Virus record (IMG/VR): IMGVR_UViG_3300048918_000336
Coordinates: 1 to 62,871 of that record
Origin: a virus
Reading direction: 5' to 3' (one strand)
Length of the DNA: 62,871 nt
This document shows positions 1 through 62,871 of this stretch, one piece after another (position 1 is the first letter of the stretch; each line of letters begins with the position of its first letter). The notes under the pieces were generated by a model. That model was not told the origin of the DNA. It did no database searches and saw only the letters and a program-made list of their open reading frames with translations. The translations under genes were made by a program, and so were the position numbers.

Positions 1-127
1 GGGATTGGCGCTCGAGCGCCTCGGCCACTGAGCAGGATGGGGCATCGTCTTCTGGCGCGCTCTCGTCGGCCAGCTCCGGGAAATAATCGAGCACGGTCGG
101 GAGCACTTCGCGCTCCTTGCCGGCGGC
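1..127. repeat. Terminal direct repeat, copy 1 (assembly overlap)
   Basis: The first 127 bases are identical to the last 127 bases of the window. A length of exactly 127 is a common assembler k-mer size, and the ThiF reading frame passes through the join without a break. I therefore read the repeat as the overlap left when a circular or circularly permuted molecule is written out as a line, not as a biological terminal repeat. Confidence 0.93.
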
Positions 128-616
128 ATTCTTCGAGCAGCCGATGATGAATTGCCCGTCGCTCGCGCGGTTGCCGAGATCCATCCAGTAGAACGGGGGA
201 GAATCCGCGTCGGCGATCGCCGCCCCCAGCTCGCGCCTGGCTGAGGCGGTGTCAACGCAGCTGATGAGGAGGTCGGCGCCCCTGACCCCGGTCGCGGCCG
301 GCGCTCGGCCGTGCACGGCTTGCCAAGCGAGACCATGCGCGAGATTGATCCGCTCGGTGAGCGTCCGCGCTTTGGAGTTGCCCAGGTCGCATCGGTAAAA
401 TGGCTGGCGCCCCAGATTTGCCTCGGTCACAATATCGTCGTCGACGACAGTCACATGCAGCGATCGAGATGAGATAGCGCGCAGGGCCGTGTCGAGCGAG
501 GCAAGACCCATGAGCATCTGCGCGCCGTTGCCGCCACATCCGACCAGCAGGATGTTGATCGTGCGCTGGTGGAGCGCGGCAGGTAGATAATGGCGATCGG
601 GGAGGTCAGGCTGCAT
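1..616 (-). CDS. PRTRC ThiF protein, E1-like adenylating enzyme (3' part lies across the contig join)
   Basis: Enzymes of the ThiF/MoeB/E1 superfamily use ATP to adenylate the C-terminal glycine of a ubiquitin-like or sulfur-carrier protein and often then form a thioester. From the ATG at 616 the nucleotide loop GCGGNGA is at residues 26-32, NLGRQ at 67-71, Lys82 in SKART, and VDTASARR at 121-128. Cys195 in PSCSVAEAL is the best thioester candidate. The frame leaves the window at base 1 after 205 codons and resumes at 62744, ending at 62578, for 260 residues in all, a normal length for the family. AGGAG sits six bases before the ATG, and the start overlaps the preceding JAB gene by 11 bases, so the two are coupled. 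The motifs are seen; assignment to the PRTRC ThiF family rests on them plus gene order. Confidence 0.93.
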   Translation of the reverse strand, partial: MQPDLPDRHYLPAALHQRTINILLVGCGGNGAQMLMGLASLDTALRAISSRSLHVTVVDDDIVTEANLGRQPFYRCDLGNSKARTLTERINLAHGLAWQAVHGRAPAATGVRGADLLISCVDTASARRELGAAIADADSPPFYWMDLGNRASDGQFIIGCSKNAAGKEREVLPTVLDYFPELADESAPEDDAPSCSVAEALERQS

Positions 617-1265
617 CGTAATCTCCTGAGAAGGGAAGACGTGGCAACGGCAGGAACATGCCGCCGGCGCAAAGGCGCGACGCGATCACAGGTCCGTCGG
701 GATGGTCGATGCGACCGATGACGATCGAAATCTTTGTCGCATGTGCGTCGTCGGCGTCATCGGTGGCGCTGAAGAATGCGCGGCTATGGCCATGACTGTG
801 GATATCGCAGACCAGATGCCAATCGGGCTGCAGGGCCGGGGTCCGATAGACGAGCCGTGACGGCGTGGCATTGTCGATCGCGGGGAAATTGACCCCGAAT
901 TCCCGCGTGACCTCGTTCCAGATCACGAACGCCGCCGCTTCGTTGGGCAACGCCGCGTAGAAGTGCTCCAGGATATCTTCGATAGGCGCGCGCGGGATCA
1001 ATCCGCAGCGCAAATCTGCCTTCGGTTTGCCCACGCTGCCATATGGAAGGTATCCCGAAATCGGTGACGCGATCGGGGCGTCGAGTTCGAGCCATGGCCT
1101 CCGCAGGATCAACATGACCCCATCGTTCCCGATGGCGAGGCCGTGGCCTGCCCGCGCCGTCCGAAGCGCATCGATCGCCGGCGACCGCCCGCTCGGCGGC
1201 ACAGGATAGCAGGGCACCGCAGCGAGCACCGCGGCGGCTGTCGGATCATCGGCGAGTTGGGTCAT
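606..1265 (-). CDS. PRTRC system protein A, JAB/JAMM metalloprotease
   Basis: 219 residues. JAB-domain proteins are zinc metalloproteases that remove or mature ubiquitin-like proteins. The full JAMM signature HxHx7SxxD is visible as HSHGHSRAFFSATD: His156, His158, Ser166 and Asp169. A Glu in the preceding strand region (EAAAFVIWNE, about 109-118) could be the general base. The N-terminal ~100 residues match the extra region that PRTRC A carries before its JAB domain. The gene overlaps PRTRC B by ATGA at its start and ThiF at its end. This order, with the JAB protease next to the E1, is the usual one in PRTRC cassettes. Activity is inferred from the intact motif. Confidence 0.92.
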   Translation of the reverse strand: MTQLADDPTAAAVLAAVPCYPVPPSGRSPAIDALRTARAGHGLAIGNDGVMLILRRPWLELDAPIASPISGYLPYGSVGKPKADLRCGLIPRAPIEDILEHFYAALPNEAAAFVIWNEVTREFGVNFPAIDNATPSRLVYRTPALQPDWHLVCDIHSHGHSRAFFSATDDADDAHATKISIVIGRIDHPDGPVIASRLCAGGMFLPLPRLPFSGDYDAA

Positions 1266-2059
1266 CGCTGGACGCTCCCCGCGATCAGCTTCCCGAGCGT
1301 GATCGGCTCAATCGCCCCCCGTCGTTGTTCGCGCGGATCGAAAGCCTTGAGACGCTTGACCGGAAAGCGCTGCGCCTGGCGGGCGGCGAGATCTTCCCAG
1401 AGCCTGACCAGCCCGCCTTTGCCTGTAACCGTCAGTTCCTGGCCGGGGTTGGGGTGAGTCGACCATGAGTCAAACACCGCGCGCTCGAACTCCGGGATTG
1501 AAGCGATCGTCAGGGCTTTCGGTCTCGCTACGTTGCCCCAGCAGAGTTTGCCGGTGATGAAGACGTTGAGGATCGGCGAATGAAGCAGCTCGGTATCAGC
1601 GGTGGGCCGCTGGCTCGCCGGCAGGGCATAGACACCAAGACCCGATCGCGTGGCGACGAACAGGTGCGCGGGATACGGGATCGGTACGATCGTTCGCGTC
1701 GATAGCACGTTCACGCCTTTTGGGGGGTTCGTCAGGGCGAAGAAAGCCGGTCGGACCTGCTCGGGAACCCACCACGCGAGCACCTCGGCGTGTGAGACCA
1801 GCACGTTTTCGGGCAGGATCTCGGGTACAACGGTCTGGTCGAGGGCCTCAGCCCATTGGCGAAGGTGCGCGCGCGTGAGCGGGATGCCGGCAGCGATCGT
1901 CGGCCGCTCGTCTTCGAGCTCGACGGCGTGGATGCTGGCGAAGGCAGGTGCGCCGAGCATCTTGCGGCCATGAGTTGGTTCGCTCCGGTAGAGCAGGATG
2001 GCGTTGGTCAGCGCCAAGCCGCCGGCGGTGGCTTCAAATTGTGTGGAATGACTTGGCAT
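1262..2059 (-). CDS. PRTRC system protein B, E2-like (UBC-fold) protein
   Basis: 265 residues from the ATG at 2059, chosen because GAGGA lies five bases upstream. A GTG at 2071 that overlaps the end of PRTRC F is the alternative. The stretch SPILNVFITGKLCWGN resembles the E2 pattern HPN...G.IC that leads to the catalytic cysteine; here that is Cys173 (counting from the ATG). An earlier proline-rich turn (NPPKG, near 111-115) and an aromatic helix after the Cys (FERAVFDSWS) also fit a UBC fold. As I recall, comparative genomics has described PRTRC B as E2-like; I cannot check that here. If correct, it would accept protein C from ThiF as a thioester. Its last bases overlap the JAB gene. Confidence 0.88.
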   Translation of the reverse strand: MPSHSTQFEATAGGLALTNAILLYRSEPTHGRKMLGAPAFASIHAVELEDERPTIAAGIPLTRAHLRQWAEALDQTVVPEILPENVLVSHAEVLAWWVPEQVRPAFFALTNPPKGVNVLSTRTIVPIPYPAHLFVATRSGLGVYALPASQRPTADTELLHSPILNVFITGKLCWGNVARPKALTIASIPEFERAVFDSWSTHPNPGQELTVTGKGGLVRLWEDLAARQAQRFPVKRLKAFDPREQRRGAIEPITLGKLIAGSVQR

Positions 2060-2067
2060 AGGTGTCC

Positions 2068-3195
2068 TCACATGCTGGCTGGGTTGAGGTTGATCAGGTC
2101 TTGGGCGGCGAGCAGGAGCTCCGCGCCGAGCTTCAATGAAGCGAACCAGTCATCGATCTGGCTGGCGTCAGGCAGCGGGCAGAGGCCAGCGACATCCATG
2201 AAGCCCTGCTGCATCCCGTGCTCGCCGACATAGTCGAGTTCCCGCGCGAAGTGGTCGGCGGGGACTAGTGTCATGGCCGGTAGGTGCGAGGCGTCTTCGA
2301 AGTCGGGGATGTATTCAACGATCTGGTCGAACGCGAAGCGCCAGGCGTTCGCCTCGGTCGCAATGCCGGCGAGGGCTTTGTGCAGGTCACGAAGCTTACG
2401 AATGTTCTGTCGCAGTGGGGCCGGCAACTGCTTCATCGGAGCAGCATTCTTGGCGAGCATCCATTCGGGACGCCGGGCATTCATCGCCGACGGCAACATT
2501 TCCTCGTCAATCTCGGCTGGGTCCGTGCCGTGCCATTCGATCATGGCTTTGGTGGCACCGAGGTCGTCGGTTTCGCCGTCCCAATAGTAGCCCGACATCT
2601 CCTCGAAGAGGTCTTCGTACCCAAAAATGGGAAGCGCCATCGACAGCGTATCGACAAGCGCCTTGTAAGCTGCCGCCCGCCAGCTGACCGGTGCGACCCT
2701 CCTGAACGCTGTGTTCCTCAGGACATTGTCGTCGGCTTCGATCCAACCGAGATCGAGTTGTCCGACGCTATCGCAGATCACGGCAAGCGCCGGCGGCAGG
2801 TTCTCGTCGCCGTGGAGAACGACCACCCGCAGATCCGCGAGCTCGAAGGGATTGAGGATCTCGAGCACTGCGGCACCGAACACCTTTTCGATCCGCGCTC
2901 GGGCCTGGGGCCGGGTGTAGCGCCGCGCGGTCGTTTCGCGGGCCGCGACCCAGCGCCCGATCAGCTTGTGGTGCTTCGCAAGCGGCGCGTCGAACAGCGC
3001 CGGGACGTCGATCGAAAGCTTGACCGATCGCCCAGCGAGATCAGCCAAGGGGCGCGAGGCGCAATCCGATTGGCGGTTGAAGCGCCTCGCTTTCCCCGCG
3101 GCCGCCGCTTGTTGGGGCGAGGAGGATTCGCCCATGGAGGACCTGAAGTTCCTCGCTGCAGACTGGCTGGGCAAAGCTGGTACTGTCGCCATCAT
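2068..3195 (-). CDS. PRTRC system protein F
   Basis: 375 residues starting at a double ATG. No catalytic motif is recognisable. The N-terminal ~45 residues are rich in Ser, Ala and Gln and look disordered; the rest looks like a folded, mainly helical protein with acidic patches (EEMSGYYWDGETDDLG, about 200-215). It is assigned to PRTRC F by position between C and B and by its length, which fits that family. The function is unknown. The stop codon overlaps the alternative GTG start of B. A 71-base gap separates it from C, and no strong ribosome site is visible before it. Confidence 0.82.
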   Translation of the reverse strand: MMATVPALPSQSAARNFRSSMGESSSPQQAAAAGKARRFNRQSDCASRPLADLAGRSVKLSIDVPALFDAPLAKHHKLIGRWVAARETTARRYTRPQARARIEKVFGAAVLEILNPFELADLRVVVLHGDENLPPALAVICDSVGQLDLGWIEADDNVLRNTAFRRVAPVSWRAAAYKALVDTLSMALPIFGYEDLFEEMSGYYWDGETDDLGATKAMIEWHGTDPAEIDEEMLPSAMNARRPEWMLAKNAAPMKQLPAPLRQNIRKLRDLHKALAGIATEANAWRFAFDQIVEYIPDFEDASHLPAMTLVPADHFARELDYVGEHGMQQGFMDVAGLCPLPDASQIDDWFASLKLGAELLLAAQDLINLNPASM

Positions 3196-3266
3196 CGGGG
3201 TCGATCCATTCTAGGAGCGTTTTCCGGGGTGCGGCCGGGATGGCCGCGCTGCTGCGCCGGGCCATC

Positions 3267-3473
3267 TCAGCCCTTCGTGCCAACAGCCCGACGGTATTCG
3301 GTCACGTGGACGCCGTTCGACACGCCGGCGTCGGCCATCTCGGCGTTGAGGATCGCCGGATAGAGCGTGGCATGGTAGGCGCGCAGGCCTTGCGTATCGC
3401 CGGCAAGGTGTGGTGGCACGGGAAGGTCGATACCGTCGTAGCGATAGACTTGGGTCAGCTGTTCGATTTTCAT
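3267..3473 (-). CDS. PRTRC system protein C, ubiquitin-like candidate ending in Gly
   Basis: 68 residues with GAGG five bases before the ATG. Pattern: an N-terminal strand (EQLTQVYRYDG), a central helix rich in Leu, Ala and Tyr (about 30-46), and a C-terminal strand that ends VGTKG. This size and arrangement suit a small beta-grasp, ubiquitin-like fold, and the last residue, Gly68, is free at the C-terminus, as needed for adenylation by an E1. Family membership (PRTRC C) is supported by the sequence pattern and by the gene neighbours. Its role as the conjugated protein is inferred from the nearby E1-like, E2-like and JAB genes. Confidence 0.9.
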   Translation of the reverse strand: MKIEQLTQVYRYDGIDLPVPPHLAGDTQGLRAYHATLYPAILNAEMADAGVSNGVHVTEYRRAVGTKG

Positions 3474-3519
3474 GGTCGCCTCGTGGCTGGAAGGGTGTCG
3501 TCAGAGATTGCCTGGCTCA

Positions 3520-3918
3520 TCACCAGAGACTGGCGGGCTCGCCTGGAGCGGGCGCCGGGGGTATCGGGGCTGCGGCTGGGGCGGTCGCAGGCGACTTGGG
3601 CGCGGTGGCCGCAGGCTTCGCCTTGGTCTTCGCTGCCTCGGCGGCTTCACGCTGCTCGGCGATCTGGTCGGCAAGCGCCTTTCGCGCCGATATGAGCTGG
3701 CCAAGAGCGCCGTCGGTCCCCTTTGCGAGCTCCGCATCGATCTCAGCTGCAGACGCGGTGATCGATATCGGCCGCGCCTCGCCGGACTCGAGGCTGTGCT
3801 TGCCGCCTTCAGCCTTGCGGGGGATGACGGTCAGGGTGACCGTGTCGTCGGGCCCGGCGACGAGGTTGAAGCCGAGCGAGTAGCGAGACAACAGCGGAAG
3901 CAGGCTGGTGATCAGCAT
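3520..3918 (-). CDS. PRTRC system protein E
   Basis: 132 residues, starting six bases after ParB ends, with AAGGA ten bases before the ATG. A short folded N-terminal part (FNLVAGPDDTVTLTVIPRK, about 17-35) is followed by a predicted helix (about 58-95) and an Ala/Pro/Lys-rich tail (about 96-130) that looks disordered. This layout and the position between ParB and C are typical of PRTRC E. The function is unknown. Confidence 0.86.
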   Translation of the reverse strand: MLITSLLPLLSRYSLGFNLVAGPDDTVTLTVIPRKAEGGKHSLESGEARPISITASAAEIDAELAKGTDGALGQLISARKALADQIAEQREAAEAAKTKAKPAATAPKSPATAPAAAPIPPAPAPGEPASLW

Positions 3919-3924
3919 GGCGGT

Positions 3925-5244
3925 CTATTCCTTTTCAACGGCGGTGGTGGCGGAGGCTTCGGGTTCCGGCGCTGCGCTGCTCGGCGGCGGCCCGTATTTG
4001 CCGTCGAGCGTGATCGCGCTTGGTAGCCGGCCGTCCCAGCTGAACCCGGTTGCGTTGAGCATGCCGGCGACGATGTCGGCCGGTTTGGACTCGAGCAGCC
4101 TCGCGAACTTCCTCGCGCCCATGTGCTCGACAAGGCCGCACTCCTGCGCGATGAACTTGAGCTCGTCCTTGTTGAACCGGCCGAGGAAGGCCTGATCGAC
4201 CTTCCAGGTGTCGCGCAGCGTTGCTTCGAAAGCTCTTGCGATCTCGGGATCGCCCTCGACCGCGCGAATCAGCGCCGTGCGCCACGCGGCCTCGCGGAGC
4301 TCAGTGACCCGGCTGGCGATCGAAGCGGCGGTGACCTTCACAGCCTTCGCGGCCGTGCTGTTGGGCGCTGGCTTGGTGGCAGCTTTCGGCGCTGGGGCAG
4401 GTGCTGGCGCTTCCGGCTTGCGGGAGGCCGGCGCCTCCGCCGCGGCGGGCGGCGCTGCGCTCTCCACAGGTTGCGCCTGAGCCGCCGCCTCGGTCTTCAG
4501 CTGGAAGCAACCGGGATTGGTACAGGCCCCATCATCGACATGGGTTTCGAACAGCGCGCGCTGCGTTCCGGAATTGAACGGGCAGGTCGTGCATTCGGTC
4601 TTGTCGAAGGTCGCGGCGGCAAGGCTCTGTGTCACGCGCATAAGCAGCTCGCGCGTTTTAACGACGTCGAGGCCGGCGCTCAGGATCGTGTCGAGCGCCT
4701 TGTCCTGTTTGTCGCCTGGAACCGCGGCGAGCAGCTCGGCGTGCCCGACCTTGATGCGGCGTTCATCCAGCGCGAGCTTCGCCGCGGCAGAGAGGTTGGC
4801 GAGCGCGAGGCGTCGATCGAGCTTGGCCGGGGACCAGCCGAGCCGGCGTGCCGCCTCGGCGCGCTCATTCTGGCAGGCGGCCAGGACGCGGACCGCGGCG
4901 TCGGCCTGCTCGGTTTCCGAAGCGTCGTCGCGCAGATCGTTCTCGTCGATCGCGGCCTCGAGCGCTTCCTGATCGGTCATCTCGCGGACGATGACCGGTA
5001 CGACACCCTCAGCGCCAAACGCTTCGAGCGCGGCGCGGTACCGGCGCTCGCCGGCGACGATCACATAGGCGCCGTCGGCATCGGCCGCGGGGCGGACCAG
5101 CATCGGCTGAAGCATCCCGCGCAGGCGGAACGAGGCAACGAGTTCGTCATGCTTCGTCCGGTCGAAGTACCGGCGCGGGTTTTCCCCCGGCCGGATCTTG
5201 GGCAGCGGCAACCTGGTCGCGCTGAAGGGATCTGTGGCGTTCAA
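3925..5244 (-). CDS. parB: PRTRC ParB-family protein
   Basis: 439 residues from a TTG start at 5244, preceded by AAGGAGA six bases upstream. The frame stays open for 29 more codons, but without a ribosome site. The ParB/Srx-like N-terminal domain contains GERRYRA at 65-71, the nucleotide-binding box that in other ParB proteins binds CTP. A helix-turn-helix follows at about 128-146 (RAEAARRLGWSPAKLDRRL). Cys218, Cys221, Cys241 and Cys246 form a probable zinc site. The region at about 250-310 is Ala/Pro-rich and the C-terminal domain is unassigned. It heads the cassette and should bind DNA; the GTCTAACC repeats just upstream are candidate sites. There is no ParA nearby, so a simple partition role is doubtful. 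Confidence 0.93.
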   Translation of the reverse strand: MNATDPFSATRLPLPKIRPGENPRRYFDRTKHDELVASFRLRGMLQPMLVRPAADADGAYVIVAGERRYRAALEAFGAEGVVPVIVREMTDQEALEAAIDENDLRDDASETEQADAAVRVLAACQNERAEAARRLGWSPAKLDRRLALANLSAAAKLALDERRIKVGHAELLAAVPGDKQDKALDTILSAGLDVVKTRELLMRVTQSLAAATFDKTECTTCPFNSGTQRALFETHVDDGACTNPGCFQLKTEAAAQAQPVESAAPPAAAEAPASRKPEAPAPAPAPKAATKPAPNSTAAKAVKVTAASIASRVTELREAAWRTALIRAVEGDPEIARAFEATLRDTWKVDQAFLGRFNKDELKFIAQECGLVEHMGARKFARLLESKPADIVAGMLNATGFSWDGRLPSAITLDGKYGPPPSSAAPEPEASATTAVEKE

Positions 5245-5316
5245 CGGTGGTCTCCTTTTGGGGATTGGAAGGTGGCGGGAGTCTGCGACTGCGCGGTCAT
5301 GCGAACGCACCAAAAA

Positions 5317-5504
5317 GGTTAGACATCGCATTCGGGACGCCGCAGATTCCCGTGGCCGCTTTCGGGCCGGTTAGACTTTTCAACCCACTGGAATCAGGTG
5401 CTTGTGGATGCCTCGGTCGGGCCTCCACCTCCAGAAAATTATGCATCGTTTCCAAACCTTTCTTGGAGATTGGTGTCTACCCCATCGGAGAGGTTAGACT
5501 TTTC
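5317..5504 (-). repeat. Three GTCTAACC direct repeats between integrase and ParB
   Basis: On the minus strand GTCTAACC occurs at 5317-5324, 5369-5376 and 5492-5499. The last two extend to an identical 13-mer, GAAAAGTCTAACC (5369-5381 and 5492-5504). The third copy lies inside the 3' end of the integrase gene. Arm-type binding sites for the integrase (attP) or binding sites for the ParB protein both fit the location; the sequence alone does not decide. The 5245-5438 gap shows no other clear feature apart from the ParB ribosome site. Confidence 0.55.
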
Positions 5505-6575
5505 CCACCGCGCCAGAGCGACGATCGCGTCGTCTGCCAGGCCGACTTGATTGGCCGCCTGGGTGTAAATCGCGACCTCTGCATCGCCACTATGCCCAGA
5601 AACCGACTTGAGCGTCTGGTTGCCGAGGTGAAGGGTCGCCATGCGTCGCATGATCGCCTTGCGCAGCCCGTGGGCGGTGCATTCCGGGAGCCCAGCCTCG
5701 TCGCACCGGTCGCGAAACCAGTTGCCGAATCCGGCATTCGAGAACGGCTTTCCGTACGAAGTCACGAGAAAGCATAGATGGCCATCGGCCGGCATCGCGA
5801 CGATCGCCTCGAGCAATTTCGGCGCGACGGCGATCCAGAGATCCTTGCCGCTCTTGCCCTGGACGACATTGATCCGCCCTGCTCTGATGTGCTGGCGCCC
5901 CATCCGGATCGCGTCACCGCGCCGTTGGCCGGTCCACAGCAGCAGCTCCATCGCGAGTCGGGGCTTGGTGCCGAGCGCGTGGCGGGCCCGGAACTGTGCG
6001 ATATCATCCTCGGTCCAGCTATAATAACCGGTCGACTTCTGCCCGGCCGCCACCTTCACCTTGTCGGATTGCGTCGCCGGGTTGGTATCGCGCATGCCCT
6101 TCTTAATCGCGAAGTCGAACAGCCGGACCAATTCCTTGCGCAGTTTCCGGGCTGCCTCCACGCCGCCCTCGATCCGCTTTCCGACCTTCCGCTTGACCCG
6201 CTTCTTGGCAATGATCGCGTCGATGTGGTCGAACTGGAAAGCGTCGACGGGGAGATCGCCGTGCTCGGTTCGGAACTTGTCCACGATCGCCCGCACCTTC
6301 GCCTGCGTCGTCACCGTCGGGCCGAGTCGCGTCGGGACGGCCAGATATTGCTCCACGAGCGCCGCGATCGTCCCAGGCTTGGCGCGCGTCACCACATGGT
6401 CGACGGGGCGCTCAGCAGGGTTCATGCAGAGCCGGTACTCGGTTCGGAATGCCTCGGTGCCGAGCGGCGCGGCGAAATAGTGGGGATCGAACCCCTTGCG
6501 CCTGAAGCGGAGACGCTCCTTGCCATGCCGGTCGACAAAGCTGGTGACGTATTTGGGGAGATATCTAGCCCTCAT
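5439..6575 (-). CDS. int: Tyrosine integrase
   Basis: 378 residues, usual for phage integrases. It catalyses site-specific recombination between attP and the host attB through a covalent 3'-phosphotyrosine. The catalytic residues are visible: Arg218 in TGQRRGD, His302 and Arg305 in AHGLRK, His328 in SGHSG, and Tyr337 in AIYTQA. An N-terminal arm-binding region (1-65) and a core-binding region (about 66-160) precede the catalytic domain. The start overlaps a 61-residue gene by 11 bases, so it belongs to the leftward early operon. It carries one of the GTCTAACC repeats in its last codons. Confidence 0.97.
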   Translation of the reverse strand: MRARYLPKYVTSFVDRHGKERLRFRRKGFDPHYFAAPLGTEAFRTEYRLCMNPAERPVDHVVTRAKPGTIAALVEQYLAVPTRLGPTVTTQAKVRAIVDKFRTEHGDLPVDAFQFDHIDAIIAKKRVKRKVGKRIEGGVEAARKLRKELVRLFDFAIKKGMRDTNPATQSDKVKVAAGQKSTGYYSWTEDDIAQFRARHALGTKPRLAMELLLWTGQRRGDAIRMGRQHIRAGRINVVQGKSGKDLWIAVAPKLLEAIVAMPADGHLCFLVTSYGKPFSNAGFGNWFRDRCDEAGLPECTAHGLRKAIMRRMATLHLGNQTLKSVSGHSGDAEVAIYTQAANQVGLADDAIVALARWEKSNLSDGVDTNLQERFGNDA

Positions 6576-6750
6576 TGGCGAATATCCTGTCGCAAGGATT
6601 GGCCTTCGCTGATGGCGCGGCCGATTCGCTCAAGATGACGATCTTTCCGTTCGGTTCAATCTCGATCCGCCCGACGCGCACGCCGGCACTCGCCACCGCC
6701 CTTAGTGCGCGGGTCAGGTCGGCTTGCTTGAAGCGGGCGGCGGCGGTCAT
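6565..6750 (-). CDS. Small conserved protein upstream of integrase
   Basis: 61 residues, with AAGGA six bases before the ATG at 6750. It reads MTAAARFKQADLTRAL..., a small alpha/beta protein (helix, then EIEPNGKIVIL). Short proteins of this type often precede integrase genes in alphaproteobacterial prophages. Its overlap with the integrase start suggests coupled translation. An excisionase or directionality role is possible but not shown. The 120 bases between this start and the preceding gene hold no visible ORF. Confidence 0.75.
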   Translation of the reverse strand: MTAAARFKQADLTRALRAVASAGVRVGRIEIEPNGKIVILSESAAPSAKANPCDRIFANEG

Positions 6751-6870
6751 TGTCGTTCCTTGAATTCGGTGTCCGCTACTCTCCCGGACTGGTCGCGCCT
6801 TGCAGCTGGTCAGGCCGCGCGTTCGACGCTTTCGCATCAGGCCGGGGTGCTTCACACCGGCCCAATCTCG

Positions 6871-7053
6871 TCAGGGCGGCGCGGCCAACCCCGCCTTAAC
6901 CGAGCTCGCCAGCCCGCGAACAACCGCCGCAGTCTCGCCGTGGCCCTTTGCCGCAAGCCGGTCAGCCAGGTTGTCGATGAAGTTGGCGATGTGGTGGTCT
7001 TGCTCCTGCCTGATTTCGGCGAAGGTGCGGCGGCGACAGGTGCGCTTTTTCAT
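6871..7053 (-). CDS. Small basic helical protein
   Basis: 60 residues from the ATG at 7053, which overlaps the preceding stop as ATGA; GAAGGTG lies just upstream. It begins MKKRTCRRRTFAEIRQEQ and is predicted to be all-helical. No known motif. It is part of the run of coupled early genes. Confidence 0.65.
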   Translation of the reverse strand: MKKRTCRRRTFAEIRQEQDHHIANFIDNLADRLAAKGHGETAAVVRGLASSVKAGLAAPP

Positions 7054-7739
7054 GACGGCACCTTCCGGCTGGCCCGGCGCAGCGCATACAGCTGCGCCGT
7101 CGTCATGTATTCGGTGTAGATCTCCGGACAAGCGTTGCAGTGCCAGTTGATGAACTCGAAGCCCAGGCTATGACCCGCTCCCCAATCGAAGAGCGTCCCT
7201 CCGCAGGGGCAGGGCCGCGTGGCCCGATGGTCGCCCTTGTCGGCGTCGTTCTGTTCAATAGTGTAGCGAATGGGGTTGCCATCGATTCGCCCATGCGGGC
7301 GCAGGACATTTAGCTCCGGGTCCGGAATCTCGCCTGCCACAGCCTTTTCAACAATGGCGAGACAGCGGTGCGGATAATCGCGCCAACCCTCCCAGATTCG
7401 ATTTGCCGCCTGGACGGAAAAACCCTCTCGGCGGAGGATGCTCATCGCCCACTCGCCGGCATAGTGCCAAGCGTAGCGAACGCCCGTCGAGTTGCCGCCG
7501 CGCCCAACCTTGTAGGTCTCGCCGCAGACTGTCAGTTTGCGCCCCGGTCCAAAGCGCGGGACGAATTTCCCGAGCGGATGGGCGTCGCAGATCTCAATGC
7601 CCTTCGCGATCCGGACATTACAGATCTTCGACCAGGTCGGGCCATGAAACGGGTGCTTGAAATCCGCCTGGATCGCCGCCTCCAATTCCGCGGCGCTCGT
7701 AGCGGCGCGCAGGCCGTTGAGAAAATCGGCGAGTTTCAT
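7050..7739 (-). CDS. Hypothetical protein with C-terminal zinc ribbon
   Basis: 229 residues. I do not recognise the family. Near the C-terminus the pairs CPCGG and CNAC, about 29 residues apart, form a probable zinc ribbon, and the central part is rich in Trp and Gly (AWHYAGEWAMSILRREG). Both ends overlap neighbours by four bases, which places it inside the early operon. Nucleic-acid binding is plausible but unproven. Confidence 0.75.
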   Translation of the reverse strand: MKLADFLNGLRAATSAAELEAAIQADFKHPFHGPTWSKICNVRIAKGIEICDAHPLGKFVPRFGPGRKLTVCGETYKVGRGGNSTGVRYAWHYAGEWAMSILRREGFSVQAANRIWEGWRDYPHRCLAIVEKAVAGEIPDPELNVLRPHGRIDGNPIRYTIEQNDADKGDHRATRPCPCGGTLFDWGAGHSLGFEFINWHCNACPEIYTEYMTTAQLYALRRASRKVPS

Positions 7740-8446
7740 GCCGGCACCTGATCGATATTGCCGCGCACGACGCGGAAGGTGAGCGCGACGACGTCGGGGT
7801 TATCCTGCCAGCGCTGGCCTTCGTCGGTGTGAAGACTGCCCCAGAGCGCGGCATAGCAGTTGGCGGCGGTCGGGCCCCAGAGCGGCTGGTGCGGCTTGGG
7901 GCCGAAACCGCAGTCCGTCCCGGGCGCGATCCACACGCCGCGGATTACGTCATCGCCGCCATTCTCTTCGGAGTAGGCTTTCGCCCACTCGCGATCTTCG
8001 TCGGTCGGCTCCTGCCAGAGGATTCCTTCCGCCTCGGCGTCTGCCTCGCTGATGCTCTGCAACGGCTCGACCTTCACGCCCTCGACGATCAGCGTCAGGC
8101 GCGAGGCCCAGCGAGGCATGTGGATGCACGGACGATATCGGCTAGGCAGAAAATCCCAGTCCCGTTCTTCGCCTTTGAGAAAGGCGGCTTTCTCGACCGC
8201 CTCAAATGACGGCGCCACCAGCTCGAGCGAGCCTTCGGCTTGGTAGTCGATCCAGCCGCGCATCTCCTCTGGATGCCACCCCTCGCAGGCTTCCGGAGAT
8301 ACCCGCCAATTCTCCCGCACGTAGAGCCGGTCGCCAATCGCGCATTTCCGAAGCGGCGACGTCGCCAGCCGGCGCGTCTGCGTCTTCCTCCCGTCCAGCA
8401 GTGCTCGGACCATAGGGGCGGAGAAGATGATGGGGCGATCGGTCAT
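7736..8446 (-). CDS. ASCH-like phage protein
   Basis: 236 residues. The opening RPIIFSAPMVRALLDGRKTQTRRL is the signature of a common phage family with an ASCH (PUA-like, RNA-associated) fold, in which KTQTRR is strongly conserved; VRENW (about 43-47) and PRWASRLTL (about 111-119) also fit. The biochemical role is unknown; binding of RNA or of modified nucleotides has been suggested for the fold. It overlaps both neighbours by four bases. Confidence 0.8.
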   Translation of the reverse strand: MTDRPIIFSAPMVRALLDGRKTQTRRLATSPLRKCAIGDRLYVRENWRVSPEACEGWHPEEMRGWIDYQAEGSLELVAPSFEAVEKAAFLKGEERDWDFLPSRYRPCIHMPRWASRLTLIVEGVKVEPLQSISEADAEAEGILWQEPTDEDREWAKAYSEENGGDDVIRGVWIAPGTDCGFGPKPHQPLWGPTAANCYAALWGSLHTDEGQRWQDNPDVVALTFRVVRGNIDQVPA

Positions 8447-8817
8447 TGCGACACCTCAGAATTATGCGCGCCAGCAGGGAGGGAGCGAACTGCCGCTGGC
8501 GCGCCACCCGAAGCTTGCGAGGCCGGGGTGATGGGGAGAAGATCATCGAGCGCGTCGAACACTGCGACCGCTCTCTTATGCTGCGTCACATCGATTCCGG
8601 TCAGGTCCGGGTCGCTGGCCTCGTCCAGCATGTAGCTGTCCGCATATGTCCGCGTTGCCCGTTCAAGACCTTCGATCCTGGCCAACAACCCCGGCAACCA
8701 AACCCGCCAGCTCGAAAGCTGGTGCTCGGCTGCACACCGGGCGCAGAATTGCTCGTTGGTCTCGCCGGGGTGGTGTTCGGCGGCGGCTATGAGGTGGCGG
8801 AGTTCGGCTGGGGTCAT
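8443..8817 (-). CDS. Hypothetical protein with CxxC
   Basis: 124 residues from the ATG at 8817, which overlaps the previous stop (ATGA). It contains FCARCAAEH at about 24-32, a possible half zinc site, followed by a helical stretch and a C-terminal Ala/Ser/Gly-rich tail. I do not recognise it. Confidence 0.65.
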   Translation of the reverse strand: MTPAELRHLIAAAEHHPGETNEQFCARCAAEHQLSSWRVWLPGLLARIEGLERATRTYADSYMLDEASDPDLTGIDVTQHKRAVAVFDALDDLLPITPASQASGGAPAAVRSLPAGAHNSEVSQ

Positions 8818-9398
8818 AGCGGGGCCCTTTCGCGTCTCGCCGCCGCAGCGCGCTCGCGTGCGGCTCTCCAAAGGGCCGGATAGTCGCTGCCCCTTCCGAG
8901 ATAGAATTCATCGCCGAACGCCAGCACATTGAGCCGTGTCGCGTGGCCGCATTCGACCAGGTCGCCAGCGGCTTCAGCGCTCAGGAGTTGATACTCGCGA
9001 CTGCGCCGGCCGCTATAGGAGAGGGTGCAGAGCGGAGGGATTTGCTGGTAGCGCGCGAAGATCAGCGCACGGCGCTCTTGCTGGTTCTGCTCGTGGAACG
9101 GGACGCGCCCCTCACCTTCGCAGAATTCACAGCTGTCGCCATCGCAGCCAGAGGCAGGGCAGCGCGCGTAACCGTCGCCATCGTCCGGCTCTTCAAGATC
9201 CGCGTTCCGCCAGCCGAGCGCGTGAAGGCGCTTCAGGCGCGGATATCTAGTGCCCTTGCATACCTCGCAATCGGGGTTGCAGGCGCCGGTGCCTCGGCAT
9301 TCACGGCATTTGACGGTGTCGTGAAGCATCGCCCGGGCCTTCGTGATCGTGACGGCAACGATCAGAGCGGCGACGCTGGTTTGGATCGTGGCACTCAT
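8814..9398 (-). CDS. DnaJ-type cysteine-rich domain protein
   Basis: 194 residues. Four repeats of the CxxCxGxG type are visible (CRECRGTG, CEVCKGTR, CPASGCDGD, CEFCEGEG, about residues 31-98), as in the zinc-binding domain of DnaJ. There is no J domain, so it is not a co-chaperone in the normal sense. Residues 1-24 are hydrophobic and could be a membrane or signal segment. Proteins made only of this zinc module occur in many phages, and their function is unknown. Confidence 0.75.
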   Translation of the reverse strand: MSATIQTSVAALIVAVTITKARAMLHDTVKCRECRGTGACNPDCEVCKGTRYPRLKRLHALGWRNADLEEPDDGDGYARCPASGCDGDSCEFCEGEGRVPFHEQNQQERRALIFARYQQIPPLCTLSYSGRRSREYQLLSAEAAGDLVECGHATRLNVLAFGDEFYLGRGSDYPALWRAARERAAAARRERAPL

Positions 9399-9628
9399 GA
9401 TTCAAACCCGCCCGCAGCGTTGACCGCCCCAACCACCAGCGCAGCAATCGCCGCGCTCTCCTCGTCCGACCGTTCGTTATCCGGATCGACCACGAACACC
9501 TGGTCGCCCTCGTCATCGACAACCGAGCCGACGAACTCGGGGCAGGCGCGCAGCGGGAGCATGATGCCCAGGTCGAGCAGCTGATCGGCGAAGGCGGCCG
9601 CGTCTGGCGCGTTTCGGAAGTCAGTCAT
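9395..9628 (-). CDS. Small acidic hypothetical protein
   Basis: 77 residues from the ATG at 9628, which overlaps the end of the upstream gene by eight bases. The middle is acidic (VVDDEGDQVFVVDPDNERSDEE) and the end is Ala-rich. No known family. It is kept because it fits the chain of four-base overlaps. Confidence 0.65.
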   Translation of the reverse strand: MTDFRNAPDAAAFADQLLDLGIMLPLRACPEFVGSVVDDEGDQVFVVDPDNERSDEESAAIAALVVGAVNAAGGFES

Positions 9629-10010
9629 TGGCCTGCTCCCGAGCATAGGCGAGCATCTTGGCCATCCCGTCATCCGAGAAGCCGTCCTCGTAGGCGTGGC
9701 TGTGCTCGTCGGGGGTCGCCGCGTCCGGGCTGTCGCAATCAACATGGATGCTGCCCGCATCCTCATAATAATGAACGAGCTGCCCGGTCCGGAGCGCCTT
9801 ACCGCATGCTTCGCAGGCCATATGCCATTGCTTGGCGTCGGCATCGCGGATGGCGTGAAGTGCGGGATCGAGGCGGCCGACCTTGATCTTCGATCTTTCG
9901 GTCGGTCCGGCATTGCTACATTCGACGGCAGCGGACCATGCTCTGGCAACGGCGTCCCGGCGCCAATACGCGACCTCCTCGCGAAGGTCATTGATTTCGG
10001 AATCGGTCAT
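9621..10010 (-). CDS. Hypothetical protein with CxxC
   Basis: 129 residues. A helical N-terminus (EINDLREEVAYWRRDA) is followed by ACEACGKAL (about 65-73) and VDCDSPD, a possible metal site. It overlaps its neighbours and is not recognised. Confidence 0.65.
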   Translation of the reverse strand: MTDSEINDLREEVAYWRRDAVARAWSAAVECSNAGPTERSKIKVGRLDPALHAIRDADAKQWHMACEACGKALRTGQLVHYYEDAGSIHVDCDSPDAATPDEHSHAYEDGFSDDGMAKMLAYAREQAND

Positions 10011-10294
10011 GCTGAAAGCTCCTTGGCAGCCCTGAGCATCAGGCTCGCCGCATCGAGAAAGGTCTTGCGCGTCTGACCCTGCCGGGGCTCGGTCATCTTC
10101 GCGGCAATGTCGGTGTGCAGGACGGCCGTCGCGCGCAGGCCGGTGGCGATCACGTCGCGCTCCAGCTGGTTAGGGTGCCTGAAATTCAGCGCGAAGACGA
10201 TAAGGTCCGCGGCCTCGGGGGATGCTGCTTGCGCGAACTCAGCCCCGTCCTTCAGGACCTGTTTGCCGCATGCGGTGTAGCCGGGCGCGGTCAT
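10007..10294 (-). CDS. Small hypothetical protein
   Basis: 95 residues, mainly helical, with no motif I recognise. The start overlaps the HerA-like gene by ATGA and the end overlaps the next gene, so it is probably made from the same message. Confidence 0.6.
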   Translation of the reverse strand: MTAPGYTACGKQVLKDGAEFAQAASPEAADLIVFALNFRHPNQLERDVIATGLRATAVLHTDIAAKMTEPRQGQTRKTFLDAASLMLRAAKELSA

Positions 10295-11931
10295 GGGCGC
10301 TCTCCCGGTAGAGGCTCAGCGAGCCGGAATATTCCGCTGTGCTCGACGAGCAGACCGTTCCGCCGCAGCTGGGCCAGCCCGTTGTTGAAATTGCCGCCAC
10401 GCGGTGCAGTGCCGATCGCCTCGCCAAGCTCGTCTTTGGTCAGCAGACCCCGCGCCAGAAAGGCGACGATCATCTTCGGCGCCGGGTTCGTTAGTGCTCC
10501 TTTCCAGAGGTTGATCGCGGCATCGCGGCTCAACCCTTCCGGGTCAGGCTTCGCAGACCGGATCATCTGCCCGTCAACGTCTTCCAGAATCCGCCCGCTC
10601 TCGCGCAGCCATTTCCGGGCAGCGTTGAAATTGCCGCCGCTGGCCTTGCGCCCCGTCATCGTCGCGGCTTGCGACCAGGTCAGGCGCGCCGGGTTCATGC
10701 GGTCGAGCAGCTCGGCGATCGCGAGTGCGGCGGGCGAGGCATTACCCCCGCCCGCCTTCTCCGTTGCGGTTCGTGCCGCCGGCGCCGGAGCGGTCGCCCT
10801 TGGGGTTGGCACAGCTGCCAGCGTCCCCTCTGTTTTGCCCGTCGTCTCCTCGGGGCCACCGCCGCCTTGGGCGGGGGTCTCGTCAAACATTTCCAGCGCG
10901 GGCCGGATGCGCCCCATGTCGGACGCGGCGGCACCGATCCGCGCAGCGATCTCGTGCAGCGCGCGGTTCTCGGTCACCAGCGCGTCAATCTGCCGCTGCC
11001 CGTAGGCACGCTCAATCGTCCATTCGTCGCGCTCGGCGCGCAGCGCGGCCAGTTCGGCGGCGAGTATAGGATTTGCATAATCCGAGCCGGATTTGCATAT
11101 TTCCGCCTCGGGATCGGATTTCGCGACCAGCCCCGCCAATATCTCCCGCAAAGCCTCAGGCGCCGGCGGCGTCGCAACCTTCGCCTGTCCTGGCCGAACC
11201 ATGGTCGTCTCGACATCGCCGACCCGAAACAGCGCAGGCTCCCGAGCCAGGGCCGGACCGAACGCCCAGAACTGGCGAGGCTCGGTGCCCATCAGCCGGC
11301 TATCGGATTTCCGCATGCCCAGCTGGTCCGCCATGATCCCGCGATCCAGCGTTTGCCCGACCCGACCCATCAGCCAGTTGTTGATATCGCCGCGGATATT
11401 GGCGTCGATCTTGGGCAGGCGCTGCGATGCCAGCACAGCGGTGAAGCCACGCTTCCGGCCGCGCTCGGTCAGCATCCGGATGGCGTCGGGGTCGAAGCGC
11501 TGCGCCTCGTCGATCACCACCAGGACGGGATGCCATAGCTCCTGCGGCGCCGAGATCATCGCTTCGAGGAAGTTCGCGACGAATTCCCCTGCCCCGCCAT
11601 GGCCGAGGTCGTTCAGCTGGCAGATAAGCGAGAAGCCGTGCGTCAGTGCCGCGACCGCGAGCGCACCGGCATTCGCTGGCTTTGCCTCGGTGTCTCCGCC
11701 CTGCCCGCCCGCGATCACATAGTCGAAGCGCTGGCGGAGGGTATAGGACTCGTCCTCGCCGTCGAGCACGATGTGCTGAATCTGGCCGTAGGTCTGCTCG
11801 AGCAAGCGGCGGATCAGGCCGGACTTGCCGCCGCCCGCATTGGCGACGATGCCCATGTGCGAGCCGATCAGCGCGTCGAGGTCGAGCGCCAGCGGTTCGT
11901 TGTGGAGCGTGGCGCCGAGGATGGCCGTCAC
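10291..11931 (-). CDS. HerA-like (DUF87) ATPase with tandem C-terminal modules
   Basis: 546 residues from a GTG at 11931 that overlaps the previous stop (GTGA). The Walker A loop ends in GGGKS at residues 33-37 and the Walker B segment VLVVIDEAQ spans 136-144, as in HerA/FtsK-type hexameric DNA translocases. A coiled-coil-like region follows (about 315-350), then a low-complexity Pro/Ala linker. The C-terminus carries two related modules, each with GGNFN followed by RKWLRESGRI or QLRRNGLLV; they look like two winged-helix-type repeats. It is coupled to a 52-residue gene and lies downstream of recT and the exonuclease, so a role in end processing or recombination is plausible. Confidence 0.85.
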   Translation of the reverse strand: MTAILGATLHNEPLALDLDALIGSHMGIVANAGGGKSGLIRRLLEQTYGQIQHIVLDGEDESYTLRQRFDYVIAGGQGGDTEAKPANAGALAVAALTHGFSLICQLNDLGHGGAGEFVANFLEAMISAPQELWHPVLVVIDEAQRFDPDAIRMLTERGRKRGFTAVLASQRLPKIDANIRGDINNWLMGRVGQTLDRGIMADQLGMRKSDSRLMGTEPRQFWAFGPALAREPALFRVGDVETTMVRPGQAKVATPPAPEALREILAGLVAKSDPEAEICKSGSDYANPILAAELAALRAERDEWTIERAYGQRQIDALVTENRALHEIAARIGAAASDMGRIRPALEMFDETPAQGGGGPEETTGKTEGTLAAVPTPRATAPAPAARTATEKAGGGNASPAALAIAELLDRMNPARLTWSQAATMTGRKASGGNFNAARKWLRESGRILEDVDGQMIRSAKPDPEGLSRDAAINLWKGALTNPAPKMIVAFLARGLLTKDELGEAIGTAPRGGNFNNGLAQLRRNGLLVEHSGIFRLAEPLPGERP

Positions 11932-12086
11932 GACCGCCCCTTCCGCCCGCGCATCGCCACGACGGTTTGCTCGGGCTCGCCGGGCACGACCGTGATGGCA
12001 CCGAGGCTGAGGACGCGGTCGCCCGGCGCCTTGCTGGTGCGCTCGACCTGCTGGGGCGGTCGGCAATAATCGCGGTAGGATCGCAT
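11928..12086 (-). CDS. 52-residue protein coupled to the HerA-like gene
   Basis: Starts at ATG 12086 with AAGGA seven bases upstream and stops in GTGA, which shares bases with the HerA-like start. It reads MRSYRDYCRPPQQVER..., is basic, and has the short strand pattern RVLSLGAITVVPGEPEQTVV. The ribosome site and the tight coupling support a real gene. The function is unknown; it may only secure translation of the ATPase. Confidence 0.7.
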   Translation of the reverse strand: MRSYRDYCRPPQQVERTSKAPGDRVLSLGAITVVPGEPEQTVVAMRGRKGRS

Positions 12087-12101
12087 CGTTTCGTCCTTTC
12101 C

Positions 12102-12125
12102 GGGCGGGACCCGAAGGCCCCGCCC
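12102..12125 (-). other. RNA hairpin with UUCG tetraloop between recT and the next gene
   Basis: On the minus-strand transcript GGGCGGGGCC and GGTCCCGCCC pair over ten positions (one G-U wobble) around a UUCG loop closed by C-G, an unusually stable hairpin. No U-tract follows, so it is not a typical terminator. It could slow 3' decay of the recT message or weaken readthrough. Confidence 0.65.
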
Positions 12126-12146
12126 TGTTGCGCGGGGGTCGCGCGG

Positions 12147-13100
12147 TTATTTCTTCGCGAACTTCGCCTTGCCCGCCGCGATCGCCTCATCGACCGCCTT
12201 GGCCACCGCCTCGGGCAACCCGTCACGGTGCTTACGGAAGTCGTTCTCCGCACCGATCACGTCGCCGAGGATCGCCGCGTTGGTCGCGCGCTCGGTGATG
12301 TCGTCCACCAGTGCCTGGTATGGCGGGAGGGGGTCTTCTTCGGTGCCGTCGTGCTGGTCGCCGTGTTGCTCGTCGGTGCGGCTCTGCTCGGGCTGCTCTG
12401 GTTCCTCGAACTCGCCGATTTCGCCGGTCTCGGGATTGTGCGGCGGGTCGCCGGCGTCCTGGGATTGGTCGATCAGCATTCCGGCGGTCAGGGGCTCAGC
12501 AGCCTCGGGCAGCAGGCCAGAGGCTGCAGAGATATCCTCGAGTTCCTCGGTCGTCCGATAGCCGAGCATGACCTCGGGTGCGTAGAAATTAATCAGGAAA
12601 GAGGCGCTGCGATAGCGCAGCATCACCTCGGGCATGGTCGAATATTTCTTGTTGTTGGTCCAGCCCTCGGCGCGCGCCATCGCCATGTCGCAGGTCATCG
12701 AAACGCGCTTGCCGGACTTCACGAGGGTCGCGAAGCAGGTAACCGACAGGTCGGGGCCCTTGCCGGTGACGTCCCAATCAAGCTCTTCCTTGAACTTGCC
12801 GGAGACGTTCGCGCGGGCGATCATGTACTTCGCCGCGAAGCCGGCCTTGCCGTTGATGACGTGGATATTCTGCATCACGATCAGCGGCATTTCGCCGAGC
12901 GCTTCAGCCAGGGTCAGGGCGATGTAGCAATTCGCCATTGCCTGCTCGGGCGTGCCCTTGCGCAGGTGGTCTGGCACCAGCGGCGAGAATGAGAACATGC
13001 GCGCCTTGCGCTGTAGCAGCTCGAAGTGCTGCATCTCGTTGTTCGCCGGGACAACCGCCCGGGCGGGGCCTGTCTCTACGGTAGCAAGCTGGGTAGCCAT
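12147..13100 (-). CDS. recT: RecT-family single-strand annealing protein
   Basis: 317 residues from ATG 13100, with AGGA six bases upstream. RecT binds and anneals single-stranded DNA during phage recombination. The core (about 35-195) has the family pattern: KGTPEQAMANCYIAL, then ALGEMPLIVMQNIHVINGKAGF, and later EVMLRYRSASFLINFYAPEVMLG. The C-terminal third is acidic and low in complexity, then helical with a Lys-rich end. The partner exonuclease lies just upstream in the same operon, separated by one small gene, which is the usual two-component arrangement. Confidence 0.93.
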   Translation of the reverse strand: MATQLATVETGPARAVVPANNEMQHFELLQRKARMFSFSPLVPDHLRKGTPEQAMANCYIALTLAEALGEMPLIVMQNIHVINGKAGFAAKYMIARANVSGKFKEELDWDVTGKGPDLSVTCFATLVKSGKRVSMTCDMAMARAEGWTNNKKYSTMPEVMLRYRSASFLINFYAPEVMLGYRTTEELEDISAASGLLPEAAEPLTAGMLIDQSQDAGDPPHNPETGEIGEFEEPEQPEQSRTDEQHGDQHDGTEEDPLPPYQALVDDITERATNAAILGDVIGAENDFRKHRDGLPEAVAKAVDEAIAAGKAKFAKK

Positions 13101-13111
13101 TGGTCTTCCTT

Positions 13112-13330
13112 TCAAAATGGGATCATGTCTTCGGTGATGCGGGCTTGCTCGCGCACGGATTCGCGCTCGGCGCCGAGGCTGGCGAGCTCGTCGTCAATGA
13201 TGGCGCGGACGGCGGCAGCTCGAGGCGCGCTCAGTCGGCCAGCTTGCGCATACAGAGCTCGCAGGCCGCGAATGCCCCAGTTGCGCTTGCGGGCGGCGGT
13301 CTGCTTTTCGGTGGGGCGCATGTCCTTCAT
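13112..13330 (-). CDS. Small protein between exonuclease and recT
   Basis: 72 residues from ATG 13330, overlapping the exonuclease stop (ATGA), with GGAG nine bases upstream. It is basic at the start (MKDMRPTEKQTAARKRNWG), then helical. The function is unknown; the position suggests an accessory to recombination. Confidence 0.7.
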   Translation of the reverse strand: MKDMRPTEKQTAARKRNWGIRGLRALYAQAGRLSAPRAAAVRAIIDDELASLGAERESVREQARITEDMIPF

Positions 13331-14265
13331 GCCGCCGCGCTCCAAGCAAACTCGTTCGGGTCGAGATCATCACAGCGCATCCGCGCCCAGACCGGCAGGC
13401 CAACGGGCGATGGCTCATCCGAATAGCCCGGCCACTTCCCGGCATCGAGGCAGCGCGCAAAGGTGTCGATCGCGCGGCGATTCAGGACGCGGCCCCGCTC
13501 CATATCCTCGCCGGGCAGCTCGTAAAGCGCAACGCAGTGCGGCGCTTCCTTCTCGATCACGACGTGAACCCAGTGCGTCGGATAGTGGCCGTACACCGCC
13601 TTGATCCCGTCGGCGTAGAAGGCCGCGCTCTGGTGATATCCGAAATTATGGATCGCGCGCTGAAACCCATCGGGTGACGCGTTGGTCGGCGCGACGAACT
13701 TCAGATCCGACACGACCATCACGGCGCGCTTGTTCAGGATGCTGTTCGGGCGGAAATCGGGGCGCGCCCGGAGCCAGACATTCGTCCGCGGGTCCTGCCA
13801 GACAAGCGTTTCCTCGGTCACGCCGTTCGTCAGGGTCGCAACAGCGAGCTCGTTGCGCTGCAGGGCCTTGGCGACCCGGTGGACCGTCTCAGCTTCATCC
13901 GCCTTCAGCAGCGTCTTGCCGGCCTCCTGCGCCGCCGATGCTTCGGCGATTGCCTCGGGCATCATCTTGGTCTTGTTCCAGGCGAACCCTTCCGGGAGCG
14001 CATGATAGAATTGCGGCCACCGATCGCTCAGCAGGATCATGTCGTGCGCGGCGCGGCCGACGCTGAAATGCGACTTGTCTTCCTCTGGCGGGCGATCCGG
14101 GTTGAGCGGTGAATCGTGCCAGAAATGATAAGGGCTCTGGCGCAGGATCGTCTTTGCGCCGGATGACGACAGCGACGGGCCGGGCAGCAGGTTCGGCGCG
14201 CGGTGGTAATCCTCGGCCGAGATATCCGGATAGGCGCCGGCGGTGGTGATGATCGGATCGGTCAC
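13327..14265 (-). CDS. PD-(D/E)XK exonuclease (RecE/DUF3799 type)
   Basis: 312 residues from a GTG at 14265 that overlaps a tiny upstream ORF (GTGA). It should digest one strand of duplex ends to make the single strands used by RecT. Visible motifs are GRAAHDMIL (70-78), Glu151/152 before TLVW, PDF at 169-171, DLK at 187-189 (the D-x-K of the nuclease core) and HQSAAFYADG at 211-220, the usual Q-x3-Y helix. The length and the recT partner fit the family. It is distinct from the YqaJ subfamily, but I cannot rule out assignment to a close relative. Confidence 0.85.
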   Translation of the reverse strand: MTDPIITTAGAYPDISAEDYHRAPNLLPGPSLSSSGAKTILRQSPYHFWHDSPLNPDRPPEEDKSHFSVGRAAHDMILLSDRWPQFYHALPEGFAWNKTKMMPEAIAEASAAQEAGKTLLKADEAETVHRVAKALQRNELAVATLTNGVTEETLVWQDPRTNVWLRARPDFRPNSILNKRAVMVVSDLKFVAPTNASPDGFQRAIHNFGYHQSAAFYADGIKAVYGHYPTHWVHVVIEKEAPHCVALYELPGEDMERGRVLNRRAIDTFARCLDAGKWPGYSDEPSPVGLPVWARMRCDDLDPNEFAWSAAA

Positions 14266-14345
14266 CGAAACAATCCCCCCAGCCCAACCGCAACCGAAAG
14301 CGCGGCTCCAGCGAACAGCCAGGCCCTGATCTGCCGCGGCGTCAT
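14262..14345 (-). CDS. 27-residue membrane peptide
   Basis: Starts at ATG 14345, overlapping the previous stop (ATGA), and ends in GTGA, sharing bases with the exonuclease start. It reads MTPRQIRAWLFAGAALSVAV..., one transmembrane segment after a basic head. The double overlap favours translation. It may be a functional micropeptide or only a coupler. Confidence 0.55.
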   Translation of the reverse strand: MTPRQIRAWLFAGAALSVAVGLGGLFR

Positions 14346-14518
14346 GATGGCCGTCCCATCGCGATGACAGCCACGGCGACGAAGAACGACAGGCAGATGA
14401 TCCAGTCGCGCCACTGCCTGACCTCCCGCGCCCATGCGGCACGGCGGGCGGCGACCAGGGCGGCGCGCTGGCGGGATTGGGTGAGGGTTGCGCGACCGGC
14501 GCGGGTGCGGGGCGTCAT
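14342..14518 (-). CDS. Small membrane protein
   Basis: 58 residues from ATG 14518. A strongly basic helical part (RAGRATLTQSRQRAALVAARR) precedes one membrane segment, WIICLSFFVAVAVIAMG. No family recognised. It overlaps both neighbours by four bases. Confidence 0.65.
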   Translation of the reverse strand: MTPRTRAGRATLTQSRQRAALVAARRAAWAREVRQWRDWIICLSFFVAVAVIAMGRPS

Positions 14519-14910
14519 TTGCTGGCCTTTCGAGCGGCGCCGATCGCGGCCTCGTAAAGCTCGATCGCCTCGGCGCGCTTTGCTGCGGTGATCTCGCTGC
14601 CCTTGAAGATGCGGCACGAATAGAAGCAGCCCGTCCCGCCGCCTTTGCGCTGCATCGGACACGGCTGGTTCTCGGTGCGATACTTCGGCGCTATCCGGCC
14701 TTCATCGAATTGCTCCGGCCACAGGTGGTCGTCGCGGTCCGGCCATGCCTCAGGCTCGCGGGTGCAAAGGCCCCACGACGCCTCGGTGAACTTGTCGCCG
14801 GGGGTGGTGCTGTCGATCGCTGCGAACTCGGCTCCTGCGATGATCCTGTCGCGCTGGCGATAGAGCGCCGCGAGATAGCGATCGTCGGTGAGGTGGAGGT
14901 TCTTGCTCAC
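14515..14910 (-). CDS. Hypothetical protein
   Basis: 131 residues. Features: PCPMQRKGGGTGCFYSCRIFKGSEI (about 83-107), where several Cys could bind metal, and a helical C-terminus rich in Ala and Lys. Not recognised. It is in the overlapping early gene chain. Confidence 0.65.
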   Translation of the reverse strand: MSKNLHLTDDRYLAALYRQRDRIIAGAEFAAIDSTTPGDKFTEASWGLCTREPEAWPDRDDHLWPEQFDEGRIAPKYRTENQPCPMQRKGGGTGCFYSCRIFKGSEITAAKRAEAIELYEAAIGAARKASK

Positions 14911-15224
14911 AGCTGGTCCACCGTCAGCGCTTCGAGCCGCACGGTCGCCACGCCATCGGAGCGGGCCACCGAGAGGACGATGATATCGGCGAGCAGGTAG
15001 CCGAGGATTTCCGGATACTGCTCGCCATCCACGAGCGCGGTCAGCCAGGCATCGAGCGCCGGGGACTCTGCGGCTTCGGCGGTGATCTCATGGCGCGCGC
15101 CGGAGAAGGTCGCGCTAGCCCAGCGGGTCCAGGTTGCAGCGGTCGCCTTGATTGGACAGCCGGCAGCCGTCGCGCTGGCTTCGAGGGAGGCGAGCAGGGC
15201 CTCGCTGGCGGTTGGGGTGCGCAT
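14907..15224 (-). CDS. Hypothetical protein
   Basis: 105 residues. A helical N-terminus rich in Ala and Thr is followed by a predicted alpha/beta part (YLLADIIVLSVARSDGVATVRLEALTV). The start codon shares an A with the stop of the methyltransferase gene (TGATG). Not recognised. Confidence 0.62.
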   Translation of the reverse strand: MRTPTASEALLASLEASATAAGCPIKATAATWTRWASATFSGARHEITAEAAESPALDAWLTALVDGEQYPEILGYLLADIIVLSVARSDGVATVRLEALTVDQL

Positions 15225-16030
15225 CAGCCCGCCGCCTTCGTGGCAACGATCAGCCGCGTATCGACCGAAGTCCCCGCCTCTTTGAACGTGCCGGCTGGCA
15301 ACCGCTCAACGGTCGCGCCGATCCGCTCGAGGAACGCCCGGAAATCCCGGCTCAGCGCGTCGGTCGCGAAGAAGGCATGTTCGCCCATGATCGCAGCAAT
15401 CCGGCCACCGGGCGCGAGCATGGCCCACGCGCGCATGAAGTGGCGAACATCCTGGCCCTTCGAGAAGGGCGGGTTCATCATCACCGCGTCGATCCGTTCG
15501 TCGAACCAGATGTTATCGATCGACGTGCCGATCGGGGGCGTCCACGACATGAAGTCCGCGTTGATCGCCCGCAGCCAGCCGAACCGGCCGTGACCGGATT
15601 CGATCAGCCTCTGCATCAGGGTTGGGTCGAGCTCGATCGCGGTGACATTCGCGCCCCAGGCGACGGCTGTCTCGGCAAGATGGCCGATCCCGGCGGATGG
15701 CTCTAGGCAATGGTCGCCGTCTTTCAGGTCGAGCCGCCGCGCCATTTTCTCCGCCAGCCATTGCGGCGTGAAGAACTGCTCGAACGCCTTCTTCGTGCTG
15801 GTCGCGTGACCGGCGCCGAGCGCATCGGCGAGCATCGCTTCCGGATCGACCATGAAGGTGTGGCCCCCTGCCCGCCGGTCCCATTTGCCGCCGAGCGCGG
15901 TCAGGACGTTGTTGACGGAGGTGTAGAGCTTGCGGTCTAGCTGGCCTTCGGGAAGGCGCAGGACCTGACCCTCGACGGTGGAGCGCGACAGGACGTCGGC
16001 GACGTCGGCGGAGATGGCTACGCGGCTCAC
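15224..16030 (-). CDS. DNA adenine methyltransferase
   Basis: 268 residues. SAM-dependent N6-adenine methyltransferases show motif X, motif I and motif IV; here they are FFTP (86-89), LEPSAGIGHL (109-118) with the acidic ELD (133-135), and NPPF (186-189). No specificity domain and no restriction partner are present, so it is an orphan enzyme, probably used to protect phage DNA from host restriction or to change its methylation state. An N-terminal ~60 residues (LYTSVNNVLTALGGKWDRRAGGHTF) precede the catalytic core. Confidence 0.88.
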   Translation of the reverse strand: MSRVAISADVADVLSRSTVEGQVLRLPEGQLDRKLYTSVNNVLTALGGKWDRRAGGHTFMVDPEAMLADALGAGHATSTKKAFEQFFTPQWLAEKMARRLDLKDGDHCLEPSAGIGHLAETAVAWGANVTAIELDPTLMQRLIESGHGRFGWLRAINADFMSWTPPIGTSIDNIWFDERIDAVMMNPPFSKGQDVRHFMRAWAMLAPGGRIAAIMGEHAFFATDALSRDFRAFLERIGATVERLPAGTFKEAGTSVDTRLIVATKAAG

Positions 16031-16440
16031 AGGGCCATCTCCCCGACCGGCGCAAAATCGCTGTCCGGCACCGTGAAGCTCGGATAGTCGCCCGAAGGCT
16101 CAAGCGTCATGCTGGTATGCGGGACACCGGTCGCGCGGGCATCATCGCTGGCGAGGCCATAGTCATAGCCGGACGCCCGATAGATCGTGGTGCCAGCCGG
16201 ATGCTCGAACCGATCCTTCAGCAGCGTGAACGCCGGACGCGGTTCGAAAATCCCGTCGCAGTTGTCGCCTTGCGCCGTCATCTGGCTGACCCGCGCATCC
16301 AGCGTGTGGCGTAGCGATGTGCGCTTCTCGCAGCACCAGCCTTGCACACCGACGGTCAGATATCGGCAGCAAGCCGCGCCCTGGCCGATGCGACAGACGT
16401 CGCGGCGGTGCTCATCGGTGAAGTTGGCGGGGAGCGTCAC
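16027..16440 (-). CDS. Cysteine-rich hypothetical protein
   Basis: 137 residues. Four Cys lie in the first 37 residues (DVCRIGQGAACCRYL...GWCCEKR), a possible iron or zinc site; the rest has no known motif. It overlaps the methyltransferase start and the preceding gene by four bases. Confidence 0.65.
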   Translation of the reverse strand: MTLPANFTDEHRRDVCRIGQGAACCRYLTVGVQGWCCEKRTSLRHTLDARVSQMTAQGDNCDGIFEPRPAFTLLKDRFEHPAGTTIYRASGYDYGLASDDARATGVPHTSMTLEPSGDYPSFTVPDSDFAPVGEMAL

Positions 16441-16757
16441 AGTGCCTCTCCAGACAGATCGAAAAGATGTTCGGCATACAAATCAGCCACCATCCGATGC
16501 TGATGCTCATGAAACCGCATCACCGGCTTGGCCTTCTTCACGACGTAGAAGCTGAGCATCACCGCGCCGGTCAGGGCGCAGGTGTGGCGGATGAAGAAAT
16601 ACTGTTTGTGGACCAGGGGCGACAGGCGGAGGCAGTCCTCGCGGGTCTCGGCGGCGGCAAGCGGGACGGTCGCGCCCTTGCCGGTGAGCGGGCCGGAGAC
16701 GATCGCGAACGCTTCGAAGGTGTCGGCGATCACTGCGGGGCGGAGTGCGGTCGCCAT
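16437..16757 (-). CDS. Hypothetical protein
   Basis: 106 residues. The ATG at 16757 is chosen over the GTG three bases earlier because AGAGGA lies nearby and the stop of the previous gene overlaps it as TGATG. It contains the hydrophobic stretch HTCALTGAVMLSFYVV and a His-rich segment (RFHEHQHRM). Not recognised. Confidence 0.62.
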   Translation of the reverse strand: MATALRPAVIADTFEAFAIVSGPLTGKGATVPLAAAETREDCLRLSPLVHKQYFFIRHTCALTGAVMLSFYVVKKAKPVMRFHEHQHRMVADLYAEHLFDLSGEAL

Positions 16758-16900
16758 CACTTAAATCCTCTCAGCATCGGAAAATCCCGGTCGCGGATAT
16801 TGCGCGCGACGGTGTCGAGCCGGGCGTTGGCCTCGGCGACCGACGCGCGGATCTCGGCGGGGGTTGGGTAGGTGAAGGGGGTTGGGGTGCGGGTGCGCAT
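16757..16900 (-). CDS. 47-residue hypothetical protein
   Basis: Starts at ATG 16900, sharing bases with the stop of the next gene upstream (TAATG), and ends at the start of the 106-residue gene. It reads MRTRTPTPFTYPTPAEIRAS..., a Thr/Pro-rich head and one amphipathic helix. Kept because both ends are coupled. Confidence 0.55.
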   Translation of the reverse strand: MRTRTPTPFTYPTPAEIRASVAEANARLDTVARNIRDRDFPMLRGFK

Positions 16901-17154
16901 TATGCGGTTCCCGCTTTGGCGAGGGCGGCGCGAATCTCGGCGATAAGCGCGTCGATACCCTCCTGCAGCTCATCGCCTTCGAAACCAGCAATGAAGCGCT
17001 CAGCCTTAGTAAGCGCCTCGACCAGCTCGTTGGTGCCGGATGCCCGGATAGCTGCTCCGGCGATGCCGCCTGAGCTCCCGTTGCCGTGCGCATAGCGCTG
17101 ACATGCTGCCTGAAATGTTTCGTCGTACATGACGCGATCGGACAGGGCGCTCAT
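16900..17154 (-). CDS. Hypothetical protein
   Basis: 84 residues from ATG 17154. It is helical, with the segment ASGTNELVEALTKAERFIAGFEGD common in small phage proteins that accompany early operons. No motif gives a function. It overlaps both neighbours. Confidence 0.65.
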   Translation of the reverse strand: MSALSDRVMYDETFQAACQRYAHGNGSSGGIAGAAIRASGTNELVEALTKAERFIAGFEGDELQEGIDALIAEIRAALAKAGTA

Positions 17155-17357
17155 GCTTCCCACTCCCATTTGCCGTCGGTTGTGTGAGCGATGAAAACCG
17201 TGCTCGGCTGGTCTTCGTCGACGATGGCGCGGTCGGCGCCCTTGACCCAATAATAGCCGTCCTTGGTCCAGCCATCGGCTGCGAGAGCCGCGTGGGCGGC
17301 GTCGCGGTTGCCGACCTGGCCATCTCGCGAACCGGCGAATTTTGTCTGGACGCCCAT
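17151..17357 (-). CDS. Small hypothetical protein
   Basis: 68 residues. Gly- and Trp-rich alpha/beta pattern (DGWTKDGYYWVKGADRAIVDEDQPSTV), probably a compact fold. The start and stop both touch neighbouring genes. Function unknown. Confidence 0.65.
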   Translation of the reverse strand: MGVQTKFAGSRDGQVGNRDAAHAALAADGWTKDGYYWVKGADRAIVDEDQPSTVFIAHTTDGKWEWEA

Positions 17358-17656
17358 TACGAAGCCACCCGCTGAAGGCCATACTGCCCCAGCTTGAAAG
17401 GCGCCGCCCCGAACTCGGCATCGCGGTACGACTTCTCGAGAGCCCGGTGCTCAGCCAGCAGCGCGGGCGGGCAATGGATCCGCATCCAGCCGTGGACCAG
17501 CTCGCGGATCGCGTAATCGCTGCGCGGAGTGCTGTTGGCGCGGACCCATGCCTCGCCGATCTCGTACCAGTCGGCGTAGTCGCGGTCGGGTGCCGGGACG
17601 GGGGCGAGCGTTGCGCCGGTGTCGGCGAGCTCGGGGGTGAATGTGGTGTGAAGCAC
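17357..17656 (-). CDS. First gene of the leftward early operon, hypothetical
   Basis: 99 residues. It is the first gene after the leftward promoter at 17702-17730, with a leader of about 40 bases. Helical C-terminal half (ELVHGWMRIHCPPALLAEHRALEKSYRDAE). Not recognised. First genes of such operons are often regulators or take-over proteins, but nothing in the sequence shows that here. Confidence 0.68.
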   Translation of the reverse strand: MLHTTFTPELADTGATLAPVPAPDRDYADWYEIGEAWVRANSTPRSDYAIRELVHGWMRIHCPPALLAEHRALEKSYRDAEFGAAPFKLGQYGLQRVAS

Positions 17657-17701
17657 TTTGCGATCTCCGACAGCGCCCGGACCAGTGGGGCTGTTGGAGA
17701 A

Positions 17702-17730
17702 GCTATAGTTTAGGCTTTAGGCTGGGTCAA
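17702..17730 (-). promoter_or_regulatory. Leftward early promoter
   Basis: On the minus strand TTGACC (17725-17730), a 17-base spacer and TATAGC (17702-17707) match the sigma-70 consensus well. Operator-like repeats overlap and flank it. The predicted start is near 17695. The -35 region shares CTATTGAC with the rightward promoter. Confidence 0.72.
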
Positions 17731-17755
17731 TAGGCAAAGTTATAGCTCGCCTATA
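17709..17755. promoter_or_regulatory. Repressor operator cluster, leftward control region
   Basis: Half-sites related to TATAGGC occur as TTTAGGC (17709-17715 and 17716-17722), AATAGGC (17729-17735) and TATAGGC on the minus strand (17749-17755). TATAGCTCGCCTATA (17741-17755) is an inverted repeat with 5-bp arms. AATAGGCAAAGTTATA (17729-17744) matches the site in front of cro at 13 of 16 positions. Binding by the repressor is inferred. Confidence 0.6.
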
Positions 17756-17767
17756 GCGTGCGCTTTT

Positions 17768-18430
17768 TCATATGCGCCGCCCGATCCAGATGACGCGGCC
17801 GACCACGTACATCTCGTCATCGGCGCACGCGATCGGTGGCACCGAGGGATTATCGGACAGCAGCTGGAAGGTTCCGGCAGGCAGGCGCCGGACGCGCTTT
17901 ATCATCCCGAGCTCGCCGTAGCTGACAGCCCATATCCGGTCCTGCTGGCGGATGTCCTTTTGGGCCGTGTCGATCAGCACCAGGTCACCATCGAGAAGGG
18001 TCGGCTGCATCGAGTCGCCGTCGCCGCGCGCGACGAACAGGTCCGCGAAACTGCCACGCATCATCGGGCGCAGCCAATTGCGGGCGAACGGGACGATTCC
18101 GCGATGCTCATATGTGTCGAACACCGAGCCGCCGCCCATGCTGTAGCCGAGCTCGAGCTCCGGCACGATTTCCAGATCCAGCTTGTCGGAGAGCGCAACC
18201 AGGGCGGACGGCGCGACAGCTGTCGGCGCGTCGTCCTCGGTTTCGCCCGCGAGCCACGCCGGCGAGGTTTCAAGTTCCGCGGCGATCCGGTGAAGGTGTT
18301 TCGAGGTGTCGTTGTCGCCTCGCACCAGCGCGTTGATCGTCGGCTGGGACACGCCGACACGCCGCGCCAACTCGGCCTGCGAGATGCCCAAGACGCTCAA
18401 GCGCCGCTCGATTCGCTCACCAACCCGCAT
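17768..18430 (-). CDS. cI: LexA/CI-type phage repressor
   Basis: 220 residues from ATG 18430; longer forms would start inside the operator. The N-terminal helix-turn-helix is at about 17-37 (ISQAELARRVGVSQPTINALVRG). The C-terminal peptidase S24 domain has Ser140 in GDSM and Lys178 in MIKRV, the catalytic dyad for RecA-stimulated self-cleavage, so induction by DNA damage is expected. It should hold down both early promoters through the TATAGGC operators on either side of its gene. Divergent from cro, in the usual lambdoid switch layout. Confidence 0.93.
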   Translation of the reverse strand: MRVGERIERRLSVLGISQAELARRVGVSQPTINALVRGDNDTSKHLHRIAAELETSPAWLAGETEDDAPTAVAPSALVALSDKLDLEIVPELELGYSMGGGSVFDTYEHRGIVPFARNWLRPMMRGSFADLFVARGDGDSMQPTLLDGDLVLIDTAQKDIRQQDRIWAVSYGELGMIKRVRRLPAGTFQLLSDNPSVPPIACADDEMYVVGRVIWIGRRI

Positions 18431-18474
18431 GCCCGGCAAGGTATCGCCGAGACTATATCTGTCCACGAAGGTTT

Positions 18475-18508
18475 GGCTATTGACGATCATATAGGCAAGG
18501 CTATATGC
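18475..18508 (+). promoter_or_regulatory. Rightward early promoter with repressor operator
   Basis: TTGACG (18480-18485), a 16-base spacer and TATATG (18502-18507). The near-palindrome TATAGGCAAGGCTATA (18490-18505) sits between and over the -10 element, with another half-site (GGCTATT) over the -35. Repressor bound here would exclude polymerase. The Cro ATG follows only 10 bases after the -10, so the leader is very short. Confidence 0.72.
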
Positions 18509-18517
18509 ACGTCGGCC

Positions 18518-18739
18518 ATGGAACAGACACCTCTCCAACAAGTCATGGCTGCCCTCAAGGGCAACCAATCGGAACTAGCGCGCATCTGCGGGGTGACGCA
18601 GCCGACCGTCTGGGGCTGGCTCAACAAGGGCAAGGGCGTGCTTCCGGCGGAATATGTGCTGAAGGTCGAGGCCGTGACGGGGATTCCCCGCCACGTTCTC
18701 CGGCCTGACATTTATCCTTGCGAGCGCGCGGTCGCGTGA
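18518..18739 (+). CDS. Cro-like (YdaS-type) regulator
   Basis: 73 residues, first gene of the rightward operon. Helix-turn-helix at about 17-37 (NQSELARICGVTQPTVWGWL), followed by the conserved GVLPAEYVLKVEAVTGIPRHVLRPDIYP seen in YdaS/Cro-like proteins of prophages. It probably competes with the repressor for the same operators and favours lytic growth. Almost no leader separates it from its promoter. Confidence 0.85.
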   Translation: MEQTPLQQVMAALKGNQSELARICGVTQPTVWGWLNKGKGVLPAEYVLKVEAVTGIPRHVLRPDIYPCERAVA

Positions 18740-18744
18740 CCCCG

Positions 18745-18951
18745 TCAGTCGTCCACGATGACGTTCTGCTCGCCTCTAGCGTAGCGGGCCAACGCGCGCC
18801 CGATCCGGTCGGCATATTGCTGGAGAATCCTGACGGACATGGTCTCGACCGTGCGCTCGCCCCCACTGCGCCCCTTGATCCATGCGACCCCGTCGGAAAT
18901 CTCGATCTTCGGTGCGTCCGACATGTGCGCGATACTGCTTTTACTCGCCAT
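18745..18951 (-). CDS. Small hypothetical protein facing cro
   Basis: 68 residues from ATG 18951, with GGGAG eight bases upstream. Beta then helical pattern (IEISDGVAWIKGR...SVRILQQYADRIGRAL). It converges on cro with a gap of five bases. Unknown function. Its lone reverse orientation could mean it is expressed in the lysogen. Confidence 0.6.
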   Translation of the reverse strand: MASKSSIAHMSDAPKIEISDGVAWIKGRSGGERTVETMSVRILQQYADRIGRALARYARGEQNVIVDD

Positions 18952-19181
18952 CCCCGAAACTCCCACTGGGCCCAACCTGCGACCACCCGGTCTATCGCCG
19001 AGTCGCTTGCATCATGCGCCGTTTCGGAACGGAAACAACCGGTCTGGCTGCAATCCAGGTTAAGAATGAGGCGGTTAGCGGTAACAGCCAGCGCCAAATG
19101 TGACGGTTCTGTCATGTGGCGTGCCAATTCTTTCGCGGCCCATTTCGGGTACGTTGCCCTTTCCCAATGCGGCCGCCGGGT

Positions 19182-19352
19182 ATGACGTGCCTCCCCTGCC
19201 ATACCGGCGCAGCCGTCCCGAAATGGTCCGAGCCCTGCCCGTACCCGGATTGCCCGCACGCAAAACTCTCTCCCGCGAGCGCGCCCGTAGATGCTCGCCA
19301 CCTTGGGCGCGGGGTCACAAGTCCGGCGCCCATTTCGTTGGAGGATCGATAG
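19182..19352 (+). CDS. Small Cys-rich protein
   Basis: 56 residues from ATG 19182 (ATG 19167 is an equal alternative; neither has a clear ribosome site). Cys3, Cys6, Cys19, Cys24 and His26 (CLPC...CPYPDCPH) suggest a zinc knuckle. It ends one base before the next start. The preceding 18952-19166 shows no gene; it is probably untranslated leader. Confidence 0.5.
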   Translation: MTCLPCHTGAAVPKWSEPCPYPDCPHAKLSPASAPVDARHLGRGVTSPAPISLEDR

Positions 19353-19664
19353 ATGGCGAATTGGAAGGTCGGCGATCTGGTGGTTTGCGTGAGCGAGCCA
19401 GAGGATAAATACGGCGGCGGATACGCTGGCCCGAGTCGCGACAGGCTGAGGCTCCGCGCGGTTTATAAAATTACCGGGATTGTCACCGGATATGACGGCG
19501 AAACGCGGCGCGCGCTCGGCTTCCAATTGGCCGGGATGAATCCTGCGCCTTATCGCGGCTATCATTCCGAATGTTTTCGCCCGGTCACCAAGGCCGACGA
19601 GCAATTCACCGCGCGAATCCGCGCCTGTCGCCCGGCTCATCGCAAAACTCCGGTGCTGACATGA
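19353..19664 (+). CDS. Small phage protein, possible KOW/SH3-like fold
   Basis: 103 residues with GGAGGATCG before the ATG. It starts WKVGDLVVCV and continues with RAVYKITGIV and LGFQLAGM, the beta-barrel pattern of many small phage proteins; the end (DEQFTARIRACRP) is helical. Function unknown. It overlaps the next gene by four bases. Confidence 0.72.
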   Translation: MANWKVGDLVVCVSEPEDKYGGGYAGPSRDRLRLRAVYKITGIVTGYDGETRRALGFQLAGMNPAPYRGYHSECFRPVTKADEQFTARIRACRPAHRKTPVLT

Positions 19665-19852
19665 CCCCCGGCGCCATCGCCTTCACCGCCGCGCTGATCC
19701 TGACCGCCGGCAGCGCCGCGTTCGTCATCGCCTGGTCGCTCGCCTCCATTGGGTTCGACCGCCTGCGCGAGACGGCAGATCTCTCGCAGCAAGGGCGCGG
19801 CGAAGTCCGGGGCGTGGTCGGGGTTCGTCATAACGGGAGTCTGGATAAATGA
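19661..19852 (+). CDS. Small membrane protein
   Basis: 63 residues. One membrane segment at about 5-30 (AIAFTAALILTAGSAAFVIAWSLA...), then a hydrophilic tail. Both ends overlap neighbours by four bases. Not recognised. Confidence 0.65.
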   Translation: MTPGAIAFTAALILTAGSAAFVIAWSLASIGFDRLRETADLSQQGRGEVRGVVGVRHNGSLDK

Positions 19853-20337
19853 CGCAGCGCACAAATTCCGCCCAAAGCTCGCCAGTTATATCGGACGAAC
19901 GTTTGCGGGACATTCTTCGCCGGCAGCTCGACCGATCGATCAACATCGACCGCGAGTTCACCCGCGAGAGACTGGCCGAACAGAGCGGCGTCAACGTCTA
20001 CACAATCGACTCAATCATGTCGCGCGACCCCGCCAAGCAGCGCCGGATCAAGCTCGAGGATGCAATGTCGCTGATGTGGGCGCTCGAGGACGAGGCGCAG
20101 CACCGCGCGGTCAACTGCTTCGCTGGCCTGCTCGGTTTCGTGGCGCGGCGGGCGGACGACCCTGGCGCGATTTCGCCGGCACAGATCGTTGCCGATGGGC
20201 TGGCGGATTTCTCGGTCATCGCGGCCGCTGCTGCTGATGGCCGGATCGATCACACCGAAACCGAGCCTTGTCGGATTGCCGCCGATCACCTGATCGCGAC
20301 GGTGTTGCCGCTCTCGAGCGCGGGCCGGGGAGCATGA
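19849..20337 (+). CDS. HTH regulator
   Basis: 162 residues. A helix-turn-helix lies at about 38-62 (FTRERLAEQSGVNVYTIDSIM), followed by RRIKLEDAMSLMWALE; the C-terminal half is helical and Ala-rich. In the position where lambdoid phages keep CII-type regulators, but sequence does not show homology to CII. DNA binding is likely. Confidence 0.7.
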   Translation: MTQRTNSAQSSPVISDERLRDILRRQLDRSINIDREFTRERLAEQSGVNVYTIDSIMSRDPAKQRRIKLEDAMSLMWALEDEAQHRAVNCFAGLLGFVARRADDPGAISPAQIVADGLADFSVIAAAAADGRIDHTETEPCRIAADHLIATVLPLSSAGRGA

Positions 20338-21329
20338 GCCGCGCAGCCACATCACGCCTCAAGGCAAACCCGCCGCTCGGCCGCATGCCCACCCTGCAAT
20401 TCGTGTTGCCGGGCGAGCTCGCGGTCGATTCGCTCTACCAGCGCTCGATCGAGGGTGGCGACAGCCAGGCGCTGATCCGGCGGATTGCGCAGCACTGGAA
20501 TTGGGACCTGTGCCAGCCCCTCGTCGTCAGCCGCCGCAACACCGGCGAACTCTTCGTCATAGATGGACAGCACAGGCTCGAGGCTGCCAAGCTGCGCGGC
20601 GACATCCCGCAGCTCCCGTGTGTCATCGTCGCATACAGCAACACTGCGGATGAAGCGGCGAGCTTCGTTCACCTCAATCAACAGCGCCGGCCGCTGACCA
20701 AGCTCGATATCTTCAAGGCCGCCGTGGCGAGCGAGGATCCGGAGGCCTGCGCGATCATGGAGGCGATCGCTTATGCAGGGCTCTCCATCGCGTCACATTC
20801 GAATTTCACCGCATGGAAACCCGGGCAGATATCCAACGTCGGCGGCATCGAGGCCAGCTGGCGGCGCCATGGACCGAAGGCGACGGGCTATGCTCTTCGC
20901 GCGCTCCAGCTTGGGTTCGATGGGCAAGTGCTGCGCTATGCCGGCACCATCTTTCCCGGAATTGCCGGTGTGTGCGCCGACGAAACCCGCAAGGGCGAGT
21001 TCGATCCGCAGCGCTTCGAGCGGTTCGTCACGATGCTGGCGCTGCGCGAGCAGACACAGTGGCGCGGCGATATTATGCGAGCCAAGGCGGACAATCCGCT
21101 GTTCAAATTCCAGGCGGCGAGCCTCAAGGTCGTGCTCGACGCATGGTCCCGCGCGAATGGCGACCAGCCTCGCCAGGCAGTGCCGGTTTCTGCTGCCCCG
21201 CCTGCGCCAGTCAAGCCCCTGCAGGAATTCCCCGGTTTTCGCTGGTGCGATCAGTGCGACATGAGGGTCACCCATAGCCAGGCAGCCGGCTGCCGCAGCC
21301 GATTTTGCTCGCTGAGGCTGAAGGCATGA
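20334..21329 (+). CDS. ParB/DGQHR-type domain protein
   Basis: 331 residues from ATG 20334. The motif FVIDGQHRLEAAKLRG (about 80-95) is the core of ParB-like/DGQHR domains, which bind nucleotides or DNA. LNQQRRPLTKLDIFKAA follows, as in this phage family (DUF6551 type). The C-terminus has a zinc finger (CDQCDMRV...CRSRFC, about 304-327). It is separate from the PRTRC ParB and of a different subfamily. Its role is unknown. Confidence 0.78.
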   Translation: MSRAATSRLKANPPLGRMPTLQFVLPGELAVDSLYQRSIEGGDSQALIRRIAQHWNWDLCQPLVVSRRNTGELFVIDGQHRLEAAKLRGDIPQLPCVIVAYSNTADEAASFVHLNQQRRPLTKLDIFKAAVASEDPEACAIMEAIAYAGLSIASHSNFTAWKPGQISNVGGIEASWRRHGPKATGYALRALQLGFDGQVLRYAGTIFPGIAGVCADETRKGEFDPQRFERFVTMLALREQTQWRGDIMRAKADNPLFKFQAASLKVVLDAWSRANGDQPRQAVPVSAAPPAPVKPLQEFPGFRWCDQCDMRVTHSQAAGCRSRFCSLRLKA

Positions 21330-22048
21330 AGGCGTCCACGCTTCGGCGCCATCCTTCGATCGAGCCGAGCGGGCACGGCATCACGCTGTCGGTACTCAAT
21401 CCGGCCGTTCGTTATGGGCGCACGAATTTCCCGAGCCGGGTCTTCGATCCCGACGAGGTTCAGCGCGTGCTGAAAACCGGGCACCAGAGCCGCAAGATCG
21501 GCAAGGTCGTCGTGAAAGGCAAGCTTCGCGGCGCGCCGATCTACACCCTCACGCTTGAGGAGAGGGCGACATGCCCGCGAACCTGTGGCGCATGGGCGTT
21601 CTGTTACGGCAACGGGATGCAGGCCGCCGAGCGCATCGTCGCCGGGCCCGCGCTCGAGGCTGCGCTCTGGTTCGAGCTCGCCACACTAAACGACGCGAAC
21701 CCGCGCGGATTCCTCGTCCGCCTCCATGTCCTGGGCGATTTCTACAGCCTCGAATATGTCGATCTCTGGCGACGGGCGCTTGCCGCTTTCCCCGCGCTGC
21801 ACGTCTTCGGCTTCACAGCCAGGCTGTGCGAGATCGGCGATGCGGTCCGCGCGATCGCCGCGACCGACTGGGACAGGTTCGCGATCCGCACCTCGGGTGC
21901 GGCCGGCCCGATCGGCGCCGCACAGATTGATGGCGACATTGATCCGGCGGCGATCGTCTGCCCGGCCCAGACCGGCGCCACGGACTGTTGCGCGACCTGC
22001 GCGCTGTGCTGGTCAACGGATCGCTCAATCGGGTTTCGGCGGCACTGA
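21326..22048 (+). CDS. GP88-like Cys-rich phage protein
   Basis: 240 residues. CPRTCGAWAFCYGNG (about 83-97) and VRLHVLGDFYSLEYVDLW (about 132-149) match the pattern of the phage gene-product-88 family; a second Cys cluster (CPAQTGATDCCATCALC, about 212-228) closes the protein. A metal or iron-sulfur centre is plausible. The function is unknown. Confidence 0.75.
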   Translation: MKASTLRRHPSIEPSGHGITLSVLNPAVRYGRTNFPSRVFDPDEVQRVLKTGHQSRKIGKVVVKGKLRGAPIYTLTLEERATCPRTCGAWAFCYGNGMQAAERIVAGPALEAALWFELATLNDANPRGFLVRLHVLGDFYSLEYVDLWRRALAAFPALHVFGFTARLCEIGDAVRAIAATDWDRFAIRTSGAAGPIGAAQIDGDIDPAAIVCPAQTGATDCCATCALCWSTDRSIGFRRH

Positions 22049-22485
22049 TGCGGAGCAGAGCCGAAAGCGCCAAATGGCAAGCGGTCGTCTTCGACGCGAT
22101 CGTGGCCGCCGCCGAAGCCGGCAGGCCCTGCCCGACCAATCCCGAGATCTGCGGCCTGGTCGAAGCCGAATCGCCTGCCACTGCGGCCCGCATCGTCAAC
22201 ACGCTCGAACGGCGCGGCCTGATCGCGGTCACAAGGTTCAATTCCGGCCGCGAGATCACCGTCCCATCGCTCGGCATCGCCACCGCGCCCTATACGGGCA
22301 AGCGGAGTCCGCATTGGCGCACCACGGGCGCTGCACGGCCCGTCGAGAGCGCCGAGGCTGTGGCGCGACCCGACGACGAGCACCTGCCGCCGGCCGTCTA
22401 CCGCGAGCCCTGCCCGCGCTGCGGCACCCGTCGGGATATCGGCTGCAAGCATCATGCGGTGCGGCTTGGGATGGGAGCGTTCTGA
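22048..22485 (+). CDS. Winged-helix DNA-binding protein
   Basis: 145 residues; its ATG shares an A with the previous stop. Residues 10-75 fit a winged helix (PTNPEICGLVEAESPATAARIVNTLERRGLIAV, ending in a beta wing), and CPRCGTRRDIGCKHH near the end is a zinc knuckle. It probably acts as a regulator or replication accessory. Confidence 0.7.
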   Translation: MRSRAESAKWQAVVFDAIVAAAEAGRPCPTNPEICGLVEAESPATAARIVNTLERRGLIAVTRFNSGREITVPSLGIATAPYTGKRSPHWRTTGAARPVESAEAVARPDDEHLPPAVYREPCPRCGTRRDIGCKHHAVRLGMGAF

Positions 22486-22709
22486 TGTTTCCTTGGCCTT
22501 TTTCTCGTCGTGAGCCGGCGCCGGCGATTGAACCGGCGGCGCCAGAGCCAGCGCCCGTCCTCTCGAATCTCGCGCGCTTCGACACCTTCACCCCGACCGA
22601 GGTCGCGGCGCTGCCGAAACGGCTGCGGCGGGAGGTGATCGCTGATCGGAAGCGGCGGGTCACTGCTGCGCTGGTGAGGGTTGCGGCTGGGGAGGCGAGG
22701 GAGTGGTGA
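22485..22709 (+). CDS. Small basic protein
   Basis: 74 residues. A Pro/Ala/Glu-rich linker (about 10-28) is followed by a basic helix (LPKRLRREVIADRKRRVTAALV). Both ends overlap neighbours. Not recognised. Confidence 0.6.
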   Translation: MFPWPFSRREPAPAIEPAAPEPAPVLSNLARFDTFTPTEVAALPKRLRREVIADRKRRVTAALVRVAAGEAREW

Positions 22710-23434
22710 GCGAGCTGACAAGGCGTTGTGCCGAGTGCTCGACGGAGATCGGGCCGCGCAACAAATCAGGCCTGTGCAAGGATTGCATCCTCCGGGCTGC
22801 GCCGAGAAAGTCGATCGACATTCCTATCGGGTCGAGGTTCGGGCGATTGGTCGCCCTCGCTCGAGCCGGAACCGCGCGGGGCGGCCACAAGATGTGGCTT
22901 TTCCGCTGCGATTGCGGGACGGAGAAGGAGATCGCTGGCGCCGGGGTCCGCCGAGGCACGACTGTTTCTTGCGGATGCTTCGGGCTTGAGGCCCGCGTTG
23001 CTGCCGGCAAGCGCTCCCTCAGGCATGGGCATGACCGTCGCTTGGATGGCAGGAGTCGAGCCTCGCGCACCTACAGCTCCTGGCAAGCTATGCGCGCTCG
23101 GTGCCAACGCCCGGAACACCGGAGTTACGCACGATATGGCGGCGCCGGGATAACGGTTTGCGAACGGTGGCAGTCCTTCGACAATTTCCTCGCGGATATG
23201 GGCGAGCGCCCTGCTGGCCGTTCTCTCGGCCGCATCGACGGCACCAAGGGCTACGAGCCCGGCAATTGCCGCTGGTCGACGCCAATGGAGCAACAGCTCA
23301 ACGCGAAACACACCATCCTCTATCGCCTCGATGGCGAGCTGGTCAGCCAGAACCGTGCCGCCAAGCTGCTCGGTGTTTCTCGATGGTCCCTACAGAACAG
23401 GGATCACCCTAGCCTGACGAGGGTAGCGCTGTGA
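22706..23434 (+). CDS. HNH/AP2-type putative endonuclease or DNA-binding protein
   Basis: 242 residues from GTG 22706, which overlaps the previous stop (GTGA) after GAGGGAGT. An N-terminal zinc ribbon (CAECS...CKDC, about 8-25) and a second Cys group (FRCDCGT...SCGC, about 66-90) come first. The core, YGGAGITVCERWQSF then GRIDGTKGYEPGNCRWSTP, is the pattern of a broad phage family with treble-clef, homing-type nuclease features. A C-terminal helix-turn-helix follows (SQNRAAKLLGVSRWSLQNR). It could be a homing-type gene or a packaging-linked nuclease; nuclease activity is not certain. Confidence 0.62.
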   Translation: MSELTRRCAECSTEIGPRNKSGLCKDCILRAAPRKSIDIPIGSRFGRLVALARAGTARGGHKMWLFRCDCGTEKEIAGAGVRRGTTVSCGCFGLEARVAAGKRSLRHGHDRRLDGRSRASRTYSSWQAMRARCQRPEHRSYARYGGAGITVCERWQSFDNFLADMGERPAGRSLGRIDGTKGYEPGNCRWSTPMEQQLNAKHTILYRLDGELVSQNRAAKLLGVSRWSLQNRDHPSLTRVAL

Positions 23435-24105
23435 GTGCCGGCGGCTCGAACCAGCGCACGATGTTCCGGATCGCCCGCCGTGACGGCGACACCCTCATGA
23501 CTGCCTGCGTCAAGTCCGGAATCCCGCTCGCCGAGGCGCGGCTCTGGGATGCTGAGGACAGGAAAAATCCCCCGCCGCCCGAATGCTTCGAGCTGCTCCA
23601 ACCTGCGGGCACGTCGCCTGCCAAACCAGAGGAAGATGAGATGGCACGACCGAAGAAAGCACCGCAAGTCGAGGAGGTCCATGCTCCCGATTTCGCGCTG
23701 GCAGTCAGGATCTGGCGCCAGGATATCAAGCCCGCGCTCGCCAAGTCGGGCGAGTTCGCGCAGGAGCAGTCCACCGCTTACAAGGAGATCAAGAAGCGGG
23801 CCTATATCCAGCCACAGGCCGCGAAGCTCGCCTTCCGCCTCGAGGGCATGGAGGAAGCCAAGCGCGACGATTTCCTGCGGTCGTTCAACGGGCTCCTCAA
23901 GGAAATGCGGATTTTCATGCCGGTCGACCTGGTCGACGCGGCGCAAGGTGCCGGCGAGATCGGGGCCGACGTCGTACCGAGCGGTGAGCGCCCACGCCCA
24001 AAACTGGTGACCATCCCGGCCGGGCCGGCTGATGACAGTGATCTGAATCCACCCGACGAGCCAGCCGCCGAAGCTGGCGAGCCTGAACAACAGGCGGCGG
24101 AATAA
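23431..24105 (+). CDS. Hypothetical helical DNA-associated protein
   Basis: 224 residues from GTG 23431 (GTGA overlap). It has two parts: residues 1-65, a small domain with a Pro-rich end (NPPPPECFELL), and from Met71 a helical domain (DIKPALAKSGEFAQEQSTAYKEIKKRAYI...) ending in an acidic tail. The second part, rich in paired Lys and Glu, recalls GapR-like coiled proteins but I cannot confirm it. An internal start at Met71 is possible. Confidence 0.6.
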   Translation: MSAGGSNQRTMFRIARRDGDTLMTACVKSGIPLAEARLWDAEDRKNPPPPECFELLQPAGTSPAKPEEDEMARPKKAPQVEEVHAPDFALAVRIWRQDIKPALAKSGEFAQEQSTAYKEIKKRAYIQPQAAKLAFRLEGMEEAKRDDFLRSFNGLLKEMRIFMPVDLVDAAQGAGEIGADVVPSGERPRPKLVTIPAGPADDSDLNPPDEPAAEAGEPEQQAAE

Positions 24106-24109
24106 GCCG

Positions 24110-24652
24110 ATGCGCATCTGCACGCTGGACCTTTCGAAGCGATCTGCCGGCTGGGCCACGTGGGCGCCCGGCGACGCCAAGCCTGTGTCCGGCGTGTGGG
24201 TGCTCGGCACCGAGTTCACGTCCAAGGGCTTGACCTATTGCAAGCTGCATGAACGGCTGTCGGACCTGAGCTCGGTCGGCCGCATCGAGGCGCTGTTCTG
24301 GGAAGACCCGCTCGATGCCCGGCTGCTGACTGGGCACACCAATATCGATTCGATCCGCGTCCTGGGCGGCCTGACCGCACACGCCGCCAGCTGGGGCGAA
24401 GCGATGGGGTGCCGTCACGCTCGCGGCATCCACATGGCCGCGTGGCGCCGCGAATTCCTGGGCCCGATGAAGCGCGGCACCAAGAGCGCCGACCTCAAGG
24501 AAATGGCGATGGAGCGCTGCCGGCAATTCGGATTCAAACCCCAGAAGCATGACGAGGCTGAGGCGCTCGGGATTATGGACTGGGCGACCGACATGCTCGG
24601 GATCGCGACGCCGTGGCGCGCAGCGCGGCCTCTGCCGCTGGTGCTCACATGA
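24110..24652 (+). CDS. RuvC-like Holliday junction resolvase
   Basis: 180 residues. RNase H-fold nucleases of the RuvC type cut branched DNA with two metal ions held by four acidic residues. Visible are Asp7 in CTLDLSKRSAGWA, Glu65 in FWEDP, and Asp148/Glu149 with Asp157 in HDEAEALGIMDWA, the expected pattern. It would resolve recombination or replication branches before packaging. Four bases after the previous gene; ends in an overlap with the next. Confidence 0.82.
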   Translation: MRICTLDLSKRSAGWATWAPGDAKPVSGVWVLGTEFTSKGLTYCKLHERLSDLSSVGRIEALFWEDPLDARLLTGHTNIDSIRVLGGLTAHAASWGEAMGCRHARGIHMAAWRREFLGPMKRGTKSADLKEMAMERCRQFGFKPQKHDEAEALGIMDWATDMLGIATPWRAARPLPLVLT

Positions 24653-25311
24653 TCGCATACGCCTCCCGAACAGGCACGCGCCGCAACCTCGACGCTCTCC
24701 GCGCCGCTGGCTGGCGCCTGATGGTGTCCGCGCGGGGCGTGCTCCGCACCGAGGGGTTCCGATATGCGCTCGACAACGGCGCATGGACGGCATTCCGAGA
24801 ATTCAACGAGGGAAAGCGCGCGACTCCGCAGCTTTCCCTCCGTGCCTTCCTTCATGCCGTTGACCAGCTTGGCGCGGGCGCTGACTTCATAGTCGTCCCC
24901 GATATCGTCATGGGTGGCGCGAGTTCGCTTGCCCTTTCTCGGGCCTGGTTGCGGCGTCTTCGTCGGCGGCGGGATATCCGAGGCGTGACGCTTATGCTCG
25001 CTGTGCAGAACGGCATGGAGCCGCGCGACATCGAACGCTGGCTCGGGCCTGGTTGCGGCGTCTTCGTCGGCGGCGACACCGACTGGAAGATCAGAACGAT
25101 GGGAATGTGGTCGCGAGCTGCCCACGCCCGCGGCGCTCTCTGCCATATCGGAAGGGTCAACACAGCGCGTCGCGCTCGCCTTTGCGACATCGCCGGCGTC
25201 GATAGCTTCGACGGTTCCGGGCCAAGCCGCTTTGCCGATTGCCTGCGCCGGGTCGATGCCGCCTTCGATCAGCGAGATCTCGAAGGCTATATCGAGAGGA
25301 TGGTCGCATGA
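24649..25311 (+). CDS. TGT/DpdA-like TIM-barrel protein
   Basis: 220 residues. The sequence contains LDNGAWTAF (41-49), FIVVPDIVMGG (80-90), LAVQNGM (117-123), FVGGDTDWK (139-147), GRVNT (168-172) and DSFDGSGPSRF (185-195). This series fits the tRNA-guanine transglycosylase superfamily and phage relatives of DpdA, which exchange guanine for a 7-deazaguanine in DNA. No gene for making preQ0 or its relatives is in the window, so a base would have to come from the host. An exact 34-bp repeat occurs twice in this gene in two reading frames. Substrate and activity are inferred. Confidence 0.65.
   Translation: MIAYASRTGTRRNLDALRAAGWRLMVSARGVLRTEGFRYALDNGAWTAFREFNEGKRATPQLSLRAFLHAVDQLGAGADFIVVPDIVMGGASSLALSRAWLRRLRRRRDIRGVTLMLAVQNGMEPRDIERWLGPGCGVFVGGDTDWKIRTMGMWSRAAHARGALCHIGRVNTARRARLCDIAGVDSFDGSGPSRFADCLRRVDAAFDQRDLEGYIERMVA
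24938..25075 (+). repeat. Exact 34-bp direct repeat, read in two frames
   Basis: Bases 24938-24971 and 25042-25075 are identical (34 bp, offset 104 bases, not a multiple of three). The first copy encodes the Arg-rich stretch SRAWLRRLRRRR (97-108), the second encodes LGPGCGVFVGGD (132-143), which includes a conserved motif. Confidence 0.92.
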
Positions 25312-25472
25312 TCGCGCTCATCATCACCACCAACGCCAGGATGCCCGGCGCCCGCCTCTCCTCGCCCGGCAACTGGACGAACTTGCCGTTTCCCAGCGTC
25401 GAGGCGGCTGAGGCGCGGGCCGCTGAGCTTGGGGTGATGCCCGCCGCAGTTAAGCGGGAGGCTTATCGGTGA
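25308..25472 (+). CDS. Small hypothetical protein
   Basis: 54 residues; overlaps both neighbours by four bases. A short strand (MIALIITTNARM) and a helix (SVEAAEARAAELGV) suggest a small alpha/beta fold. Unknown. Confidence 0.62.
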   Translation: MIALIITTNARMPGARLSSPGNWTNLPFPSVEAAEARAAELGVMPAAVKREAYR

Positions 25473-25654
25473 GTCGGCCCGCACAGATCCCGACGCTGCT
25501 CAACGAGCAGGCAGCATGGGAGCGCCACGCCGCGATCGCGCGCGAGGTGATCGACAACCCGCGTCTACTCCTCGATCGAGCCTATTGCGAGCGGCATATC
25601 CGGGCATGGGCCGAATGGCGCGACCTGTTTCTCGCACGGGACAAACAATGCTGA
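25469..25654 (+). CDS. Small hypothetical protein before DnaB
   Basis: 61 residues from GTG 25469 (GTGA overlap). Helical, rich in Trp and Arg (AWERHAAIAREV...HIRAWAEWRDLFLARD). Its end overlaps the DnaB start. Unknown; a helicase-loading role cannot be judged. Confidence 0.62.
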   Translation: MSRPAQIPTLLNEQAAWERHAAIAREVIDNPRLLLDRAYCERHIRAWAEWRDLFLARDKQC

Positions 25655-27090
25655 TGGCCCGCCGCGAAGACGCCGCACCCGAGCGGCTTTACCCGACATC
25701 GATCGTCCCAACCGAGGGCGAATACATGATGCTCGCCATGTTGCTGAACGAGAACCGGCGCGTCGATATCGTTGCCGATCTGCTTCGCGGCGAGGACTTC
25801 GCCGAACCGCTGTTCGGGCGCATCTATGACCGCATCGTGCAGCTGGTCTCGGCAGGCCAGCAGGCCAACCCGATCACCCTGGATCCGCTGTTCGCCGATG
25901 ACTTCTCCTATCAGGAGTTCAACGGCCGGGCGTTCCTCGCCGGCATGACTGGCGGCACCGCGACCGCGACGCTTCTGATGAGGCCGCGAGACCAGGCCAA
26001 CATGATCGCCGAATGTGCGGCGCGGCGGCGATATGTCGATGCCACGACCGAGCTCGCGCGCGCCGCGGCAGATCGCACGATCTCGATTCCGAGCCTGATC
26101 GACCAGGCCGATAGCGCGGTCGCCGGCACCATCGAGCGGCGAGAGGCGCCGCGCCAGGTCAGCCTCTCCGGTAGCATCGCGCAGGCGATAACCCGGATCG
26201 AGGAAATCCAGGCCAATGGCGGCAAGGTCGGCGCCCCTTGTGGTATCGCTGAAATCGATGACCTGATCGGTGGGTTCGAGGCGCCTGACCTCATCCTGAT
26301 CGGCGGCAGGCCCGGCATGGGCAAGACTGCGCTTGCCGCAGCGCTCGCTCTGGGGCTCGCCAGAAACGGTCACGGGGTCAGGTTCGATAGCCTTGAGATG
26401 CGCAGTGTCCAGCTTGGCATGCGCTTTGTCAGCGATCTCTGCTGCCGCGACGTCGGCCGCTGGATACCATTCAGTGCCATCACCAAGGGGACGGTCACCC
26501 GCGAGCAGCTGGAAACGATGCGTGCTGCTGAACAAGCTGTGCGATCTTGGCCCCTTCTCGTCGAGGACGTTTCCAAGGTCACAATCCCGTCGCTCCATCG
26601 CAACTTGCGCCGAACGCAGCGGACGATGGCCGCGCAGGGCCAGGAATTGAAGGTCGGCTTCGTCGACTATCTGCAGCTGATGCAATCCAGCAATCCAAAG
26701 GCCTCGACATACGATACGGTGTCGGAAATCAGTAAGGGCCTGAAGGAGATCGCGAAGGATCTCGGCATCGCCATGGTCGCGCTGGCGCAGCTCAGCCGCA
26801 AGGTCGAGGAGAGGGACGACAAGCGGCCCAAGCTCGCGGACCTGCGCGAAAGCGGCCAGCTCGAGCAAGATGCCGACGTTGTTCTGTTCCCGTACAGGGA
26901 GGAGTATTACCTCAAGGACGAGAAACCAAAACCCGGCAACGAGGAGGCGCATGAGGCACGCAAAAGTGCTGCCGCGGGCCGGATGAGTCTGATCTGCGCC
27001 AAACGCAGGAGCGGCCCCACCGGTACCGCCGACGTCCAGTTCCTCGCGGCTTATCAGGCGGTCCGCAGCAAAGACTGGGGGCGGTTGTGA
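25648..27090 (+). CDS. dnaB: Replicative DNA helicase, DnaB family
   Basis: 480 residues from ATG 25648 (ATG 25654, in TGATG with the previous stop, is close behind). The hexameric 5'-3' helicase opens the replication fork. The N-terminal domain (about 20-120) is typical (TEGEYMMLAMLLNE...LFGRIYDRIVQL). The RecA-type core has Walker A GGRPGMGKT (near 217-225), Walker B VGFVDYLQLM (near 335), and ALAQLSRKVEERDDKRPKL and EQDADVVLF. The full length indicates an active enzyme. It is followed directly by the DUF1376 gene, the likely loader or initiator. Confidence 0.95.
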   Translation: MLMARREDAAPERLYPTSIVPTEGEYMMLAMLLNENRRVDIVADLLRGEDFAEPLFGRIYDRIVQLVSAGQQANPITLDPLFADDFSYQEFNGRAFLAGMTGGTATATLLMRPRDQANMIAECAARRRYVDATTELARAAADRTISIPSLIDQADSAVAGTIERREAPRQVSLSGSIAQAITRIEEIQANGGKVGAPCGIAEIDDLIGGFEAPDLILIGGRPGMGKTALAAALALGLARNGHGVRFDSLEMRSVQLGMRFVSDLCCRDVGRWIPFSAITKGTVTREQLETMRAAEQAVRSWPLLVEDVSKVTIPSLHRNLRRTQRTMAAQGQELKVGFVDYLQLMQSSNPKASTYDTVSEISKGLKEIAKDLGIAMVALAQLSRKVEERDDKRPKLADLRESGQLEQDADVVLFPYREEYYLKDEKPKPGNEEAHEARKSAAAGRMSLICAKRRSGPTGTADVQFLAAYQAVRSKDWGRL

Positions 27091-27845
27091 GCGCCCGGCC
27101 GTATCACAAACGCTATCACTCCGATGCGCTCGCTGGCTTCATGTCTCTGAGCCTCGAGGAGCGCGGCGCCTATCAGACGCTGCTCGACCTGATCTATGAC
27201 CGCGGCGGGCCCATCCCTGACCATGAACGCCTGCTCGCCGGATACATGGGATGCTCGGTCCGGAAGTGGCGAACGCTGCGTGACGTCCTGATCGCGAAGC
27301 GAAAGATCACCATCAATTCCAACGGGGAAATTTCCAATTCTCGCGCGGAAAAAGAGCTCGAAAACGACGCGAAAACGAGCCGAAAACTCGCCGAAAACGG
27401 TTTGAAAGGTGCGCGAGCACTTCACGAAATACCGAAAAAAGGCAATGAAAACAGCGAAAGCGATGTGGCCACGCCAAAGCCGGGCCATGGCCTAAGCCAG
27501 AAGCCAGAAGCCAGAAGCCATAGCTTAGCTAAAGCTGGCCACCCTCCTGAACCCGTGCGCGATGCCGTTCCGCCGGGTGAGTTCGAGCAGCGATGCCGTT
27601 CGCTGGCGCAGATCATCAACCTCACCCGCCCGATAGCCGCATCGGACCGGGACCAGCTCCGCGCATGGTTGAAAGAGGGATTTCACTTCGACTGGCACAT
27701 CGTCGAGGGCGCGAAGCTCGTCGCAGCACGCGAGGAGGGGCGAGGTGGTTCGGTCCGGAGCTTCAAATACCTCGACGGCGGGATCAGGGAATATCGGGCC
27801 GAGTGGCTTGCCGAGCGGGCAAGGTTGAAGGGAGAGGCAGCATGA
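27087..27845 (+). CDS. DUF1376/YdaU-type replication protein, putative initiator
   Basis: 252 residues from GTG 27087 (GTGA overlap with dnaB). The DUF1376 domain (about 1-90) is clear: RPYHKRYHSDALAGFMSLSLEERGAYQTLLDLIYDRGGPIPD. A variable, lower-GC linker (about 90-150) follows, then a C-terminal helical domain with SDRDQLRAWLKEGF. Proteins with this domain replace or assist lambda O/P as replisome organisers. The linker-coding DNA carries four phased iterons and a tandem 7-mer, as the ori of lambda lies inside gene O. Its role as initiator is inferred from position and domain. Confidence 0.8.
   Translation: MSARPYHKRYHSDALAGFMSLSLEERGAYQTLLDLIYDRGGPIPDHERLLAGYMGCSVRKWRTLRDVLIAKRKITINSNGEISNSRAEKELENDAKTSRKLAENGLKGARALHEIPKKGNENSESDVATPKPGHGLSQKPEARSHSLAKAGHPPEPVRDAVPPGEFEQRCRSLAQIINLTRPIAASDRDQLRAWLKEGFHFDWHIVEGAKLVAAREEGRGGSVRSFKYLDGGIREYRAEWLAERARLKGEAA
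27359..27398 (+). repeat. Four CGAAAAC iterons at exact 11-bp spacing (candidate origin)
   Basis: CGAAAAC occurs at 27359-27365, 27370-27376, 27381-27387 and 27392-27398, each 11 bp apart, about one helical turn. As 11 is not a multiple of three, the copies are read in different frames (ELEND, AKTS, RKLA, AENG), so the repeat is a DNA signal and not a protein repeat. An A-rich stretch follows (27400-27465). Confidence 0.75.
27494..27520 (+). repeat. Tandem 7-mer AAGCCAG, about 3.9 copies
   Basis: Copies start at 27494, 27501, 27508 and 27515 (the last AAGCCAT). It lies in the linker of the DUF1376 gene. Loss or gain of one unit would shift the frame of the C-terminal domain. TTAGCTAA, a perfect palindrome, follows within 10 bases. 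Confidence 0.85.
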
Positions 27846-27961
27846 AGCGAGAAACCTTCCACTGCCTCTGCGGCTTCGCATCCGACAAGCCGGGCATGTG
27901 TCCGAACGAGCCATGCCGCGGCGACCACCTGCACTCGAAGCTGAAGGGCTGGCGGAAATGA
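27842..27961 (+). CDS. 39-residue zinc-finger-like protein
   Basis: Overlaps both neighbours by four bases. Cys8, Cys10, Cys21 and Cys26 with His at 30 and 32 (CLCGF...CPNEPCRGDHLH) suggest a metal knuckle. Function unknown. Confidence 0.62.
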   Translation: MKRETFHCLCGFASDKPGMCPNEPCRGDHLHSKLKGWRK

Positions 27962-28194
27962 CGCTGCGCTCACCCCTTGGCGCCGTCGTGGGACCAACCG
28001 GCGCAGCCAGTGCCGAGCAGGTCCGGCGCATGGCGAAGGCGGCGTGGCACAGCGGGAAGACCGTGGTGATCAGTCTGGACTGGCTGACCTGTGACGCCGA
28101 TCGCCGGGCGCTGACCGCGCTCGCCGACCGTGTCCACGGGCCAAGGCCAACGGGCGACGGGATCTGCGGCACTAGAAAGCGACCGAGCGGATAA
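27958..28194 (+). CDS. Small hypothetical protein
   Basis: 78 residues. A helix (ASAEQVRRMAKAAWHSGKTVVIS) then a second one (DADRRALTALADRVHG); similar small proteins often follow replication genes in alphaproteobacterial prophages. Unknown function. The 75 bases after it hold no gene. Confidence 0.62.
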   Translation: MTLRSPLGAVVGPTGAASAEQVRRMAKAAWHSGKTVVISLDWLTCDADRRALTALADRVHGPRPTGDGICGTRKRPSG

Positions 28195-28269
28195 TTCTAC
28201 ACACCTAAACCGGCGGGTTGAAGATTGATTGGAGTAATTTTTGTGGCGCAGGGCGGGGATGATGCTGGA

Positions 28270-29199
28270 ATGACTGGGAAAAAGCCGAGGCCGAACAGGA
28301 CGGCGATCGCTGTCACCACGGCGGCCGAGACGGCAAGGGTCGCCCAGCTGCTGGCTCGGGATGGACGCGACCGCCGAGCCGATCGCTTGCGCGAAGCCGC
28401 GCTCGCCGAGATGGCGAAGGGCCGCTTCGCCAACCAGGACGATGCGAAGCTCGGCCCCACGCCTGAGCATGCCGCCAAGGTCCCATTCGAGCCCTTCACC
28501 GCCGACAAGGTCCCGGGCACGGCGCGCTCGGTCCAGACCGTGCGCCGGGTCAGCGTCAACCGCGTCAAGCAGCTCTACGACCGCGGAGTCTTCAGCGACG
28601 ATACCTACCCCGCCGTGCTCTGGTACCAGCGCCAGTTCGAGGCGGCAGGATTCGTGCTCGGCGCCTCGGCAGCGAACTGGGGCGAGGCGATCGTCGGGGA
28701 GCGGAGCTACGGCGCCATGCCCAAATCCGCAACGGCTGCCGAGGCCCGGGAACTGTTCCGGTTTGCTCGAGGCGGCCGCCGGCAGGACAGTGACGGCGAG
28801 ATCACGTTCGAGGCATGGTCCCTGCCCGCCGACATGCTCCCCACATTCGACCTGGTCGTGCTGGACGAGATGACGATCCAGGAGGCGGCGACTGCGGCGA
28901 AGTGCCGGTACACGAACGCTGCGGCGGCTGTGAAGCATGTCGCGCTGCTGCTGGCCGGGAGGATCGCGCATCTGCTGCCGGTCCGCGCTGTGGGCGCGCC
29001 AGGGAGCGAGCCTGTCGAGCAGCTGCTCGAGCCGGTCCCCGTCGGCGTGCCGGCCGGGGGATTCGGGGAGCTCGACCCGATATTCCGGAACGAGCACGGG
29101 ATCCTGCGCAGCTGGGACGTCATCGCCGGCATTGTCCGGATGCGGGTTGCTGGCGTGCCGGATGATGAGATTTTGGCTGGGCTGGGAGAAGACCAATGA
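28270..29199 (+). CDS. Putative late-gene regulator, HTH protein
   Basis: 309 residues from ATG 28270 (a TTG at 28225 keeps the frame open). The N-terminal third is basic and helical. A segment near 210-235 (VVLDEMTIQEAATAAKCRYTNAAAAVKHVALLL) has the shape of a sigma region 4-like helix-turn-helix. It sits between the replication genes and the late genes, where phages usually keep antiterminators or late activators. This is a position-based guess; no homology was tested. Confidence 0.55.
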   Translation: MTGKKPRPNRTAIAVTTAAETARVAQLLARDGRDRRADRLREAALAEMAKGRFANQDDAKLGPTPEHAAKVPFEPFTADKVPGTARSVQTVRRVSVNRVKQLYDRGVFSDDTYPAVLWYQRQFEAAGFVLGASAANWGEAIVGERSYGAMPKSATAAEARELFRFARGGRRQDSDGEITFEAWSLPADMLPTFDLVVLDEMTIQEAATAAKCRYTNAAAAVKHVALLLAGRIAHLLPVRAVGAPGSEPVEQLLEPVPVGVPAGGFGELDPIFRNEHGILRSWDVIAGIVRMRVAGVPDDEILAGLGEDQ

Positions 29200-29384
29200 T
29201 CCGTTGGCGAGAATTCCGCGCAGCGCTCGCCGGCCTCGTGACCGCGATCCGCGCCGCGCTTGCCTACTGGCTCGTCACGGTCGCGATGGACCTGCATCCC
29301 GGGTTGGCTGGAGAGATGGCGGAGATTGCGCTGACGGCAGCGAAGGTGTTGCCGACAACCGCTAAACCGGGAGAAGCGGAATGA
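29196..29384 (+). CDS. Small membrane-associated protein
   Basis: 62 residues, overlapping both neighbours by four bases. One hydrophobic helix (about 10-33: ALAGLVTAIRAALAYWLVTVAM). Not recognised. Confidence 0.6.
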   Translation: MIRWREFRAALAGLVTAIRAALAYWLVTVAMDLHPGLAGEMAEIALTAAKVLPTTAKPGEAE

Positions 29385-29680
29385 CCGAAGAGAGCAACAC
29401 CCCGGCGGTTAAGGCCGGCGATGATGTAAATCCCATAAATGTCATCAGATACTTCGGGCAATTCGTCGTGACCTTAATGGTGTATGTGTCGCTCATTCAA
29501 ATCGAGGTTGCAATGTTCGGCACTCAGACCACTCGCCCTATCATTGAGTTTGTTAAAGATATGACCGGAAGTGTCGGGTTATTCGCTATCTTTGTAGCCC
29601 TTCCGATGTTTCTATTGTGGATATTCTGCATCGCGATCTTCGATGGCACATTAGGGAATTGGAAGCGCGACAATGGCTGA
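29381..29680 (+). CDS. Low-GC membrane protein, possible moron
   Basis: 99 residues with two membrane segments (about 27-47, FVVTLMVYVSLIQIEVAMF; about 66-86, SVGLFAIFVALPMFLLWIF). Its GC content is visibly lower than that of its neighbours (close to half), with many A/T-ending codons, so it was probably acquired separately. In this position a superinfection-exclusion or host-envelope role is possible; nothing specific is shown. Confidence 0.65.
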   Translation: MTEESNTPAVKAGDDVNPINVIRYFGQFVVTLMVYVSLIQIEVAMFGTQTTRPIIEFVKDMTGSVGLFAIFVALPMFLLWIFCIAIFDGTLGNWKRDNG

Positions 29681-29858
29681 TCTGAGGCCAACCCGTCTCG
29701 GCTGGTACCAGCGTTTCGGTGACCGCGTTCGTGCGCTGCTCATGGCGCTGCTTTGCTGCGTCGGTAAACATCAATTTCGGCGATCAAAATTCGTCGCCCT
29801 GAACAGCAGGACAGCCAACCTGGTTTGTCAGCATTGCCACAAACAGAAGGAGGGGTGA
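29673..29858 (+). CDS. Small protein with C-terminal CxxC
   Basis: 61 residues, overlapping the low-GC gene by eight bases. One hydrophobic helix (RALLMALLCCVGK) and a terminal VCQHCHKQK zinc knuckle. GC content is moderate. Unknown. Confidence 0.6.
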   Translation: MADLRPTRLGWYQRFGDRVRALLMALLCCVGKHQFRRSKFVALNSRTANLVCQHCHKQKEG

Positions 29859-30100
29859 TGGCCAGATGCCCCTGCCCGCCATGCGAGGCGGCGAAGCCCG
29901 GACGCGGCCCACATTTCATCGGGATCGACCACGGCGACCCAGCCGGTGACCAACAGGGATACGCGCTGTGCGAAATTGGCCCGGATGGGAAAACCAAAGT
30001 ACTGGCAGTGAGCGATAAGCCGTTCGATATCAGTTTTCGATGGCAGCCGGTATTGGATAGGCGCAGCCGCGCGGATCGTGATAGGAACGAGCATGAGTGA
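29858..30100 (+). CDS. Small hypothetical protein
   Basis: 80 residues; its ATG overlaps the previous stop. Starts MARCPCPPCEAAKPG, then HFIGIDHGDPAGDQQGYALCEIG, a single beta-rich stretch similar to many small phage proteins. The tail (RRSRADRDRNEHE) is read over the start of the next gene, by eight bases. Confidence 0.55.
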   Translation: MARCPCPPCEAAKPGRGPHFIGIDHGDPAGDQQGYALCEIGPDGKTKVLAVSDKPFDISFRWQPVLDRRSRADRDRNEHE

Positions 30101-30671
30101 CGAAGAGAAACCGCGCTACCAGCCGCCGTTCGGGTTTTCGGTGATATCGCCCTGGGACGGCATCAGGATCGTCGGCGCAACATTCCACGGAGGGCGTCTC
30201 ATGTCTGGGACCGTGATGACCGAGCGAAAGATCACGCAAGCCGAGCTCGCCGAAATCTTCGGGCCCACGATGCCGCTCGAGGCGTGGCAGCTGATCGCCG
30301 AGCCGGTCGCCGGTATGTCGCTGGATGAAGTTCGCGCAGAGCTCCGGCGGATGGCGGACGCTACCCGGGCGCAGCAGGCGCGCCCGGGGCCGATGATCGA
30401 GCGGGTGGCCGAAGCGATTAGCGACGGCGTGTTCCGTGAGCTCGGATCGCCGTCGGACTGGTGTCCTGCGCCCGGGGCAATGGGAACAGTCGCGCGCGCC
30501 GTCCTCGCTGCCATGCGCGAGCCGACTGAGGCGATGGCGCAGATCGGAGGCGAGAAACTGCCAGGCGTCGTTGACACGATGGGCGAGGCCGATGAGGCGG
30601 CGGCTGATGTCTGGACCGCTATGATCGATGCGGCTTTGGGGCGCACGACACCACCCAATAGCGCGTCATAA
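30093..30671 (+). CDS. Hypothetical protein, last gene before the tRNA
   Basis: 192 residues from ATG 30093, with AGGA six bases upstream. Helical in its middle (QAELAEIFGPTMPLEAWQLIAEPVAGMSLDEVRAELRRM) and C-terminal halves; the end reads EADEAAADVWTAMIDAALG. No family recognised. Confidence 0.68.
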   Translation: MSDEEKPRYQPPFGFSVISPWDGIRIVGATFHGGRLMSGTVMTERKITQAELAEIFGPTMPLEAWQLIAEPVAGMSLDEVRAELRRMADATRAQQARPGPMIERVAEAISDGVFRELGSPSDWCPAPGAMGTVARAVLAAMREPTEAMAQIGGEKLPGVVDTMGEADEAAADVWTAMIDAALGRTTPPNSAS

Positions 30672-30760
30672 CAACGCGTTACACCCAAAAACCACGCCAG
30701 ACAGCACCACCCCCGCGACAGCCCGAGGAACGATATCGCGTTTCGTGCGTGCAAAATCGT

Positions 30761-30789
30761 TTGACATTCGGGCAGTGACGACTCTAGGG
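30761..30789 (+). promoter_or_regulatory. Candidate promoter before the tRNA and late genes
   Basis: A perfect -35 element TTGACA (30761-30766) is followed after 16 bases by TCTAGG, a poor -10. The 196-base gap (30672-30867) holds no gene. A weak -10 with a good -35 could mean that an activator is needed. Confidence 0.4.
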
Positions 30790-30867
30790 GGCGAATCATT
30801 ACTCGAATCGCGCCCGGAGGTTTTCGCCTTGCGGGCGCTTCGCATTTCTGGGCCCCGCGCCCGGCAT

Positions 30868-30944
<77 letters not shown>

Positions 30945-30969
30945 GTTTCAGCACCGCGCAGGAGGCCCC

Positions 30970-31095
30970 ATGTCGAGATGGGCCCGCCGCCTCGCCGACC
31001 TAGCCCACAGCGTCGCGCTTCATCTCAGGCTCGCATGGCTCGAGGCCCGAGGCGGTGACACCCGCGCCCTCCCGCCGTCGGCGGCAGCGTCGTGA
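30970..31095 (+). CDS. 41-residue hypothetical protein
   Basis: ATG 30970 follows a strong AGGAGG by four to five bases. Helical, rich in Arg, Ala and Leu (MSRWARRLADLAHSVALHL...). It lies between the tRNA and the terminase. Unknown. Confidence 0.55.
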   Translation: MSRWARRLADLAHSVALHLRLAWLEARGGDTRALPPSAAAS

Positions 31096-31160
31096 TCGAG
31101 CCGCCGGTGCTTAACCCGAACCCCAACGCCAAGTAACCCGCCAGCCGAAACGAGGCCTTC

Positions 31161-31628
31161 ATGACCACGAAACCCAAGGGTGACGGTCCGGCCAAGGTCC
31201 GCCGCAAGCCAGGCGCCAAGCCGATCCCGATCTCGCAGGACGACCGCGACACCGTCACCCGCCTTGCCGCCGTTGGAACCCGGCAGGAGGTGATCGCCCG
31301 GATCCTCAAGATCAGCGTCGACACCCTGCAGCGCAGGTTCAGGGCTGAGCTCGATTGCGGACTCGACGAAGCTAACGCCCAGGTGGCGGGCGCGCTTTTC
31401 AGCAGGGCGCTCGCCGGCGAGCTCGGTGCGATGGTGTGGTGGGAGAAGACCCGCGCGGGTCACCGCGACGTAACCCGCCACGAGCATGGCGGGCTCGACG
31501 GGAAGCCGATCGAGCTCAAGGACATGAGCGAGCATTCCGATGAAGATCTCGCCATTCTCAAGCGCGCCGCCCTCCTCCTCGCTGGCGGCGCTGCAGGAGA
31601 TGGCGGCGAATCCGAAGCTCTTTCTTGA
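31161..31628 (+). CDS. terS: Terminase small subunit
   Basis: 155 residues. The helix-turn-helix at about 30-60 (RDTVTRLAAVGTRQEVIARILKISVDTLQRRF) and the helical middle (NAQVAGALFSRALAGELGAMVWWEKTRAGHRD) match small terminases that recognise the packaging site. An acidic, Gly-rich tail overlaps the large subunit start. The role is supported by position and pattern. Confidence 0.82.
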   Translation: MTTKPKGDGPAKVRRKPGAKPIPISQDDRDTVTRLAAVGTRQEVIARILKISVDTLQRRFRAELDCGLDEANAQVAGALFSRALAGELGAMVWWEKTRAGHRDVTRHEHGGLDGKPIELKDMSEHSDEDLAILKRAALLLAGGAAGDGGESEALS

Positions 31629-33087
31629 GAGTATCAGGGCCGAGGAACATCGGCGCGAGATAGCCCGGGTAGCGGCTAATGCCGACGCGATTCGGGAACA
31701 GTGCAAGACGCTCGCCGGGTTCGTCCGGGCGGCGTGGAAATACATCGACCCCGCCGACTTCGTAGACAACTGGCACATCGACGCGATCTGCGAGCACCTC
31801 GAGGCGGTGACCTTCGGCCGGTGCCGGCGGCTCATCATCAACATCCCGCCGCGGCACATGAAGTCGCTGCTGGTCTCGGTGGCGTGGCCGGCATGGGTCT
31901 GGACGCTGGCGAAGACATCGCCGCTTTCGGGTCCAGGCGTCGGTTTCCTCTCGATGTCTTATGCACAATCTCTCTCGGTTCGCGACAACCTGAAATGCCG
32001 GCGGCTGATTGAAAGCCCATGGTACCGGGCGCTCTGGAGCAACGCCTTCGCACTAACCAGCGACCAGAACACGAAGATCCGCTTCGAAAACGACCGCGGC
32101 GGCTATCGCATCGCTTCCTCGGTTGACGGCACCGGAACCGGCGAGGGTGGGCATGTCGTCACGATCGATGACGCGATCGCGGCCAAGGACGCGAACAGCG
32201 AGACCGCCCGGGACAACGTCAACGAGTGGTGGGACGGGACCATGTCCACCCGCCTGAACGATCCCAAGACCGGCGCATATGTCGCCGTTATGCAGCGCGT
32301 CCATGACAACGACCTGGTCGGCCATATCCTCAGGAAGTCCCCGGGAGAATATACCCACCTCTGTCTTCCGGCGCGTTTCGAGGCGAAGCACCCCTATCGC
32401 TGGCCGCGCGATCCCCGGACCAAGGATGGTGAGCTCCTCTGGCCCGCACGGATCGGTGAGGCCGAGCTCTCGGCACTCGAAACATCGCTCGGCACCTACG
32501 GCACGGCGGGCCAGCTGCAGCAGCGGCCTTCGCCGGCTGGTGGCGGGATCTTCAAGAACACCTGGTGGAAGTATTTTTACCTCGATGCCCTGCCGAAGGC
32601 CAAGCGGATCGTCCAAAGCTGGGACACGGCATTCAAGGCGAAGACCACCAACGATTTTTCGGTCTGCACGACCTGGGCAGAATGCGAAAACGGCTGGTAC
32701 CTGATCGATCTCTGGAAAGAGCGGGTCGAGTTTCCCGAGCTCAAGCGTGTCGTCGTCTCGATGGCGGCGAAACACGCGCCTAACAGCATCCTTGTCGAGG
32801 ACAAGGCATCGGGACAGTCCCTGATCCAGGAGCTGCAGCGGGCGACACAGCTGCCGATCATTCCGGTTCCCGTTGATACCGACAAGATCGCGCGGGCCTA
32901 CGCCGTTACCCCGTTGATCGAAAGTGGCAGGGTCTTCCTGCCTGAAGGCGCCCCCTGGCTGGCGGATTACACCGCGTCGCTTGCCGCCTTCCCCAACGGC
33001 TCGAATGACGATGATGTCGACTCAACAACGCAGGCGCTCGGATATTTGAGCCGAGCGAAGAAATTCGAATGGTACGTCGGCGAATGA
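31603..33087 (+). CDS. terL: Terminase large subunit
   Basis: 494 residues from ATG 31603; an ATG at 31540 would add 21 residues that look like a shadow of the small subunit. It packages DNA into the prohead and cuts it. The ATPase has the family's Walker A variant IPPRHMKS (82-89) and Walker B HVVTIDD (near 196). The nuclease part has QSWDTAF (near 345), ILVEDKASG and NDDDVDS. In this family PPRHxKS is normal. The order TerS-TerL-portal-protease-capsid is conserved. Confidence 0.95.
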   Translation, partial: AANPKLFLESIRAEEHRREIARVAANADAIREQCKTLAGFVRAAWKYIDPADFVDNWHIDAICEHLEAVTFGRCRRLIINIPPRHMKSLLVSVAWPAWVWTLAKTSPLSGPGVGFLSMSYAQSLSVRDNLKCRRLIESPWYRALWSNAFALTSDQNTKIRFENDRGGYRIASSVDGTGTGEGGHVVTIDDAIAAKDANSETARDNVNEWWDGTMSTRLNDPKTGAYVAVMQRVHDNDLVGHILRKSPGEYTHLCLPARFEAKHPYRWPRDPRTKDGELLWPARIGEAELSALETSLGTYGTAGQLQQRPSPAGGGIFKNTWWKYFYLDALPKAKRIVQSWDTAFKAKTTNDFSVCTTWAECENGWYLIDLWKERVEFPELKRVVVSMAAKHAPNSILVEDKASGQSLIQELQRATQLPIIPVPVDTDKIARAYAVTPLIESGRVFLPEGAPWLADYTASLAAFPNGSNDDDVDSTTQALGYLSRAKKFEWYVGE

Positions 33088-33156
33088 CCGCCGCGCTGGA
33101 ATTGGCCACCTTGAGGAGCGCGCGGGTATGATCGTCTCGACGCGCCGCCGCTGCCG

Positions 33157-34434
33157 GTGAGCTTCCTTTCCCGCCTGTTTGGCGGCCAACCCCGGAACTA
33201 TTCGAGCGCTGGGCCTGCGATATCGGGCTGGCAGGTCGGGCAGCCGGTTTGGACCCAGCGCCGTTTCGATCGCTTGGCCGACGAGGCCTATCTGCGCAAC
33301 GCCATCGCGTTCCGCTGCGTGCAGATGATCTCGACCGCCTGCGCGACGATCCCGTGGAAGCTCAACGGTCGCGACGGCAAGAAGATCGAAAAGCACGAGC
33401 TGCTCGATCTGCTGAAGCGCCCAGGTCCCGCGATCGGCGGGCAGGAGATGTTCGAGGCTTTCTTCGCGTACCTGCTGCTCGAGGGAAACACATATCTCGA
33501 AGGCGTGTCGGCGAGCCCGAATCGCCCACCGCTCGAACTATGGCCGCAACGTCCGGACCGGATGAAGGTCATCGCTGGCGGTCAGGGTGTGCCTCAGGGC
33601 TACCGCTACGAGAACCTCGGCATGGTGAAGGACTGGGAGGTTGATTTCGTGACCGGCATGTCGCCGATCATGCACCTCAAGGAATTCCACCCGCTGAACG
33701 ACTGGTACGGCTTGGCCCGCACCGAGCCGGCCGCATACGGCATCGATCGCCACAATGCCTCTTCGGCGCACAACAAGGCGCTGCTGGATAATGGGGCCCG
33801 ACCCTCCGGCGTGCTCGCGTTCAAGCCTGTCGAGGGCGTGGCGGCTCCGGAACCGATCATGAAGGCGGCCGAGGAACGGCTGCACGACCGCCACACCGGT
33901 TCGCACAACGCCGGCCGTCCGATGGTTGTCGGCGGTGATGTCTCCTGGGTCGACATGGCCATCTCGCCGCGAGACATGGATTTCGGCAAGGGCAAGGACG
34001 ACGCCGCCCGCGATATCTGCATCGGCTACGGCGTCCCTCACCTGCTCGTGGTGCCCGGCGCCTCGACGTACAACAACCGCAAGGAAGCCCGCCTCGAGCT
34101 CTACGAGGATACGGTGCTCCCGCTGTGCGAACGCGCGCTCGACAAGCTCAATGCCTGGCTGACACCGCGTTACGGCGACGGCCTCGAACTCGCGCAGGAT
34201 CTGGATCAGGTCCCGGCGCTGGAACCTCGGCGCGAGGCGAAGCGGAAAGCCGTGGTCGAGCTCTGGAAGAGCGGCTTGATCCGACGCGACGAGGGCCGCC
34301 AGGGCCTCCAATACGAGCCCGCAGGCGGCGAGATAGGTGAGGAATATTGCGTCCCCTCCGTCGCAGGCGAGGAATCCGAAGGCGCGCCGCCACAGGATCC
34401 GCCCGAGCCCGACACCAAGACCAACGACAAATAA
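33157..34434 (+). CDS. Portal protein, HK97 family
   Basis: 425 residues from GTG 33157. It forms the 12-fold ring through which DNA enters and on which the neck assembles. Typical segments are AYLRNAIAFRCVQMISTACATIPW, the clip/wing region, and DICIGYGVPHLLVVPGASTYNNRKEARLELYEDTVLP near 285-320. The C-terminal tail is acidic and Pro-rich. The 69-base gap before it holds only a 10-codon ORF. Confidence 0.95.
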   Translation: MSFLSRLFGGQPRNYSSAGPAISGWQVGQPVWTQRRFDRLADEAYLRNAIAFRCVQMISTACATIPWKLNGRDGKKIEKHELLDLLKRPGPAIGGQEMFEAFFAYLLLEGNTYLEGVSASPNRPPLELWPQRPDRMKVIAGGQGVPQGYRYENLGMVKDWEVDFVTGMSPIMHLKEFHPLNDWYGLARTEPAAYGIDRHNASSAHNKALLDNGARPSGVLAFKPVEGVAAPEPIMKAAEERLHDRHTGSHNAGRPMVVGGDVSWVDMAISPRDMDFGKGKDDAARDICIGYGVPHLLVVPGASTYNNRKEARLELYEDTVLPLCERALDKLNAWLTPRYGDGLELAQDLDQVPALEPRREAKRKAVVELWKSGLIRRDEGRQGLQYEPAGGEIGEEYCVPSVAGEESEGAPPQDPPEPDTKTNDK

Positions 34435-34456
34435 ATCTCCCTGAGGACATTGCCCA

Positions 34457-35341
34457 ATGGATCGCATCGACGTCGGTGACCGGCCGGTCGCGGCCAATAG
34501 TCGCGAGCGCTATTTCGCGCGCGCCAAGGGTACCGCGTTCGAAGCGCGCGCGCCCATGGCAGGCGCTGCGGCTGAAATCGAGCTTTACGACGAGATTGGC
34601 ATGTGGGGCATTACCGCCCGCGACCTGTCGGCAAAGCTCGCCGATATCCCGGGCGATGTCGTGGTGCGGATCAACTCGCCGGGCGGAAACGTCTTCGAGG
34701 GCATCACGATGTTCAACGAGCTCCTCGCCCACAAGGCGAAGGGCACGGTCCGCGTCGAGATCATGGGCATTGCCGCATCGATCGCCTCGGTCGTTGCAAT
34801 GGCCGGCGACGAGATCGCAATCGCCGAGAACGGCTTCATGATGATCCACAACGCCTGGATCATCACCGGCGGCAACCGGCACGACCTTAATGAAACCGCG
34901 ACCGTGCTGGCCAAGATCGACCAGGCGCTTGCCCGCACCTATGCCAATCGCGCCGGCCTCGGCGTCCGCACCATCGGCCAGATGATGGACGAAGAGACGT
35001 GGCTGACCGGCCCGGACGCGATCGCCAAGGGGTTCGCCACCGAGTCACTGTCAGCGCCTGCGGGCGCCGCGGCAGAAGCAAAATTCGACCTGTCCGTCTT
35101 CGCCTGCGCGCCCGAAGCGCTGCGCTGGGCCGAGGACGTGACGACCGAGCCGACCACTATCCGAGATGTCGAACGCGAGCTCATGCGAGATGCTGGGCCG
35201 CGGTCGCGATCGCAGGCCCGCGCCATCATGCGCGCCTGCAAGACTGCCCCCGCTGACGAAGGCATGCCGGACGCTGCCGCTGCGGGACTGCAACGCCTCC
35301 TCGCTTCGCTGAAGCAGGTCGGCGCACCCGCCTCCCACTGA
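34457..35341 (+). CDS. ClpP-like prohead protease
   Basis: 294 residues. Processes the scaffold part of the capsid protein during head maturation. Oxyanion segment INSPGGNVFEG (72-82), catalytic Ser108 in GIAASIAS (104-111) and His131 in MMIHNAW fit the ClpP-type Ser-His-Asp protease. A C-terminal extension (about 200-294) is helical and could serve as a scaffold or capsid-binding part. Confidence 0.93.
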   Translation: MDRIDVGDRPVAANSRERYFARAKGTAFEARAPMAGAAAEIELYDEIGMWGITARDLSAKLADIPGDVVVRINSPGGNVFEGITMFNELLAHKAKGTVRVEIMGIAASIASVVAMAGDEIAIAENGFMMIHNAWIITGGNRHDLNETATVLAKIDQALARTYANRAGLGVRTIGQMMDEETWLTGPDAIAKGFATESLSAPAGAAAEAKFDLSVFACAPEALRWAEDVTTEPTTIRDVERELMRDAGPRSRSQARAIMRACKTAPADEGMPDAAAAGLQRLLASLKQVGAPASH

Positions 35342-35393
35342 AATCCACAGCCCCGCGCGAAGGCGCCCGGCACCAGCAAAAAGGACTGTCATC

Positions 35394-36728
35394 ATGGCAG
35401 AAATCGACCCCAAGACGATCGACGCGATCGATATCGAGATCAAGCGCGTCGGCAATGACGTGAAGGCCCAGGGCGATACCCTGAACCGCGAGACCGCAGC
35501 GATGCGCGCGCTCATCGACGAGCACAATGCCAAGACCGATACCCTGGTCGAAGAGCGGATCGGCAAGTTCGCCGCGTCGGTCGAGACCAAGCAGCTCGCG
35601 CTCGAGCAGGGCATCGAAGGCGTGACCGCTGCTGTCGATCAGGTCAAGGCAGCGCTGAACCGCACCGGCGGCGGCTGGAAGGTCGAAGACGATGCCCAGG
35701 ACGCGGCCTACCAGTTCACCCTCGCCAAGATGGCCAATGCCGGCCGCCTCGTCCCCGGAGTTGCCCCCGAGGTCGACGCCAAGGCAATCGCCGCCTACAA
35801 CGAGATCTTCGGCTCCTATCTCCGCCGCGACGAGAAGGGCATCAACCGCGACGCCCAGAACGCGCTTCAGACCGGCTCCGACCCCGATGGCGGCTATCTG
35901 GTTCCGACCCAGACCAGCGAGCGCATCATCAAGCGAGTCTATGAAACCTCGCCGGTCCGGCAGCTTGCCACCGTCGAGACCATTTCGGGCAAGGAGCTCG
36001 AACTGGTCCGCGATGAGGGCGAGTTCGGTTACGGCTGGGTCGGCGAGCAGCAGAGCCGCCCCGAGACTGGCACTTCGCAGGTCGGCCTGTCCAAGATCGT
36101 CGCGCACGAGATGTATGCGGCGCCCAAGGCCACGCAGAACATGCTCGAGGATGCCGGGATCAACGTCGAGAACTGGATTGCCGGCAAGATCGCGGACAAG
36201 TTCGGCCGAGTAGAGGCAACCGCCTTCGTGGTCGGGACGGGCGTTGGCCAGCCGCGTGGCATGCTCACCTATGCGAACGGCACCAGCAACGGCCAGATCG
36301 AGCAGATCGGGACCGGCGCGAGCGGCGATTTCACATTCGACGGCATCATCAACCTGATGTACGCCCTGAAGGACCCCTATGCCGCGAACGCCGATTTCCT
36401 GATGAACCGTCTCGGGGTGCGCAACGTCGCCCGCCTCAAGGACAGCCAGGGCCGCTATCTCTGGGAGCCGAGCCGCCAGAAGGGCGAGGCGGCGCTGCTC
36501 ATGGGCCATAGCGTCCACCGCGCCGCGGACGTGCCCGCGCCGGCATCTGGCGCGCTCTCGATGATCTTCGGCGATATCAAGACGGCCTACACCGTCGTGG
36601 ATCGTCTCGGCATCACCACTCTGCGCGATCCCTTCACCAACAAGCCGTTCGTGATCTTCTATTCGCGTCGGCGTGTTGGCGGCGACGTCGTCAACTTCGA
36701 GGCCCTCAAGATCGGCGTCTGCGGCTGA
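35394..36728 (+). CDS. Major capsid protein, HK97 fold
   Basis: 444 residues. The N-terminal ~95 residues form a coiled-coil delta/scaffold domain (DIEIKRVGNDVKAQGDTLNRETAA...) expected to be removed by the protease. The mature part starts near QTGSDPDGGYLVP (about 157-170), a hallmark of HK97-type capsids, and continues with NVARLKDSQGRYLW and the P domain. Good ribosome spacing; a hairpin follows the gene. Confidence 0.95.
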   Translation: MAEIDPKTIDAIDIEIKRVGNDVKAQGDTLNRETAAMRALIDEHNAKTDTLVEERIGKFAASVETKQLALEQGIEGVTAAVDQVKAALNRTGGGWKVEDDAQDAAYQFTLAKMANAGRLVPGVAPEVDAKAIAAYNEIFGSYLRRDEKGINRDAQNALQTGSDPDGGYLVPTQTSERIIKRVYETSPVRQLATVETISGKELELVRDEGEFGYGWVGEQQSRPETGTSQVGLSKIVAHEMYAAPKATQNMLEDAGINVENWIAGKIADKFGRVEATAFVVGTGVGQPRGMLTYANGTSNGQIEQIGTGASGDFTFDGIINLMYALKDPYAANADFLMNRLGVRNVARLKDSQGRYLWEPSRQKGEAALLMGHSVHRAADVPAPASGALSMIFGDIKTAYTVVDRLGITTLRDPFTNKPFVIFYSRRRVGGDVVNFEALKIGVCG

Positions 36729-36735
36729 TCTGACA

Positions 36736-36762
36736 CAGGCGGCTCGTAACCCAGGCCGCCTG
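36736..36762 (+). terminator. Hairpin after the capsid gene
   Basis: CAGGCGGC (36736-36743) pairs with GCCGCCTG (36755-36762) in an 8-bp stem. Only a weak T stretch follows (ATTTTC, 12 bases on). It may be an attenuator or RNA-stability element that raises capsid over downstream gene expression. Confidence 0.5.
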
Positions 36763-36796
36763 CCCTTCCCACAATTTTCGAAAGGAGTCGGCCGCC

Positions 36797-37222
36797 ATGC
36801 GCGACCTGTTCAACCGTATCAACCCGAAGGTCGCGATCGCTCCGGCAGCGGCCATCACCGACAACACCGCCGCGGTATCGGCGATCATCGACCGCCAGGG
36901 CTATGAATCCCTGACCTATGTGATCGAGACTGGCGTCGAATCCGACGCCGATGCCACCTTCACGGTGACGATCACCGAGGGCAACGACCCTGCGCTTTCC
37001 GATGGCGCAGCCGTCGCGGCGCAGGACCTGCTCGGCACGACCGCGCTGGCCAGCTTCCTGTTCAGCGACGACACCAAGTGTTTCAAGCTCGGTTACATCG
37101 GCTCGAAGCGCTATACCCGGCTGACGATCACGCCTGGCGCGAACACCGGCAACTTCTTCGTCGCCGTGGTCGCCCTGCTCGGGCATCCGGGTTACCAGGC
37201 AACCGCGAACCCGCCGGCCTGA
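36797..37222 (+). CDS. Probable head decoration protein
   Basis: 141 residues, with AAAGGAG upstream. Beta-rich (TFTVTITEG...YTRLTITPGANTGNFFVAVVALLGH) and Ala-rich at the start. It follows the major capsid gene, where decoration or stabilising proteins are usual. The assignment is by position and secondary-structure pattern only. Confidence 0.6.
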   Translation: MRDLFNRINPKVAIAPAAAITDNTAAVSAIIDRQGYESLTYVIETGVESDADATFTVTITEGNDPALSDGAAVAAQDLLGTTALASFLFSDDTKCFKLGYIGSKRYTRLTITPGANTGNFFVAVVALLGHPGYQATANPPA

Positions 37223-37237
37223 TAAGCCGAGTCTCAG

Positions 37238-37270
37238 CGCGCGGGGGAGCGGAAGTTTCCCCGCGCGTTT
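37238..37270 (+). terminator. Hairpin after the decoration gene
   Basis: CGCGCGGGG (37238-37246) pairs perfectly with CCCCGCGCG (37259-37267), then TTT. A strong 9-bp GC stem with a short T run; a partial terminator or attenuator inside the late operon. Confidence 0.5.
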
Positions 37271-37303
37271 CTCGCCTCCACTCCTGCCAACGAGGTTCGC
37301 GTG

Positions 37304-37597
37304 ATGCATGTCGTCAAGATCGCTTTCCCCTACGCTCATGACGGGCTCAACACCGAGCTCCTGGCCGAGGGCGCAGAGCGCGAGTTTCGGCCTGAACTGG
37401 TCGATGGACTGAAGCGCGACGGGTATATCGGTGACATCGACACCCCAGCACCCGATCCCGTGGCCGAGCCCGTGGTCCCGGCCGTCGATCCAGTCACGCC
37501 GGTCGTCGAGGCCCCGGTGGTCGAGCCCACACCCGAAACCGCCACCAAGACGGCTCCGGAGAAGATCGCCGTCACCACGAAGCCTAAGGCGAAATAA
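37304..37597 (+). CDS. Small head-region protein with Pro/Val-rich tail
   Basis: 97 residues from ATG 37304 (GAGG eight bases before). A folded N-terminus (residues 1-48, HVVKIAFPYAHDGLNTELLAEGAEREF...) is followed by a low-complexity Pro/Val/Glu/Thr tail ending in Lys. Head-region genes of this shape are common; function unknown. Confidence 0.65.
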   Translation: MHVVKIAFPYAHDGLNTELLAEGAEREFRPELVDGLKRDGYIGDIDTPAPDPVAEPVVPAVDPVTPVVEAPVVEPTPETATKTAPEKIAVTTKPKAK

Positions 37598-37603
37598 ACC
37601 GCC

Positions 37604-38449
37604 ATGTCCGCCGCGTATCTCGACACCACAGACCTTGAGCGTCTCGGTGTTGGGGACGCGACGCTGGACCAGATCGGGACAGCTAGCCGCACCATCGACA
37701 GCTTTATCGATCGCCCTGAGGGGTTGATCTGGATCCCCGGCGCCGACGGCATGCCGGCATACATGGCAGGGCTGACGCCCCGCCTCACCCTTCACCTAGG
37801 TGCGGGAATCGCTGCCGGGTCCAATATCACGGTCCCAGTCGCGAACGCCTCAATGGTTATGCCGGGCGAGGTTCTGGTCATCGACCGTGGCGTCACTGGT
37901 AAGACAGAGACGCTCATCGTGGCCGACATTTCAGCCACCAGCTCGACACTGACATTCCAGACCGTGGCGATGTCGCATGCGTCGGGCGCAGTGCTCGATG
38001 CAGGCCTTGTGCTCGAGGAGACCGGAACGCCCAACCGCATGGGCGTTGTCCGCCTGCCCGCCCGACCGGTCGCCCGGGTGATCTCGGCCGCAGCCGCCAG
38101 CCCGCGTGGTTCGGCGACATTCTATCAAGCCAACGCGTCCGGCCCGAATCAGGCCCAGATCGTCGCCCCGTTCGCCAGCTTGCTCTTCGACGATATGCGC
38201 GCGCTCGATCGCCGCGAGGTCACTATCCGTTATCTCGCCGGTTTCACGCTCGCGACGTTGCCCGAGGCGGTGAGGCAGGCAGCCGCCGCGATCCTGAAGG
38301 CCGTGCTGGACAGCCCGGAAATGCTCGGCAACGTCAAGGTGCTGACCGCCGGCGGGACGAAGATCGAGCGCTGGAGCCCGTCGGTCATCGATGCCGATAC
38401 CCGGCGCCTGCTCGGCCCGTTCATGAACAGCGCGGCATCGTTCCGGTGA
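37604..38449 (+). CDS. Head-tail connector protein
   Basis: 281 residues. The first ~45 and last ~85 residues (SFIDRPEGLIWIP; DDMRALDRREVTIRYLAGFTLATLPEAVRQAAAAILK) match gp6-like connectors, and a beta-rich insertion (about 60-150) lies between. It joins portal and tail. Position between capsid and closure genes agrees. Confidence 0.72.
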   Translation: MSAAYLDTTDLERLGVGDATLDQIGTASRTIDSFIDRPEGLIWIPGADGMPAYMAGLTPRLTLHLGAGIAAGSNITVPVANASMVMPGEVLVIDRGVTGKTETLIVADISATSSTLTFQTVAMSHASGAVLDAGLVLEETGTPNRMGVVRLPARPVARVISAAAASPRGSATFYQANASGPNQAQIVAPFASLLFDDMRALDRREVTIRYLAGFTLATLPEAVRQAAAAILKAVLDSPEMLGNVKVLTAGGTKIERWSPSVIDADTRRLLGPFMNSAASFR

Positions 38450-38793
38450 GCTTCATCTATCCCCGCAAGGTCAGGTTCCACCGCCCCGGCGCGCAGACAG
38501 GCATCGGCGCGGTCGCCTATGGCGGCCAGACCGTCGCGAAAGAGGACGACGTCACCTGTACGATCCCGGCCAGCATCCAGGCCAGGCGCGAGGGCTCCAA
38601 CAACCCCGTGGGACTGCCCGCCGATGCCAAGACGCCGACCTGGTACGTCTTCATCCCGAAGCGCGCCCTGAAGCTCGGTGCAGTCGAGGTACGCGACATC
38701 ATGATCGACGACCTCGGCGAGCGATATCAGGTGATCCAACCCTATTGGGACAGTCTCGGCTACAGGCTCACCACAATCTCGCTGAACACCTGA
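38446..38793 (+). CDS. Head closure protein
   Basis: 115 residues from GTG 38446 (GTGA overlap). Small beta-barrel pattern (VTCTIPASIQARREG...DIMIDDLGERYQVIQPYWDSLGYRLTTISL), like head-completion proteins that plug the connector. Overlaps the next gene by one base. Confidence 0.65.
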   Translation: MSFIYPRKVRFHRPGAQTGIGAVAYGGQTVAKEDDVTCTIPASIQARREGSNNPVGLPADAKTPTWYVFIPKRALKLGAVEVRDIMIDDLGERYQVIQPYWDSLGYRLTTISLNT

Positions 38794-39395
38794 TGGCGGA
38801 CATCTCGGACGTCGTCACTGTCGTTACCGTCGTGCTGGAGGGTGCGGTCTACCCGAACGGCCTGTCATCCCCATCGGTCGGCGCCTGCCCGGTCATCATA
38901 TATGGCGGCTGGCCCGATCCCGGCACGCTGCAGGACGATCTGGCGGCGGGCAAGGTCCATGTCTCGGTGTTCCCGCGCCCCGGCGGCAAGGTCACCACGA
39001 CCGCCGCTGGTGACACCGAATGGACCGAGGTCGACAACAACGGCACCGCCGGCACTTCAGCGCTGGAAATCAGGCGGCAGGATCGGTCGCTCCAGATCAC
39101 GGTCTGGGCGAACACGCCGGAGCTGCGCGACAGGATCGCGAAGAACATCGACCCGGTTCTTGCGATGACGACCCGGCTCGCCATGCCCGACGGCTCGCAG
39201 GCGATCATGACGTCGGTCAATGACATCCAGATCGATGCGCAGCAGAAATCAGGCCTCTACCGCCGCGACCTCATCTATTCGGTGAATTACGCGACGACCT
39301 TTCTCGACGCCGAGTACGCGATCCTCGCGACCGTCACGAACCTCACGACCGGCCCGACGCTCAACGCGACCGGGCCGGCCATCTCCCGCCCATAA
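38793..39395 (+). CDS. Neck/tail terminator-type protein
   Basis: 200 residues. Mixed alpha/beta pattern with ELRDRIAKNIDPVLAM and RLAMPDGSQAIMTSV, then a strand-rich region. Sits between head closure and sheath, where tail terminators are found. Position supports it; the family is not certain. Confidence 0.62.
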   Translation: MADISDVVTVVTVVLEGAVYPNGLSSPSVGACPVIIYGGWPDPGTLQDDLAAGKVHVSVFPRPGGKVTTTAAGDTEWTEVDNNGTAGTSALEIRRQDRSLQITVWANTPELRDRIAKNIDPVLAMTTRLAMPDGSQAIMTSVNDIQIDAQQKSGLYRRDLIYSVNYATTFLDAEYAILATVTNLTTGPTLNATGPAISRP

Positions 39396-39405
39396 GGACT
39401 TGCCC

Positions 39406-39579
39406 ATGCTCCGCGTCGTTCAGGCGTTCGGCGACCACGTCGTCGGCGACAGCATCACCGACCCCGCCGCCTGCGAAGCCGTTCTCGCATCGGACCAGGT
39501 CGCCTTCGTGGTCGCCGTCCCCGATCCCGCGCCGGGCCAGACCAAGCCAGGCAAGCCCGACACCGCCAGCGCCTCGTAA
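39406..39579 (+). CDS. 57-residue protein before the sheath
   Basis: Reads MLRVVQAFGDHVVGDSITDPAACEAVLASD..., a small alpha/beta fold with a Pro/Gly/Lys tail. It ends 12 bases before the sheath start. Similar short genes precede the sheath in Mu-like tail modules. Function unknown. Confidence 0.62.
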   Translation: MLRVVQAFGDHVVGDSITDPAACEAVLASDQVAFVVAVPDPAPGQTKPGKPDTASAS

Positions 39580-39591
39580 GGAGCCCCAGCC

Positions 39592-41142
39592 ATGCCCGTG
39601 ACCCAGTCAGGCGCGATCAACACGAACGCGCTCTACGTCCCCGACGTCTATGTCCAGATCGTCCCGCCCGGCGACACCTTCCTGAACGGCGTTCCAACGA
39701 ATGTGCTCGGCATCGTCGGCACGGCAACCTGGGGCCCGGTCAATTCGCCAACGATCGTTGGCTCGCTTCAGGACCAGGTCACGAAGTTCGGCAACATCCA
39801 GGCGCGGAAATACGACCTCGGTACTGCGGTCTGGGCCGCCGTCCTGAACGGTGCCAACAACATGCGCTGCGTCCGCGTCACTGACGGCACCGACGCTGCC
39901 GCCTCGGTGGTGATCCAGTCCACGGGCATCACCATCACGGCCAAATACACGGGCACGACCGGGAACTTGGTGCAGATCACGCTCGCGGCCGGCAGCGCGG
40001 CATCGAGTTGGAAGGCGACGGTCACGCTGCCCGGGCTGGTTCCCGAGGTGTTCGACAACATCGCAGCCGGCCTCACCGGCAATGCCGTCTGGGTCGCGAT
40101 CGCAGCCGCGATCAATTCCGGGATATCCGGCCTCCGCGGTCCTTCGGGCATTGTTGTCGCGACAGCCGGCGCTCTCACGGCGGCCCCGACCGCTGCGACC
40201 AGCAGCCTGTCGGGCGGCACCGACGGCGCGACGACGATCACGGGCGCCGTGCTGATCGGTCAGGACACGACACCACGCAAGGGCATGTACGCGCTGCGCT
40301 CGACGGGCGCCTCGGTGGCCATGCTCGCGGATTGCGACGATTCGACGACATGGACGACGCAGGTCGCCTATGGTCTGTCCGAGGGCGTCTACATGATCGG
40401 TGTCGGTCCGGCTGGCGACACCATCTCGAATGCTGTCACCGCAAAAAGCACCGCGGCGATCGACAGCTACGCGATGAAGCTGCTGTTCGGCGACTGGATC
40501 TATTTCCTCGACACCGCGAACAACCTGACGCGGCTCATCTCGCCGCAGGGCTTTGTCGCCGGCAGGCTGTCCGCGCTCTCGCCGGAGCAATCAAGCCTGA
40601 ACAAGCCGCTCTATGGCATCGTCGGCACGCAGAAGTCGTCCACCACGGGCGGCACGAACACCTACTCGACCGCCGATCTGCAAACGCTGGCACAGGCTGG
40701 CATCGACATCGTGACCAACCCGATCCCGGCCGGCAATTCGTTCGGCGTCCGGATCGGCTGCAACACCTCGTCGAACGCCGTCATCAACGGCGACAACTAC
40801 CCGCGCCTGACCAACTATATCGCCTATACCCTGAGCGCCGGCATGGGCATCTATGTCGGCCGCCTCCAGAGCCCGGCGGTGCGCAACCAGGCGAACGGGA
40901 CGATCAACACGTTCCTCGGGAACATGTGGCAGCAGGGCATGATCGGCGATGTCTCCGACGTCTCGAAACAGCCATTCTCGGTGCAGCTCAACCCGGCGAA
41001 CAACCCCGCCGGCCGGGTCGCGCTCGGCTACATGCAGATCGACGTCCGCGTCACCTTCCTTTCGATCATCACGAAGCTGCTGATCAACGTCGAGGGTGGC
41101 CAATCGGTGCGGATCACCGTCTCGCCGTTCGCGGCTCAGTAA
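39592..41142 (+). CDS. Tail sheath protein, Mu gpL type
   Basis: 516 residues with AAGGAG before the ATG. It makes the contractile outer tube of the tail. The opening LYVPDVYVQIVPPGDTFLNGVPTNVLGIVGTATWGP is the sheath signature, and the C-terminal domain (about 400-516: INTFLGNMWQQGMIG...RVTFLSIITKLLINVE) is the conserved inner part. The presence of this gene shows a myovirus. Confidence 0.95.
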   Translation: MPVTQSGAINTNALYVPDVYVQIVPPGDTFLNGVPTNVLGIVGTATWGPVNSPTIVGSLQDQVTKFGNIQARKYDLGTAVWAAVLNGANNMRCVRVTDGTDAAASVVIQSTGITITAKYTGTTGNLVQITLAAGSAASSWKATVTLPGLVPEVFDNIAAGLTGNAVWVAIAAAINSGISGLRGPSGIVVATAGALTAAPTAATSSLSGGTDGATTITGAVLIGQDTTPRKGMYALRSTGASVAMLADCDDSTTWTTQVAYGLSEGVYMIGVGPAGDTISNAVTAKSTAAIDSYAMKLLFGDWIYFLDTANNLTRLISPQGFVAGRLSALSPEQSSLNKPLYGIVGTQKSSTTGGTNTYSTADLQTLAQAGIDIVTNPIPAGNSFGVRIGCNTSSNAVINGDNYPRLTNYIAYTLSAGMGIYVGRLQSPAVRNQANGTINTFLGNMWQQGMIGDVSDVSKQPFSVQLNPANNPAGRVALGYMQIDVRVTFLSIITKLLINVEGGQSVRITVSPFAAQ

Positions 41143-41160
41143 CCCCAGGAGCATCTGACA

Positions 41161-41595
41161 ATGCCACAGCAAGGCTATTCGATCGGCCGCGACGTCACGC
41201 TGGCCGTCATCCTGCCCGACGGCACCGCGTTGCGCCTGAACAAGGTGACGGGGTTCACGGCGAAGCAGGACACGTCCGAGCAGAAGATCACGCCGCTCGA
41301 CGGCACCAGCGACCATCTCCGGTTCTACCAGGGATGGTCGGGCAGCTTCAAGCTTGAGCGTCGCGGCCCCGAGCTCGACAACTATTTCGCGCTGCTCGAG
41401 GCGAACTATCACGCCGGACTGGACGAGCCGCCGGCATCGATCCAGCAAACCATTGTCGAGCCGAACGGGGCCGTATCTCAGTTCCGGTTCGAGCGCGTCC
41501 TGCTCAAGTTCGACGATCCGGGAGACTGGTCGGCGGACAAGAGCGTCAACCAGGGCGTGTCCTTCATGGCCGCGCGCCGCATCAAGCAGGGCTGA
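41161..41595 (+). CDS. Tail tube protein
   Basis: 144 residues. Single small beta domain (FKLERRGPELDNYFALLEANYHAGLD, then VSQFRFERVLLKFDDPGDWSAD), as in Mu-type inner tube proteins. Directly follows the sheath gene. The length is usual. Confidence 0.92.
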   Translation: MPQQGYSIGRDVTLAVILPDGTALRLNKVTGFTAKQDTSEQKITPLDGTSDHLRFYQGWSGSFKLERRGPELDNYFALLEANYHAGLDEPPASIQQTIVEPNGAVSQFRFERVLLKFDDPGDWSADKSVNQGVSFMAARRIKQG

Positions 41596-41597
41596 TC

Positions 41598-41987
41598 ATG
41601 ACGACCAAGGATATGCAGGTCCGAGCACCCGAGACGCCGAGCACCCAGATCGTCCGCGCCGCCGCGAAAACCGTCGACGTGACCGATGAGCTCGGCCGCG
41701 TGATCACGCTCAAGAAGCCGTCGCCGCTCGACAACCTCGATTTCGCCAAGGCGGCAGGTGCCGGCGCCGAGGGCGTCAATCAGGTCTATCTTTCGATGAT
41801 CGGGCATCTGAAATATGTCGCCGCGATCGATGGCGAGCCCATCGTCACGCCCGGCTCGGACGCTGAGATCCGCGCGCTCTACGCCCGCCTCGACGAAGAA
41901 GGCAGCGACGCAATCCTGCAGGGCGTGATCGATCACTTCATGCCCAAGGACCTGGCGGCGAAGGACGACGCGGTAAAAAACTCCTAG
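41598..41987 (+). CDS. Tail assembly chaperone, short product (Mu gp41/gpG type)
   Basis: 129 residues ending in TAG at 41985. It starts KDMQVRAPETPSTQ and has a helical C-terminus (DEEGSDAILQGVIDHFMPKDLAAKDD). Such proteins coat the tape measure protein during tail assembly. A slippery heptamer lies just before the stop, and a longer frameshift product is described separately. Confidence 0.88.
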   Translation: MTTKDMQVRAPETPSTQIVRAAAKTVDVTDELGRVITLKKPSPLDNLDFAKAAGAGAEGVNQVYLSMIGHLKYVAAIDGEPIVTPGSDAEIRALYARLDEEGSDAILQGVIDHFMPKDLAAKDDAVKNS

Positions 41988-42154
41988 GGGACGGCGGTCT
42001 GACCGAGTGCCTCTGGCTCGTTCATAACAACGTCCCTTTCGATGTCGCCTTCTCGGTCGATGATGTGACCAGGTCAGCCATGGCCATCAGGTTCTCGATC
42101 TTCCACGGCGGCAAATTCAACTTCGAGACAATGCGGTTCGAAGAGGAGACCTGA
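41598..42154 (+). CDS. Tail assembly chaperone, -1 frameshift product
   Basis: The slippery heptamer A-AAA-AAC lies at 41975-41981 (codons AAA AAC in frame 0), two codons before the stop. After a -1 shift the frame runs on to TGA at 42152-42154 and encodes LWLVHNNVPFDVAF, then DDVTRSAMAIRF and GGKFNFETMRF, a sequence typical of the second part of the Mu gp41-gp42-like pair. The joined product is about 185 residues. This frameshift is conserved in contractile and long flexible tails. Confidence 0.85.
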
Positions 42155-42157
42155 GCC

Positions 42158-42646
42158 GTGGAACTCTCCCTCCTCGACATGGCCCTCAAGATGGCGCTTA
42201 CCGAGGCGTCGATTCGCCTGAACGCCAACGCAGCCCTTGAGCGGGTCGCGGTCAAGATCGAGAAGACGGCGAAGGAAGAGTTCGGCGTCTATCAGCCCGC
42301 AGTCGGCCCTTTCGAGGCATGGCCCCAACTCGCGGAATCGACGCAGGAGCGCCGGGAAAAGCTCGGATTCACCCCGAACGACCCGCTCCTGATGTCAGGC
42401 GATCTTCGCGACACCATCGAGCACCGCACGGCCGAGCTAGAGACCGAGATCGGCTCGGACAGCGATATCATGGTCTGGCAGGAGTTCGGGGCCGAGCATA
42501 TCCCGCCGCGTCCCGTGCTCGGACCGGCCGCCGAGCGGAACCACGATCTGATTCTGGAAGAGCTAGGCGGTGCCGTCGTTGCCGGCATCATCGGCGGCGA
42601 CATCGTCCACCACAGCCTCGGCTACAGCAAGACGATCCGCGATTAG
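42158..42646 (+). CDS. Phage virion morphogenesis/neck-type protein
   Basis: 162 residues from GTG 42158. Helical N-terminus, then PQLAESTQERREKLGFTPNDPLLMSGDLRDTIEHR and EFGAEHIPPRPVLGPA, the shape of Mu gpG/HK97 gp10-like tail-completion proteins (the family ends similarly in IPPRPF.G). Its place after the chaperone, and not near the neck, is unusual but seen in some phages. Confidence 0.72.
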   Translation: MELSLLDMALKMALTEASIRLNANAALERVAVKIEKTAKEEFGVYQPAVGPFEAWPQLAESTQERREKLGFTPNDPLLMSGDLRDTIEHRTAELETEIGSDSDIMVWQEFGAEHIPPRPVLGPAAERNHDLILEELGGAVVAGIIGGDIVHHSLGYSKTIRD

Positions 42647-42780
42647 CCGAGCCAGGTCGAGACGATCACACCGGCTAGGAACAGGCCGAATAGCAGGCCG
42701 CAGACACCGATCGCGATCAGGACGAGACTTGCAGTGCCGATCAGCAGCGCATCCCAGCCCGACGCGACAGGCTCAGCCAT
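42643..42780 (-). CDS. Reverse-strand membrane micro-protein in the tail operon
   Basis: 45 residues from ATG 42780, with GGGGCGGTG just before it; an upstream ATG would give up to 79 residues. After a short polar head it is one long hydrophobic stretch (DALLIGTASLVLIAIGVCGLLFGLFLAGVIVSTWL), a membrane hairpin or long single span. It fills a 228-base gap (42647-42874) where the plus strand has no gene, and runs against all neighbours. It may be expressed on its own, for example in the lysogen. Confidence 0.55.
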   Translation of the reverse strand: MAEPVASGWDALLIGTASLVLIAIGVCGLLFGLFLAGVIVSTWLG

Positions 42781-42874
42781 CACCGCCCCGGGTGCCGGTC
42801 TGCGGTAGAGCGACGGACGGTCGAAGGCCGGATGACGATCGGCGAGCCATAACTGAACTTTGCGGGAGGGTTTC

Positions 42875-44848
42875 ATGAGCATTGAAGCCTACAAGATCGC
42901 GGTTCGGGTCTCGCTCGTCGAGAACGTCACTCGCGGCTTGGCGCTCATGTCCCGTCACTTCAAAACGACGGACGCTGACGCCAAGGCCCTTGAAGCACGA
43001 TTGAAGTCGATTGCCAAGACGGCAGCGATGGGCGGTGTCCTGATCGGGGGTGGTCTCGGCGGCCTCGCCTTGCTCAAAGGCCCGCTCGACGAGGCGAAGA
43101 AGTATCAGGCAGAACTGGCCAGGTTCGCGTCTCTGGGGTTCGGATCGAAGATCAATGCCCAGGCCGACGCCTATGCTCAGGGCATGCGCACGATAGGCAC
43201 CTCGACGCGCGAGAACATGACGCTCGTCTCGGACGCGATGGCCGTGTTCAAGGATCTGGGGCACGCCGAGATGGCGGCGCCGATCATGGCGAAGATGAAG
43301 TTCGCCAACGCGGCCCTTTTCGGCGAAAGCGGCGGTGCGCGTGACGCGAAGTTCATGGACCTGCTTAAGGTCATCGAGTTCCGCGGCGGCCTCTCCTCCG
43401 ATGCCGAGTTCGCGCGCCAGGCCAATTTCGCCCAGAAGGTGATCGCCGGCAGCCGAGGCCGCGTCGACGCAACGGCAATGCTTCAGGCGCTGAAAACCGG
43501 CGGTGTGGCGCTTTCGCGCCGCGGCAACGAGCAATTCTACCTCGGCGGCGAGCCCCTGATCCAGGAGTTCGGCGGGTCGCGCTACGGCACGGCGGCGATG
43601 TCGATCTACCAGAACCTCGTACAGTCGCGCGGCACCGTGACGGCGCAGCAGGAGCTGTATCGGCTCGGGCTGCTCGATCCGTCCAAGGTGACGTTCAACA
43701 AGCTCGGCGCGCTCAAAAAGGCGCTCCCCGGGTCGTTCCAGGGCTCGACGATCCTCGAAAACGAGGGCGAGCTGGCACTGCTGCAAAAAGTGCTGCTCCC
43801 GGCGTTCGCGGCGCATGGGATCACCTCGCCCGAGGCGATCACGCGCGAGTTTGGCATGATCCTCGGCAATCGCACCGGCTCTGGCCTGATGGCCCGCATA
43901 TTCCAGCAGCAGCCGACCTTGTTGAAGCAGATCGCCGCCAACCGGAATGCGTTCGGCATCAACCAGATGGTGAGCGCCGCCGCCGGTACCGCAACGGGCA
44001 AGGAAGCTGATCTTCTCGCCAAGGAAGCGACGCTCAAGCTCAAGATCGGCCAGATCATCCTGCCCTATTATGTGCGCGGCCTCGAGCTTGCGGCCAAGGC
44101 GCTGGAGCGGATCAACGCCTTTGTGTCTGCGCATCCCCAACTGACCAAGTTCGCGATCGAAGGCTTCGCGCTGGTCTCGGTGCTCGCGGTCATCGGCGGC
44201 TCGCTGACAATGGTCGTGGCCGGCTTTCGCGGCCTCCTCCTCCTGAGGGGTGTAGGCACCGCGCTACGCTGGCTCATGCTCGGGCTCGGTCCGAGGCAGA
44301 TCGGGCTGATCGGCTATTTCGCGCGCGGCCTGATGCTGGTCGGGCGCTCGTTCGCCGGCCTGCTCGTCGCAATGGGGTCCGTCGGCTGGGTGATCCTCGG
44401 GATCGGCGCGGTCGCGCTGCTGGTCTGGCACAACTGGAAAGAGATCAAGGCAGCGCTCGGCGTCATCTGGTCCGATATCAAGGGCGCGGTGATCGCGCTC
44501 TTCCACGGCGATATTCTCGGCGCGCTGAAGCTGTTTGGTCATGCCATGGCGCTCGGCTTCCAGACAATCTTCAACACGGTCATTTCCGGGCTGAACAGCA
44601 TCCTCCCGGCGGCATGGCAGATCAGCAAATTCAACTTCGCTGGTGACCCGTCCGGCGAGAGTCCGAACGTCCGTGCAGGCGGCGGCCGGCCGATCCAGGT
44701 TCATACCTCGGTCAACATGGATGGGCGCCGTGTCGCCCAGGTCGTTTCCCATCACCAGACCAAGGCGGCGGGCAGGCAGAATAGTGGCGCAACCAGCTTC
44801 GACTCGTCCCGCGCCATGCCCCTTGTCGCCATGTCGGCCATGAAATGA
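42875..44848 (+). CDS. Tape measure protein
   Basis: 657 residues from ATG 42875, with GGGAGGG upstream. Sets tail length; at about 1.5 angstrom per residue this predicts roughly a 100-nm tail. Helical, with an early hydrophobic segment (AAMGGVLIGGGLGGLALL) and two near the end (about 435-470, 510-525), possibly for crossing the host membrane. It overlaps the next gene by four bases. Confidence 0.9.
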   Translation: MSIEAYKIAVRVSLVENVTRGLALMSRHFKTTDADAKALEARLKSIAKTAAMGGVLIGGGLGGLALLKGPLDEAKKYQAELARFASLGFGSKINAQADAYAQGMRTIGTSTRENMTLVSDAMAVFKDLGHAEMAAPIMAKMKFANAALFGESGGARDAKFMDLLKVIEFRGGLSSDAEFARQANFAQKVIAGSRGRVDATAMLQALKTGGVALSRRGNEQFYLGGEPLIQEFGGSRYGTAAMSIYQNLVQSRGTVTAQQELYRLGLLDPSKVTFNKLGALKKALPGSFQGSTILENEGELALLQKVLLPAFAAHGITSPEAITREFGMILGNRTGSGLMARIFQQQPTLLKQIAANRNAFGINQMVSAAAGTATGKEADLLAKEATLKLKIGQIILPYYVRGLELAAKALERINAFVSAHPQLTKFAIEGFALVSVLAVIGGSLTMVVAGFRGLLLLRGVGTALRWLMLGLGPRQIGLIGYFARGLMLVGRSFAGLLVAMGSVGWVILGIGAVALLVWHNWKEIKAALGVIWSDIKGAVIALFHGDILGALKLFGHAMALGFQTIFNTVISGLNSILPAAWQISKFNFAGDPSGESPNVRAGGGRPIQVHTSVNMDGRRVAQVVSHHQTKAAGRQNSGATSFDSSRAMPLVAMSAMK

Positions 44849-45801
44849 GCGACACCGTCCTGAAGCTCGGTGAATTCGAGTTCAGCCGCTTCGAGATCCC
44901 TGAGGTCATTGCCTTTGGCGGCGACCAGCAGATCGTCGTCCACAAGATGGTCGGCGGAACTCGCATCATCGACGCGATGGGCGAGGACCCACTGGCGCTC
45001 GAATGGTCAGGCTATCTGGTCGGATCGACCGCCCTCGATCGCGCCCTGTTCCTCGACGGGCTGCGAAGAGCGGGCAATGAACTCGCACTGACCTGGTCGA
45101 GGCTCAGCTACACCGTGGTCGTCAAGACGCTGCGCTGCGAGTTCGTCAGGTCTTATCGTATCCCGTACAAGATCACCTGCGAGGTGGTCCGCGACGAGAC
45201 GGCCCCGATCCGGGCGCTGGTCGATCCGAGCCCCGAACAGGTCGTCAGCGATGACCTCGACACCGCGAACGGGCTGGCCGGCAGCATCGGCGATGCAACA
45301 CTCTCCGGCCTGATGGGCGGCCTCGACTCGGCAATCGCGGCGGTGGGCAATCTTGCTACGGCGGCACAGAGCGTGCTCGATACAGTCCTGTTGCCGATCG
45401 AGGCGGTGCGGTCTCGCGTCGGCGTCCTGCTCGCCTCGACCTCGGCCACAATCGAGAACGTTTCGACCCTCGGCGGCATCCTGCCCGGCAACCGGCTCAC
45501 AACGCAGGTCGCGAACCTGACTGGCCAGATCGCCGCCGTCAGCCAGCAGCCGATCCTTGTGAGCCTCGACCGAACGCTCGGGAGAATGGCGAACAATATC
45601 GCTGCCATCAACGGCGGGACCAAGACGATCACGGTCGGCGGCGGAAACCTCTTCGCGCTCGCCGCGACGGAATATGGCGATCCGATGGGTTGGACCGCGC
45701 TGGCAGTCGCAAACCGGCTCGACGATCCGGAGCTCGCCGGGATCGCAACGCTCAGTGTCCCACCCTTCACGAACGACACCGGCGGCGTGCTCAATGGCTG
45801 A
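44845..45801 (+). CDS. Tail hub/DNA circularization-like protein (Mu gpN position)
   Basis: 318 residues. N-terminal half beta-rich (KLGEFEFSRFEIPEVIAFGG...), middle helical and Ala/Leu-rich, end with a LysM-like part (LFALAATEYGDPMGWTALAVANRLDDPEL, then SVPP). This is typical of Mu gpN-type baseplate proteins in the 'DNA circularization' family. Overlaps the next gene by eight bases. Confidence 0.75.
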   Translation: MSDTVLKLGEFEFSRFEIPEVIAFGGDQQIVVHKMVGGTRIIDAMGEDPLALEWSGYLVGSTALDRALFLDGLRRAGNELALTWSRLSYTVVVKTLRCEFVRSYRIPYKITCEVVRDETAPIRALVDPSPEQVVSDDLDTANGLAGSIGDATLSGLMGGLDSAIAAVGNLATAAQSVLDTVLLPIEAVRSRVGVLLASTSATIENVSTLGGILPGNRLTTQVANLTGQIAAVSQQPILVSLDRTLGRMANNIAAINGGTKTITVGGGNLFALAATEYGDPMGWTALAVANRLDDPELAGIATLSVPPFTNDTGGVLNG

Positions 45802-46921
45802 CCTCAACGCGCTGCCCGTCGTCGCCGGCGTTCGCCAACCGCGCGCCGCGGTGAAGCTGAACGGGGTCGTGGTGCCGGGTTGGGTGTCATGGGAGGTCGA
45901 CAACAACGTCTTCCGCGCCGCTGACACGTTCCGGGTCTCGTTCGCGGTGTCGGAGCTTCCCGCCGACAGGAACGCGGCATGGATTGCGGCGCAGTCGGAG
46001 ATCGATGTCGAGATATTCGCGACCGAGAAGCCTTCCGATCCCGCCAATTATTCCCCGACCGCAGCTGATCGCCTGATCCATGCCCAGACCGATGACGTCA
46101 GCCTTGAGCCGGCGCAGGGCACGATCGAGCTTTCCGGCCGCGACCTCACCGCGCGGCTGATCGATACCAAGACGTCGGAGAATTTCTCGAACCAGACCGC
46201 CAGCCAGGTCGCAACGACGCTTGCCGGTCGGCGCGGTCTGAAGCCGGTGGTCACAGCAACCTCGACCAAAGTCGGGAACTATTACACCCAGGATCACGTT
46301 GATGTGAGCCAGGAGCGCTCGGAATGGGAGCTTCTTGTCAAGCTCGCCGAATATGAGGGCTTCGACGTCTTCGTTGCCGGCGACGAGTTCCATTTCCAGC
46401 CCAAACCCAAGGAAGGGGGTGATCACTACGCGGTGGTCTGGGTGCCGGCCGATGACAGCGCGGCACACCCGAACCTGAACACGACGACGCTCAGCCTCTC
46501 GCGCAGTCTGACGATCGCCAAGGGCGTGACCGTCGAGGTTCGCAGCTGGAACGCCAAGCAGAAAAAGGCCTTCACTGCATCATGGCCGAAGGCGGCAAAA
46601 CCAACGAAGCCGGGGCAATCCAACAACAAGACGCAGACCTACCGGTTCACCGTCGCCGGCCTCACCCAGGACCAGGCCGACAAGCGCGCGCAGCAGTTGT
46701 ACGCGCAGATCGTCCAGCACATGGTCAGCCTGACCGCCGACCTCCCCGGCGATAGCATCCTCGACTGCGACAAGACGATTCAGGTCCGTGGCACCGGTAC
46801 CGCGTTCGATCAGATCTATTTCCCCGACAGCGTCCGGCGATCGATGTCGTTCGAGGAGGGGTACCGGATGACGGTCTCGGCCAAGAACATCTCGCAAGAT
46901 ATCGAGGCAGCGGCACAATGA
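45794..46921 (+). CDS. Baseplate hub protein, gpD/Mu gp44 type
   Basis: 375 residues from ATG 45794. Late-control-D-like hub proteins form the baseplate core over the spike. Visible features are RQPRAAVKLNGVVVPGWVSWEV at the start, GTIELSGRDLTARLID near 120-135 and the helix-rich end (TQDQADKRAQQLYAQIVQH). It overlaps the spike gene by four bases. Confidence 0.88.
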   Translation: MADLNALPVVAGVRQPRAAVKLNGVVVPGWVSWEVDNNVFRAADTFRVSFAVSELPADRNAAWIAAQSEIDVEIFATEKPSDPANYSPTAADRLIHAQTDDVSLEPAQGTIELSGRDLTARLIDTKTSENFSNQTASQVATTLAGRRGLKPVVTATSTKVGNYYTQDHVDVSQERSEWELLVKLAEYEGFDVFVAGDEFHFQPKPKEGGDHYAVVWVPADDSAAHPNLNTTTLSLSRSLTIAKGVTVEVRSWNAKQKKAFTASWPKAAKPTKPGQSNNKTQTYRFTVAGLTQDQADKRAQQLYAQIVQHMVSLTADLPGDSILDCDKTIQVRGTGTAFDQIYFPDSVRRSMSFEEGYRMTVSAKNISQDIEAAAQ

Positions 46922-47526
46922 TGGACGGCCTGCTCAACCATGGCCGCCGCGTCGCCGACGAAGCCAGCCGGTCACGCGCCGCGACGCGCCACGGGACAAT
47001 CACCAGCTACGACCCGGACAATTACGCGATCAAGGTGACGCTGCAGCCCGACGATGTCCTGACGGGCTGGATTCCGCTCAAGGCGTGCTGGATCGGCAAC
47101 GGCTGGGGCATGTTCGCCGCACCCTCGATCGGCGATGCTGTCGAGATTGATTTTCAGGAAGCCGACGGGGGCGTCGGAAGCGCTGGCTGGCGCTTCTTCA
47201 ACGACAGCGAGCGGCCCCTGTCGGTACAGGCCGGCGAGTTCTGGCTGGTCCACAAGAAGGGCCAGAGCGTCAAGCTGACGACCGATGGCGCGCTGACGAT
47301 CGACGACGGTCAAGGCGCATCGGTGAAGCTGAATGGTGACGGCACGATCACGAGTGCGGCGTCGACATGGAACCATACCGGCGACATCAACGTGACCGGC
47401 GATCTGGCCGTGAGCGGCGATACCAATGTCGATGGCGATGTCGTCGCCGGGACGGTCAGCCTCAAACATCACCTCACCCAGGGCGTTACCGCCGGGTCGA
47501 GCCTGTCCGGGGAGCCGCAACCGTGA
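46918..47526 (+). CDS. Baseplate spike protein, gpV/Mu gp45 type
   Basis: 202 residues. It punctures the outer membrane. The OB-fold part (about 25-95; GTITSYDPDNYAIKVTLQPDD, then VEIDFQEAD) is followed by a beta-prism of short repeats (GDINVTGDLAVSGDTNVDGDVVAGTV) and LKHHLTQG near the tip, where His residues could bind iron as in gpV. Confidence 0.92.
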   Translation: MMDGLLNHGRRVADEASRSRAATRHGTITSYDPDNYAIKVTLQPDDVLTGWIPLKACWIGNGWGMFAAPSIGDAVEIDFQEADGGVGSAGWRFFNDSERPLSVQAGEFWLVHKKGQSVKLTTDGALTIDDGQGASVKLNGDGTITSAASTWNHTGDINVTGDLAVSGDTNVDGDVVAGTVSLKHHLTQGVTAGSSLSGEPQP

Positions 47527-47906
47527 ACCTCGCCGACCTCGACCAGTATATCGGCGGCGACCTGTCATCCTCAGGCACCGGCGACGTCCAGACCGCAACC
47601 GGGATCCTGCGCGGCCAGCAGCGCGTCGTGCGCCGGCTTCTCACCAACCCGGGCGATTACATATTCCACCCGGAATATGGCGCCGGGCTGCCGCAATATA
47701 TCGGGCGCACCGCCGACATTCCGAAGATGCGGGCTCTGGTGCGAGGTCAGGCGCTGCTCGAGGAAGCGGTGGCCAAGTCACCGGCGCCCGAGGTGCAGGT
47801 CGCGCCAATCCCAAGCGCCGACGGCGGCGGGTTCGCGGTCACGGTCAATTACACCGATGCGCCTTCGGGTCAGCCGACAACGCTCTCGTTTCAGGTGACG
47901 AAATAA
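47523..47906 (+). CDS. Baseplate wedge protein, gp25/Mu gp46 type
   Basis: 127 residues from GTG 47523 (GTGA overlap). GPW/gp25-family pattern: RRLLTNPGDYIFHPEYGAGLPQYIG and VRGQALLEEAVAKSP. It forms part of the baseplate wedge. Its ATG neighbour downstream overlaps the stop by one base. Confidence 0.85.
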   Translation: MNLADLDQYIGGDLSSSGTGDVQTATGILRGQQRVVRRLLTNPGDYIFHPEYGAGLPQYIGRTADIPKMRALVRGQALLEEAVAKSPAPEVQVAPIPSADGGGFAVTVNYTDAPSGQPTTLSFQVTK

Positions 47907-49039
47907 TGGCCGATCTTCAGACCAAGGATTTCCAGACCATCGTGCGCGAGCAGGTGGCGGCGATCCAGGGCGGATCGAGCCGGACCCTGGTCGATCTGAC
48001 TGTCGGTTCCGTGCTGCGCGCCATTGTCGAGGCCTATGCGGCGATCGCGCTCTGGCTTCAGGGGCTGATCCTCAAGGTCCTGGCGATCACCCGCGCCGCG
48101 ACATCGACTGGCGCCGACCTCGACAGCTTCATGCTCGATTACGGGCTGGTGCGGCTCTCGGCGGTCGGTGCGACCGGGCAGGCGACATTCGCGCGCTTCA
48201 CGCCGACCCTGCAGGCCGTGGTGCCGATCGGTGCCATTGTGCAGAGCGCGGACGGGACCCAGCAATATGCGGTCACGATCGATACGACGAACACCGCCTA
48301 TAACCCGGGGTTCGGCGGCTATGTGATCGGCGCTGGCATCACGTCGGTGACCGTGCCGATTGCGGCGGTTTCACCCGGTGTTGCCGGTAACGCAGCGATC
48401 GGCGGCATCAACACGCTCGGCCAGGCAATTGCCGGCGTCGACACGGTCTCGAACGCGGCGGCGATCATCACCGGCGAGGATCCGGAAACCGATACCGCCT
48501 TTCGCGCCCGCTTCGTCAATTTCCTCGCCAGCCTGGCCAAGGCGACCGAAGGCGCGATCAGCTATGCCGCGACGTCGGTCCAGACCGGCATCACCTGTGC
48601 CGTTGTCGAGAATCAGGATTATGGCGGCGCCGATCATATCGGCTATTTCTATGTCGTGATCGATGACGGCTCCGGGGCACCGTCGAGTGACTTGCTGACG
48701 ACGATCCGCAACGCCGTCGATACGGCGCGCGGCTTCACGATCAATTTCGGTGTGTTCGGGCCGGTCGTGGTCACCGCCAATGTCTCGATGCATCTGGTGC
48801 TCGCGCCGGGCTATCTCAGCGGGCCGATCATCGCCGCGGTGCAGGCCGCGATCACCGCTTATACCAGTTCGCTCTCGCTCGGGGTCGGTCTCAACTGGTC
48901 CAGACTGTCGCAGATTGCCTATGACGCCTCGCCTGCGGTCGTGAACGTGAACTCGGTCCTGCTCAACAGTGCGACCGTCGATATCGCGGCAACAGCCAAG
49001 CAGGTCATCAAACCCGGCACCGTGACGGTAACGGCATAA
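47906..49039 (+). CDS. Baseplate J protein, gpJ/Mu gp47 type
   Basis: 377 residues. Pattern of baseplate J: SSRTLVDLTVGSVLRAIVEAYAAIALWLQGL, LDSFMLDYGLVRLSA, GVAGNAAIGGINTL, GEDPETDTAFRARFVNFLASLAKAT. It closes the wedge of the baseplate with gp48. It ends in TAATG with the next start. Confidence 0.93.
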   Translation: MADLQTKDFQTIVREQVAAIQGGSSRTLVDLTVGSVLRAIVEAYAAIALWLQGLILKVLAITRAATSTGADLDSFMLDYGLVRLSAVGATGQATFARFTPTLQAVVPIGAIVQSADGTQQYAVTIDTTNTAYNPGFGGYVIGAGITSVTVPIAAVSPGVAGNAAIGGINTLGQAIAGVDTVSNAAAIITGEDPETDTAFRARFVNFLASLAKATEGAISYAATSVQTGITCAVVENQDYGGADHIGYFYVVIDDGSGAPSSDLLTTIRNAVDTARGFTINFGVFGPVVVTANVSMHLVLAPGYLSGPIIAAVQAAITAYTSSLSLGVGLNWSRLSQIAYDASPAVVNVNSVLLNSATVDIAATAKQVIKPGTVTVTA

Positions 49040-49701
49040 TGGCGACCGGCGACCGCCCCGACCAGTTCAAGCGGCTGAAATCGCTGCTCCCGAACTGGTT
49101 CGGTGACCAGCATCCGGTCCTCGACGCGCTGCTGAGTGGCTATGCCTATGTCCAGGCATTCATCTTCGACCTGATCGTCTTCGCCCGGCTGCAAACCCGC
49201 ATCCTGACCGCGACCGGCGGCTGGCTCGATCTTATCTCGGCGGACTTCTTCGGGGCGGCGCTGCCTCGCCAGCCCGGGCAGAGCGATTCAGCATTCCGGA
49301 CCAGGATCATCATCAGCCTGTTCAGGGAACGCGGCACCCGCGCGGCGGTGATCAAGGTTCTCGAGGACCTGACTGGGCGAACTCCGATCATTTTCGAGCC
49401 GTTCCGGCTGCAGGACTGCGGAGCTTACCGCGCGCCGACCTCGGGCTACGGCGTCGCCGGCCATTATGGATCCGCGCTGCTGCCCTATCAGGCGTTCGTC
49501 ATCGCGTTCCGGCCGCTTGGTTCAGGCATCCCGCTGATCGCCGGCTACGGCGTCTCGACCGGTGGTTACCACACGCCGTCACGCGCTGCCTACGCCTCGC
49601 TCGGAGACGCCCTCGACGGGGTGAGCGATGCCGACATCTATGCCGCGATCGACAGCGTCCACTGCGAAGGCACGATCGCGTGGACGCGCATCGTCAACTG
49701 A
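49039..49701 (+). CDS. Mu gp48-like baseplate wedge protein
   Basis: 220 residues. Helical N-terminus (QFKRLKSLLPNWFGDQHPVLDALLSGYAYVQAFIFDL, FARLQTRILTATGGWLDLISADFFG), then strand-rich part. This is the second wedge protein and in Mu connects fibers to the baseplate. It ends just before a terminator. Confidence 0.85.
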   Translation: MATGDRPDQFKRLKSLLPNWFGDQHPVLDALLSGYAYVQAFIFDLIVFARLQTRILTATGGWLDLISADFFGAALPRQPGQSDSAFRTRIIISLFRERGTRAAVIKVLEDLTGRTPIIFEPFRLQDCGAYRAPTSGYGVAGHYGSALLPYQAFVIAFRPLGSGIPLIAGYGVSTGGYHTPSRAAYASLGDALDGVSDADIYAAIDSVHCEGTIAWTRIVN

Positions 49702-49728
49702 TCCCGGCGCCAATCGCCTGACCAATTC

Positions 49729-49750
49729 GCCCGCCTCGCGCGGGCTTTTT
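49729..49750 (+). terminator. Rho-independent terminator after the baseplate genes
   Basis: GCCCGC (49729-49734), a 5-base loop, GCGGGC (49740-49745) then TTTTT. The stem is short but GC-only and the T run is clean. Together with the next gene's ribosome site it may let the fiber genes be expressed at a lower level. Confidence 0.7.
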
Positions 49751-49767
49751 CTTGACCGGAGAACCTG

Positions 49768-51108
49768 ATGCGTCGCCAAATCATCTACGCTGGCCAGATC
49801 CCGCTCGAGACAGACCTGCTCAACACCAACCGGAACATGATGGTCGCGCTCTCGGGCATGGCCAAGGCACTGTTCGGCTCGTCGACGATCGTCAACGGCC
49901 TCACCTGCACCGCGACTTCACCCGCCTCGATGCAGGTCGCGATCGGTGCCGGTGAAATCTATTCCCAGGCCAATATCGACGACACCGCGTACAGTTCGCT
50001 CTCGGCCGATACCGTCCACCAGATCATGAAGCAGGGCATCACGCTCGATGCCATCAACCTCTCCTGCCCCGCGCCCGGCACGGCTGGCCAGAGCATCAAT
50101 TATCTGATCGAGGCGAAGTTCGTCGAGTCCGATCTCAACCCGGTCACACTGCCCTATTACAACGCCAGCAATCCGACCTCGGCCTATAGCGGGCCAGCGA
50201 ACAGCGGTGCCGCCCAGCCGACAACGCGCGACGGCACCATCTCGCTCATCGCCAAGGCTGGTGCTGCTGCCACGACTGGCACCCAGACCACGCCGGCGGC
50301 CGATGCGGGCTATATCGGCCTCTGGGTCGTCACCGTCGCGAACGGGGCCACCACGATCACCTCAGGCAATATCGCCATGCTTGCCGGCGCGCCGTTCGTG
50401 CCGTCGGGCGGCGTCGTCGCGAACCTGACCGCGGTTACCTTCGCGACGCGGGCCGAGGGTGTGGCGGGGACGAACACCACAAAGGCGGTCAACTGCGATA
50501 CCATGGCGCAGGCGACCCAGGGTGGCGCCCACACCTATGCCGTCGCCACCGGAACCGCGAACGCCATTGCCGCAGCCCTGGCGCCGGCACCAGCGGCGCT
50601 CACAACCGGCATGTCGATCCGGGTCAAGATTACGACCACCAACACCGGAGCCGCGACCCTCAACCTGAACGCCAGCGGGGCTGTAGCTATCCAGAATGCT
50701 GGCGCCGCCCTGACCGGCGGCGAACTGGTGAGCGGGCAGATCGTCAGGTTCACCTATGACGGTTCGGTGTGGCAGGCCGGGCTTTCCCTTGCCTTCGCGC
50801 CAGTCATCACCGGCCAGCAGACGAGCACACGCCTCCCCGGCGGCCTGATTATGAAGACGGGCACGACCAATGCCGGCGCGCCATATTCCGAAGGCACGAT
50901 CAGCGACAGCTTCAACGTCGCGTTCCCGAATAACTGCTTCCAGGTGATCCCGGTGGCGGTCAACACGGCGTCGAACCTGTTCAAGGACATCTGGCCGCAG
51001 CGGACGTCGATCAGCACCAGCGGTTTCACCTTCACGCTGCAATGGTCCGGTGTTGCAGGCACGACCAACTCGATCGACGGCATCGACTGGATCGCAATCG
51101 GAAATTGA
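49768..51108 (+). CDS. Tail fiber protein
   Basis: 446 residues from ATG 49768. The N-terminal ~120 residues (QIIYAGQIPLETDLLNTNRNMMVALSGMAKALFG) are an attachment part; then Ala/Thr/Gly-rich repeats (about 150-280) and a C-terminal domain with LPGGLIMKTGTTNAGAPYSEGTISDSFNVAFPNNCFQVI, similar to phage gp53-like receptor-binding tips. Its role in host binding is inferred. Confidence 0.85.
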   Translation: MRRQIIYAGQIPLETDLLNTNRNMMVALSGMAKALFGSSTIVNGLTCTATSPASMQVAIGAGEIYSQANIDDTAYSSLSADTVHQIMKQGITLDAINLSCPAPGTAGQSINYLIEAKFVESDLNPVTLPYYNASNPTSAYSGPANSGAAQPTTRDGTISLIAKAGAAATTGTQTTPAADAGYIGLWVVTVANGATTITSGNIAMLAGAPFVPSGGVVANLTAVTFATRAEGVAGTNTTKAVNCDTMAQATQGGAHTYAVATGTANAIAAALAPAPAALTTGMSIRVKITTTNTGAATLNLNASGAVAIQNAGAALTGGELVSGQIVRFTYDGSVWQAGLSLAFAPVITGQQTSTRLPGGLIMKTGTTNAGAPYSEGTISDSFNVAFPNNCFQVIPVAVNTASNLFKDIWPQRTSISTSGFTFTLQWSGVAGTTNSIDGIDWIAIGN

Positions 51109-51185
51109 CCGCGAGTCACCTCGCCGTCGGAAACTGATTTCCCGCACTCGACCCCATCGCCCATCCCTGCAGTTCGGGAAACTTC

Positions 51186-54100
51186 ATGATCGATACCGTT
51201 ATTGCCGCGACCGGCGAGGTTGCGCTCATACCCGGCTGCATTCTCGGCCTCGAGATGGCGATCGCCGATGATGCGGGAACAACCCAGGCGCTGACCGGCC
51301 GGCGCTGGTACATGACGATCTGGCGCCTCTCAGACAACGCCGAAATCCAGACCGTTACGACCGACGCGGTGACCGACTCGAGCGGGACCTATGCGCCGCT
51401 CTGGTTCGACGGTGCCGCAACGCGCGCGATCTACGACGCTCAGCGCGGAAACTCGCTCAGCATCGAATGGGGCGAGCTGCTCGCGCCAGATAACCGGGCG
51501 CCGTGGGAGAGCCGCTGCCTGAAGCTGATGGCCGGACCGGCGACGGTCACCGGCACCGGAAGCGGGGCCGCGATCGCCGCAGCGACGCGCGTCGTGCGCA
51601 ATCTGACAACTGCGCGGCTCAGCTATGTCGCGCGCGGGCTGCCTGGCCTGTCCGCCGCGACGCAGCTTGCCAATACGCCGGACCCAGCGAATCCCGGCCA
51701 CGCCTACATCTCCACCCCGACCGTCGAGGCGATGGACGCCCGCTATCGCTCAACGGGGACGGCGGCGGGCGCTGCTGCCGGCGCGACCGCCGGAGCTGCG
51801 GCAGCGGCACCCTATGCAGCCGCAGCACTCGCTTCAAAGAACGCCGCCGACGCCGATGTTGCCCTTACCCATGCCGACGTGGCATCGACCGCCGCGAGTG
51901 CTGCTCTGGCGCAGGCATGGGCGGAAAGCGGCGGCGCACCCGGCGGCGGCAGCACTCAGTCGGCGAAGGCGTGGGCGCTGGCCTCAGCAAGCTCCGCAGC
52001 GATCGCAACCGCTCAGGCGGCCATTGCGACGACTCAAGCCGGCATTGCCACCACGCAGGCCACGAATGCCGCGGCGAGTGCCGCGCTGGCCGCAAGCTAT
52101 GCCATCCCCGCCGCGCTCGCCACCGGCATCGGATCGGTCACTATTCCGGCTGCCATGACCGCCTTCCGGACGACCGGCTTCCGCACCCTCGGCAAGGGCG
52201 CCGCGATCTACACCCGCGCGACCGGCCTGCCGTCCTGGGGGCAGAATATCTGGTGGTTCGCCGATGCGACCGGCGCTCAGTTCCAGATCTGCGAAGGCCG
52301 CCCCGATCTCCTGATGTTCGGCGGCTATGACGACGGCGCGAAGCCTTATGCCAGCCGCACGGTCACGGGTACCGACAACGCGCCCGCGATGAACGCGCTG
52401 CTCTATTATTGCCAGTATTACGGCTATTCGACCGCTTGGGTGCCGGCCGGCAAATACACCTTCTATGACACGATCCATGCCGGCTTCGGCGGGGGCACGC
52501 TCGGCCAGTACAGCCACATCAATATCCGCGGTGCGGGCGCGCTCTATGCGGGGCATTCGATCCTGCCGGGCTTCCCGGGCACAGCCCTCTATTCCGCCTT
52601 CAGCGATCGTCCCCTGCTCAGCGTTCAGGGTCAGCGTGACTGCACGATCAGCGATATGACCTTCGTCGGTCTCTATTCCAAATATATCATCGACAACAAC
52701 CTGGCGGTCACGAACGGGCTGCAGATCTACAATCCGAGCTTTGACGACCGCGACATCTCCAACTGGTGGGACCCGAATCTCAGCCCGATGCAGGACGGGC
52801 GCTATACGCCCTATGCGGCTATCGCGGTCGATCCCTTCTCCGGCACGCGTCCGAGCCTCGTCGCATGGGCGCCGTCGACCGCCTATCAGACCGGCGACGT
52901 GCGCTTCGTGAATTCCAAGGTCTATGTCGCCCGCAACTACGGCACGTCAGCGTCCAGCGGCGGTCCGAGCGGCACGACCGCGACCGAGGCGGATGGGACG
53001 ATGATCTGGGTCTATATGGGCCCCTACAGCGCCGGCAGCCCGAATCAGTACGTTTCGTATAACGACGTCTCGTACCCATCCTATAGCGGTGTCGGCTCGA
53101 CCCAGTACGGCAAGGGGCAGAGCTCCAAGATCACGGTCGAGCGCTGCAATTTCGAGGGATTCGTCAGCACGATCGTTGTCCAGCCTTCCGGCTTCGACGG
53201 CAACGGCGACTTCCTCACCGTCAAAGATTGCCTGATTCAGTTCACCAAATACGCGGTTGAGATCTGCCAGACGCAGAGCCGGAACGTCCATGTGACGAAC
53301 GTCACGGGCAACCAGATCTTCACCTTCCTCGAGGGCGCGGCGCACGGCAAGCGCCAGGGCCGATTCCAGGGGCCGGTGATTAACCTGTCGCTCAGCAACA
53401 CGATGAACCTGTTCAACGCACTGGCCGCCTATCTGGCCGAGCTGACGTTCCAGGACTGCTATATCGAGAGCCTCGACCGCCTCGGCAACCTGATGGGATC
53501 GGCCGGCAAGCCGGTGATCTTCATCGCCGGCGACATGAACATGCTGACCGTCACGTATAACAATTTTCGAGGCGTGCCGGACAACCATCTCAGCGGCTCG
53601 ACCACGCGACACACCGGCGCCACCAGCTGTTCCTCGCCGATCATGTTCATCGGAACCGCGCTCAATTTCGAGCGGGTGTGCGTGCTGCTGGCACAGGATC
53701 TCTACACGCGCAGCGGCCTTGTCCAGGATGTCACCAACACCGGCACCCACCTCCCATTCTATGTCGCTCTCGCGAACAACGCGCTGGCCGGCGGCCTCGT
53801 AACACCGCAATTCGGATCGCAGCCGAGCTCGAACAAGACCGACTTCGCCCACCAGTTCATTGTCCGGAACGTCACCGACGGGAATTCCGGCGGCGTCCGC
53901 CCGCTCAGTGGGGGCCTTTTCGGCGATGCGCAGCGGATTTACGGGTCGCCGTTCTATATCCGCAAGCTCCAGATGCTCGGGCTCAATGCGCCTGTCGATG
54001 TCGGCCGCAAATATTCCGATCTCCCAAAGCAGTCGAGGTTCCCGGATCTCGCGCTGAACGGCCGGATCCTGACCGGCACATTCTTCCAGTCGCCGGCCGC

Positions 54101-54809
54101 TGCCGAGTCTGCCTTCCTGATGCCAGGCGACGTCCTGCTCGATGAAAGCACCGGCAAGACGTTCTTCATCTATTCGTTCGACACGACGACCAAGCTGATG
54201 AAGGCGTACCTCCAGAACGGCTTTACGGGCCCGGCGGGGTCTGAGACGATCTACGGCACCTTCTCGACCACGGTCGGCAATTTCACCGCCTGCACCGGCC
54301 GGCGCTGCACGTTCAATACCCCGCTGTTCGTCAGCAATCTCGCGACCAAGACGCTGACTGGCGATCTGACCAACGGCTCGACCAAGATCCAGAACGTCGC
54401 CCGGGCGTCGCTGAAACTGCTCGGGCTCAAGGTGACCGGCGGCACGATCCCGGCCGGCAGCGTCGTGATCGGTGTCGACGGGTCAGACGTCTATATTTCC
54501 GGATCCGGTCCGACCGCAAATGCCACGGGCGCCAGCATCACATTCGGCACGTCGAGCCCTCTCCTGCGCGATTGCGGTGATGCCCAAGGGGTTGCCGGCG
54601 CGTCCACCTATGGCGCGATCGTCGGCGATTACATTGACTCGGACCCGAAAGAGGAGGGCTTGGCGACTGACGGCGTGACGTTCTCCGCGTTCGACGATAC
54701 AGCGCAGACCATCACCCTGACCGGGGGCAATCCGCTCTGGCCACCGAGGAATAACTTCAGGCTGAAATCTTTTCGGATGGCGCCGCCGGCGAATGCCGCG
54801 ACACCTTGA
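51186..54809 (+). CDS. Tailspike with beta-helix domain
   Basis: 1207 residues. Residues 1-190 form a beta-rich attachment part; 190-315 is an Ala-rich helical/trimeric stalk (SAALAQAWAESGGAPGG, IATTQAGIATTQATNAAASAALAAS). From about 380 (FGGYDDGAKPY, GTDNAPAMNALLYY) a right-handed beta-helix of pectate-lyase type follows, the usual fold of polysaccharide-degrading spikes. The C-terminal ~250 residues are further beta domains. It likely cuts or binds capsule or O-antigen. Its last 53 bases overlap the reverse-strand acyltransferase gene. Confidence 0.88.
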   Translation: MIDTVIAATGEVALIPGCILGLEMAIADDAGTTQALTGRRWYMTIWRLSDNAEIQTVTTDAVTDSSGTYAPLWFDGAATRAIYDAQRGNSLSIEWGELLAPDNRAPWESRCLKLMAGPATVTGTGSGAAIAAATRVVRNLTTARLSYVARGLPGLSAATQLANTPDPANPGHAYISTPTVEAMDARYRSTGTAAGAAAGATAGAAAAAPYAAAALASKNAADADVALTHADVASTAASAALAQAWAESGGAPGGGSTQSAKAWALASASSAAIATAQAAIATTQAGIATTQATNAAASAALAASYAIPAALATGIGSVTIPAAMTAFRTTGFRTLGKGAAIYTRATGLPSWGQNIWWFADATGAQFQICEGRPDLLMFGGYDDGAKPYASRTVTGTDNAPAMNALLYYCQYYGYSTAWVPAGKYTFYDTIHAGFGGGTLGQYSHINIRGAGALYAGHSILPGFPGTALYSAFSDRPLLSVQGQRDCTISDMTFVGLYSKYIIDNNLAVTNGLQIYNPSFDDRDISNWWDPNLSPMQDGRYTPYAAIAVDPFSGTRPSLVAWAPSTAYQTGDVRFVNSKVYVARNYGTSASSGGPSGTTATEADGTMIWVYMGPYSAGSPNQYVSYNDVSYPSYSGVGSTQYGKGQSSKITVERCNFEGFVSTIVVQPSGFDGNGDFLTVKDCLIQFTKYAVEICQTQSRNVHVTNVTGNQIFTFLEGAAHGKRQGRFQGPVINLSLSNTMNLFNALAAYLAELTFQDCYIESLDRLGNLMGSAGKPVIFIAGDMNMLTVTYNNFRGVPDNHLSGSTTRHTGATSCSSPIMFIGTALNFERVCVLLAQDLYTRSGLVQDVTNTGTHLPFYVALANNALAGGLVTPQFGSQPSSNKTDFAHQFIVRNVTDGNSGGVRPLSGGLFGDAQRIYGSPFYIRKLQMLGLNAPVDVGRKYSDLPKQSRFPDLALNGRILTGTFFQSPAAAESAFLMPGDVLLDESTGKTFFIYSFDTTTKLMKAYLQNGFTGPAGSETIYGTFSTTVGNFTACTGRRCTFNTPLFVSNLATKTLTGDLTNGSTKIQNVARASLKLLGLKVTGGTIPAGSVVIGVDGSDVYISGSGPTANATGASITFGTSSPLLRDCGDAQGVAGASTYGAIVGDYIDSDPKEEGLATDGVTFSAFDDTAQTITLTGGNPLWPPRNNFRLKSFRMAPPANAATP

Positions 54810-55830
54810 CCCCTGCACGATAGCGGAACCTGGCATGGCCGAAGTCGCCGAGCGGCTTCTCGATATACCGATAACAGAACCACGCGACACCTGCGCACCC
54901 GACAGCCATTGCGACGAAAGCCCAGATCCTCGGGCCGATCAGATCTATCGCGAAGGCGCCAACCATCGCGTGGAACAGGTACAGCGAATAGGCGCCAAGC
55001 CCGATCTTCGCGAGCGGGTTCAGCCAGGCCGGCAGTCGCAGCCCGGTTGTGACCAGCAGCGCGAGGCAGGCCGCGTAGAACAGGGCAACGACCGAGTATC
55101 CGACCGTGCCGATAACCGGGCCAAGCTGATCGAGGCCGGAGAAGGCGAGTGCGATGCAGGCGAGGCCGGTCAGCGCGGCCGCGATTTGCAGGCTCGAGAC
55201 CTTGGGCATCATGCCCGCGATCTGCGCCCATGCGATCAGCACGCCGAGCAGCAGCGAATCCATCCGCGCGGGGAGCAGCATATAGGCGGCGTGGGGCAGG
55301 CCGTGGGCGTGCAGAGCGATGCGGATGACCGGAGCTACCAGCGCGAGCCCGGCGAGCACCCAAGGCAGGCGACGAGGCGGGCACAGGACTACCAGGAGCG
55401 GCAGGCAGAGGTAGAATTGCTCCTCGACCGCGAGGCTCCACGTCATGGCGATCGCGCCGGGGCCGAACGTGTCTTGCAGGCTCCAGACGATGTTCTGTGT
55501 CAGCATGACATATTCGAGCCCGAACGGCTGCGGCCAGATCGCGAAGAACAGGGCGAGCGTGACGAGATAAAGCGGGGCGATTCGCAGGACGCGGCGAGCG
55601 TAGAACACGCGGTAGTAATTCGTGGCGCCTCGGTTCCGGATCAGAATGCTTCCGATCAGGTAACCCGACAGCACGAAAAACAGATCGACGCCGCTCCATG
55701 TGAGGCTGAGCGCGCGGCCGGCTATCGGCAAATGCCGGAGCACGATCGGCGCGACAAGGTGCCAGACCACGACCTGCAGGATGGCGACGCCGCGCACCGC
55801 GTCGAGCGCCCTGTTCCGGTCCTCATGCAT
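54757..55830 (-). CDS. Acyltransferase 3 family protein (OafA type), probable serotype converter
   Basis: 357 residues from ATG 55830, with AAAGGAG eight bases upstream. Multi-spanning integral membrane enzyme: about ten hydrophobic segments, N-terminal RALDAVRGVAILQVVVWHLVAP with the conserved Arg and His, VDLFFVLSGYLIG and RRVLRIAPLYLVTL. This family O-acetylates sugars of lipopolysaccharide or capsule. In temperate phages such genes change the host surface and block superinfection. It faces the late genes, overlaps the tailspike end, and has its own ribosome site, so it is probably expressed in the lysogen. Confidence 0.9.
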   Translation of the reverse strand: MHEDRNRALDAVRGVAILQVVVWHLVAPIVLRHLPIAGRALSLTWSGVDLFFVLSGYLIGSILIRNRGATNYYRVFYARRVLRIAPLYLVTLALFFAIWPQPFGLEYVMLTQNIVWSLQDTFGPGAIAMTWSLAVEEQFYLCLPLLVVLCPPRRLPWVLAGLALVAPVIRIALHAHGLPHAAYMLLPARMDSLLLGVLIAWAQIAGMMPKVSSLQIAAALTGLACIALAFSGLDQLGPVIGTVGYSVVALFYAACLALLVTTGLRLPAWLNPLAKIGLGAYSLYLFHAMVGAFAIDLIGPRIWAFVAMAVGCAGVAWFCYRYIEKPLGDFGHARFRYRAGVKVSRHSPAAPSEKISA

Positions 55831-55918
55831 TGAGCGAGCTCCTTTGCGGGCGCTGCCCATACCACGAATCCACCCCGAGATAAGAGGGTCGCGACAATGA
55901 CATACCATCCTGCGGCCA

Positions 55919-56167
55919 ATGGCTAGCGCGCGCCCGACATGGCGGGACTGGGCACCAGTCGTCGCGATCCTCATGACGATGGTCGGCGGGGTCCTGATCC
56001 TCGGCGGCTATCTCGACCGCATCGAGCAGCTTGAGCGCCGCGATACCGCGATCGAAGCGCGGCTGGACCGACAGGACGGCAAGCTCGACGAGATCAAGAC
56101 CACGACCAACCACACGGCCGGAATCATCGAGGCGTGGGGCGGCAAGAGCGGTGGCCAGAAGCCATGA
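55919..56167 (+). CDS. XhlA-like membrane protein
   Basis: 82 residues. One membrane segment (WAPVVAILMTMVGGVLILGGYL, about 11-32) followed by a coiled-coil (DRIEQLERRDTAIEARLDRQDGKLDEIKTT). The shape fits XhlA-type accessory proteins of phage lysis. First gene of the lysis cassette. Confidence 0.75.
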   Translation: MASARPTWRDWAPVVAILMTMVGGVLILGGYLDRIEQLERRDTAIEARLDRQDGKLDEIKTTTNHTAGIIEAWGGKSGGQKP

Positions 56168-56481
56168 TGATCGAGGCCGGGCTCGCCATGACCGTTCTGG
56201 CGGCCATGCTCGCCAGCGCGGTGCCAGTTGATCGCGCACTATCGGTGCGCAAGCATCACCGCGCCCAGCCGGTGATCGGCCCGCCGTTGCGCGCCGCCTT
56301 TCCCCTGGTGGCGCCGCGCCCGGACCTCGAGGCGCTGAAGATCGAGACAGTGAGGGCCGTCGACGCCTGCGACTGTGCTTGCGATCTCGACCGGGGCGTC
56401 GGCGAGCTGGCCGAAGTCTACCGCCGCGCTGCCCGCGCGCCTGTTCGCCGAGCGAGGCGTCGGCAATCCACTGGAGACTGA
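56164..56481 (+). CDS. Exported small protein of the lysis cassette
   Basis: 105 residues. A signal-like N-terminus (IEAGLAMTVLAAMLASAVPV), then a periplasmic part with CDCACD (about 79-84) and a strongly Arg-rich end (RRAARAPVRRARRRQ). It may help lysis or bind the envelope; I do not recognise it. Confidence 0.6.
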   Translation: MMIEAGLAMTVLAAMLASAVPVDRALSVRKHHRAQPVIGPPLRAAFPLVAPRPDLEALKIETVRAVDACDCACDLDRGVGELAEVYRRAARAPVRRARRRQSTGD

Positions 56482-56484
56482 TTT

Positions 56485-57168
56485 ATGGACGTTCGCGCCA
56501 TCCAGGCTGCGCTGACCGCTGCCGGCTATCCCTGCGCCGTCGACGGGCAGATCGGGGCTCGCACCTATGCCGCGCTGTTCGCCTTCGTCGGGCGCCAGCA
56601 GGTCACGCCGCTCATTACCGAGCTCGGCAAGGCGGCCGATCAGTATTTCGTGCCTGCGGGGCTGACCTCGTCGCTGCGCCTCGCGCACGCGCTGGCGCAG
56701 TGGGCAGTCGAGACCGGCGGGTTCAAGCGGATGGAAGAGGATCTCGATTACTCGGCCGAGCGGCTGACGGTCGTCTGGCCCAAGCGCTTCCCGACGATAG
56801 CCTGGGCAGCACCCTATGCGCACAACCCGGTCGCGCTGGCGAATAAAAGCTATGGCGGACGGCTGGGCAACAGCACCGTCGGCGATGGCTGGCTCTATCG
56901 CGGGCGCGGGCTGACGCAGCTTACCGGGCGGGCCAATTACATCGAGGCCGCGCGCATCACCGGACTCGACCTGGTCGGCAATCCCAACAGCGTTGCCGAG
57001 CCCGCAACCGGTCTCCGCGTCGCCTGTGCCTATTGGAGCACGCGGGGCATCAACGCCGCCGCCGATGCGGATGACGTCGCCCATGTCCGCCAGCTGGTGA
57101 ACGGCGGGCAGAACGGGATCGACGAGGCCAAGCGGTATCTTGCGCGGGCCAAGGCCGTGCTTCGATAA
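56485..57168 (+). CDS. Endolysin, GH19 chitinase-like with peptidoglycan-binding domain
   Basis: 227 residues. Residues 1-36 (VRAIQAALTAAGYPCAVDGQIGARTYAAL) are a peptidoglycan-binding repeat. The GH19 domain follows with Glu77 in HALAQWAVETGGF, the second acidic group at 84-88 (EEDLD), and DGWLYRGRGLTQLTGRANY (about 133-151). It hydrolyses the glycan strands of peptidoglycan. No signal peptide, so it needs a holin for release. Confidence 0.93.
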   Translation: MDVRAIQAALTAAGYPCAVDGQIGARTYAALFAFVGRQQVTPLITELGKAADQYFVPAGLTSSLRLAHALAQWAVETGGFKRMEEDLDYSAERLTVVWPKRFPTIAWAAPYAHNPVALANKSYGGRLGNSTVGDGWLYRGRGLTQLTGRANYIEAARITGLDLVGNPNSVAEPATGLRVACAYWSTRGINAAADADDVAHVRQLVNGGQNGIDEAKRYLARAKAVLR

Positions 57169-57179
57169 GGGGGTATCCA

Positions 57180-57476
57180 ATGAATATCTTGAACGCGCTG
57201 AAAGTCAGCGGCGGCGACTTCGAAATCAACCGCGTGGTCGGTGCGATCGGCGGCCTGTCCTATATCTTCGGCGCGAATGCGTTCGAGGCCTATGAGGTCT
57301 TCTGGGCCGGAAAGGCGTTCGACCTCACCGCTTATTGCCTGTCGTTCCCGGCTGGCCTCGGCGTTGCGGTCGGCGCCATTGCCGGCGCGATCTCACTGAA
57401 GGACCGGAACGTCGCCGTCGCCAAGTCGGTGGCGCCCGCCGCCGTTCCCGCGCCTGAACCGGAGTCGCAGCAATGA
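57180..57476 (+). CDS. Holin candidate
   Basis: 98 residues, 11 bases after the endolysin. Two hydrophobic segments (VVGAIGGLSYIFGANAFEAY; LTAYCLSFPAGLGVAVGAIAGAIS) and a hydrophilic Pro/Ala tail. Fits small two-span holins. Assignment by topology and position. Confidence 0.72.
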   Translation: MNILNALKVSGGDFEINRVVGAIGGLSYIFGANAFEAYEVFWAGKAFDLTAYCLSFPAGLGVAVGAIAGAISLKDRNVAVAKSVAPAAVPAPEPESQQ

Positions 57477-57565
57477 TCGCCGCCTTGAAGCAGTTCGCCG
57501 TCATGACCGTGACGCTCGTCATCTGCGGCTATGCGCTGTGGCGCTCGACGGAGCGAGGCCGGTGA
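57473..57565 (+). CDS. 30-residue membrane peptide
   Basis: ATG 57473 overlaps the holin stop; it ends in GTGA with the next gene. One membrane segment, MIAALKQFAVMTVTLVICGYALW. Possible holin regulator. Confidence 0.62.
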   Translation: MIAALKQFAVMTVTLVICGYALWRSTERGR

Positions 57566-57669
57566 AACGCACCGCTGGCTTCATCGTCGGCGCCGTCGCG
57601 ATCGCCGGGCTGATGCTTGGCGTGATCGAACTGGCGAACGGCTTCGCGGCCTGCGTGATGGCGTCATGA
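57562..57669 (+). CDS. 35-residue membrane peptide
   Basis: Starts at GTG 57562, overlapping the previous stop, and ends at the ATG of the next gene. It reads MKRTAGFIVGAVAIAGLML..., one membrane segment. With its neighbour it forms a chain of tiny, coupled membrane genes in the lysis cassette. Confidence 0.62.
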   Translation: MKRTAGFIVGAVAIAGLMLGVIELANGFAACVMAS

Positions 57670-58076
57670 CCGAGCCGCGCAAGAAGGGCCTCTACGTCGG
57701 CGCGCCGGCATGTTTCGTGCTCGAGCGCGAATGCCAGTTCCTCGGCCGAGCGTTTGACGGCCAATGCTACCTCGTCGGATCGGCGACGGAGCGACCTGAC
57801 TGGCGCGACATCGACGTCCGCATGATTATGGATGACGAGGCTTTCGTTGCCTTGTTCCCGGACGCAGGCCCGGTCGATCACGGTCATTGGGAATTTGATC
57901 CCCGGTGGATCGTGCTGACGACGGCGATCTCCGAGCAGCTTTCGCGCCAGACCGGGTTGCCGATCGACTTTCAGTTTCAGCCGCGAACGCACGCCAACGA
58001 GCGGCACGGTCGGGGCAAGGGCACGCGGCGTAATGCGCTCGGCATGATCTTCTCGAAATCAGAGGGTGAAAACTGA
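57666..58076 (+). CDS. Nucleotidyltransferase-like protein in the lysis cassette
   Basis: 136 residues. YLVGSATERPDWRDIDVRMIM (35-55) holds the pol-beta-type signature: Gly38-Ser39, then Asp48 and Asp50; Asp101 in LPIDFQFQ is the expected third carboxylate. This is the layout of minimal nucleotidyltransferases. The C-terminus is basic (ANERHGRGKGTRRNALG). It lies between the holin region and the spanins, a strange place for such an enzyme. Substrate unknown; the genes on both sides overlap it by four and one base. Confidence 0.72.
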   Translation: MTEPRKKGLYVGAPACFVLERECQFLGRAFDGQCYLVGSATERPDWRDIDVRMIMDDEAFVALFPDAGPVDHGHWEFDPRWIVLTTAISEQLSRQTGLPIDFQFQPRTHANERHGRGKGTRRNALGMIFSKSEGEN

Positions 58077-58531
58077 TGCCTTGGTTCATCGCTGCAAAGC
58101 TCATGCTCGGCGGCTGGCTGAAAACCGCCGTCGACTTCCTCAAGGGTCTCCCCTGGTGGGTCTACGCAATCATCGCCGCAGCCATCCTCCTCTTCGTCGT
58201 CTATCACAAGGGCGAGACCAAGGGCGCCGCGAAGGTCACGGCCAAGGTCGAGAAGGCGCACCAGGCTGCCGTCGTCGCCGCTGCTGTCGACACCAAGGCC
58301 GCGCAGGCTGCCACCGAACAGATCGGCGCCGATGTGAAGCGCACGAACGCCGCGGTCACCGACCTCGTCCAGACCAAGATCCAGGAGATGCACAATGCGC
58401 TCGATGCCATCCCGCCTGCTGCTGCCGGTGCTGCTCTGCCTCCCGCTCCTGTCGAGCGGATGCAACAGAGCCTCAACGCCCTTGGTGATGGCGCGAACCG
58501 AGCGGCCGACGCTGCCGACGCTGAACCCTGA
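58076..58531 (+). CDS. Inner-membrane spanin, Rz-like
   Basis: 151 residues. One membrane segment (about 25-45, LPWWVYAIIAAAILLFVVY) and a long periplasmic helix rich in Lys, Ala and Val, ending in an Ala/Pro region. With Rz1 it fuses inner and outer membranes at the last step of lysis. Rz1 starts inside it. Confidence 0.85.
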   Translation: MPWFIAAKLMLGGWLKTAVDFLKGLPWWVYAIIAAAILLFVVYHKGETKGAAKVTAKVEKAHQAAVVAAAVDTKAAQAATEQIGADVKRTNAAVTDLVQTKIQEMHNALDAIPPAAAGAALPPAPVERMQQSLNALGDGANRAADAADAEP

Positions 58532-58757
58532 GCTCGTCCGGACCGAGCGGGTCGCGCCGCTGGTCGCCAAGCCGTCGGGCGTTCTGGTATCGATCGACAA
58601 GGCTGAGCTGGACGAGCTCTACGGCCAGCATGCCGCGCTGATCGGGGCGATCACCCGGGCGAATAACCGGGCGGCGGGCGTGAAGAAGTGGCGGCGCTGC
58701 GTCGCAGCGATCTTCGAGACCGGGAAGCCGGGGCCGGACTGCCCGGCCGCGCCATAA
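58395..58757 (+). CDS. Outer-membrane spanin lipoprotein, Rz1-like
   Basis: 120 residues, overlapping Rz by 137 bases in another frame, as in many lytic cassettes. Signal sequence SRLLLPVLLCLPLLSSGC ends at the lipobox Cys23. The mature protein is Pro-rich at first (ERPTLPTLNPEL), longer than the classical short Rz1 and with a helical C-terminal part containing two Cys (WRRCVAAIF...GPDCPAAP). Confidence 0.85.
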   Translation: MRSMPSRLLLPVLLCLPLLSSGCNRASTPLVMARTERPTLPTLNPELVRTERVAPLVAKPSGVLVSIDKAELDELYGQHAALIGAITRANNRAAGVKKWRRCVAAIFETGKPGPDCPAAP

Positions 58758-58803
58758 CGCAAATTTACGGCGCGAATGGTCGGATAACGCAAGTAGCATA
58801 GCG

Positions 58804-58838
58804 AACGGCTCGGGGCTCACGCCTCGGGCCGTTTTTTT
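58804..58838 (+). terminator. Strong terminator ending the late operon
   Basis: AACGGCTCGGGGC (58804-58816) pairs with GCCTCGGGCCGTT (58821-58833), 13 positions with two wobble pairs around a TCAC loop, then seven T (58832-58838). It should also stop transcription from the converging genes to its right to some degree. Confidence 0.85.
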
Positions 58839-58867
58839 GTGTCCGCAGCAGATCGGCTATAGCGCCG

Positions 58868-59065
58868 TCAGCCCCGCACCGCGAAGCGAACGATCCGCGG
58901 GCAAGCCGGATGTCGCGAGACGTCCCAGGCCATCGCCTCGAAGTTCTTCCGCCCGTCTTCGATCCTGAGGCCGCCCTCGAATTCCACCCCGACGACCTTG
59001 ATCGCCGGTCGCTGGAACGGCGGTGGTATCCCCTCGCCAGACCAATCATGCCAGACTTTTTTCAT
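58868..59065 (-). CDS. Small hypothetical protein
   Basis: 65 residues from ATG 59065. Strand-rich (FQRPAIKVVGVEFEGGLRIEDGRKNFEAMAWDVSR), ending in VRFAVRG. No clear ribosome site. Its start overlaps the start of the divergent gene by two bases, so the two cannot both have normal promoters; one of them may be false. Confidence 0.45.
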   Translation of the reverse strand: MKKVWHDWSGEGIPPPFQRPAIKVVGVEFEGGLRIEDGRKNFEAMAWDVSRHPACPRIVRFAVRG

Positions 59066-59399
59066 GGCTGAGACCTATCAAAACGGCGCGCGGATCGCCA
59101 TTGAATTCGCCGCCATGGACCCCCTCGACCAACCCCTATCCACGCTGATCGGCCACCACATAGAAATCGCCACCCGGTGCGCCTGCACGAAGGTAACCGT
59201 GTTTTCGCCTGAATATCTGGTGGAGCGGATGGGCGCTGGCGTGACGCTGCGGATCGCGGGGTCTCGGTTGAAGTGCCGGGCCTGCGGGCAGCGGCCGGCG
59301 CTTTCCCTGTCGCGCGATTATGCCACCAGCGAGGGACGCGATAACCGGCGTGACCCGCCTGCGCTTCCGGAGTGGGTGGTGGGGTTGTTGGTGCGTTAG
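59064..59399 (+). CDS. Small zinc-ribbon protein
   Basis: 111 residues from ATG 59064 (ATG 59115 is an alternative). CACTK and LKCRACGQRPAL suggest a zinc ribbon, and VERMGAGVTLRIAGSRLKC is a conserved phage-type segment. It ends with its stop overlapping that of the reverse gene. No ribosome site seen for either start. Confidence 0.55.
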   Translation: MAETYQNGARIAIEFAAMDPLDQPLSTLIGHHIEIATRCACTKVTVFSPEYLVERMGAGVTLRIAGSRLKCRACGQRPALSLSRDYATSEGRDNRRDPPALPEWVVGLLVR

Positions 59400-59755
59400 T
59401 TCGAAAGCGCGAGCATCAGAAGTCGCATCAGACCATCGTTCTCGTCCCGCATCCGCGCGATCGCCGGGCGCTGGCCGGGCAGCCATGACGGGTCGAGCAG
59501 CATCGCAAGCTCGGTCTCGCGCGTGAACGCCATCCACGCCAGCACGCCGCGACGTTGGAATTGCTCGAAGCGCACCTCGACGACCTTGAGCGGCATGAAA
59601 TCCGATGACGGCTCCGCGCGCGACAGGGAGAAATCTGGCTGAGGTGAAAGGAGTATCCGGCAGCCAAGGCGCTCGATGTCCCGCTCGCCGAATCCGGGCA
59701 GATCGACAACCGTGATCGGCTCTACGGTCTCATCGTCATAGATTACGAAGCGCAT
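59396..59755 (-). CDS. Hypothetical protein, last gene of the PRTRC-linked operon
   Basis: 119 residues. Pattern of short strands and helices (FVIYDDETVEPITVVDLPGFGERDIERLGC...VEVRFEQFQRRGVLAWMAF). Not recognised. It follows the upstream gene by 43 bases and converges with the zinc-ribbon gene. Confidence 0.62.
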   Translation of the reverse strand: MRFVIYDDETVEPITVVDLPGFGERDIERLGCRILLSPQPDFSLSRAEPSSDFMPLKVVEVRFEQFQRRGVLAWMAFTRETELAMLLDPSWLPGQRPAIARMRDENDGLMRLLMLALSN

Positions 59756-59798
59756 TGCAGTCCCCTACCAGATTTCCCCCTCGATAGCATCTTCTATT

Positions 59799-60146
59799 CT
59801 ACCCTACCGTCTGCCCGGGGGAGAGAACAGCCCACAGCGCACAGAAAAAGTCGGGGCCGGTCACAAGTTCGGCGCGATACTGAGAACCATCCTGAACATA
59901 GGCGCGCGCCTTTTTGAATCCGGCATTATGGGCAGCTACCCATTTCGCGGACGCGCCTTCATAATTGCTTTCTGATATAGGCTCGTCATCAGCATATTTG
60001 TCGATGCCAGCCACGGCCTCGTCCTCGATAGACCAGCGCGTTCGTACGGCCGAGCACTGCTTGAAGCCGACTGCGCGCGCATCCCATGAATGCTCATCCG
60101 TCCAATGCTTGCAGTTAGCGCAAGTGCCTATATTCTTCATCCTCAC
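59799..60146 (-). CDS. Hypothetical protein with Cys motif
   Basis: 115 residues, overlapping the Lar-like gene by four bases. CANCKHW (about 9-15), Cys31 and a late DFFCALW (about 99-105) match a common phage pattern in which four Cys bind metal. Lower GC than most of the genome. Unknown function. Confidence 0.65.
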   Translation of the reverse strand: MRMKNIGTCANCKHWTDEHSWDARAVGFKQCSAVRTRWSIEDEAVAGIDKYADDEPISESNYEGASAKWVAAHNAGFKKARAYVQDGSQYRAELVTGPDFFCALWAVLSPGQTVG

Positions 60147-60676
60147 CCCTCTCCCGACGCCAAGGCCCGTATGGCGGTGGCGATAGTAGCGCCAGGGGAC
60201 GGAAGTCGTTCCCCGAGGTTGGCGATTTGTGGCAGGCTCAGGCTCTCAGCCACCTTCGCAGCAGCTTCTACCCCCTCCCGAAAGCTCTTTGAACCATTCC
60301 CCGTTTCTAAACAGTTGGTCACCTGTAGAATGGCGTCGGCTTTGGCGCGCGCTTCTTCCATCGTTTTCAGATAGGTTGCGTTGGCATAGCGCAGGCCGGC
60401 TTCATCGCCGTCGCCAACCGCTTCGCAATGCTCGATCATCGACTGCCACGACTTGAAAACGACCGGATCGATGATCCTCGCCACCTTCTCCCGCACCTCT
60501 CCCGGATCGGCGGGGGTTGGGCGGCTGTTCCATGCGGCATCCGCTGAGGCTTGATCTGCGCCATATGTCTGCGCACGATGCGTGGGGTCGGCGCACAGGA
60601 CACCGCCAGCCCCTAATCGACCGTTTCGGATTGGCTGGTCACCACACCATGGACACGCCTTCAGCTCCTCGGTCAT
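60143..60676 (-). CDS. Lar-like restriction alleviation protein
   Basis: 177 residues. The N-terminal zinc ribbon CPWCG (8-12), then GGVLCADPTH and ADAAWNSRP, is the Lar family pattern. Lar proteins of phages and prophages reduce attack by type I restriction enzymes, in part by raising host methylation. The C-terminal ~125 residues are an added helical region not found in short Lar proteins. It overlaps the methyltransferase gene just upstream, which fits a joint anti-restriction role. Confidence 0.78.
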   Translation of the reverse strand: MTEELKACPWCGDQPIRNGRLGAGGVLCADPTHRAQTYGADQASADAAWNSRPTPADPGEVREKVARIIDPVVFKSWQSMIEHCEAVGDGDEAGLRYANATYLKTMEEARAKADAILQVTNCLETGNGSKSFREGVEAAAKVAESLSLPQIANLGERLPSPGATIATAIRALASGEG

Positions 60677-61413
60677 TTGGGGGCTCCTTCTGGGTTGGAT
60701 AGGGCAAGGGTGCCCTCAGTCGATTCGGCAATGGTCGGATAGACGGGATAGTCGCCGGGGCGCTCCAAGCGGTGCCTGCAGGGTGCGATCCAGCGCTTCC
60801 GCGTGTCGGCCGGCGCAGCGTCCCGCTTCAGCCAGATGAAGGCGGAATAGCTGGTCGCTGTACTTGCTTTCTTGCCGACCACTTCGGCGAACGGATCGAC
60901 GGCGCCGGACCGGATGAGGCGCCCCTTGAGCATCACCACCCGCTCGCTGAACTGAAGCTCGAAGCTGGGCGGGTTCGGGAGGAACAATTCCTCCGCGCGA
61001 TCCTGCCCCTCGGAAAAGGCGCTCCGGGCGATCACCGCCACGCCCACGCGGCTGAGCCGGATCGCTCGCTCGATGAACTCCTGCGCCAGGCGGAACGGCG
61101 GGTTGAGGAAGGTCCAATCGGTCATGTCGAGATGTGCATCGGGCCCAAACAGATAATCGCGCACCGGGAAGCCCGCGCCATAGTCGAACACGTCACTGGC
61201 CATGACGTGCCCGAATGACTCGCGCAGCGGCGTCACCATGAAACCGCGGTTGGCGCAGGGCTCGCGGCAATCCATCATCGCGAGATCGAAGCCGAGGCTT
61301 TTCAGGAATTCGCAGATCGCCCGCGTCGCCCAGGGCGGCGTCGGGAAATCGTCGAGTGAATCGTGGGGCTCGATGCGCTGCTGCATGACGGCGGATGAGC
61401 GGTTCTGGCTCAT
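60673..61413 (-). CDS. N6-adenine DNA methyltransferase-like protein
   Basis: 246 residues. PTPPWAT (24-30), the motif I-like DCREPCANRGFMV (48-60), acidic SDVFDYG (73-79) and the catalytic NPPF (104-107) identify a SAM-dependent amino-methyltransferase of the phage type. This is the second orphan methyltransferase of the genome and not closely similar to the first. Overlaps both neighbours by four bases. Confidence 0.85.
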   Translation of the reverse strand: MSQNRSSAVMQQRIEPHDSLDDFPTPPWATRAICEFLKSLGFDLAMMDCREPCANRGFMVTPLRESFGHVMASDVFDYGAGFPVRDYLFGPDAHLDMTDWTFLNPPFRLAQEFIERAIRLSRVGVAVIARSAFSEGQDRAEELFLPNPPSFELQFSERVVMLKGRLIRSGAVDPFAEVVGKKASTATSYSAFIWLKRDAAPADTRKRWIAPCRHRLERPGDYPVYPTIAESTEGTLALSNPEGAPK

Positions 61414-61934
61414 CGGCGTCGCGCCCGTTCGGCGCGCAGCTGCTCGACGATCGCCATGTCCGGGTGCGACTGGATCAGCCGCTCGATAGCGTCGATCGGC
61501 AGGCGGGTGACGTCGAACCGCGGCCCCTTGACCTTGGGCACCGCGCGGCCGAGGCGCAGCTGGGCGATGCGGTTGCGTGCCTCGACGAGCAGCTCGCCAA
61601 GCTCAGCGCGGGAGAACACGGTGCCCAGGTCGTTGTTGCGGAAATCGGCCAGCCTTTCCTCGACCAGCGCGAGGCCATCTTCGTGTCGACAGAGGCGCAC
61701 CTTTTCCACGTCCAGGAGCCGCGCGATCTTGCGGAATCGCTCGTCTTGCTCGGCCGATCGCTGCCAACCCTCCGGGAAGCTGGCGAGTTGGCGAACCCAT
61801 GAGCCCATGCCTTCCCACAGCACCGGGCGGGGATTGTGCTCAACGCGTCGGCGCTCGACCGCCGCGTAGTGCTCGATGCGAGGTACATGCGCGGGGATAT
61901 CTGCGCGGGCGAACAGTTCATGCTGGCGACCCAT
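61410..61934 (-). CDS. Hypothetical protein in the PRTRC-linked operon
   Basis: 174 residues from ATG 61934; a GTG at 61958 that overlaps the previous stop (GTGA) is the alternative start. Helical throughout, rich in Arg and Glu (RIEHYAAVERRRVEHN..., then RFRKIARLLDVEKVRLCRHEDGLALVEERL), with a basic end. Not recognised. Coupled to the methyltransferase gene by ATGA. Confidence 0.65.
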   Translation of the reverse strand: MGRQHELFARADIPAHVPRIEHYAAVERRRVEHNPRPVLWEGMGSWVRQLASFPEGWQRSAEQDERFRKIARLLDVEKVRLCRHEDGLALVEERLADFRNNDLGTVFSRAELGELLVEARNRIAQLRLGRAVPKVKGPRFDVTRLPIDAIERLIQSHPDMAIVEQLRAERARRR

Positions 61935-61954
61935 TGCGTGGCGCGGAAGGTGGC

Positions 61955-62581
61955 TCACCCGTCCCACCCGAAAAGCTTGTTGATCTCGTCCCTGTCGATG
62001 TCGCCCGCGGTTCGGGCCCGGGCGATTGCCACGAGCCGGAACCAGACCCGCCAGTAGCGGCGGTCGAGCTCGGGTGACCACGGCGCGTCTTTCCCATCCC
62101 GCTTCCGGTGCAGTCGCCAAAGGCGATTGTAGACCCGGCGCTCGGCCGAGCCGGGAGGAGCCGCGATCTTGAAATGCTCGCCGCAAAGGTGGGCGTCGTT
62201 GTGGTAATTGCCTGGGGATGTCGCGCCGGTGCGCTTGCAGCCCTCGACGGCGCACGGGTTACGAGAGCGGTGCTTATCGCAGCGCCAGTTCCCATCCGTA
62301 CCCCACATCGTGCCGGTGCGCTCGCCGCAGCATCTGCATCCAGGCCCCGATACGATCTCGAACTGCTCGGCCACGCTGGCCCATTCCGGGCTGTCGAGAT
62401 AGCGCCGCCAGTGCTCGGCGGAATAGATCAGCGTCGCGCCGAACGGGTTGCTAACCAGCTCGTAGACCGCGGCATAGGTGCCGGGCGTGTAGCTGACCCT
62501 CGCTCCGAAGTGGATCAGCTCGGAGCGGTAATACCGTCCGCTCTTGTGGCGGATCTGGAAGCCCTCGCCGTGGCTGATCAT
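61955..62581 (-). CDS. Zinc-binding hypothetical protein directly after ThiF
   Basis: 208 residues; ATG 62581 overlaps the ThiF stop (ATGA), so it is the next gene of the PRTRC operon. Cys/His groups CRCCGERTG (about 81-89), WRCDKHRSRNPCAVEGCKRTG (98-118) and HLCGEHF suggest two zinc sites. The N-terminal part is strand-rich (FGARVSYTPGTYAAVYEL); the C-terminus is Arg/Trp-rich and helical. Function unknown; a target-binding or E3-like role is only a possibility raised by position. Confidence 0.75.
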   Translation of the reverse strand: MISHGEGFQIRHKSGRYYRSELIHFGARVSYTPGTYAAVYELVSNPFGATLIYSAEHWRRYLDSPEWASVAEQFEIVSGPGCRCCGERTGTMWGTDGNWRCDKHRSRNPCAVEGCKRTGATSPGNYHNDAHLCGEHFKIAAPPGSAERRVYNRLWRLHRKRDGKDAPWSPELDRRYWRVWFRLVAIARARTAGDIDRDEINKLFGWDG

Positions 62582-62871
62582 TCAGTGGTCTCAGCCGCCG
62601 CTTTGGCACGAGGCGGAAGAGGTATCGGGACGCTCTGGCCGCTGGCGAGGTTGATGAAGGCGCCAGCGTGGCCGATCGAGCCCCGCCCGAGCAGGTCGAA
62701 CAGAAGCGCGAGCGCGTGGCTCGCCACCACCCGGTTGACGAACAGGGATTGGCGCTCGAGCGCCTCGGCCACTGAGCAGGATGGGGCATCGTCTTCTGGC
62801 GCGCTCTCGTCGGCCAGCTCCGGGAAATAATCGAGCACGGTCGGGAGCACTTCGCGCTCCTTGCCGGCGGC
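62578..62871 (-). CDS. PRTRC ThiF protein, C-terminal part (continues at the window start)
   Basis: This is the end of the E1-like gene. On the circle it follows base 1: residues 206-260 read LFVNRVVASHALALLFDLLG, then GHAGAFINLASGQSVPIPLPP, the expected C-terminal segment of PRTRC ThiF. Bases 62745-62871 duplicate 1-127. The apparent short ORF here is not a separate gene. Confidence 0.92.
   Translation of the reverse strand, partial: AAGKEREVLPTVLDYFPELADESAPEDDAPSCSVAEALERQSLFVNRVVASHALALLFDLLGRGSIGHAGAFINLASGQSVPIPLPPRAKAAAETTE
62745..62871. repeat. Terminal direct repeat, copy 2 (assembly overlap)
   Basis: Identical to bases 1-127; see copy 1. Removing one copy gives a 62,744-bp circle with an intact ThiF gene. 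Confidence 0.93.

Follow-up and report, generated by a model that had tools for sequence, protein, structure and literature searches.

A predicted PRTRC-type ubiquitin-like conjugation cassette carried by temperate phages

Why should a temperate phage carry a PRTRC cassette, seven genes whose products are predicted to attach a ubiquitin-like (Ubl) modifier to other proteins, and is the cassette truly part of the phage? The window, by which we mean the whole 62,871-nucleotide stretch analysed (IMG/VR record IMGVR_UViG_3300048918_000336), closes into a circular map of 62,744 bp, since an exact repeat of 127 bp stands at both ends (1-127 = 62745-62871). The cassette, in the order ParB-E-C-F-B-A-ThiF, runs along the minus strand from 5331 to 1 and on from 62744 to 62578 (Table 1), in a leftward gene block together with recT and int. 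The preliminary description had placed these seven genes, in this order, beside the integrase of a phage with head, tail and lysis genes, and had completed ThiF across the circle join; its account holds on these points. All seven open reading frames (ORFs) were found on the minus strand, and ThiF continues across the join, forming a single 260-aa ORF (616..1, then 62744..62578) that aligns over its full length with other ThiF proteins. The same contig carries the gene set of a temperate tailed phage, comprising head, tail, lysis, packaging and capsid genes, a CI-like repressor and the integrase. Integrase homologues with 55-58% identity travel with the cassette in other phages, and a copy of the methyltransferase-like gene, 86-87% identical, immediately follows ThiF in two other carriers (L007 and L017). 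A search for an attachment core near int produced nothing convincing.

Table 1. Cassette genes and flanking features of the window, with the profile matches on which they were named
Feature	Position	Strand	Basis or remark
Tyrosine integrase	5439..6575	-	Phage_integrase; directly upstream of ParB; marks phage as temperate
PRTRC ParB-family protein, 468 aa	3925..5331	-	TIGR03734, 346 bits (cut-off 278.6); ParB_N, HTH_ParB
PRTRC protein E, 132 aa	3520..3918	-	TIGR03741, 77.7 bits (cut-off 37.95)
PRTRC protein C, ubiquitin-like modifier, 68 aa	3267..3473	-	Pfam Prok_Ub, 60.2 bits (cut-off 25)
PRTRC protein F	2068..3195	-	TIGR03742, 15.1 bits, below 58.4 cut-off; placed by position and F-like relatives
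PRTRC protein B, predicted E2-like	1262..2071	-	TIGR03737, 166.8 bits (cut-off 131.45); Prok-E2_D above cut-off
PRTRC protein A, JAMM/JAB metalloprotease with JAB-N domain	606..1265	-	TIGR03735, 149.7 bits (cut-off 101.8)
PRTRC ThiF (E1-like), first part of 260-aa ORF	1..616	-	TIGR03736, 220 bits (cut-off 144.75)
PRTRC ThiF, end of ORF over circle join	62578..62744	-	TIGR03736, profile positions 160-244 matched
MTase-like gene	60673..61413	-	phrog_799 DNA methyltransferase; 3' of ThiF, same direction

When the proteins were compared with the NCBIfam PRTRC models (TIGR03734-TIGR03742, with curated cut-offs) and with Pfam for Prok_Ub, Prok-E2_D and Prok-JAB, five of the seven (ThiF, A, B, E and ParB) scored above the curated PRTRC cut-offs. 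The proposed membership in PRTRC families is thereby upheld for these five; C and F fall below their PRTRC cut-offs. Protein C, which ends in RRAVGTKG, reaches 38.6 bits against TIGR03738, under the 45.95 cut-off, but exceeds that of Prok_Ub (Table 1). Protein F is fast-evolving; F-like ORFs occupy the matching position in relatives at 46-64% identity, its AF2 model is predicted to be mainly helical (pLDDT 79.8), and a fold search of the PDB and a viral library returned no match. Several plasmid F genes adjoining PRTRC genes are also labelled "hypothetical protein". The 220-bit ThiF score was obtained on a 205-aa part of the ORF, and protein A additionally exceeds the cut-offs for DUF2016 and Prok-JAB. 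ParB may start at the ATG at 5331 or alternatively at a TTG at 5244, and retains GERRYRA and ENDLR, motifs of CTP-binding ParB N-domains.

A system of this kind has been predicted before. Operon type 6d of Iyer, Burroughs and Aravind (2006; PMC1779556) is a predicted bacterial Ubl conjugation system, and the window agrees with the portions of that article describing it: a Ubl protein with a C-terminal Gly, a helical protein, a JAB protein with an N-terminal domain, a stand-alone E1, and an E2-like protein with a Cys and a downstream His. Those portions concern bacterial genomes and describe neither phage copies nor C-terminal tails beyond the Gly. PRTRC plasmids, among them Novosphingobium pLA4, a Sphingomonas panacis plasmid and Polaromonas pPNAP01, have the seven genes in the order and orientation found in the window, with catalytic residues alike; the window differs from them in its temperate-phage carrier and in having neither ParA nor PRTRC protein D. 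We found no experimental function for the PRTRC/6d operon in searchable papers; a paper on plasmid leading regions mentions neither ThiF, JAB nor ubiquitin, and the only such mention in the hankyphage paper is of a host Bil-like system. The kind is thus already known (Iyer 2006, operon 6d), and the phage-borne variant appears to be new in searchable papers.

Across phage and plasmid copies, alignment shows the GxGGxG motif (residues 26-31) and Cys195 of ThiF to be invariant, as are Glu109, His156, His158, Ser166 and Asp169 of protein A. In protein B, aligned in sets of 50 and 42 sequences, Cys177 is invariant and His206 nearly so. The key residues of the cassette enzymes are kept, as had been claimed from the window alone, although the active cysteine of B, earlier numbered Cys173, becomes Cys177 if the GTG at 2071 is taken as the start. 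Between close phage pairs, dN/dS for ThiF is 0.07-0.17, and protein C has a dN of 0 at a dS of 0.14-0.29; by this measure the cassette is under purifying selection and actively preserved. With its catalytic residues kept and purifying selection acting on it, the machinery looks functional.

One may ask whether ThiF, B and C instead carry out sulfur transfer or small-molecule modification in the manner of ThiS/ThiF, with no protein conjugation. ThiF does have the family's adenylation domain, and our search for solved structures related to A, B or C found none. The AF2 model of B is confident (pLDDT 87.8), and its comparison with the PDB gave no significant match of any kind, E2 fold included; of the proposal that B is E2-like, the Prok-E2_D family match therefore stands, and the fold is unconfirmed by structure search. 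A thiamine-type pathway, however, has neither an E2-family protein with an invariant Cys nor a JAMM protease whose presence follows that of tails on C, and no biosynthetic partner genes were seen. We regard such chemistry as improbable.

The tails just mentioned bear most directly on what protein A does. Residues beyond the GTKG of C occur only with gene A, in 7 of 9 A-bearing lineages as against 0 of 33 A-less ones (Fisher p 1.3e-6), and no JAB match over cut-off was found in any of the 31 A-less virus records tested (31/31). Because such residues are confined to cassettes with A, the JAMM protease probably matures a pro-C. Among Burkholderia-type phages the Ub-like domain of C is 90% identical up to GTKG, as against 29% for the first part of the tail. 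A terminal Gly is not absolute, since one plasmid protein C (L138) ends in Ala. Together with the catalytic residues and the purifying selection, this apparent dependence of the tail on a JAMM gene supports the earlier suggestion of a working protein-modification system.

Could the assembly nevertheless have fused a phage and a plasmid into one contig? The closest non-phage PRTRC relatives do lie on sphingomonad megaplasmids, with ThiF up to 81% identical to that of the window. Nevertheless, G+C is uniform along the window, ThiF is open through the circle join, and the same gene order was found in about 18 other IMG/VR records, three of which match prophages on 964-kb, 924-kb and 230-kb contigs of named Sphingobium/Novosphingobium strains. 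In addition, Burkholderia phage BgVeeders33 (OK665841.1), a sequenced isolate, carries a related cassette, E-C-F-B-A-ThiF in order, at 44% (ThiF), 40% (A), 36% (C) and 32% (B) identity to the window proteins. Unlike the window, it lacks ParB and its protein C has a 62-aa tail beyond GTKG; its annotation does not recognise the cassette as PRTRC and calls one gene a dinucleotide-utilizing enzyme. The linkage thus recurs in independent phages and in single-strain prophages, and on the strength of these independent carriers we reject a chimera in kind as scarcely conceivable. The same order, for which a search of phage genomes had been proposed, does occur in them, and the cassette is not peculiar to this phage.

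Nor does the phage cassette look like a recent loan. In our tree the 45 copies from sphingomonad plasmids or islands all fall into a single clade, with support of 100 and no phage rows inside, and the phage copies, that of the window included, lie outside it; phage carriage is therefore old. The sphingomonad tree requires 3 label changes in all (L077, an unassigned row, accounts for one and the distant plasmids of the outgroup for another) as against 18.9 in shuffles, which speaks against phages having taken up the cassette from plasmids repeatedly. The virion genes of the carrier phages are largely unrelated to each other, and by these comparisons the cassette has long been established in many unrelated phages.

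What, then, would the cassette be for? ParB is its first gene in sphingomonad phages and plasmids, and the window assembled as a circle, from which one might suppose that reversible conjugation controls ParB and hence how an extrachromosomal prophage is partitioned or its copy number set. Against this, the carrier phages encode integrases, and some are integrated prophages whose ends lie at tRNA genes. ParA was found in 0 of 7 carrier phages and in 6 of 6 PRTRC plasmids, and a partition role for the phage cassette is unlikely on that account. PRTRC protein D was likewise found in none of the 7 phages and had no match in the window, although it is not universal, since 3 of the 6 plasmids gave sub-cut-off matches and the remaining 3 none. 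A simple search found no shared palindromic (parS-like) site upstream of parB. Moreover, 15 of 21 Burkholderia-type cassettes lack a ParB-like gene adjoining ThiF; because these and BgVeeders33 do without ParB, it is probably not a target that the system requires, contrary to one possibility raised earlier. We consider control of ParB very improbable.

We favour the reading that the cassette is a functional PRTRC (type 6d) Ubl-conjugation module, an accessory of temperate phages that helps establishment by tagging host or defence proteins, and we would put its probability at roughly 0.48. Conjugation itself, the order of its steps, its targets and its timing we infer as follows. Where C is tailed, A would trim it to GTKG; ThiF would adenylate that end and load C onto its own Cys195; B would take C onto Cys177 and pass it to target lysines, perhaps with E and the fast-evolving F as guides; and A would remove C again. 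ParB, a DNA-binding protein of the CTPase type with no phage ParA, may, where present, recruit the conjugation apparatus to the DNA of the phage. The tags would go to host or defence proteins encountered by that DNA as it enters, and phage establishment would be helped. Early expression is suggested by the position of the cassette in the leftward block with recT and int. A fuller version, in which phages own a complete and reversible Ubl pathway, long kept, that acts early on host or defence proteins and whose Burkholderia-type pro-C tail is cut by the JAMM protease, we put forward tentatively; there, the variable tail of 61-100 residues may be an exchangeable second product.

The nearest competitor is prophage-borne defence, in which a lysogen would attach the modifier to proteins of rival phages or plasmids, as Bil does, and so exclude superinfection. 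Bacterial Ubl-conjugation systems of comparable parts do act against phages (CBASS, PMC10097602; Bil, as outlined in PMC12135933), and if the prediction is right, the cassette has the logic of E1, E2 and JAMM-type protease in common with Bil and type II CBASS. The fast-changing F could be a target receptor, and some copies lie beside int near a prophage end (L109, L114), a common place for lysogen-expressed genes; that position also fits such expression in these two prophages. The protein families differ, however: no PADLOC model matched A, B or C, and ThiF showed a weak E1-domain similarity alone, so that membership in a known PADLOC defence system is rejected. Unlike Bil and type II CBASS, the cassette occurs on phages and plasmids and comes with ParB, E and F. 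Its plasmid neighbours are mobile-element and DNA-modification genes, not defence systems, and include the families Mom (5) and DpdA (3); phage neighbours include MT-A70 (3), all of these being small counts without control neighbourhoods. The window copy, moreover, sits in the recT and int block. Superinfection exclusion seems unlikely to us, and we favour early establishment or counter-defence over it.

A recurrent phage module, present in cultured sphingomonad prophages and in BgVeeders33, offers small and tractable genetic systems, and its carriage by a sequenced, isolated phage makes the cassette's job testable now. The way the tail of C tracks the JAMM gene provides an immediate biochemical test. 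If our reading is true, bacterial viruses would own a complete pathway of E1, E2, Ubl and protease, mirroring the CBASS and Bil systems that act against them.

The window begins and ends with the same 127 bp, an exact repeat giving a circle of 62,744 bp, and the seven genes that the preliminary description of this IMG/VR virus record had placed in the canonical order ParB-E-C-F-B-A-ThiF are present, all on the minus strand, with ThiF open across the circle join. Its expectation of matches to PRTRC profiles was borne out for ThiF, A, B, E, and ParB; C clears the Pfam Prok_Ub cut-off alone, and F falls far short of its PRTRC model. The same molecule encodes terminase, portal, head protease, an HK97-type major capsid, contractile-tail sheath, tape measure, baseplate, and endolysin, together with a CI-like repressor, RecT, a DnaB helicase, and an integrase; its G+C content is uniform. 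From about 18,951 leftward over the join to about 58,868, every called gene lies on the minus strand, so that the cassette shares a leftward block with recT and int.

Cassette genes of the window and their profile matches
Gene	Position	Strand	Profile result
ParB	3925-5331	minus	over curated PRTRC cut-off
E	3520-3918	minus	over curated PRTRC cut-off
C	3267-3473	minus	over Pfam Prok_Ub cut-off only
F	2068-3195	minus	score far under PRTRC model for F
B	1262-2071	minus	over curated PRTRC cut-off
A	606-1265	minus	over curated PRTRC cut-off
ThiF (260 aa)	616-1 then 62744-62578	minus	over curated PRTRC cut-off

Elsewhere the window holds a 34-bp exact direct repeat (24938-24971 and 25042-25075, 104 bp apart), a tRNA-Met(CAT) gene (30868-30944) that separates the early right genes from terminase, and, on the minus strand within the rightward late region, a gene that by its sequence looks like a membrane acyltransferase (54757-55830), possibly a surface-modifying lysogeny gene.

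A PRTRC cassette on a phage is neither a one-off nor a chimera of phage and plasmid in kind, the latter being the doubt that the preliminary description had raised: the same order recurs in other virus records and in single-strain prophages. A ParB scan of IMG/VR returned 16 loci, the majority matching the window in all seven genes and their arrangement, with proteins typically 50-85% identical. Scanning again with an alignment of diverse ThiF proteins gave 117 contigs, and the 80 kept were sorted by profiles built from cassette genes into three classes: complete ParB-E-C-F-B-A-ThiF cassettes (some 18 distinct records, the window not counted), E-C-F-B-A-ThiF lacking the cassette ParB, near Burkholderia phage BgVeeders33, and E-C-B-ThiF lacking A, near Bacteroidetes genomic copies. 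A portal gene lies on the same record in 19 of 20 BgVeeders33-like records and in 5 of 25 drawn mostly from the third class, some of which may therefore not be phages. Three carriers match, with dozens of ORFs at 100%, contigs of Sphingobium sp. Leaf26 (G005; 964 kb), Novosphingobium sp. NDB2Meth1 (G010; 924 kb), and N. piscinae KCTC 42194 (G008; 230 kb). In two prophages int adjoins a tRNA-Asn gene, and another prophage locus bears a tRNA-Val gene. BgVeeders33 (OK665841.1) is the sole carrier among 50,697 annotated phage records, with an E-C-F-B-A-ThiF cassette at 25952-30438 unrecognised in its annotation; its record, a complete genome from a sewage sample with Burkholderia gladioli as host, implies isolation as virions. 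We found no earlier report of a phage-borne cassette in the searchable literature, a search that leaves out preprints and most subscription journals. In one phage record (L006, 11831-11932) gene C appears frameshifted, through sequencing error or decay.

By PHROGs and Pfam searches the carriers, as phages, are largely unrelated, with differing packaging and tail modules; only a few of the window's virion proteins have relatives in the other carrier records, whereas cassette proteins have them throughout.

Packaging and virion modules of cassette carriers
Carrier	Modules
window	terminase phrog_38, portal phrog_2662/12, sheath phrog_23
G010	portal phrog_146, sheath phrog_205
G005	head-tail adaptor phrog_332, capsid phrog_212
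G011	portal phrog_2662
G001	portal phrog_156, capsid phrog_334
G004	terminase phrog_15, portal phrog_21, sheath phrog_165
G008	tail protein phrog_1101

An IQ-TREE tree of 70 cassettes (1,052 columns) places each of the 45 sphingomonad plasmid or genomic-island copies in a single clade (SH-aLRT 100) with no phage row inside, every phage row falling outside it. The phage/plasmid label changes 3 times on the tree versus 18.9 in shuffles, none of 500 being as low; one change is L077, a MAG contig of 11 kb that stops next to ThiF and is assignable to neither label, and another splits off distant outgroup plasmids. PLSDB holds no plasmid relative of the Burkholderia-type phage ThiF at ≥60% identity. 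Phage and plasmid copies are probably old neighbours, without frequent exchange.

The machinery looks alive. Phage and plasmid copies share invariant residues in ThiF (GxGGxG at 26-31, Arg70, Lys82, Cys195) and A (Glu109, His156, His158, Ser166, Asp169); B keeps Cys177 in 50 of 50 rows and His206 in at least 90%. In close phage pairs, dN/dS is 0.07-0.17 for ThiF, C has dN 0 at dS 0.14-0.29, and F is fastest (up to about 0.5). Such residues and ratios are signs of selection for function, short of proof of activity; they support the suggestion of a working protein-modification system, with conjugation itself predicted. Between phages L012 and L013, dN is 0.33 for F and 0.0-0.12 for the rest of the cassette, a difference that would fit a swap of F by itself. 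Neither the AlphaFold2 model of B (pLDDT 87.8) nor that of F (79.8) had a significant match in the PDB; the prediction of B as an E2 therefore comes from family profiles and from the operon with an E2-like protein of Iyer et al. 2006 (PMC1779556).

C ends exactly at GTKG in plasmid and most phage copies, with a terminal Ala in Pelobacter and GTKGR in one phage-only clade. BgVeeders33-like phages add 61-100 residues (62 in BgVeeders33 itself), and tails of unrelated sequence occur on four other phage contigs and on a single plasmid, which suggests several separate origins. Among lineages grouped at 70% ThiF identity, tailed C occurs in 7 of 9 with gene A versus 0 of 33 without (Fisher p 1.3e-6, the clusters being only roughly independent and one of them, a large one, showing both states and entered in both columns). 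Prok-JAB passed its cut-off in 6/6 tailed-C records and, in the same search, in 0/31 A-less virus records. Mean identity among BgVeeders33-like C proteins is 90% in the Ub-like domain, 29% in the first tail part, and 72% in the last 38 residues. Given the co-occurrence of tail and A and the sharp fall past GTKG, we read this junction as a putative processing site for A. The first tail part varies in length and sequence before the conserved last 38 residues (L163, L165-L167, L169-L183, L189); the tail could be a swappable payload.

That the cassette serves partition is argued against by the absence of ParA and PRTRC D from all seven carrier phages tested, versus ParA in all six PRTRC plasmids tested, and by the carriers' integrases and prophages at tRNA edges. 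A simple search upstream of parB gave no shared parS-like palindrome, and no convincing attachment core turned up near int. Regulation of ParB was another proposed job; most Burkholderia-type cassettes lack ParB, which is thus unlikely to be an obligate target; 6 of 21 such phages have a different ParB-like gene (HTH_ParB) directly after ThiF (e.g., L170:9728-10570). The window has a second ParB-like gene (20334-21329, DUF6551 type), of which phage L016 carries a counterpart with 78% identity upstream of its cassette; the window's HerA-like ATPase (10291-11931) has relatives near cassettes on plasmid-type loci L074, L102, L104, L111, and L134. A large SNF2-helicase protein, with an Eco57I methylase match under cut-off and a resemblance to a large protein of phage G001, lies downstream of PRTRC at L054:13664-18925 and at some 16 further loci of plasmid type.

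The DNA-modification families Mom (5) and DpdA (3) occur among 110 genes scanned around plasmid copies, and MT-A70 (3) among 107 scanned around phage copies; both are small, uncontrolled counts. Downstream of the window cassette lies a methyltransferase-like gene, with a close copy directly after ThiF in loci L007 and L017. The main rival reading is that a lysogen uses the cassette for superinfection exclusion; from these neighbours and the position in the leftward block, we lean toward a role in early establishment or counter-defence.

Follow-up and report, generated by a model that had tools for sequence, protein, structure and literature searches.

A probable ubiquitin-like modifier with a single terminal glycine, and a candidate partner gene, in the PRTRC cassette of a circular temperate phage

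PRTRC protein C of a circular temperate phage is probably the ubiquitin-like modifier of an E1-E2-JAB cassette, and in fused relatives it appears to be made as a precursor, joined to a small protein here called X, that the JAB peptidase of the same cassette would cut. The stretch of DNA analysed (the window) is a viral record of 62,871 nucleotides. An earlier, sequence-only reading had taken C for a conjugated ubiquitin-like protein that needs no processing, and our results support this in part. The idea of C as a ubiquitin-like conjugation protein is sound but not new, since operon type 6d, with a beta-grasp protein carrying a conserved C-terminal glycine, was published by Iyer, Burroughs and Aravind in 2006 (PMC1779556, passages on this type). 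The cassette is named PRTRC in NCBIfam and C is named Prok_Ub in Pfam. The features of the window are the following.

1..127, no strand: terminal direct repeat of 127 bp, identical to 62745-62871
2..616, minus strand: PRTRC ThiF, E1-like, first 205 of 260 residues, Cys195 in PSCS
606..1265, minus strand: PRTRC protein A, JAB/JAMM peptidase with an N-terminal DUF2016 domain followed by Prok-JAB
1262..2071, minus strand: PRTRC protein B, E2-like (Prok-E2_D), Cys177 in GKLCWGNV and downstream His206 in STHPN
2068..3195, minus strand: PRTRC protein F, diverged, sub-threshold for TIGR03742, true start possibly downstream of 3195
3041..3265, minus strand: unannotated gene X, 74 aa, its ATG one base after the C stop (TGA-G-ATG)
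3267..3473, minus strand: PRTRC protein C, ubiquitin-like, 68 aa, ending V-G-T-K-G-stop
3267..3281, minus strand: GTKG codons (the conserved C-terminal motif of C) and the stop codon TGA
3520..3918, minus strand: PRTRC protein E
3925..5331, minus strand: PRTRC ParB-family protein
62578..62871, minus strand: remaining C-terminal part of the ThiF gene

The two ends of the record overlap exactly, so that it closes into a circle of 62,744 bp. That ThiF seems cut short on the left is a linearisation artefact, because the joined ends give an intact ThiF of 260 residues, and with the circle closed and ThiF intact the cassette is complete, containing the full PRTRC or Iyer type 6d set (ParB, E, C, F, B as E2, A as JAB, and ThiF). 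Relative to C and on the same strand, E and ParB lie upstream and F, B, A and ThiF downstream. Five PRTRC profiles scored above cut-off in the window (TIGR03734, 03735, 03736, 03737 and 03741); the profile matches of F and C were below cut-off, with the genes in place. The rest of the circle encodes the structural genes terminase, portal, head protease, major head protein, tail sheath, tape measure and baseplate, together with a DnaB helicase, an integrase and a CI-type repressor. Judged from its sequence, the record is a temperate contractile-tailed phage (myophage) or a phage-plasmid. PRTRC cassettes were also seen on phage contigs of about 40 kb (L091-L157 and L024), including that of the isolated Burkholderia phage BgVeeders33.

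The open reading frame of C at 3267-3473 on the minus strand translates as MKIEQLTQVYRYDGIDLPVPPHLAGDTQGLRAYHATLYPAILNAEMADAGVSNGVHVTEYRRAVGTKG-stop, and the TGA directly after the glycine codon confirmed that the 68-residue protein ends in VGTKG with nothing after the glycine. Pfam PF14454 Prok_Ub matched C end to end (profile positions 2-64 of 64, E = 1.7e-16) with a score of 60.2 bits, above the curated cut-off of 25, and the match of NCBIfam TIGR03738 PRTRC_C reached the last profile position at 38.6 bits, below its curated cut-off of 45.95. The nearest named homologues, about 78-84% identical, are on plasmids of Sphingomonadaceae, and these orthologues carry the RefSeq name 'PRTRC system protein C'. 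At three other loci (L022, L057 and L128; Novosphingobium sp. ST904) a frameshift splits C with the rest of the cassette present, which may reflect either sequencing error or decay.

The structure of C alone was modelled by AlphaFold2 from a 60-sequence alignment. The model (mean pLDDT 82) has the order strand-strand-helix-strand-strand (E8-12, E15-17, H27-37, H39-43, E45-52, E55-61), so that the strand-helix-strand pattern noted earlier from the sequence was slightly incomplete, and the predicted order is ubiquitin-like and not that of an unrelated fold. The final three residues had low model confidence and were predicted to be disordered, as is expected for a flexible ubiquitin-like tail. 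In a VIA-align comparison over residues 3-67, SUMO, ubiquitin, ISG15 and FAT10 made up nearly all of the best 50 rows, at Z scores of only 4.2-4.9 (best 4.9), and a Foldseek search of the model against the PDB gave no match with E below 1. A search of the C profile against the sequences of solved structures was discarded as giving chance matches only (ribosomal uS19, best E 0.03). The topology of the model supports a ubiquitin-like beta-grasp, the match scores by themselves being no proof; given how low these scores are in absolute terms, the case for homology of the fold comes mainly from the family profile and the topology.

Relatives were sampled mainly with ThiF as bait and not C (61 genome loci and 67 viral loci), which avoided a bias towards the C-terminal motif of C, and the sample was enlarged with plasmid records from Bacteroidota, Deinococcota, Nitrospirota, Desulfuromonadales and gammaproteobacteria. 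The C termini, whose alignment the sequence-only reading had suggested as a check, carry an almost invariant glycine. At 90% non-redundancy the last residue of the conserved C domain was glycine in 104/105 proteins and alanine in one, the usual motifs being GTKG, GAKG or KTKG, and in the 60-sequence alignment Leu17, Lys67 and Gly68 were the sole invariant positions. Kept to this extent in proteins collected mostly through ThiF, the terminal glycine is not there by chance. A Gly-Gly end is absent from C: lysine precedes Gly68, with GTKG in most relatives, which bears out the single-glycine end noted earlier. The part that an E1 adenylates is the last glycine alone. The single alanine end (GTKA) belongs to pPRO1 of Pelobacter propionicus, a JAB-bearing locus in which the JAB gene spans the start of the record and follows ThiF instead of preceding it.

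The homologues of E1, E2 and JAB that had been noticed in the operon of C are all present with their catalytic residues. In ThiF, all 137 aligned relatives keep Cys195 of the PSCS motif; the nucleotide-loop glycines and the Arg, Lys and Asp expected of an adenylation site are likewise conserved in all of them. Protein B matched Prok-E2_D with E = 2.2e-29, and among 135 relatives its cysteine is kept in 130 and the downstream histidine in 123. The JAMM residues of protein A in the window are Glu109, His156, His158, Ser166 and Asp169; all 113 relatives keep the Glu, first His, Ser and Asp, and 112 keep the second His. The conserved JAMM residues are found also in loci with a tail-less C. That they are kept where C needs no trimming suggests a second task for JAB, which would most simply be the stripping of C from its targets. 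One decaying cassette was encountered in Colwellia maritima, where the frame of ThiF is broken and C was not found.

The earlier statement that C needs no processing by JAB held for the C of the window and not for the family, as many relatives, near and distant, have residues after the same glycine, in every case alongside a JAB gene. Tails of 1-100 residues follow the conserved glycine in about half of the JAB-bearing relatives. At the non-redundant level, tails were present in 40/69 JAB-bearing loci compared with 0/18 JAB-less loci (Fisher's exact test ignoring kinship, p = 5e-6). When the tail trait was simulated blind to JAB on the ThiF tree, the probability of zero tailed JAB-less tips was 0.012 when tails of every length were counted and 0.089 when the count was limited to those of at least 50 residues, and a comparison of independent pairs had very few pairs in the sample to draw on. 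The association between JAB and tails, being partly phylogenetic, is suggestive and not proven. A whole-record search recovered the JAB of the Pelobacter locus and did not detect PRTRC_A on the 19 other records, a result that refers to these records only, the viral ones among them possibly being fragments.

The tails differ in length. One-residue tails occur in loci close to the window (GTKG-R) and in phages (GTKG-A), tails of 3-5 residues in Cupriavidus and Burkholderia (GAKG-ADA, -AHA and -AYAQI), and tails of 56-100 residues in betaproteobacteria, Xanthomonas, Rhodanobacter, Manganitrophus and many phage contigs, that of Burkholderia phage BgVeeders33 included. Apparent short tails at L146, L148 and L151 were rejected; the profile had ended early and the C proteins there end in GTKG. 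The long tails form about 16 sequence groups. The profile of the largest group (family 0) matched a separate open reading frame in five sister phages (L091, L092, L093, L102 and L157; E from 8e-11 to 4e-30) that starts a few bases past the stop of C, and C in these phages stops at the glycine or one residue beyond. The same reading frame was found also behind C in loci whose C has a different, unrelated tail. The 1-5-residue tails (GTKG-R, GAKG-ADA) come about where the last codons of C adjoin or overlap the ATG of X. When a fused C-X protein was modelled, the tail part was predicted with low confidence (pLDDT 48-79). A separate X gene behind a C whose tail is unrelated to X was observed in L096, L100, L101, L105, L108, L114, L149 and L153, and likewise in L155, L156, L024, L030, L036-L038 and L074.

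In the window, X lies between C and F and overlaps the given start of F, and the true start of F may be later since it is the 2068..3195 reading that overlaps X. The X protein had no family match in Pfam, NCBIfam, PHROGs or PADLOC. Orthologues were found at 32 distinct sphingomonad loci, and these versions have in common the start, the motif RKTLLEWI, a Pro-Cys pair and a terminal L.LAPLG (LAPLG or LPPLG). The median dN/dS over the first 45 codons of the sphingomonad versions was about 0.45, and because of this value and the shared motifs X is very probably a real gene. A scan of the gap between C and F found a small open reading frame X of 57-79 aa in most lineages, its end often proline-rich and hydrophobic (LPPLGALPLVF, LAPSVNHAVLP or LQPPPGLRLAPLG). 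In lineages where a separate X is missing, the tail of C is usually found in its place; in three JAB-less loci of the Pseudomonas type the gap scan gave no convincing X. Homologues of X occur elsewhere as in-frame fusions to C, the homology between distant lineages being weak: when betaproteobacterial X profiles were compared with 51 tails, weak matches were obtained to L104 (5e-6), L045 (7e-5) and L163 (2e-4). All X proteins are likely, though not certain, to share an ancestor. X could be a component of the cassette that is needed in a fixed ratio to C. We regard it as an evenly balanced question whether X is an overlooked member of PRTRC cassettes that in many lineages is made as a C-X polyprotein, cut by JAB exactly after the invariant Lys-Gly, with the ratio of X to tag thereby fixed.

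In the pathway that we consider probable, ThiF would adenylate the carboxylate of the last glycine of C and then bind C through a thioester bond, probably to Cys195, before handing it to Cys177 of protein B; C would next be joined to amino groups of target proteins, from which the JAB protein A would take it off again. In the phage of the window C would be born mature and X would come from its own gene, which starts one base past the stop of C, while in the fused relatives JAB would first have to cut the precursor after the conserved glycine, releasing mature C and free X. Seen directly in the sequences are the operon with its active-site residues, the terminal glycine of C, the tails and the X gene; conjugation and JAB cleavage, like the role of X and the identity of the tagged proteins, we infer from the sequences compared. 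Points against the pathway are the low scores of the structural comparison, the Lys-Gly in place of a Gly-Gly end, the alanine end in Pelobacter, the partly phylogenetic link between JAB and tails and the weak homology of X between distant lineages.

Other readings of the same genes were weighed against this pathway. It is unlikely that the long tails stay on and that C-X is a two-domain protein, with JAB acting on conjugates only. The tails are indeed similar to X in length, and a C-terminal pattern can still be recognised in them, and cleavage of C-X is itself deduced from the comparison; yet a tail left in place would block activation of the glycine by the E1, X is a free protein in the sister phages, tails were never found in the JAB-less systems of the sample, and tails of 1-5 residues make no sense as domains. 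A role of C as a sulfur carrier of the ThiS or MoaD kind, in which adenylation by ThiF would lead to a C-terminal thiocarboxylate for a metabolic or tRNA-modifying pathway, is hard to credit. ThiS, MoaD and URM1 also have a conserved glycine end and are adenylated by ThiF-type enzymes (PMC1779556, relevant passages), whereas the operon of C also encodes a dedicated E2-like protein with a conserved Cys and downstream His as well as a JAMM peptidase, and the scan of the operon proteins found no metabolic or rhodanese gene; the same case against such a role is made by Iyer et al. in the passages concerned (PMC1779556).

We regard it as very improbable that C is a non-covalent adaptor of ParB-linked machinery in which the glycine is kept for packing or binding and not for chemistry. 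The common position of PRTRC genes next to a ParB gene on plasmids and phages would fit such an adaptor, as would the one C member that ends in alanine. Against this, the invariant residue is the last glycine, inside a tail predicted to be disordered, the tails start or the genes stop exactly after it, and the cysteines of E1 and E2 are conserved.

PRTRC cassettes are present on hundreds of plasmids (more than 360 records match ThiF) and on phages. A literature search found no biochemical result for any PRTRC system and no account of what the cassettes tag, and the papers found that name PRTRC are, by their titles and abstracts, genome or expression studies and not biochemistry. The comparison presented here yields sharp tests, namely a predicted cleavage site, natural pairs of fused and split C-X, and a JAB-less group that is expected not to process. 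Because trypsin cleaves after the penultimate lysine, the mark left on a conjugate would be one glycine (+57 Da). This is the mass of carbamidomethylation and not that of the usual Gly-Gly, and PRTRC conjugates would therefore be missed by routine proteomics.

The window agrees with Iyer type 6d in the ubiquitin-like protein with a C-terminal glycine, the helical protein, the E2-like protein with its Cys and His, the JAB protein with an N-terminal domain and the E1-like ThiF; the passages on this type describe neither X nor C-X fusions (PMC1779556). The window differs in that a circular temperate phage carries the whole cassette. No description of X, of its fusion to C or of this phage setting was found in the limited literature covered, and all three look new; the restriction of tails to JAB-bearing relatives in the sample also looks new. 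In eukaryotes, UBA52 and RPS27A are made as ubiquitin fused in frame, straight past its last glycine, to a ribosomal protein, and ubiquitin precursors with one-residue tails also exist. The C-X fusions resemble UBA52 and RPS27A in that a modifier is joined right after its last glycine to an unrelated small protein, and are unlike them in that X is not a ribosomal protein, the cleavage of C-X is a proposal, and the C of the window is unfused.

Another parallel, and a bench precedent for maturation by a JAMM protease, is found in Candidatus Caldiarchaeum subterraneum, where E1, E2 and the JAMM protease Rpn11 adjoin pro-ubiquitin (PMC5654768). The archaeal Rpn11 strips a nine-residue tail off pro-ubiquitin and so exposes the C-terminal glycine, after which the E1 accepts ubiquitin, and it is also a deconjugase and cleaves a ubiquitin-GFP fusion (PMC5654768). 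This system differs from PRTRC in its Gly-Gly end, in its RING-type E3 and in being archaeal (PMC5654768). With PADLOC 2.0.0 the ThiF domain matched E1-E2 models only weakly, and C, A, B, F and X had no match; since this version dates from 2023 and models of Bil and Bub may be missing from it, the lack of matches carries little weight. CBASS Cap2/Cap3, Bil and Bub are bacterial systems with E1, E2 and JAB-type chemistry. Compared with these systems, E1 and E2 are separate proteins in the window, and the cassette encodes a ubiquitin-like protein of its own.
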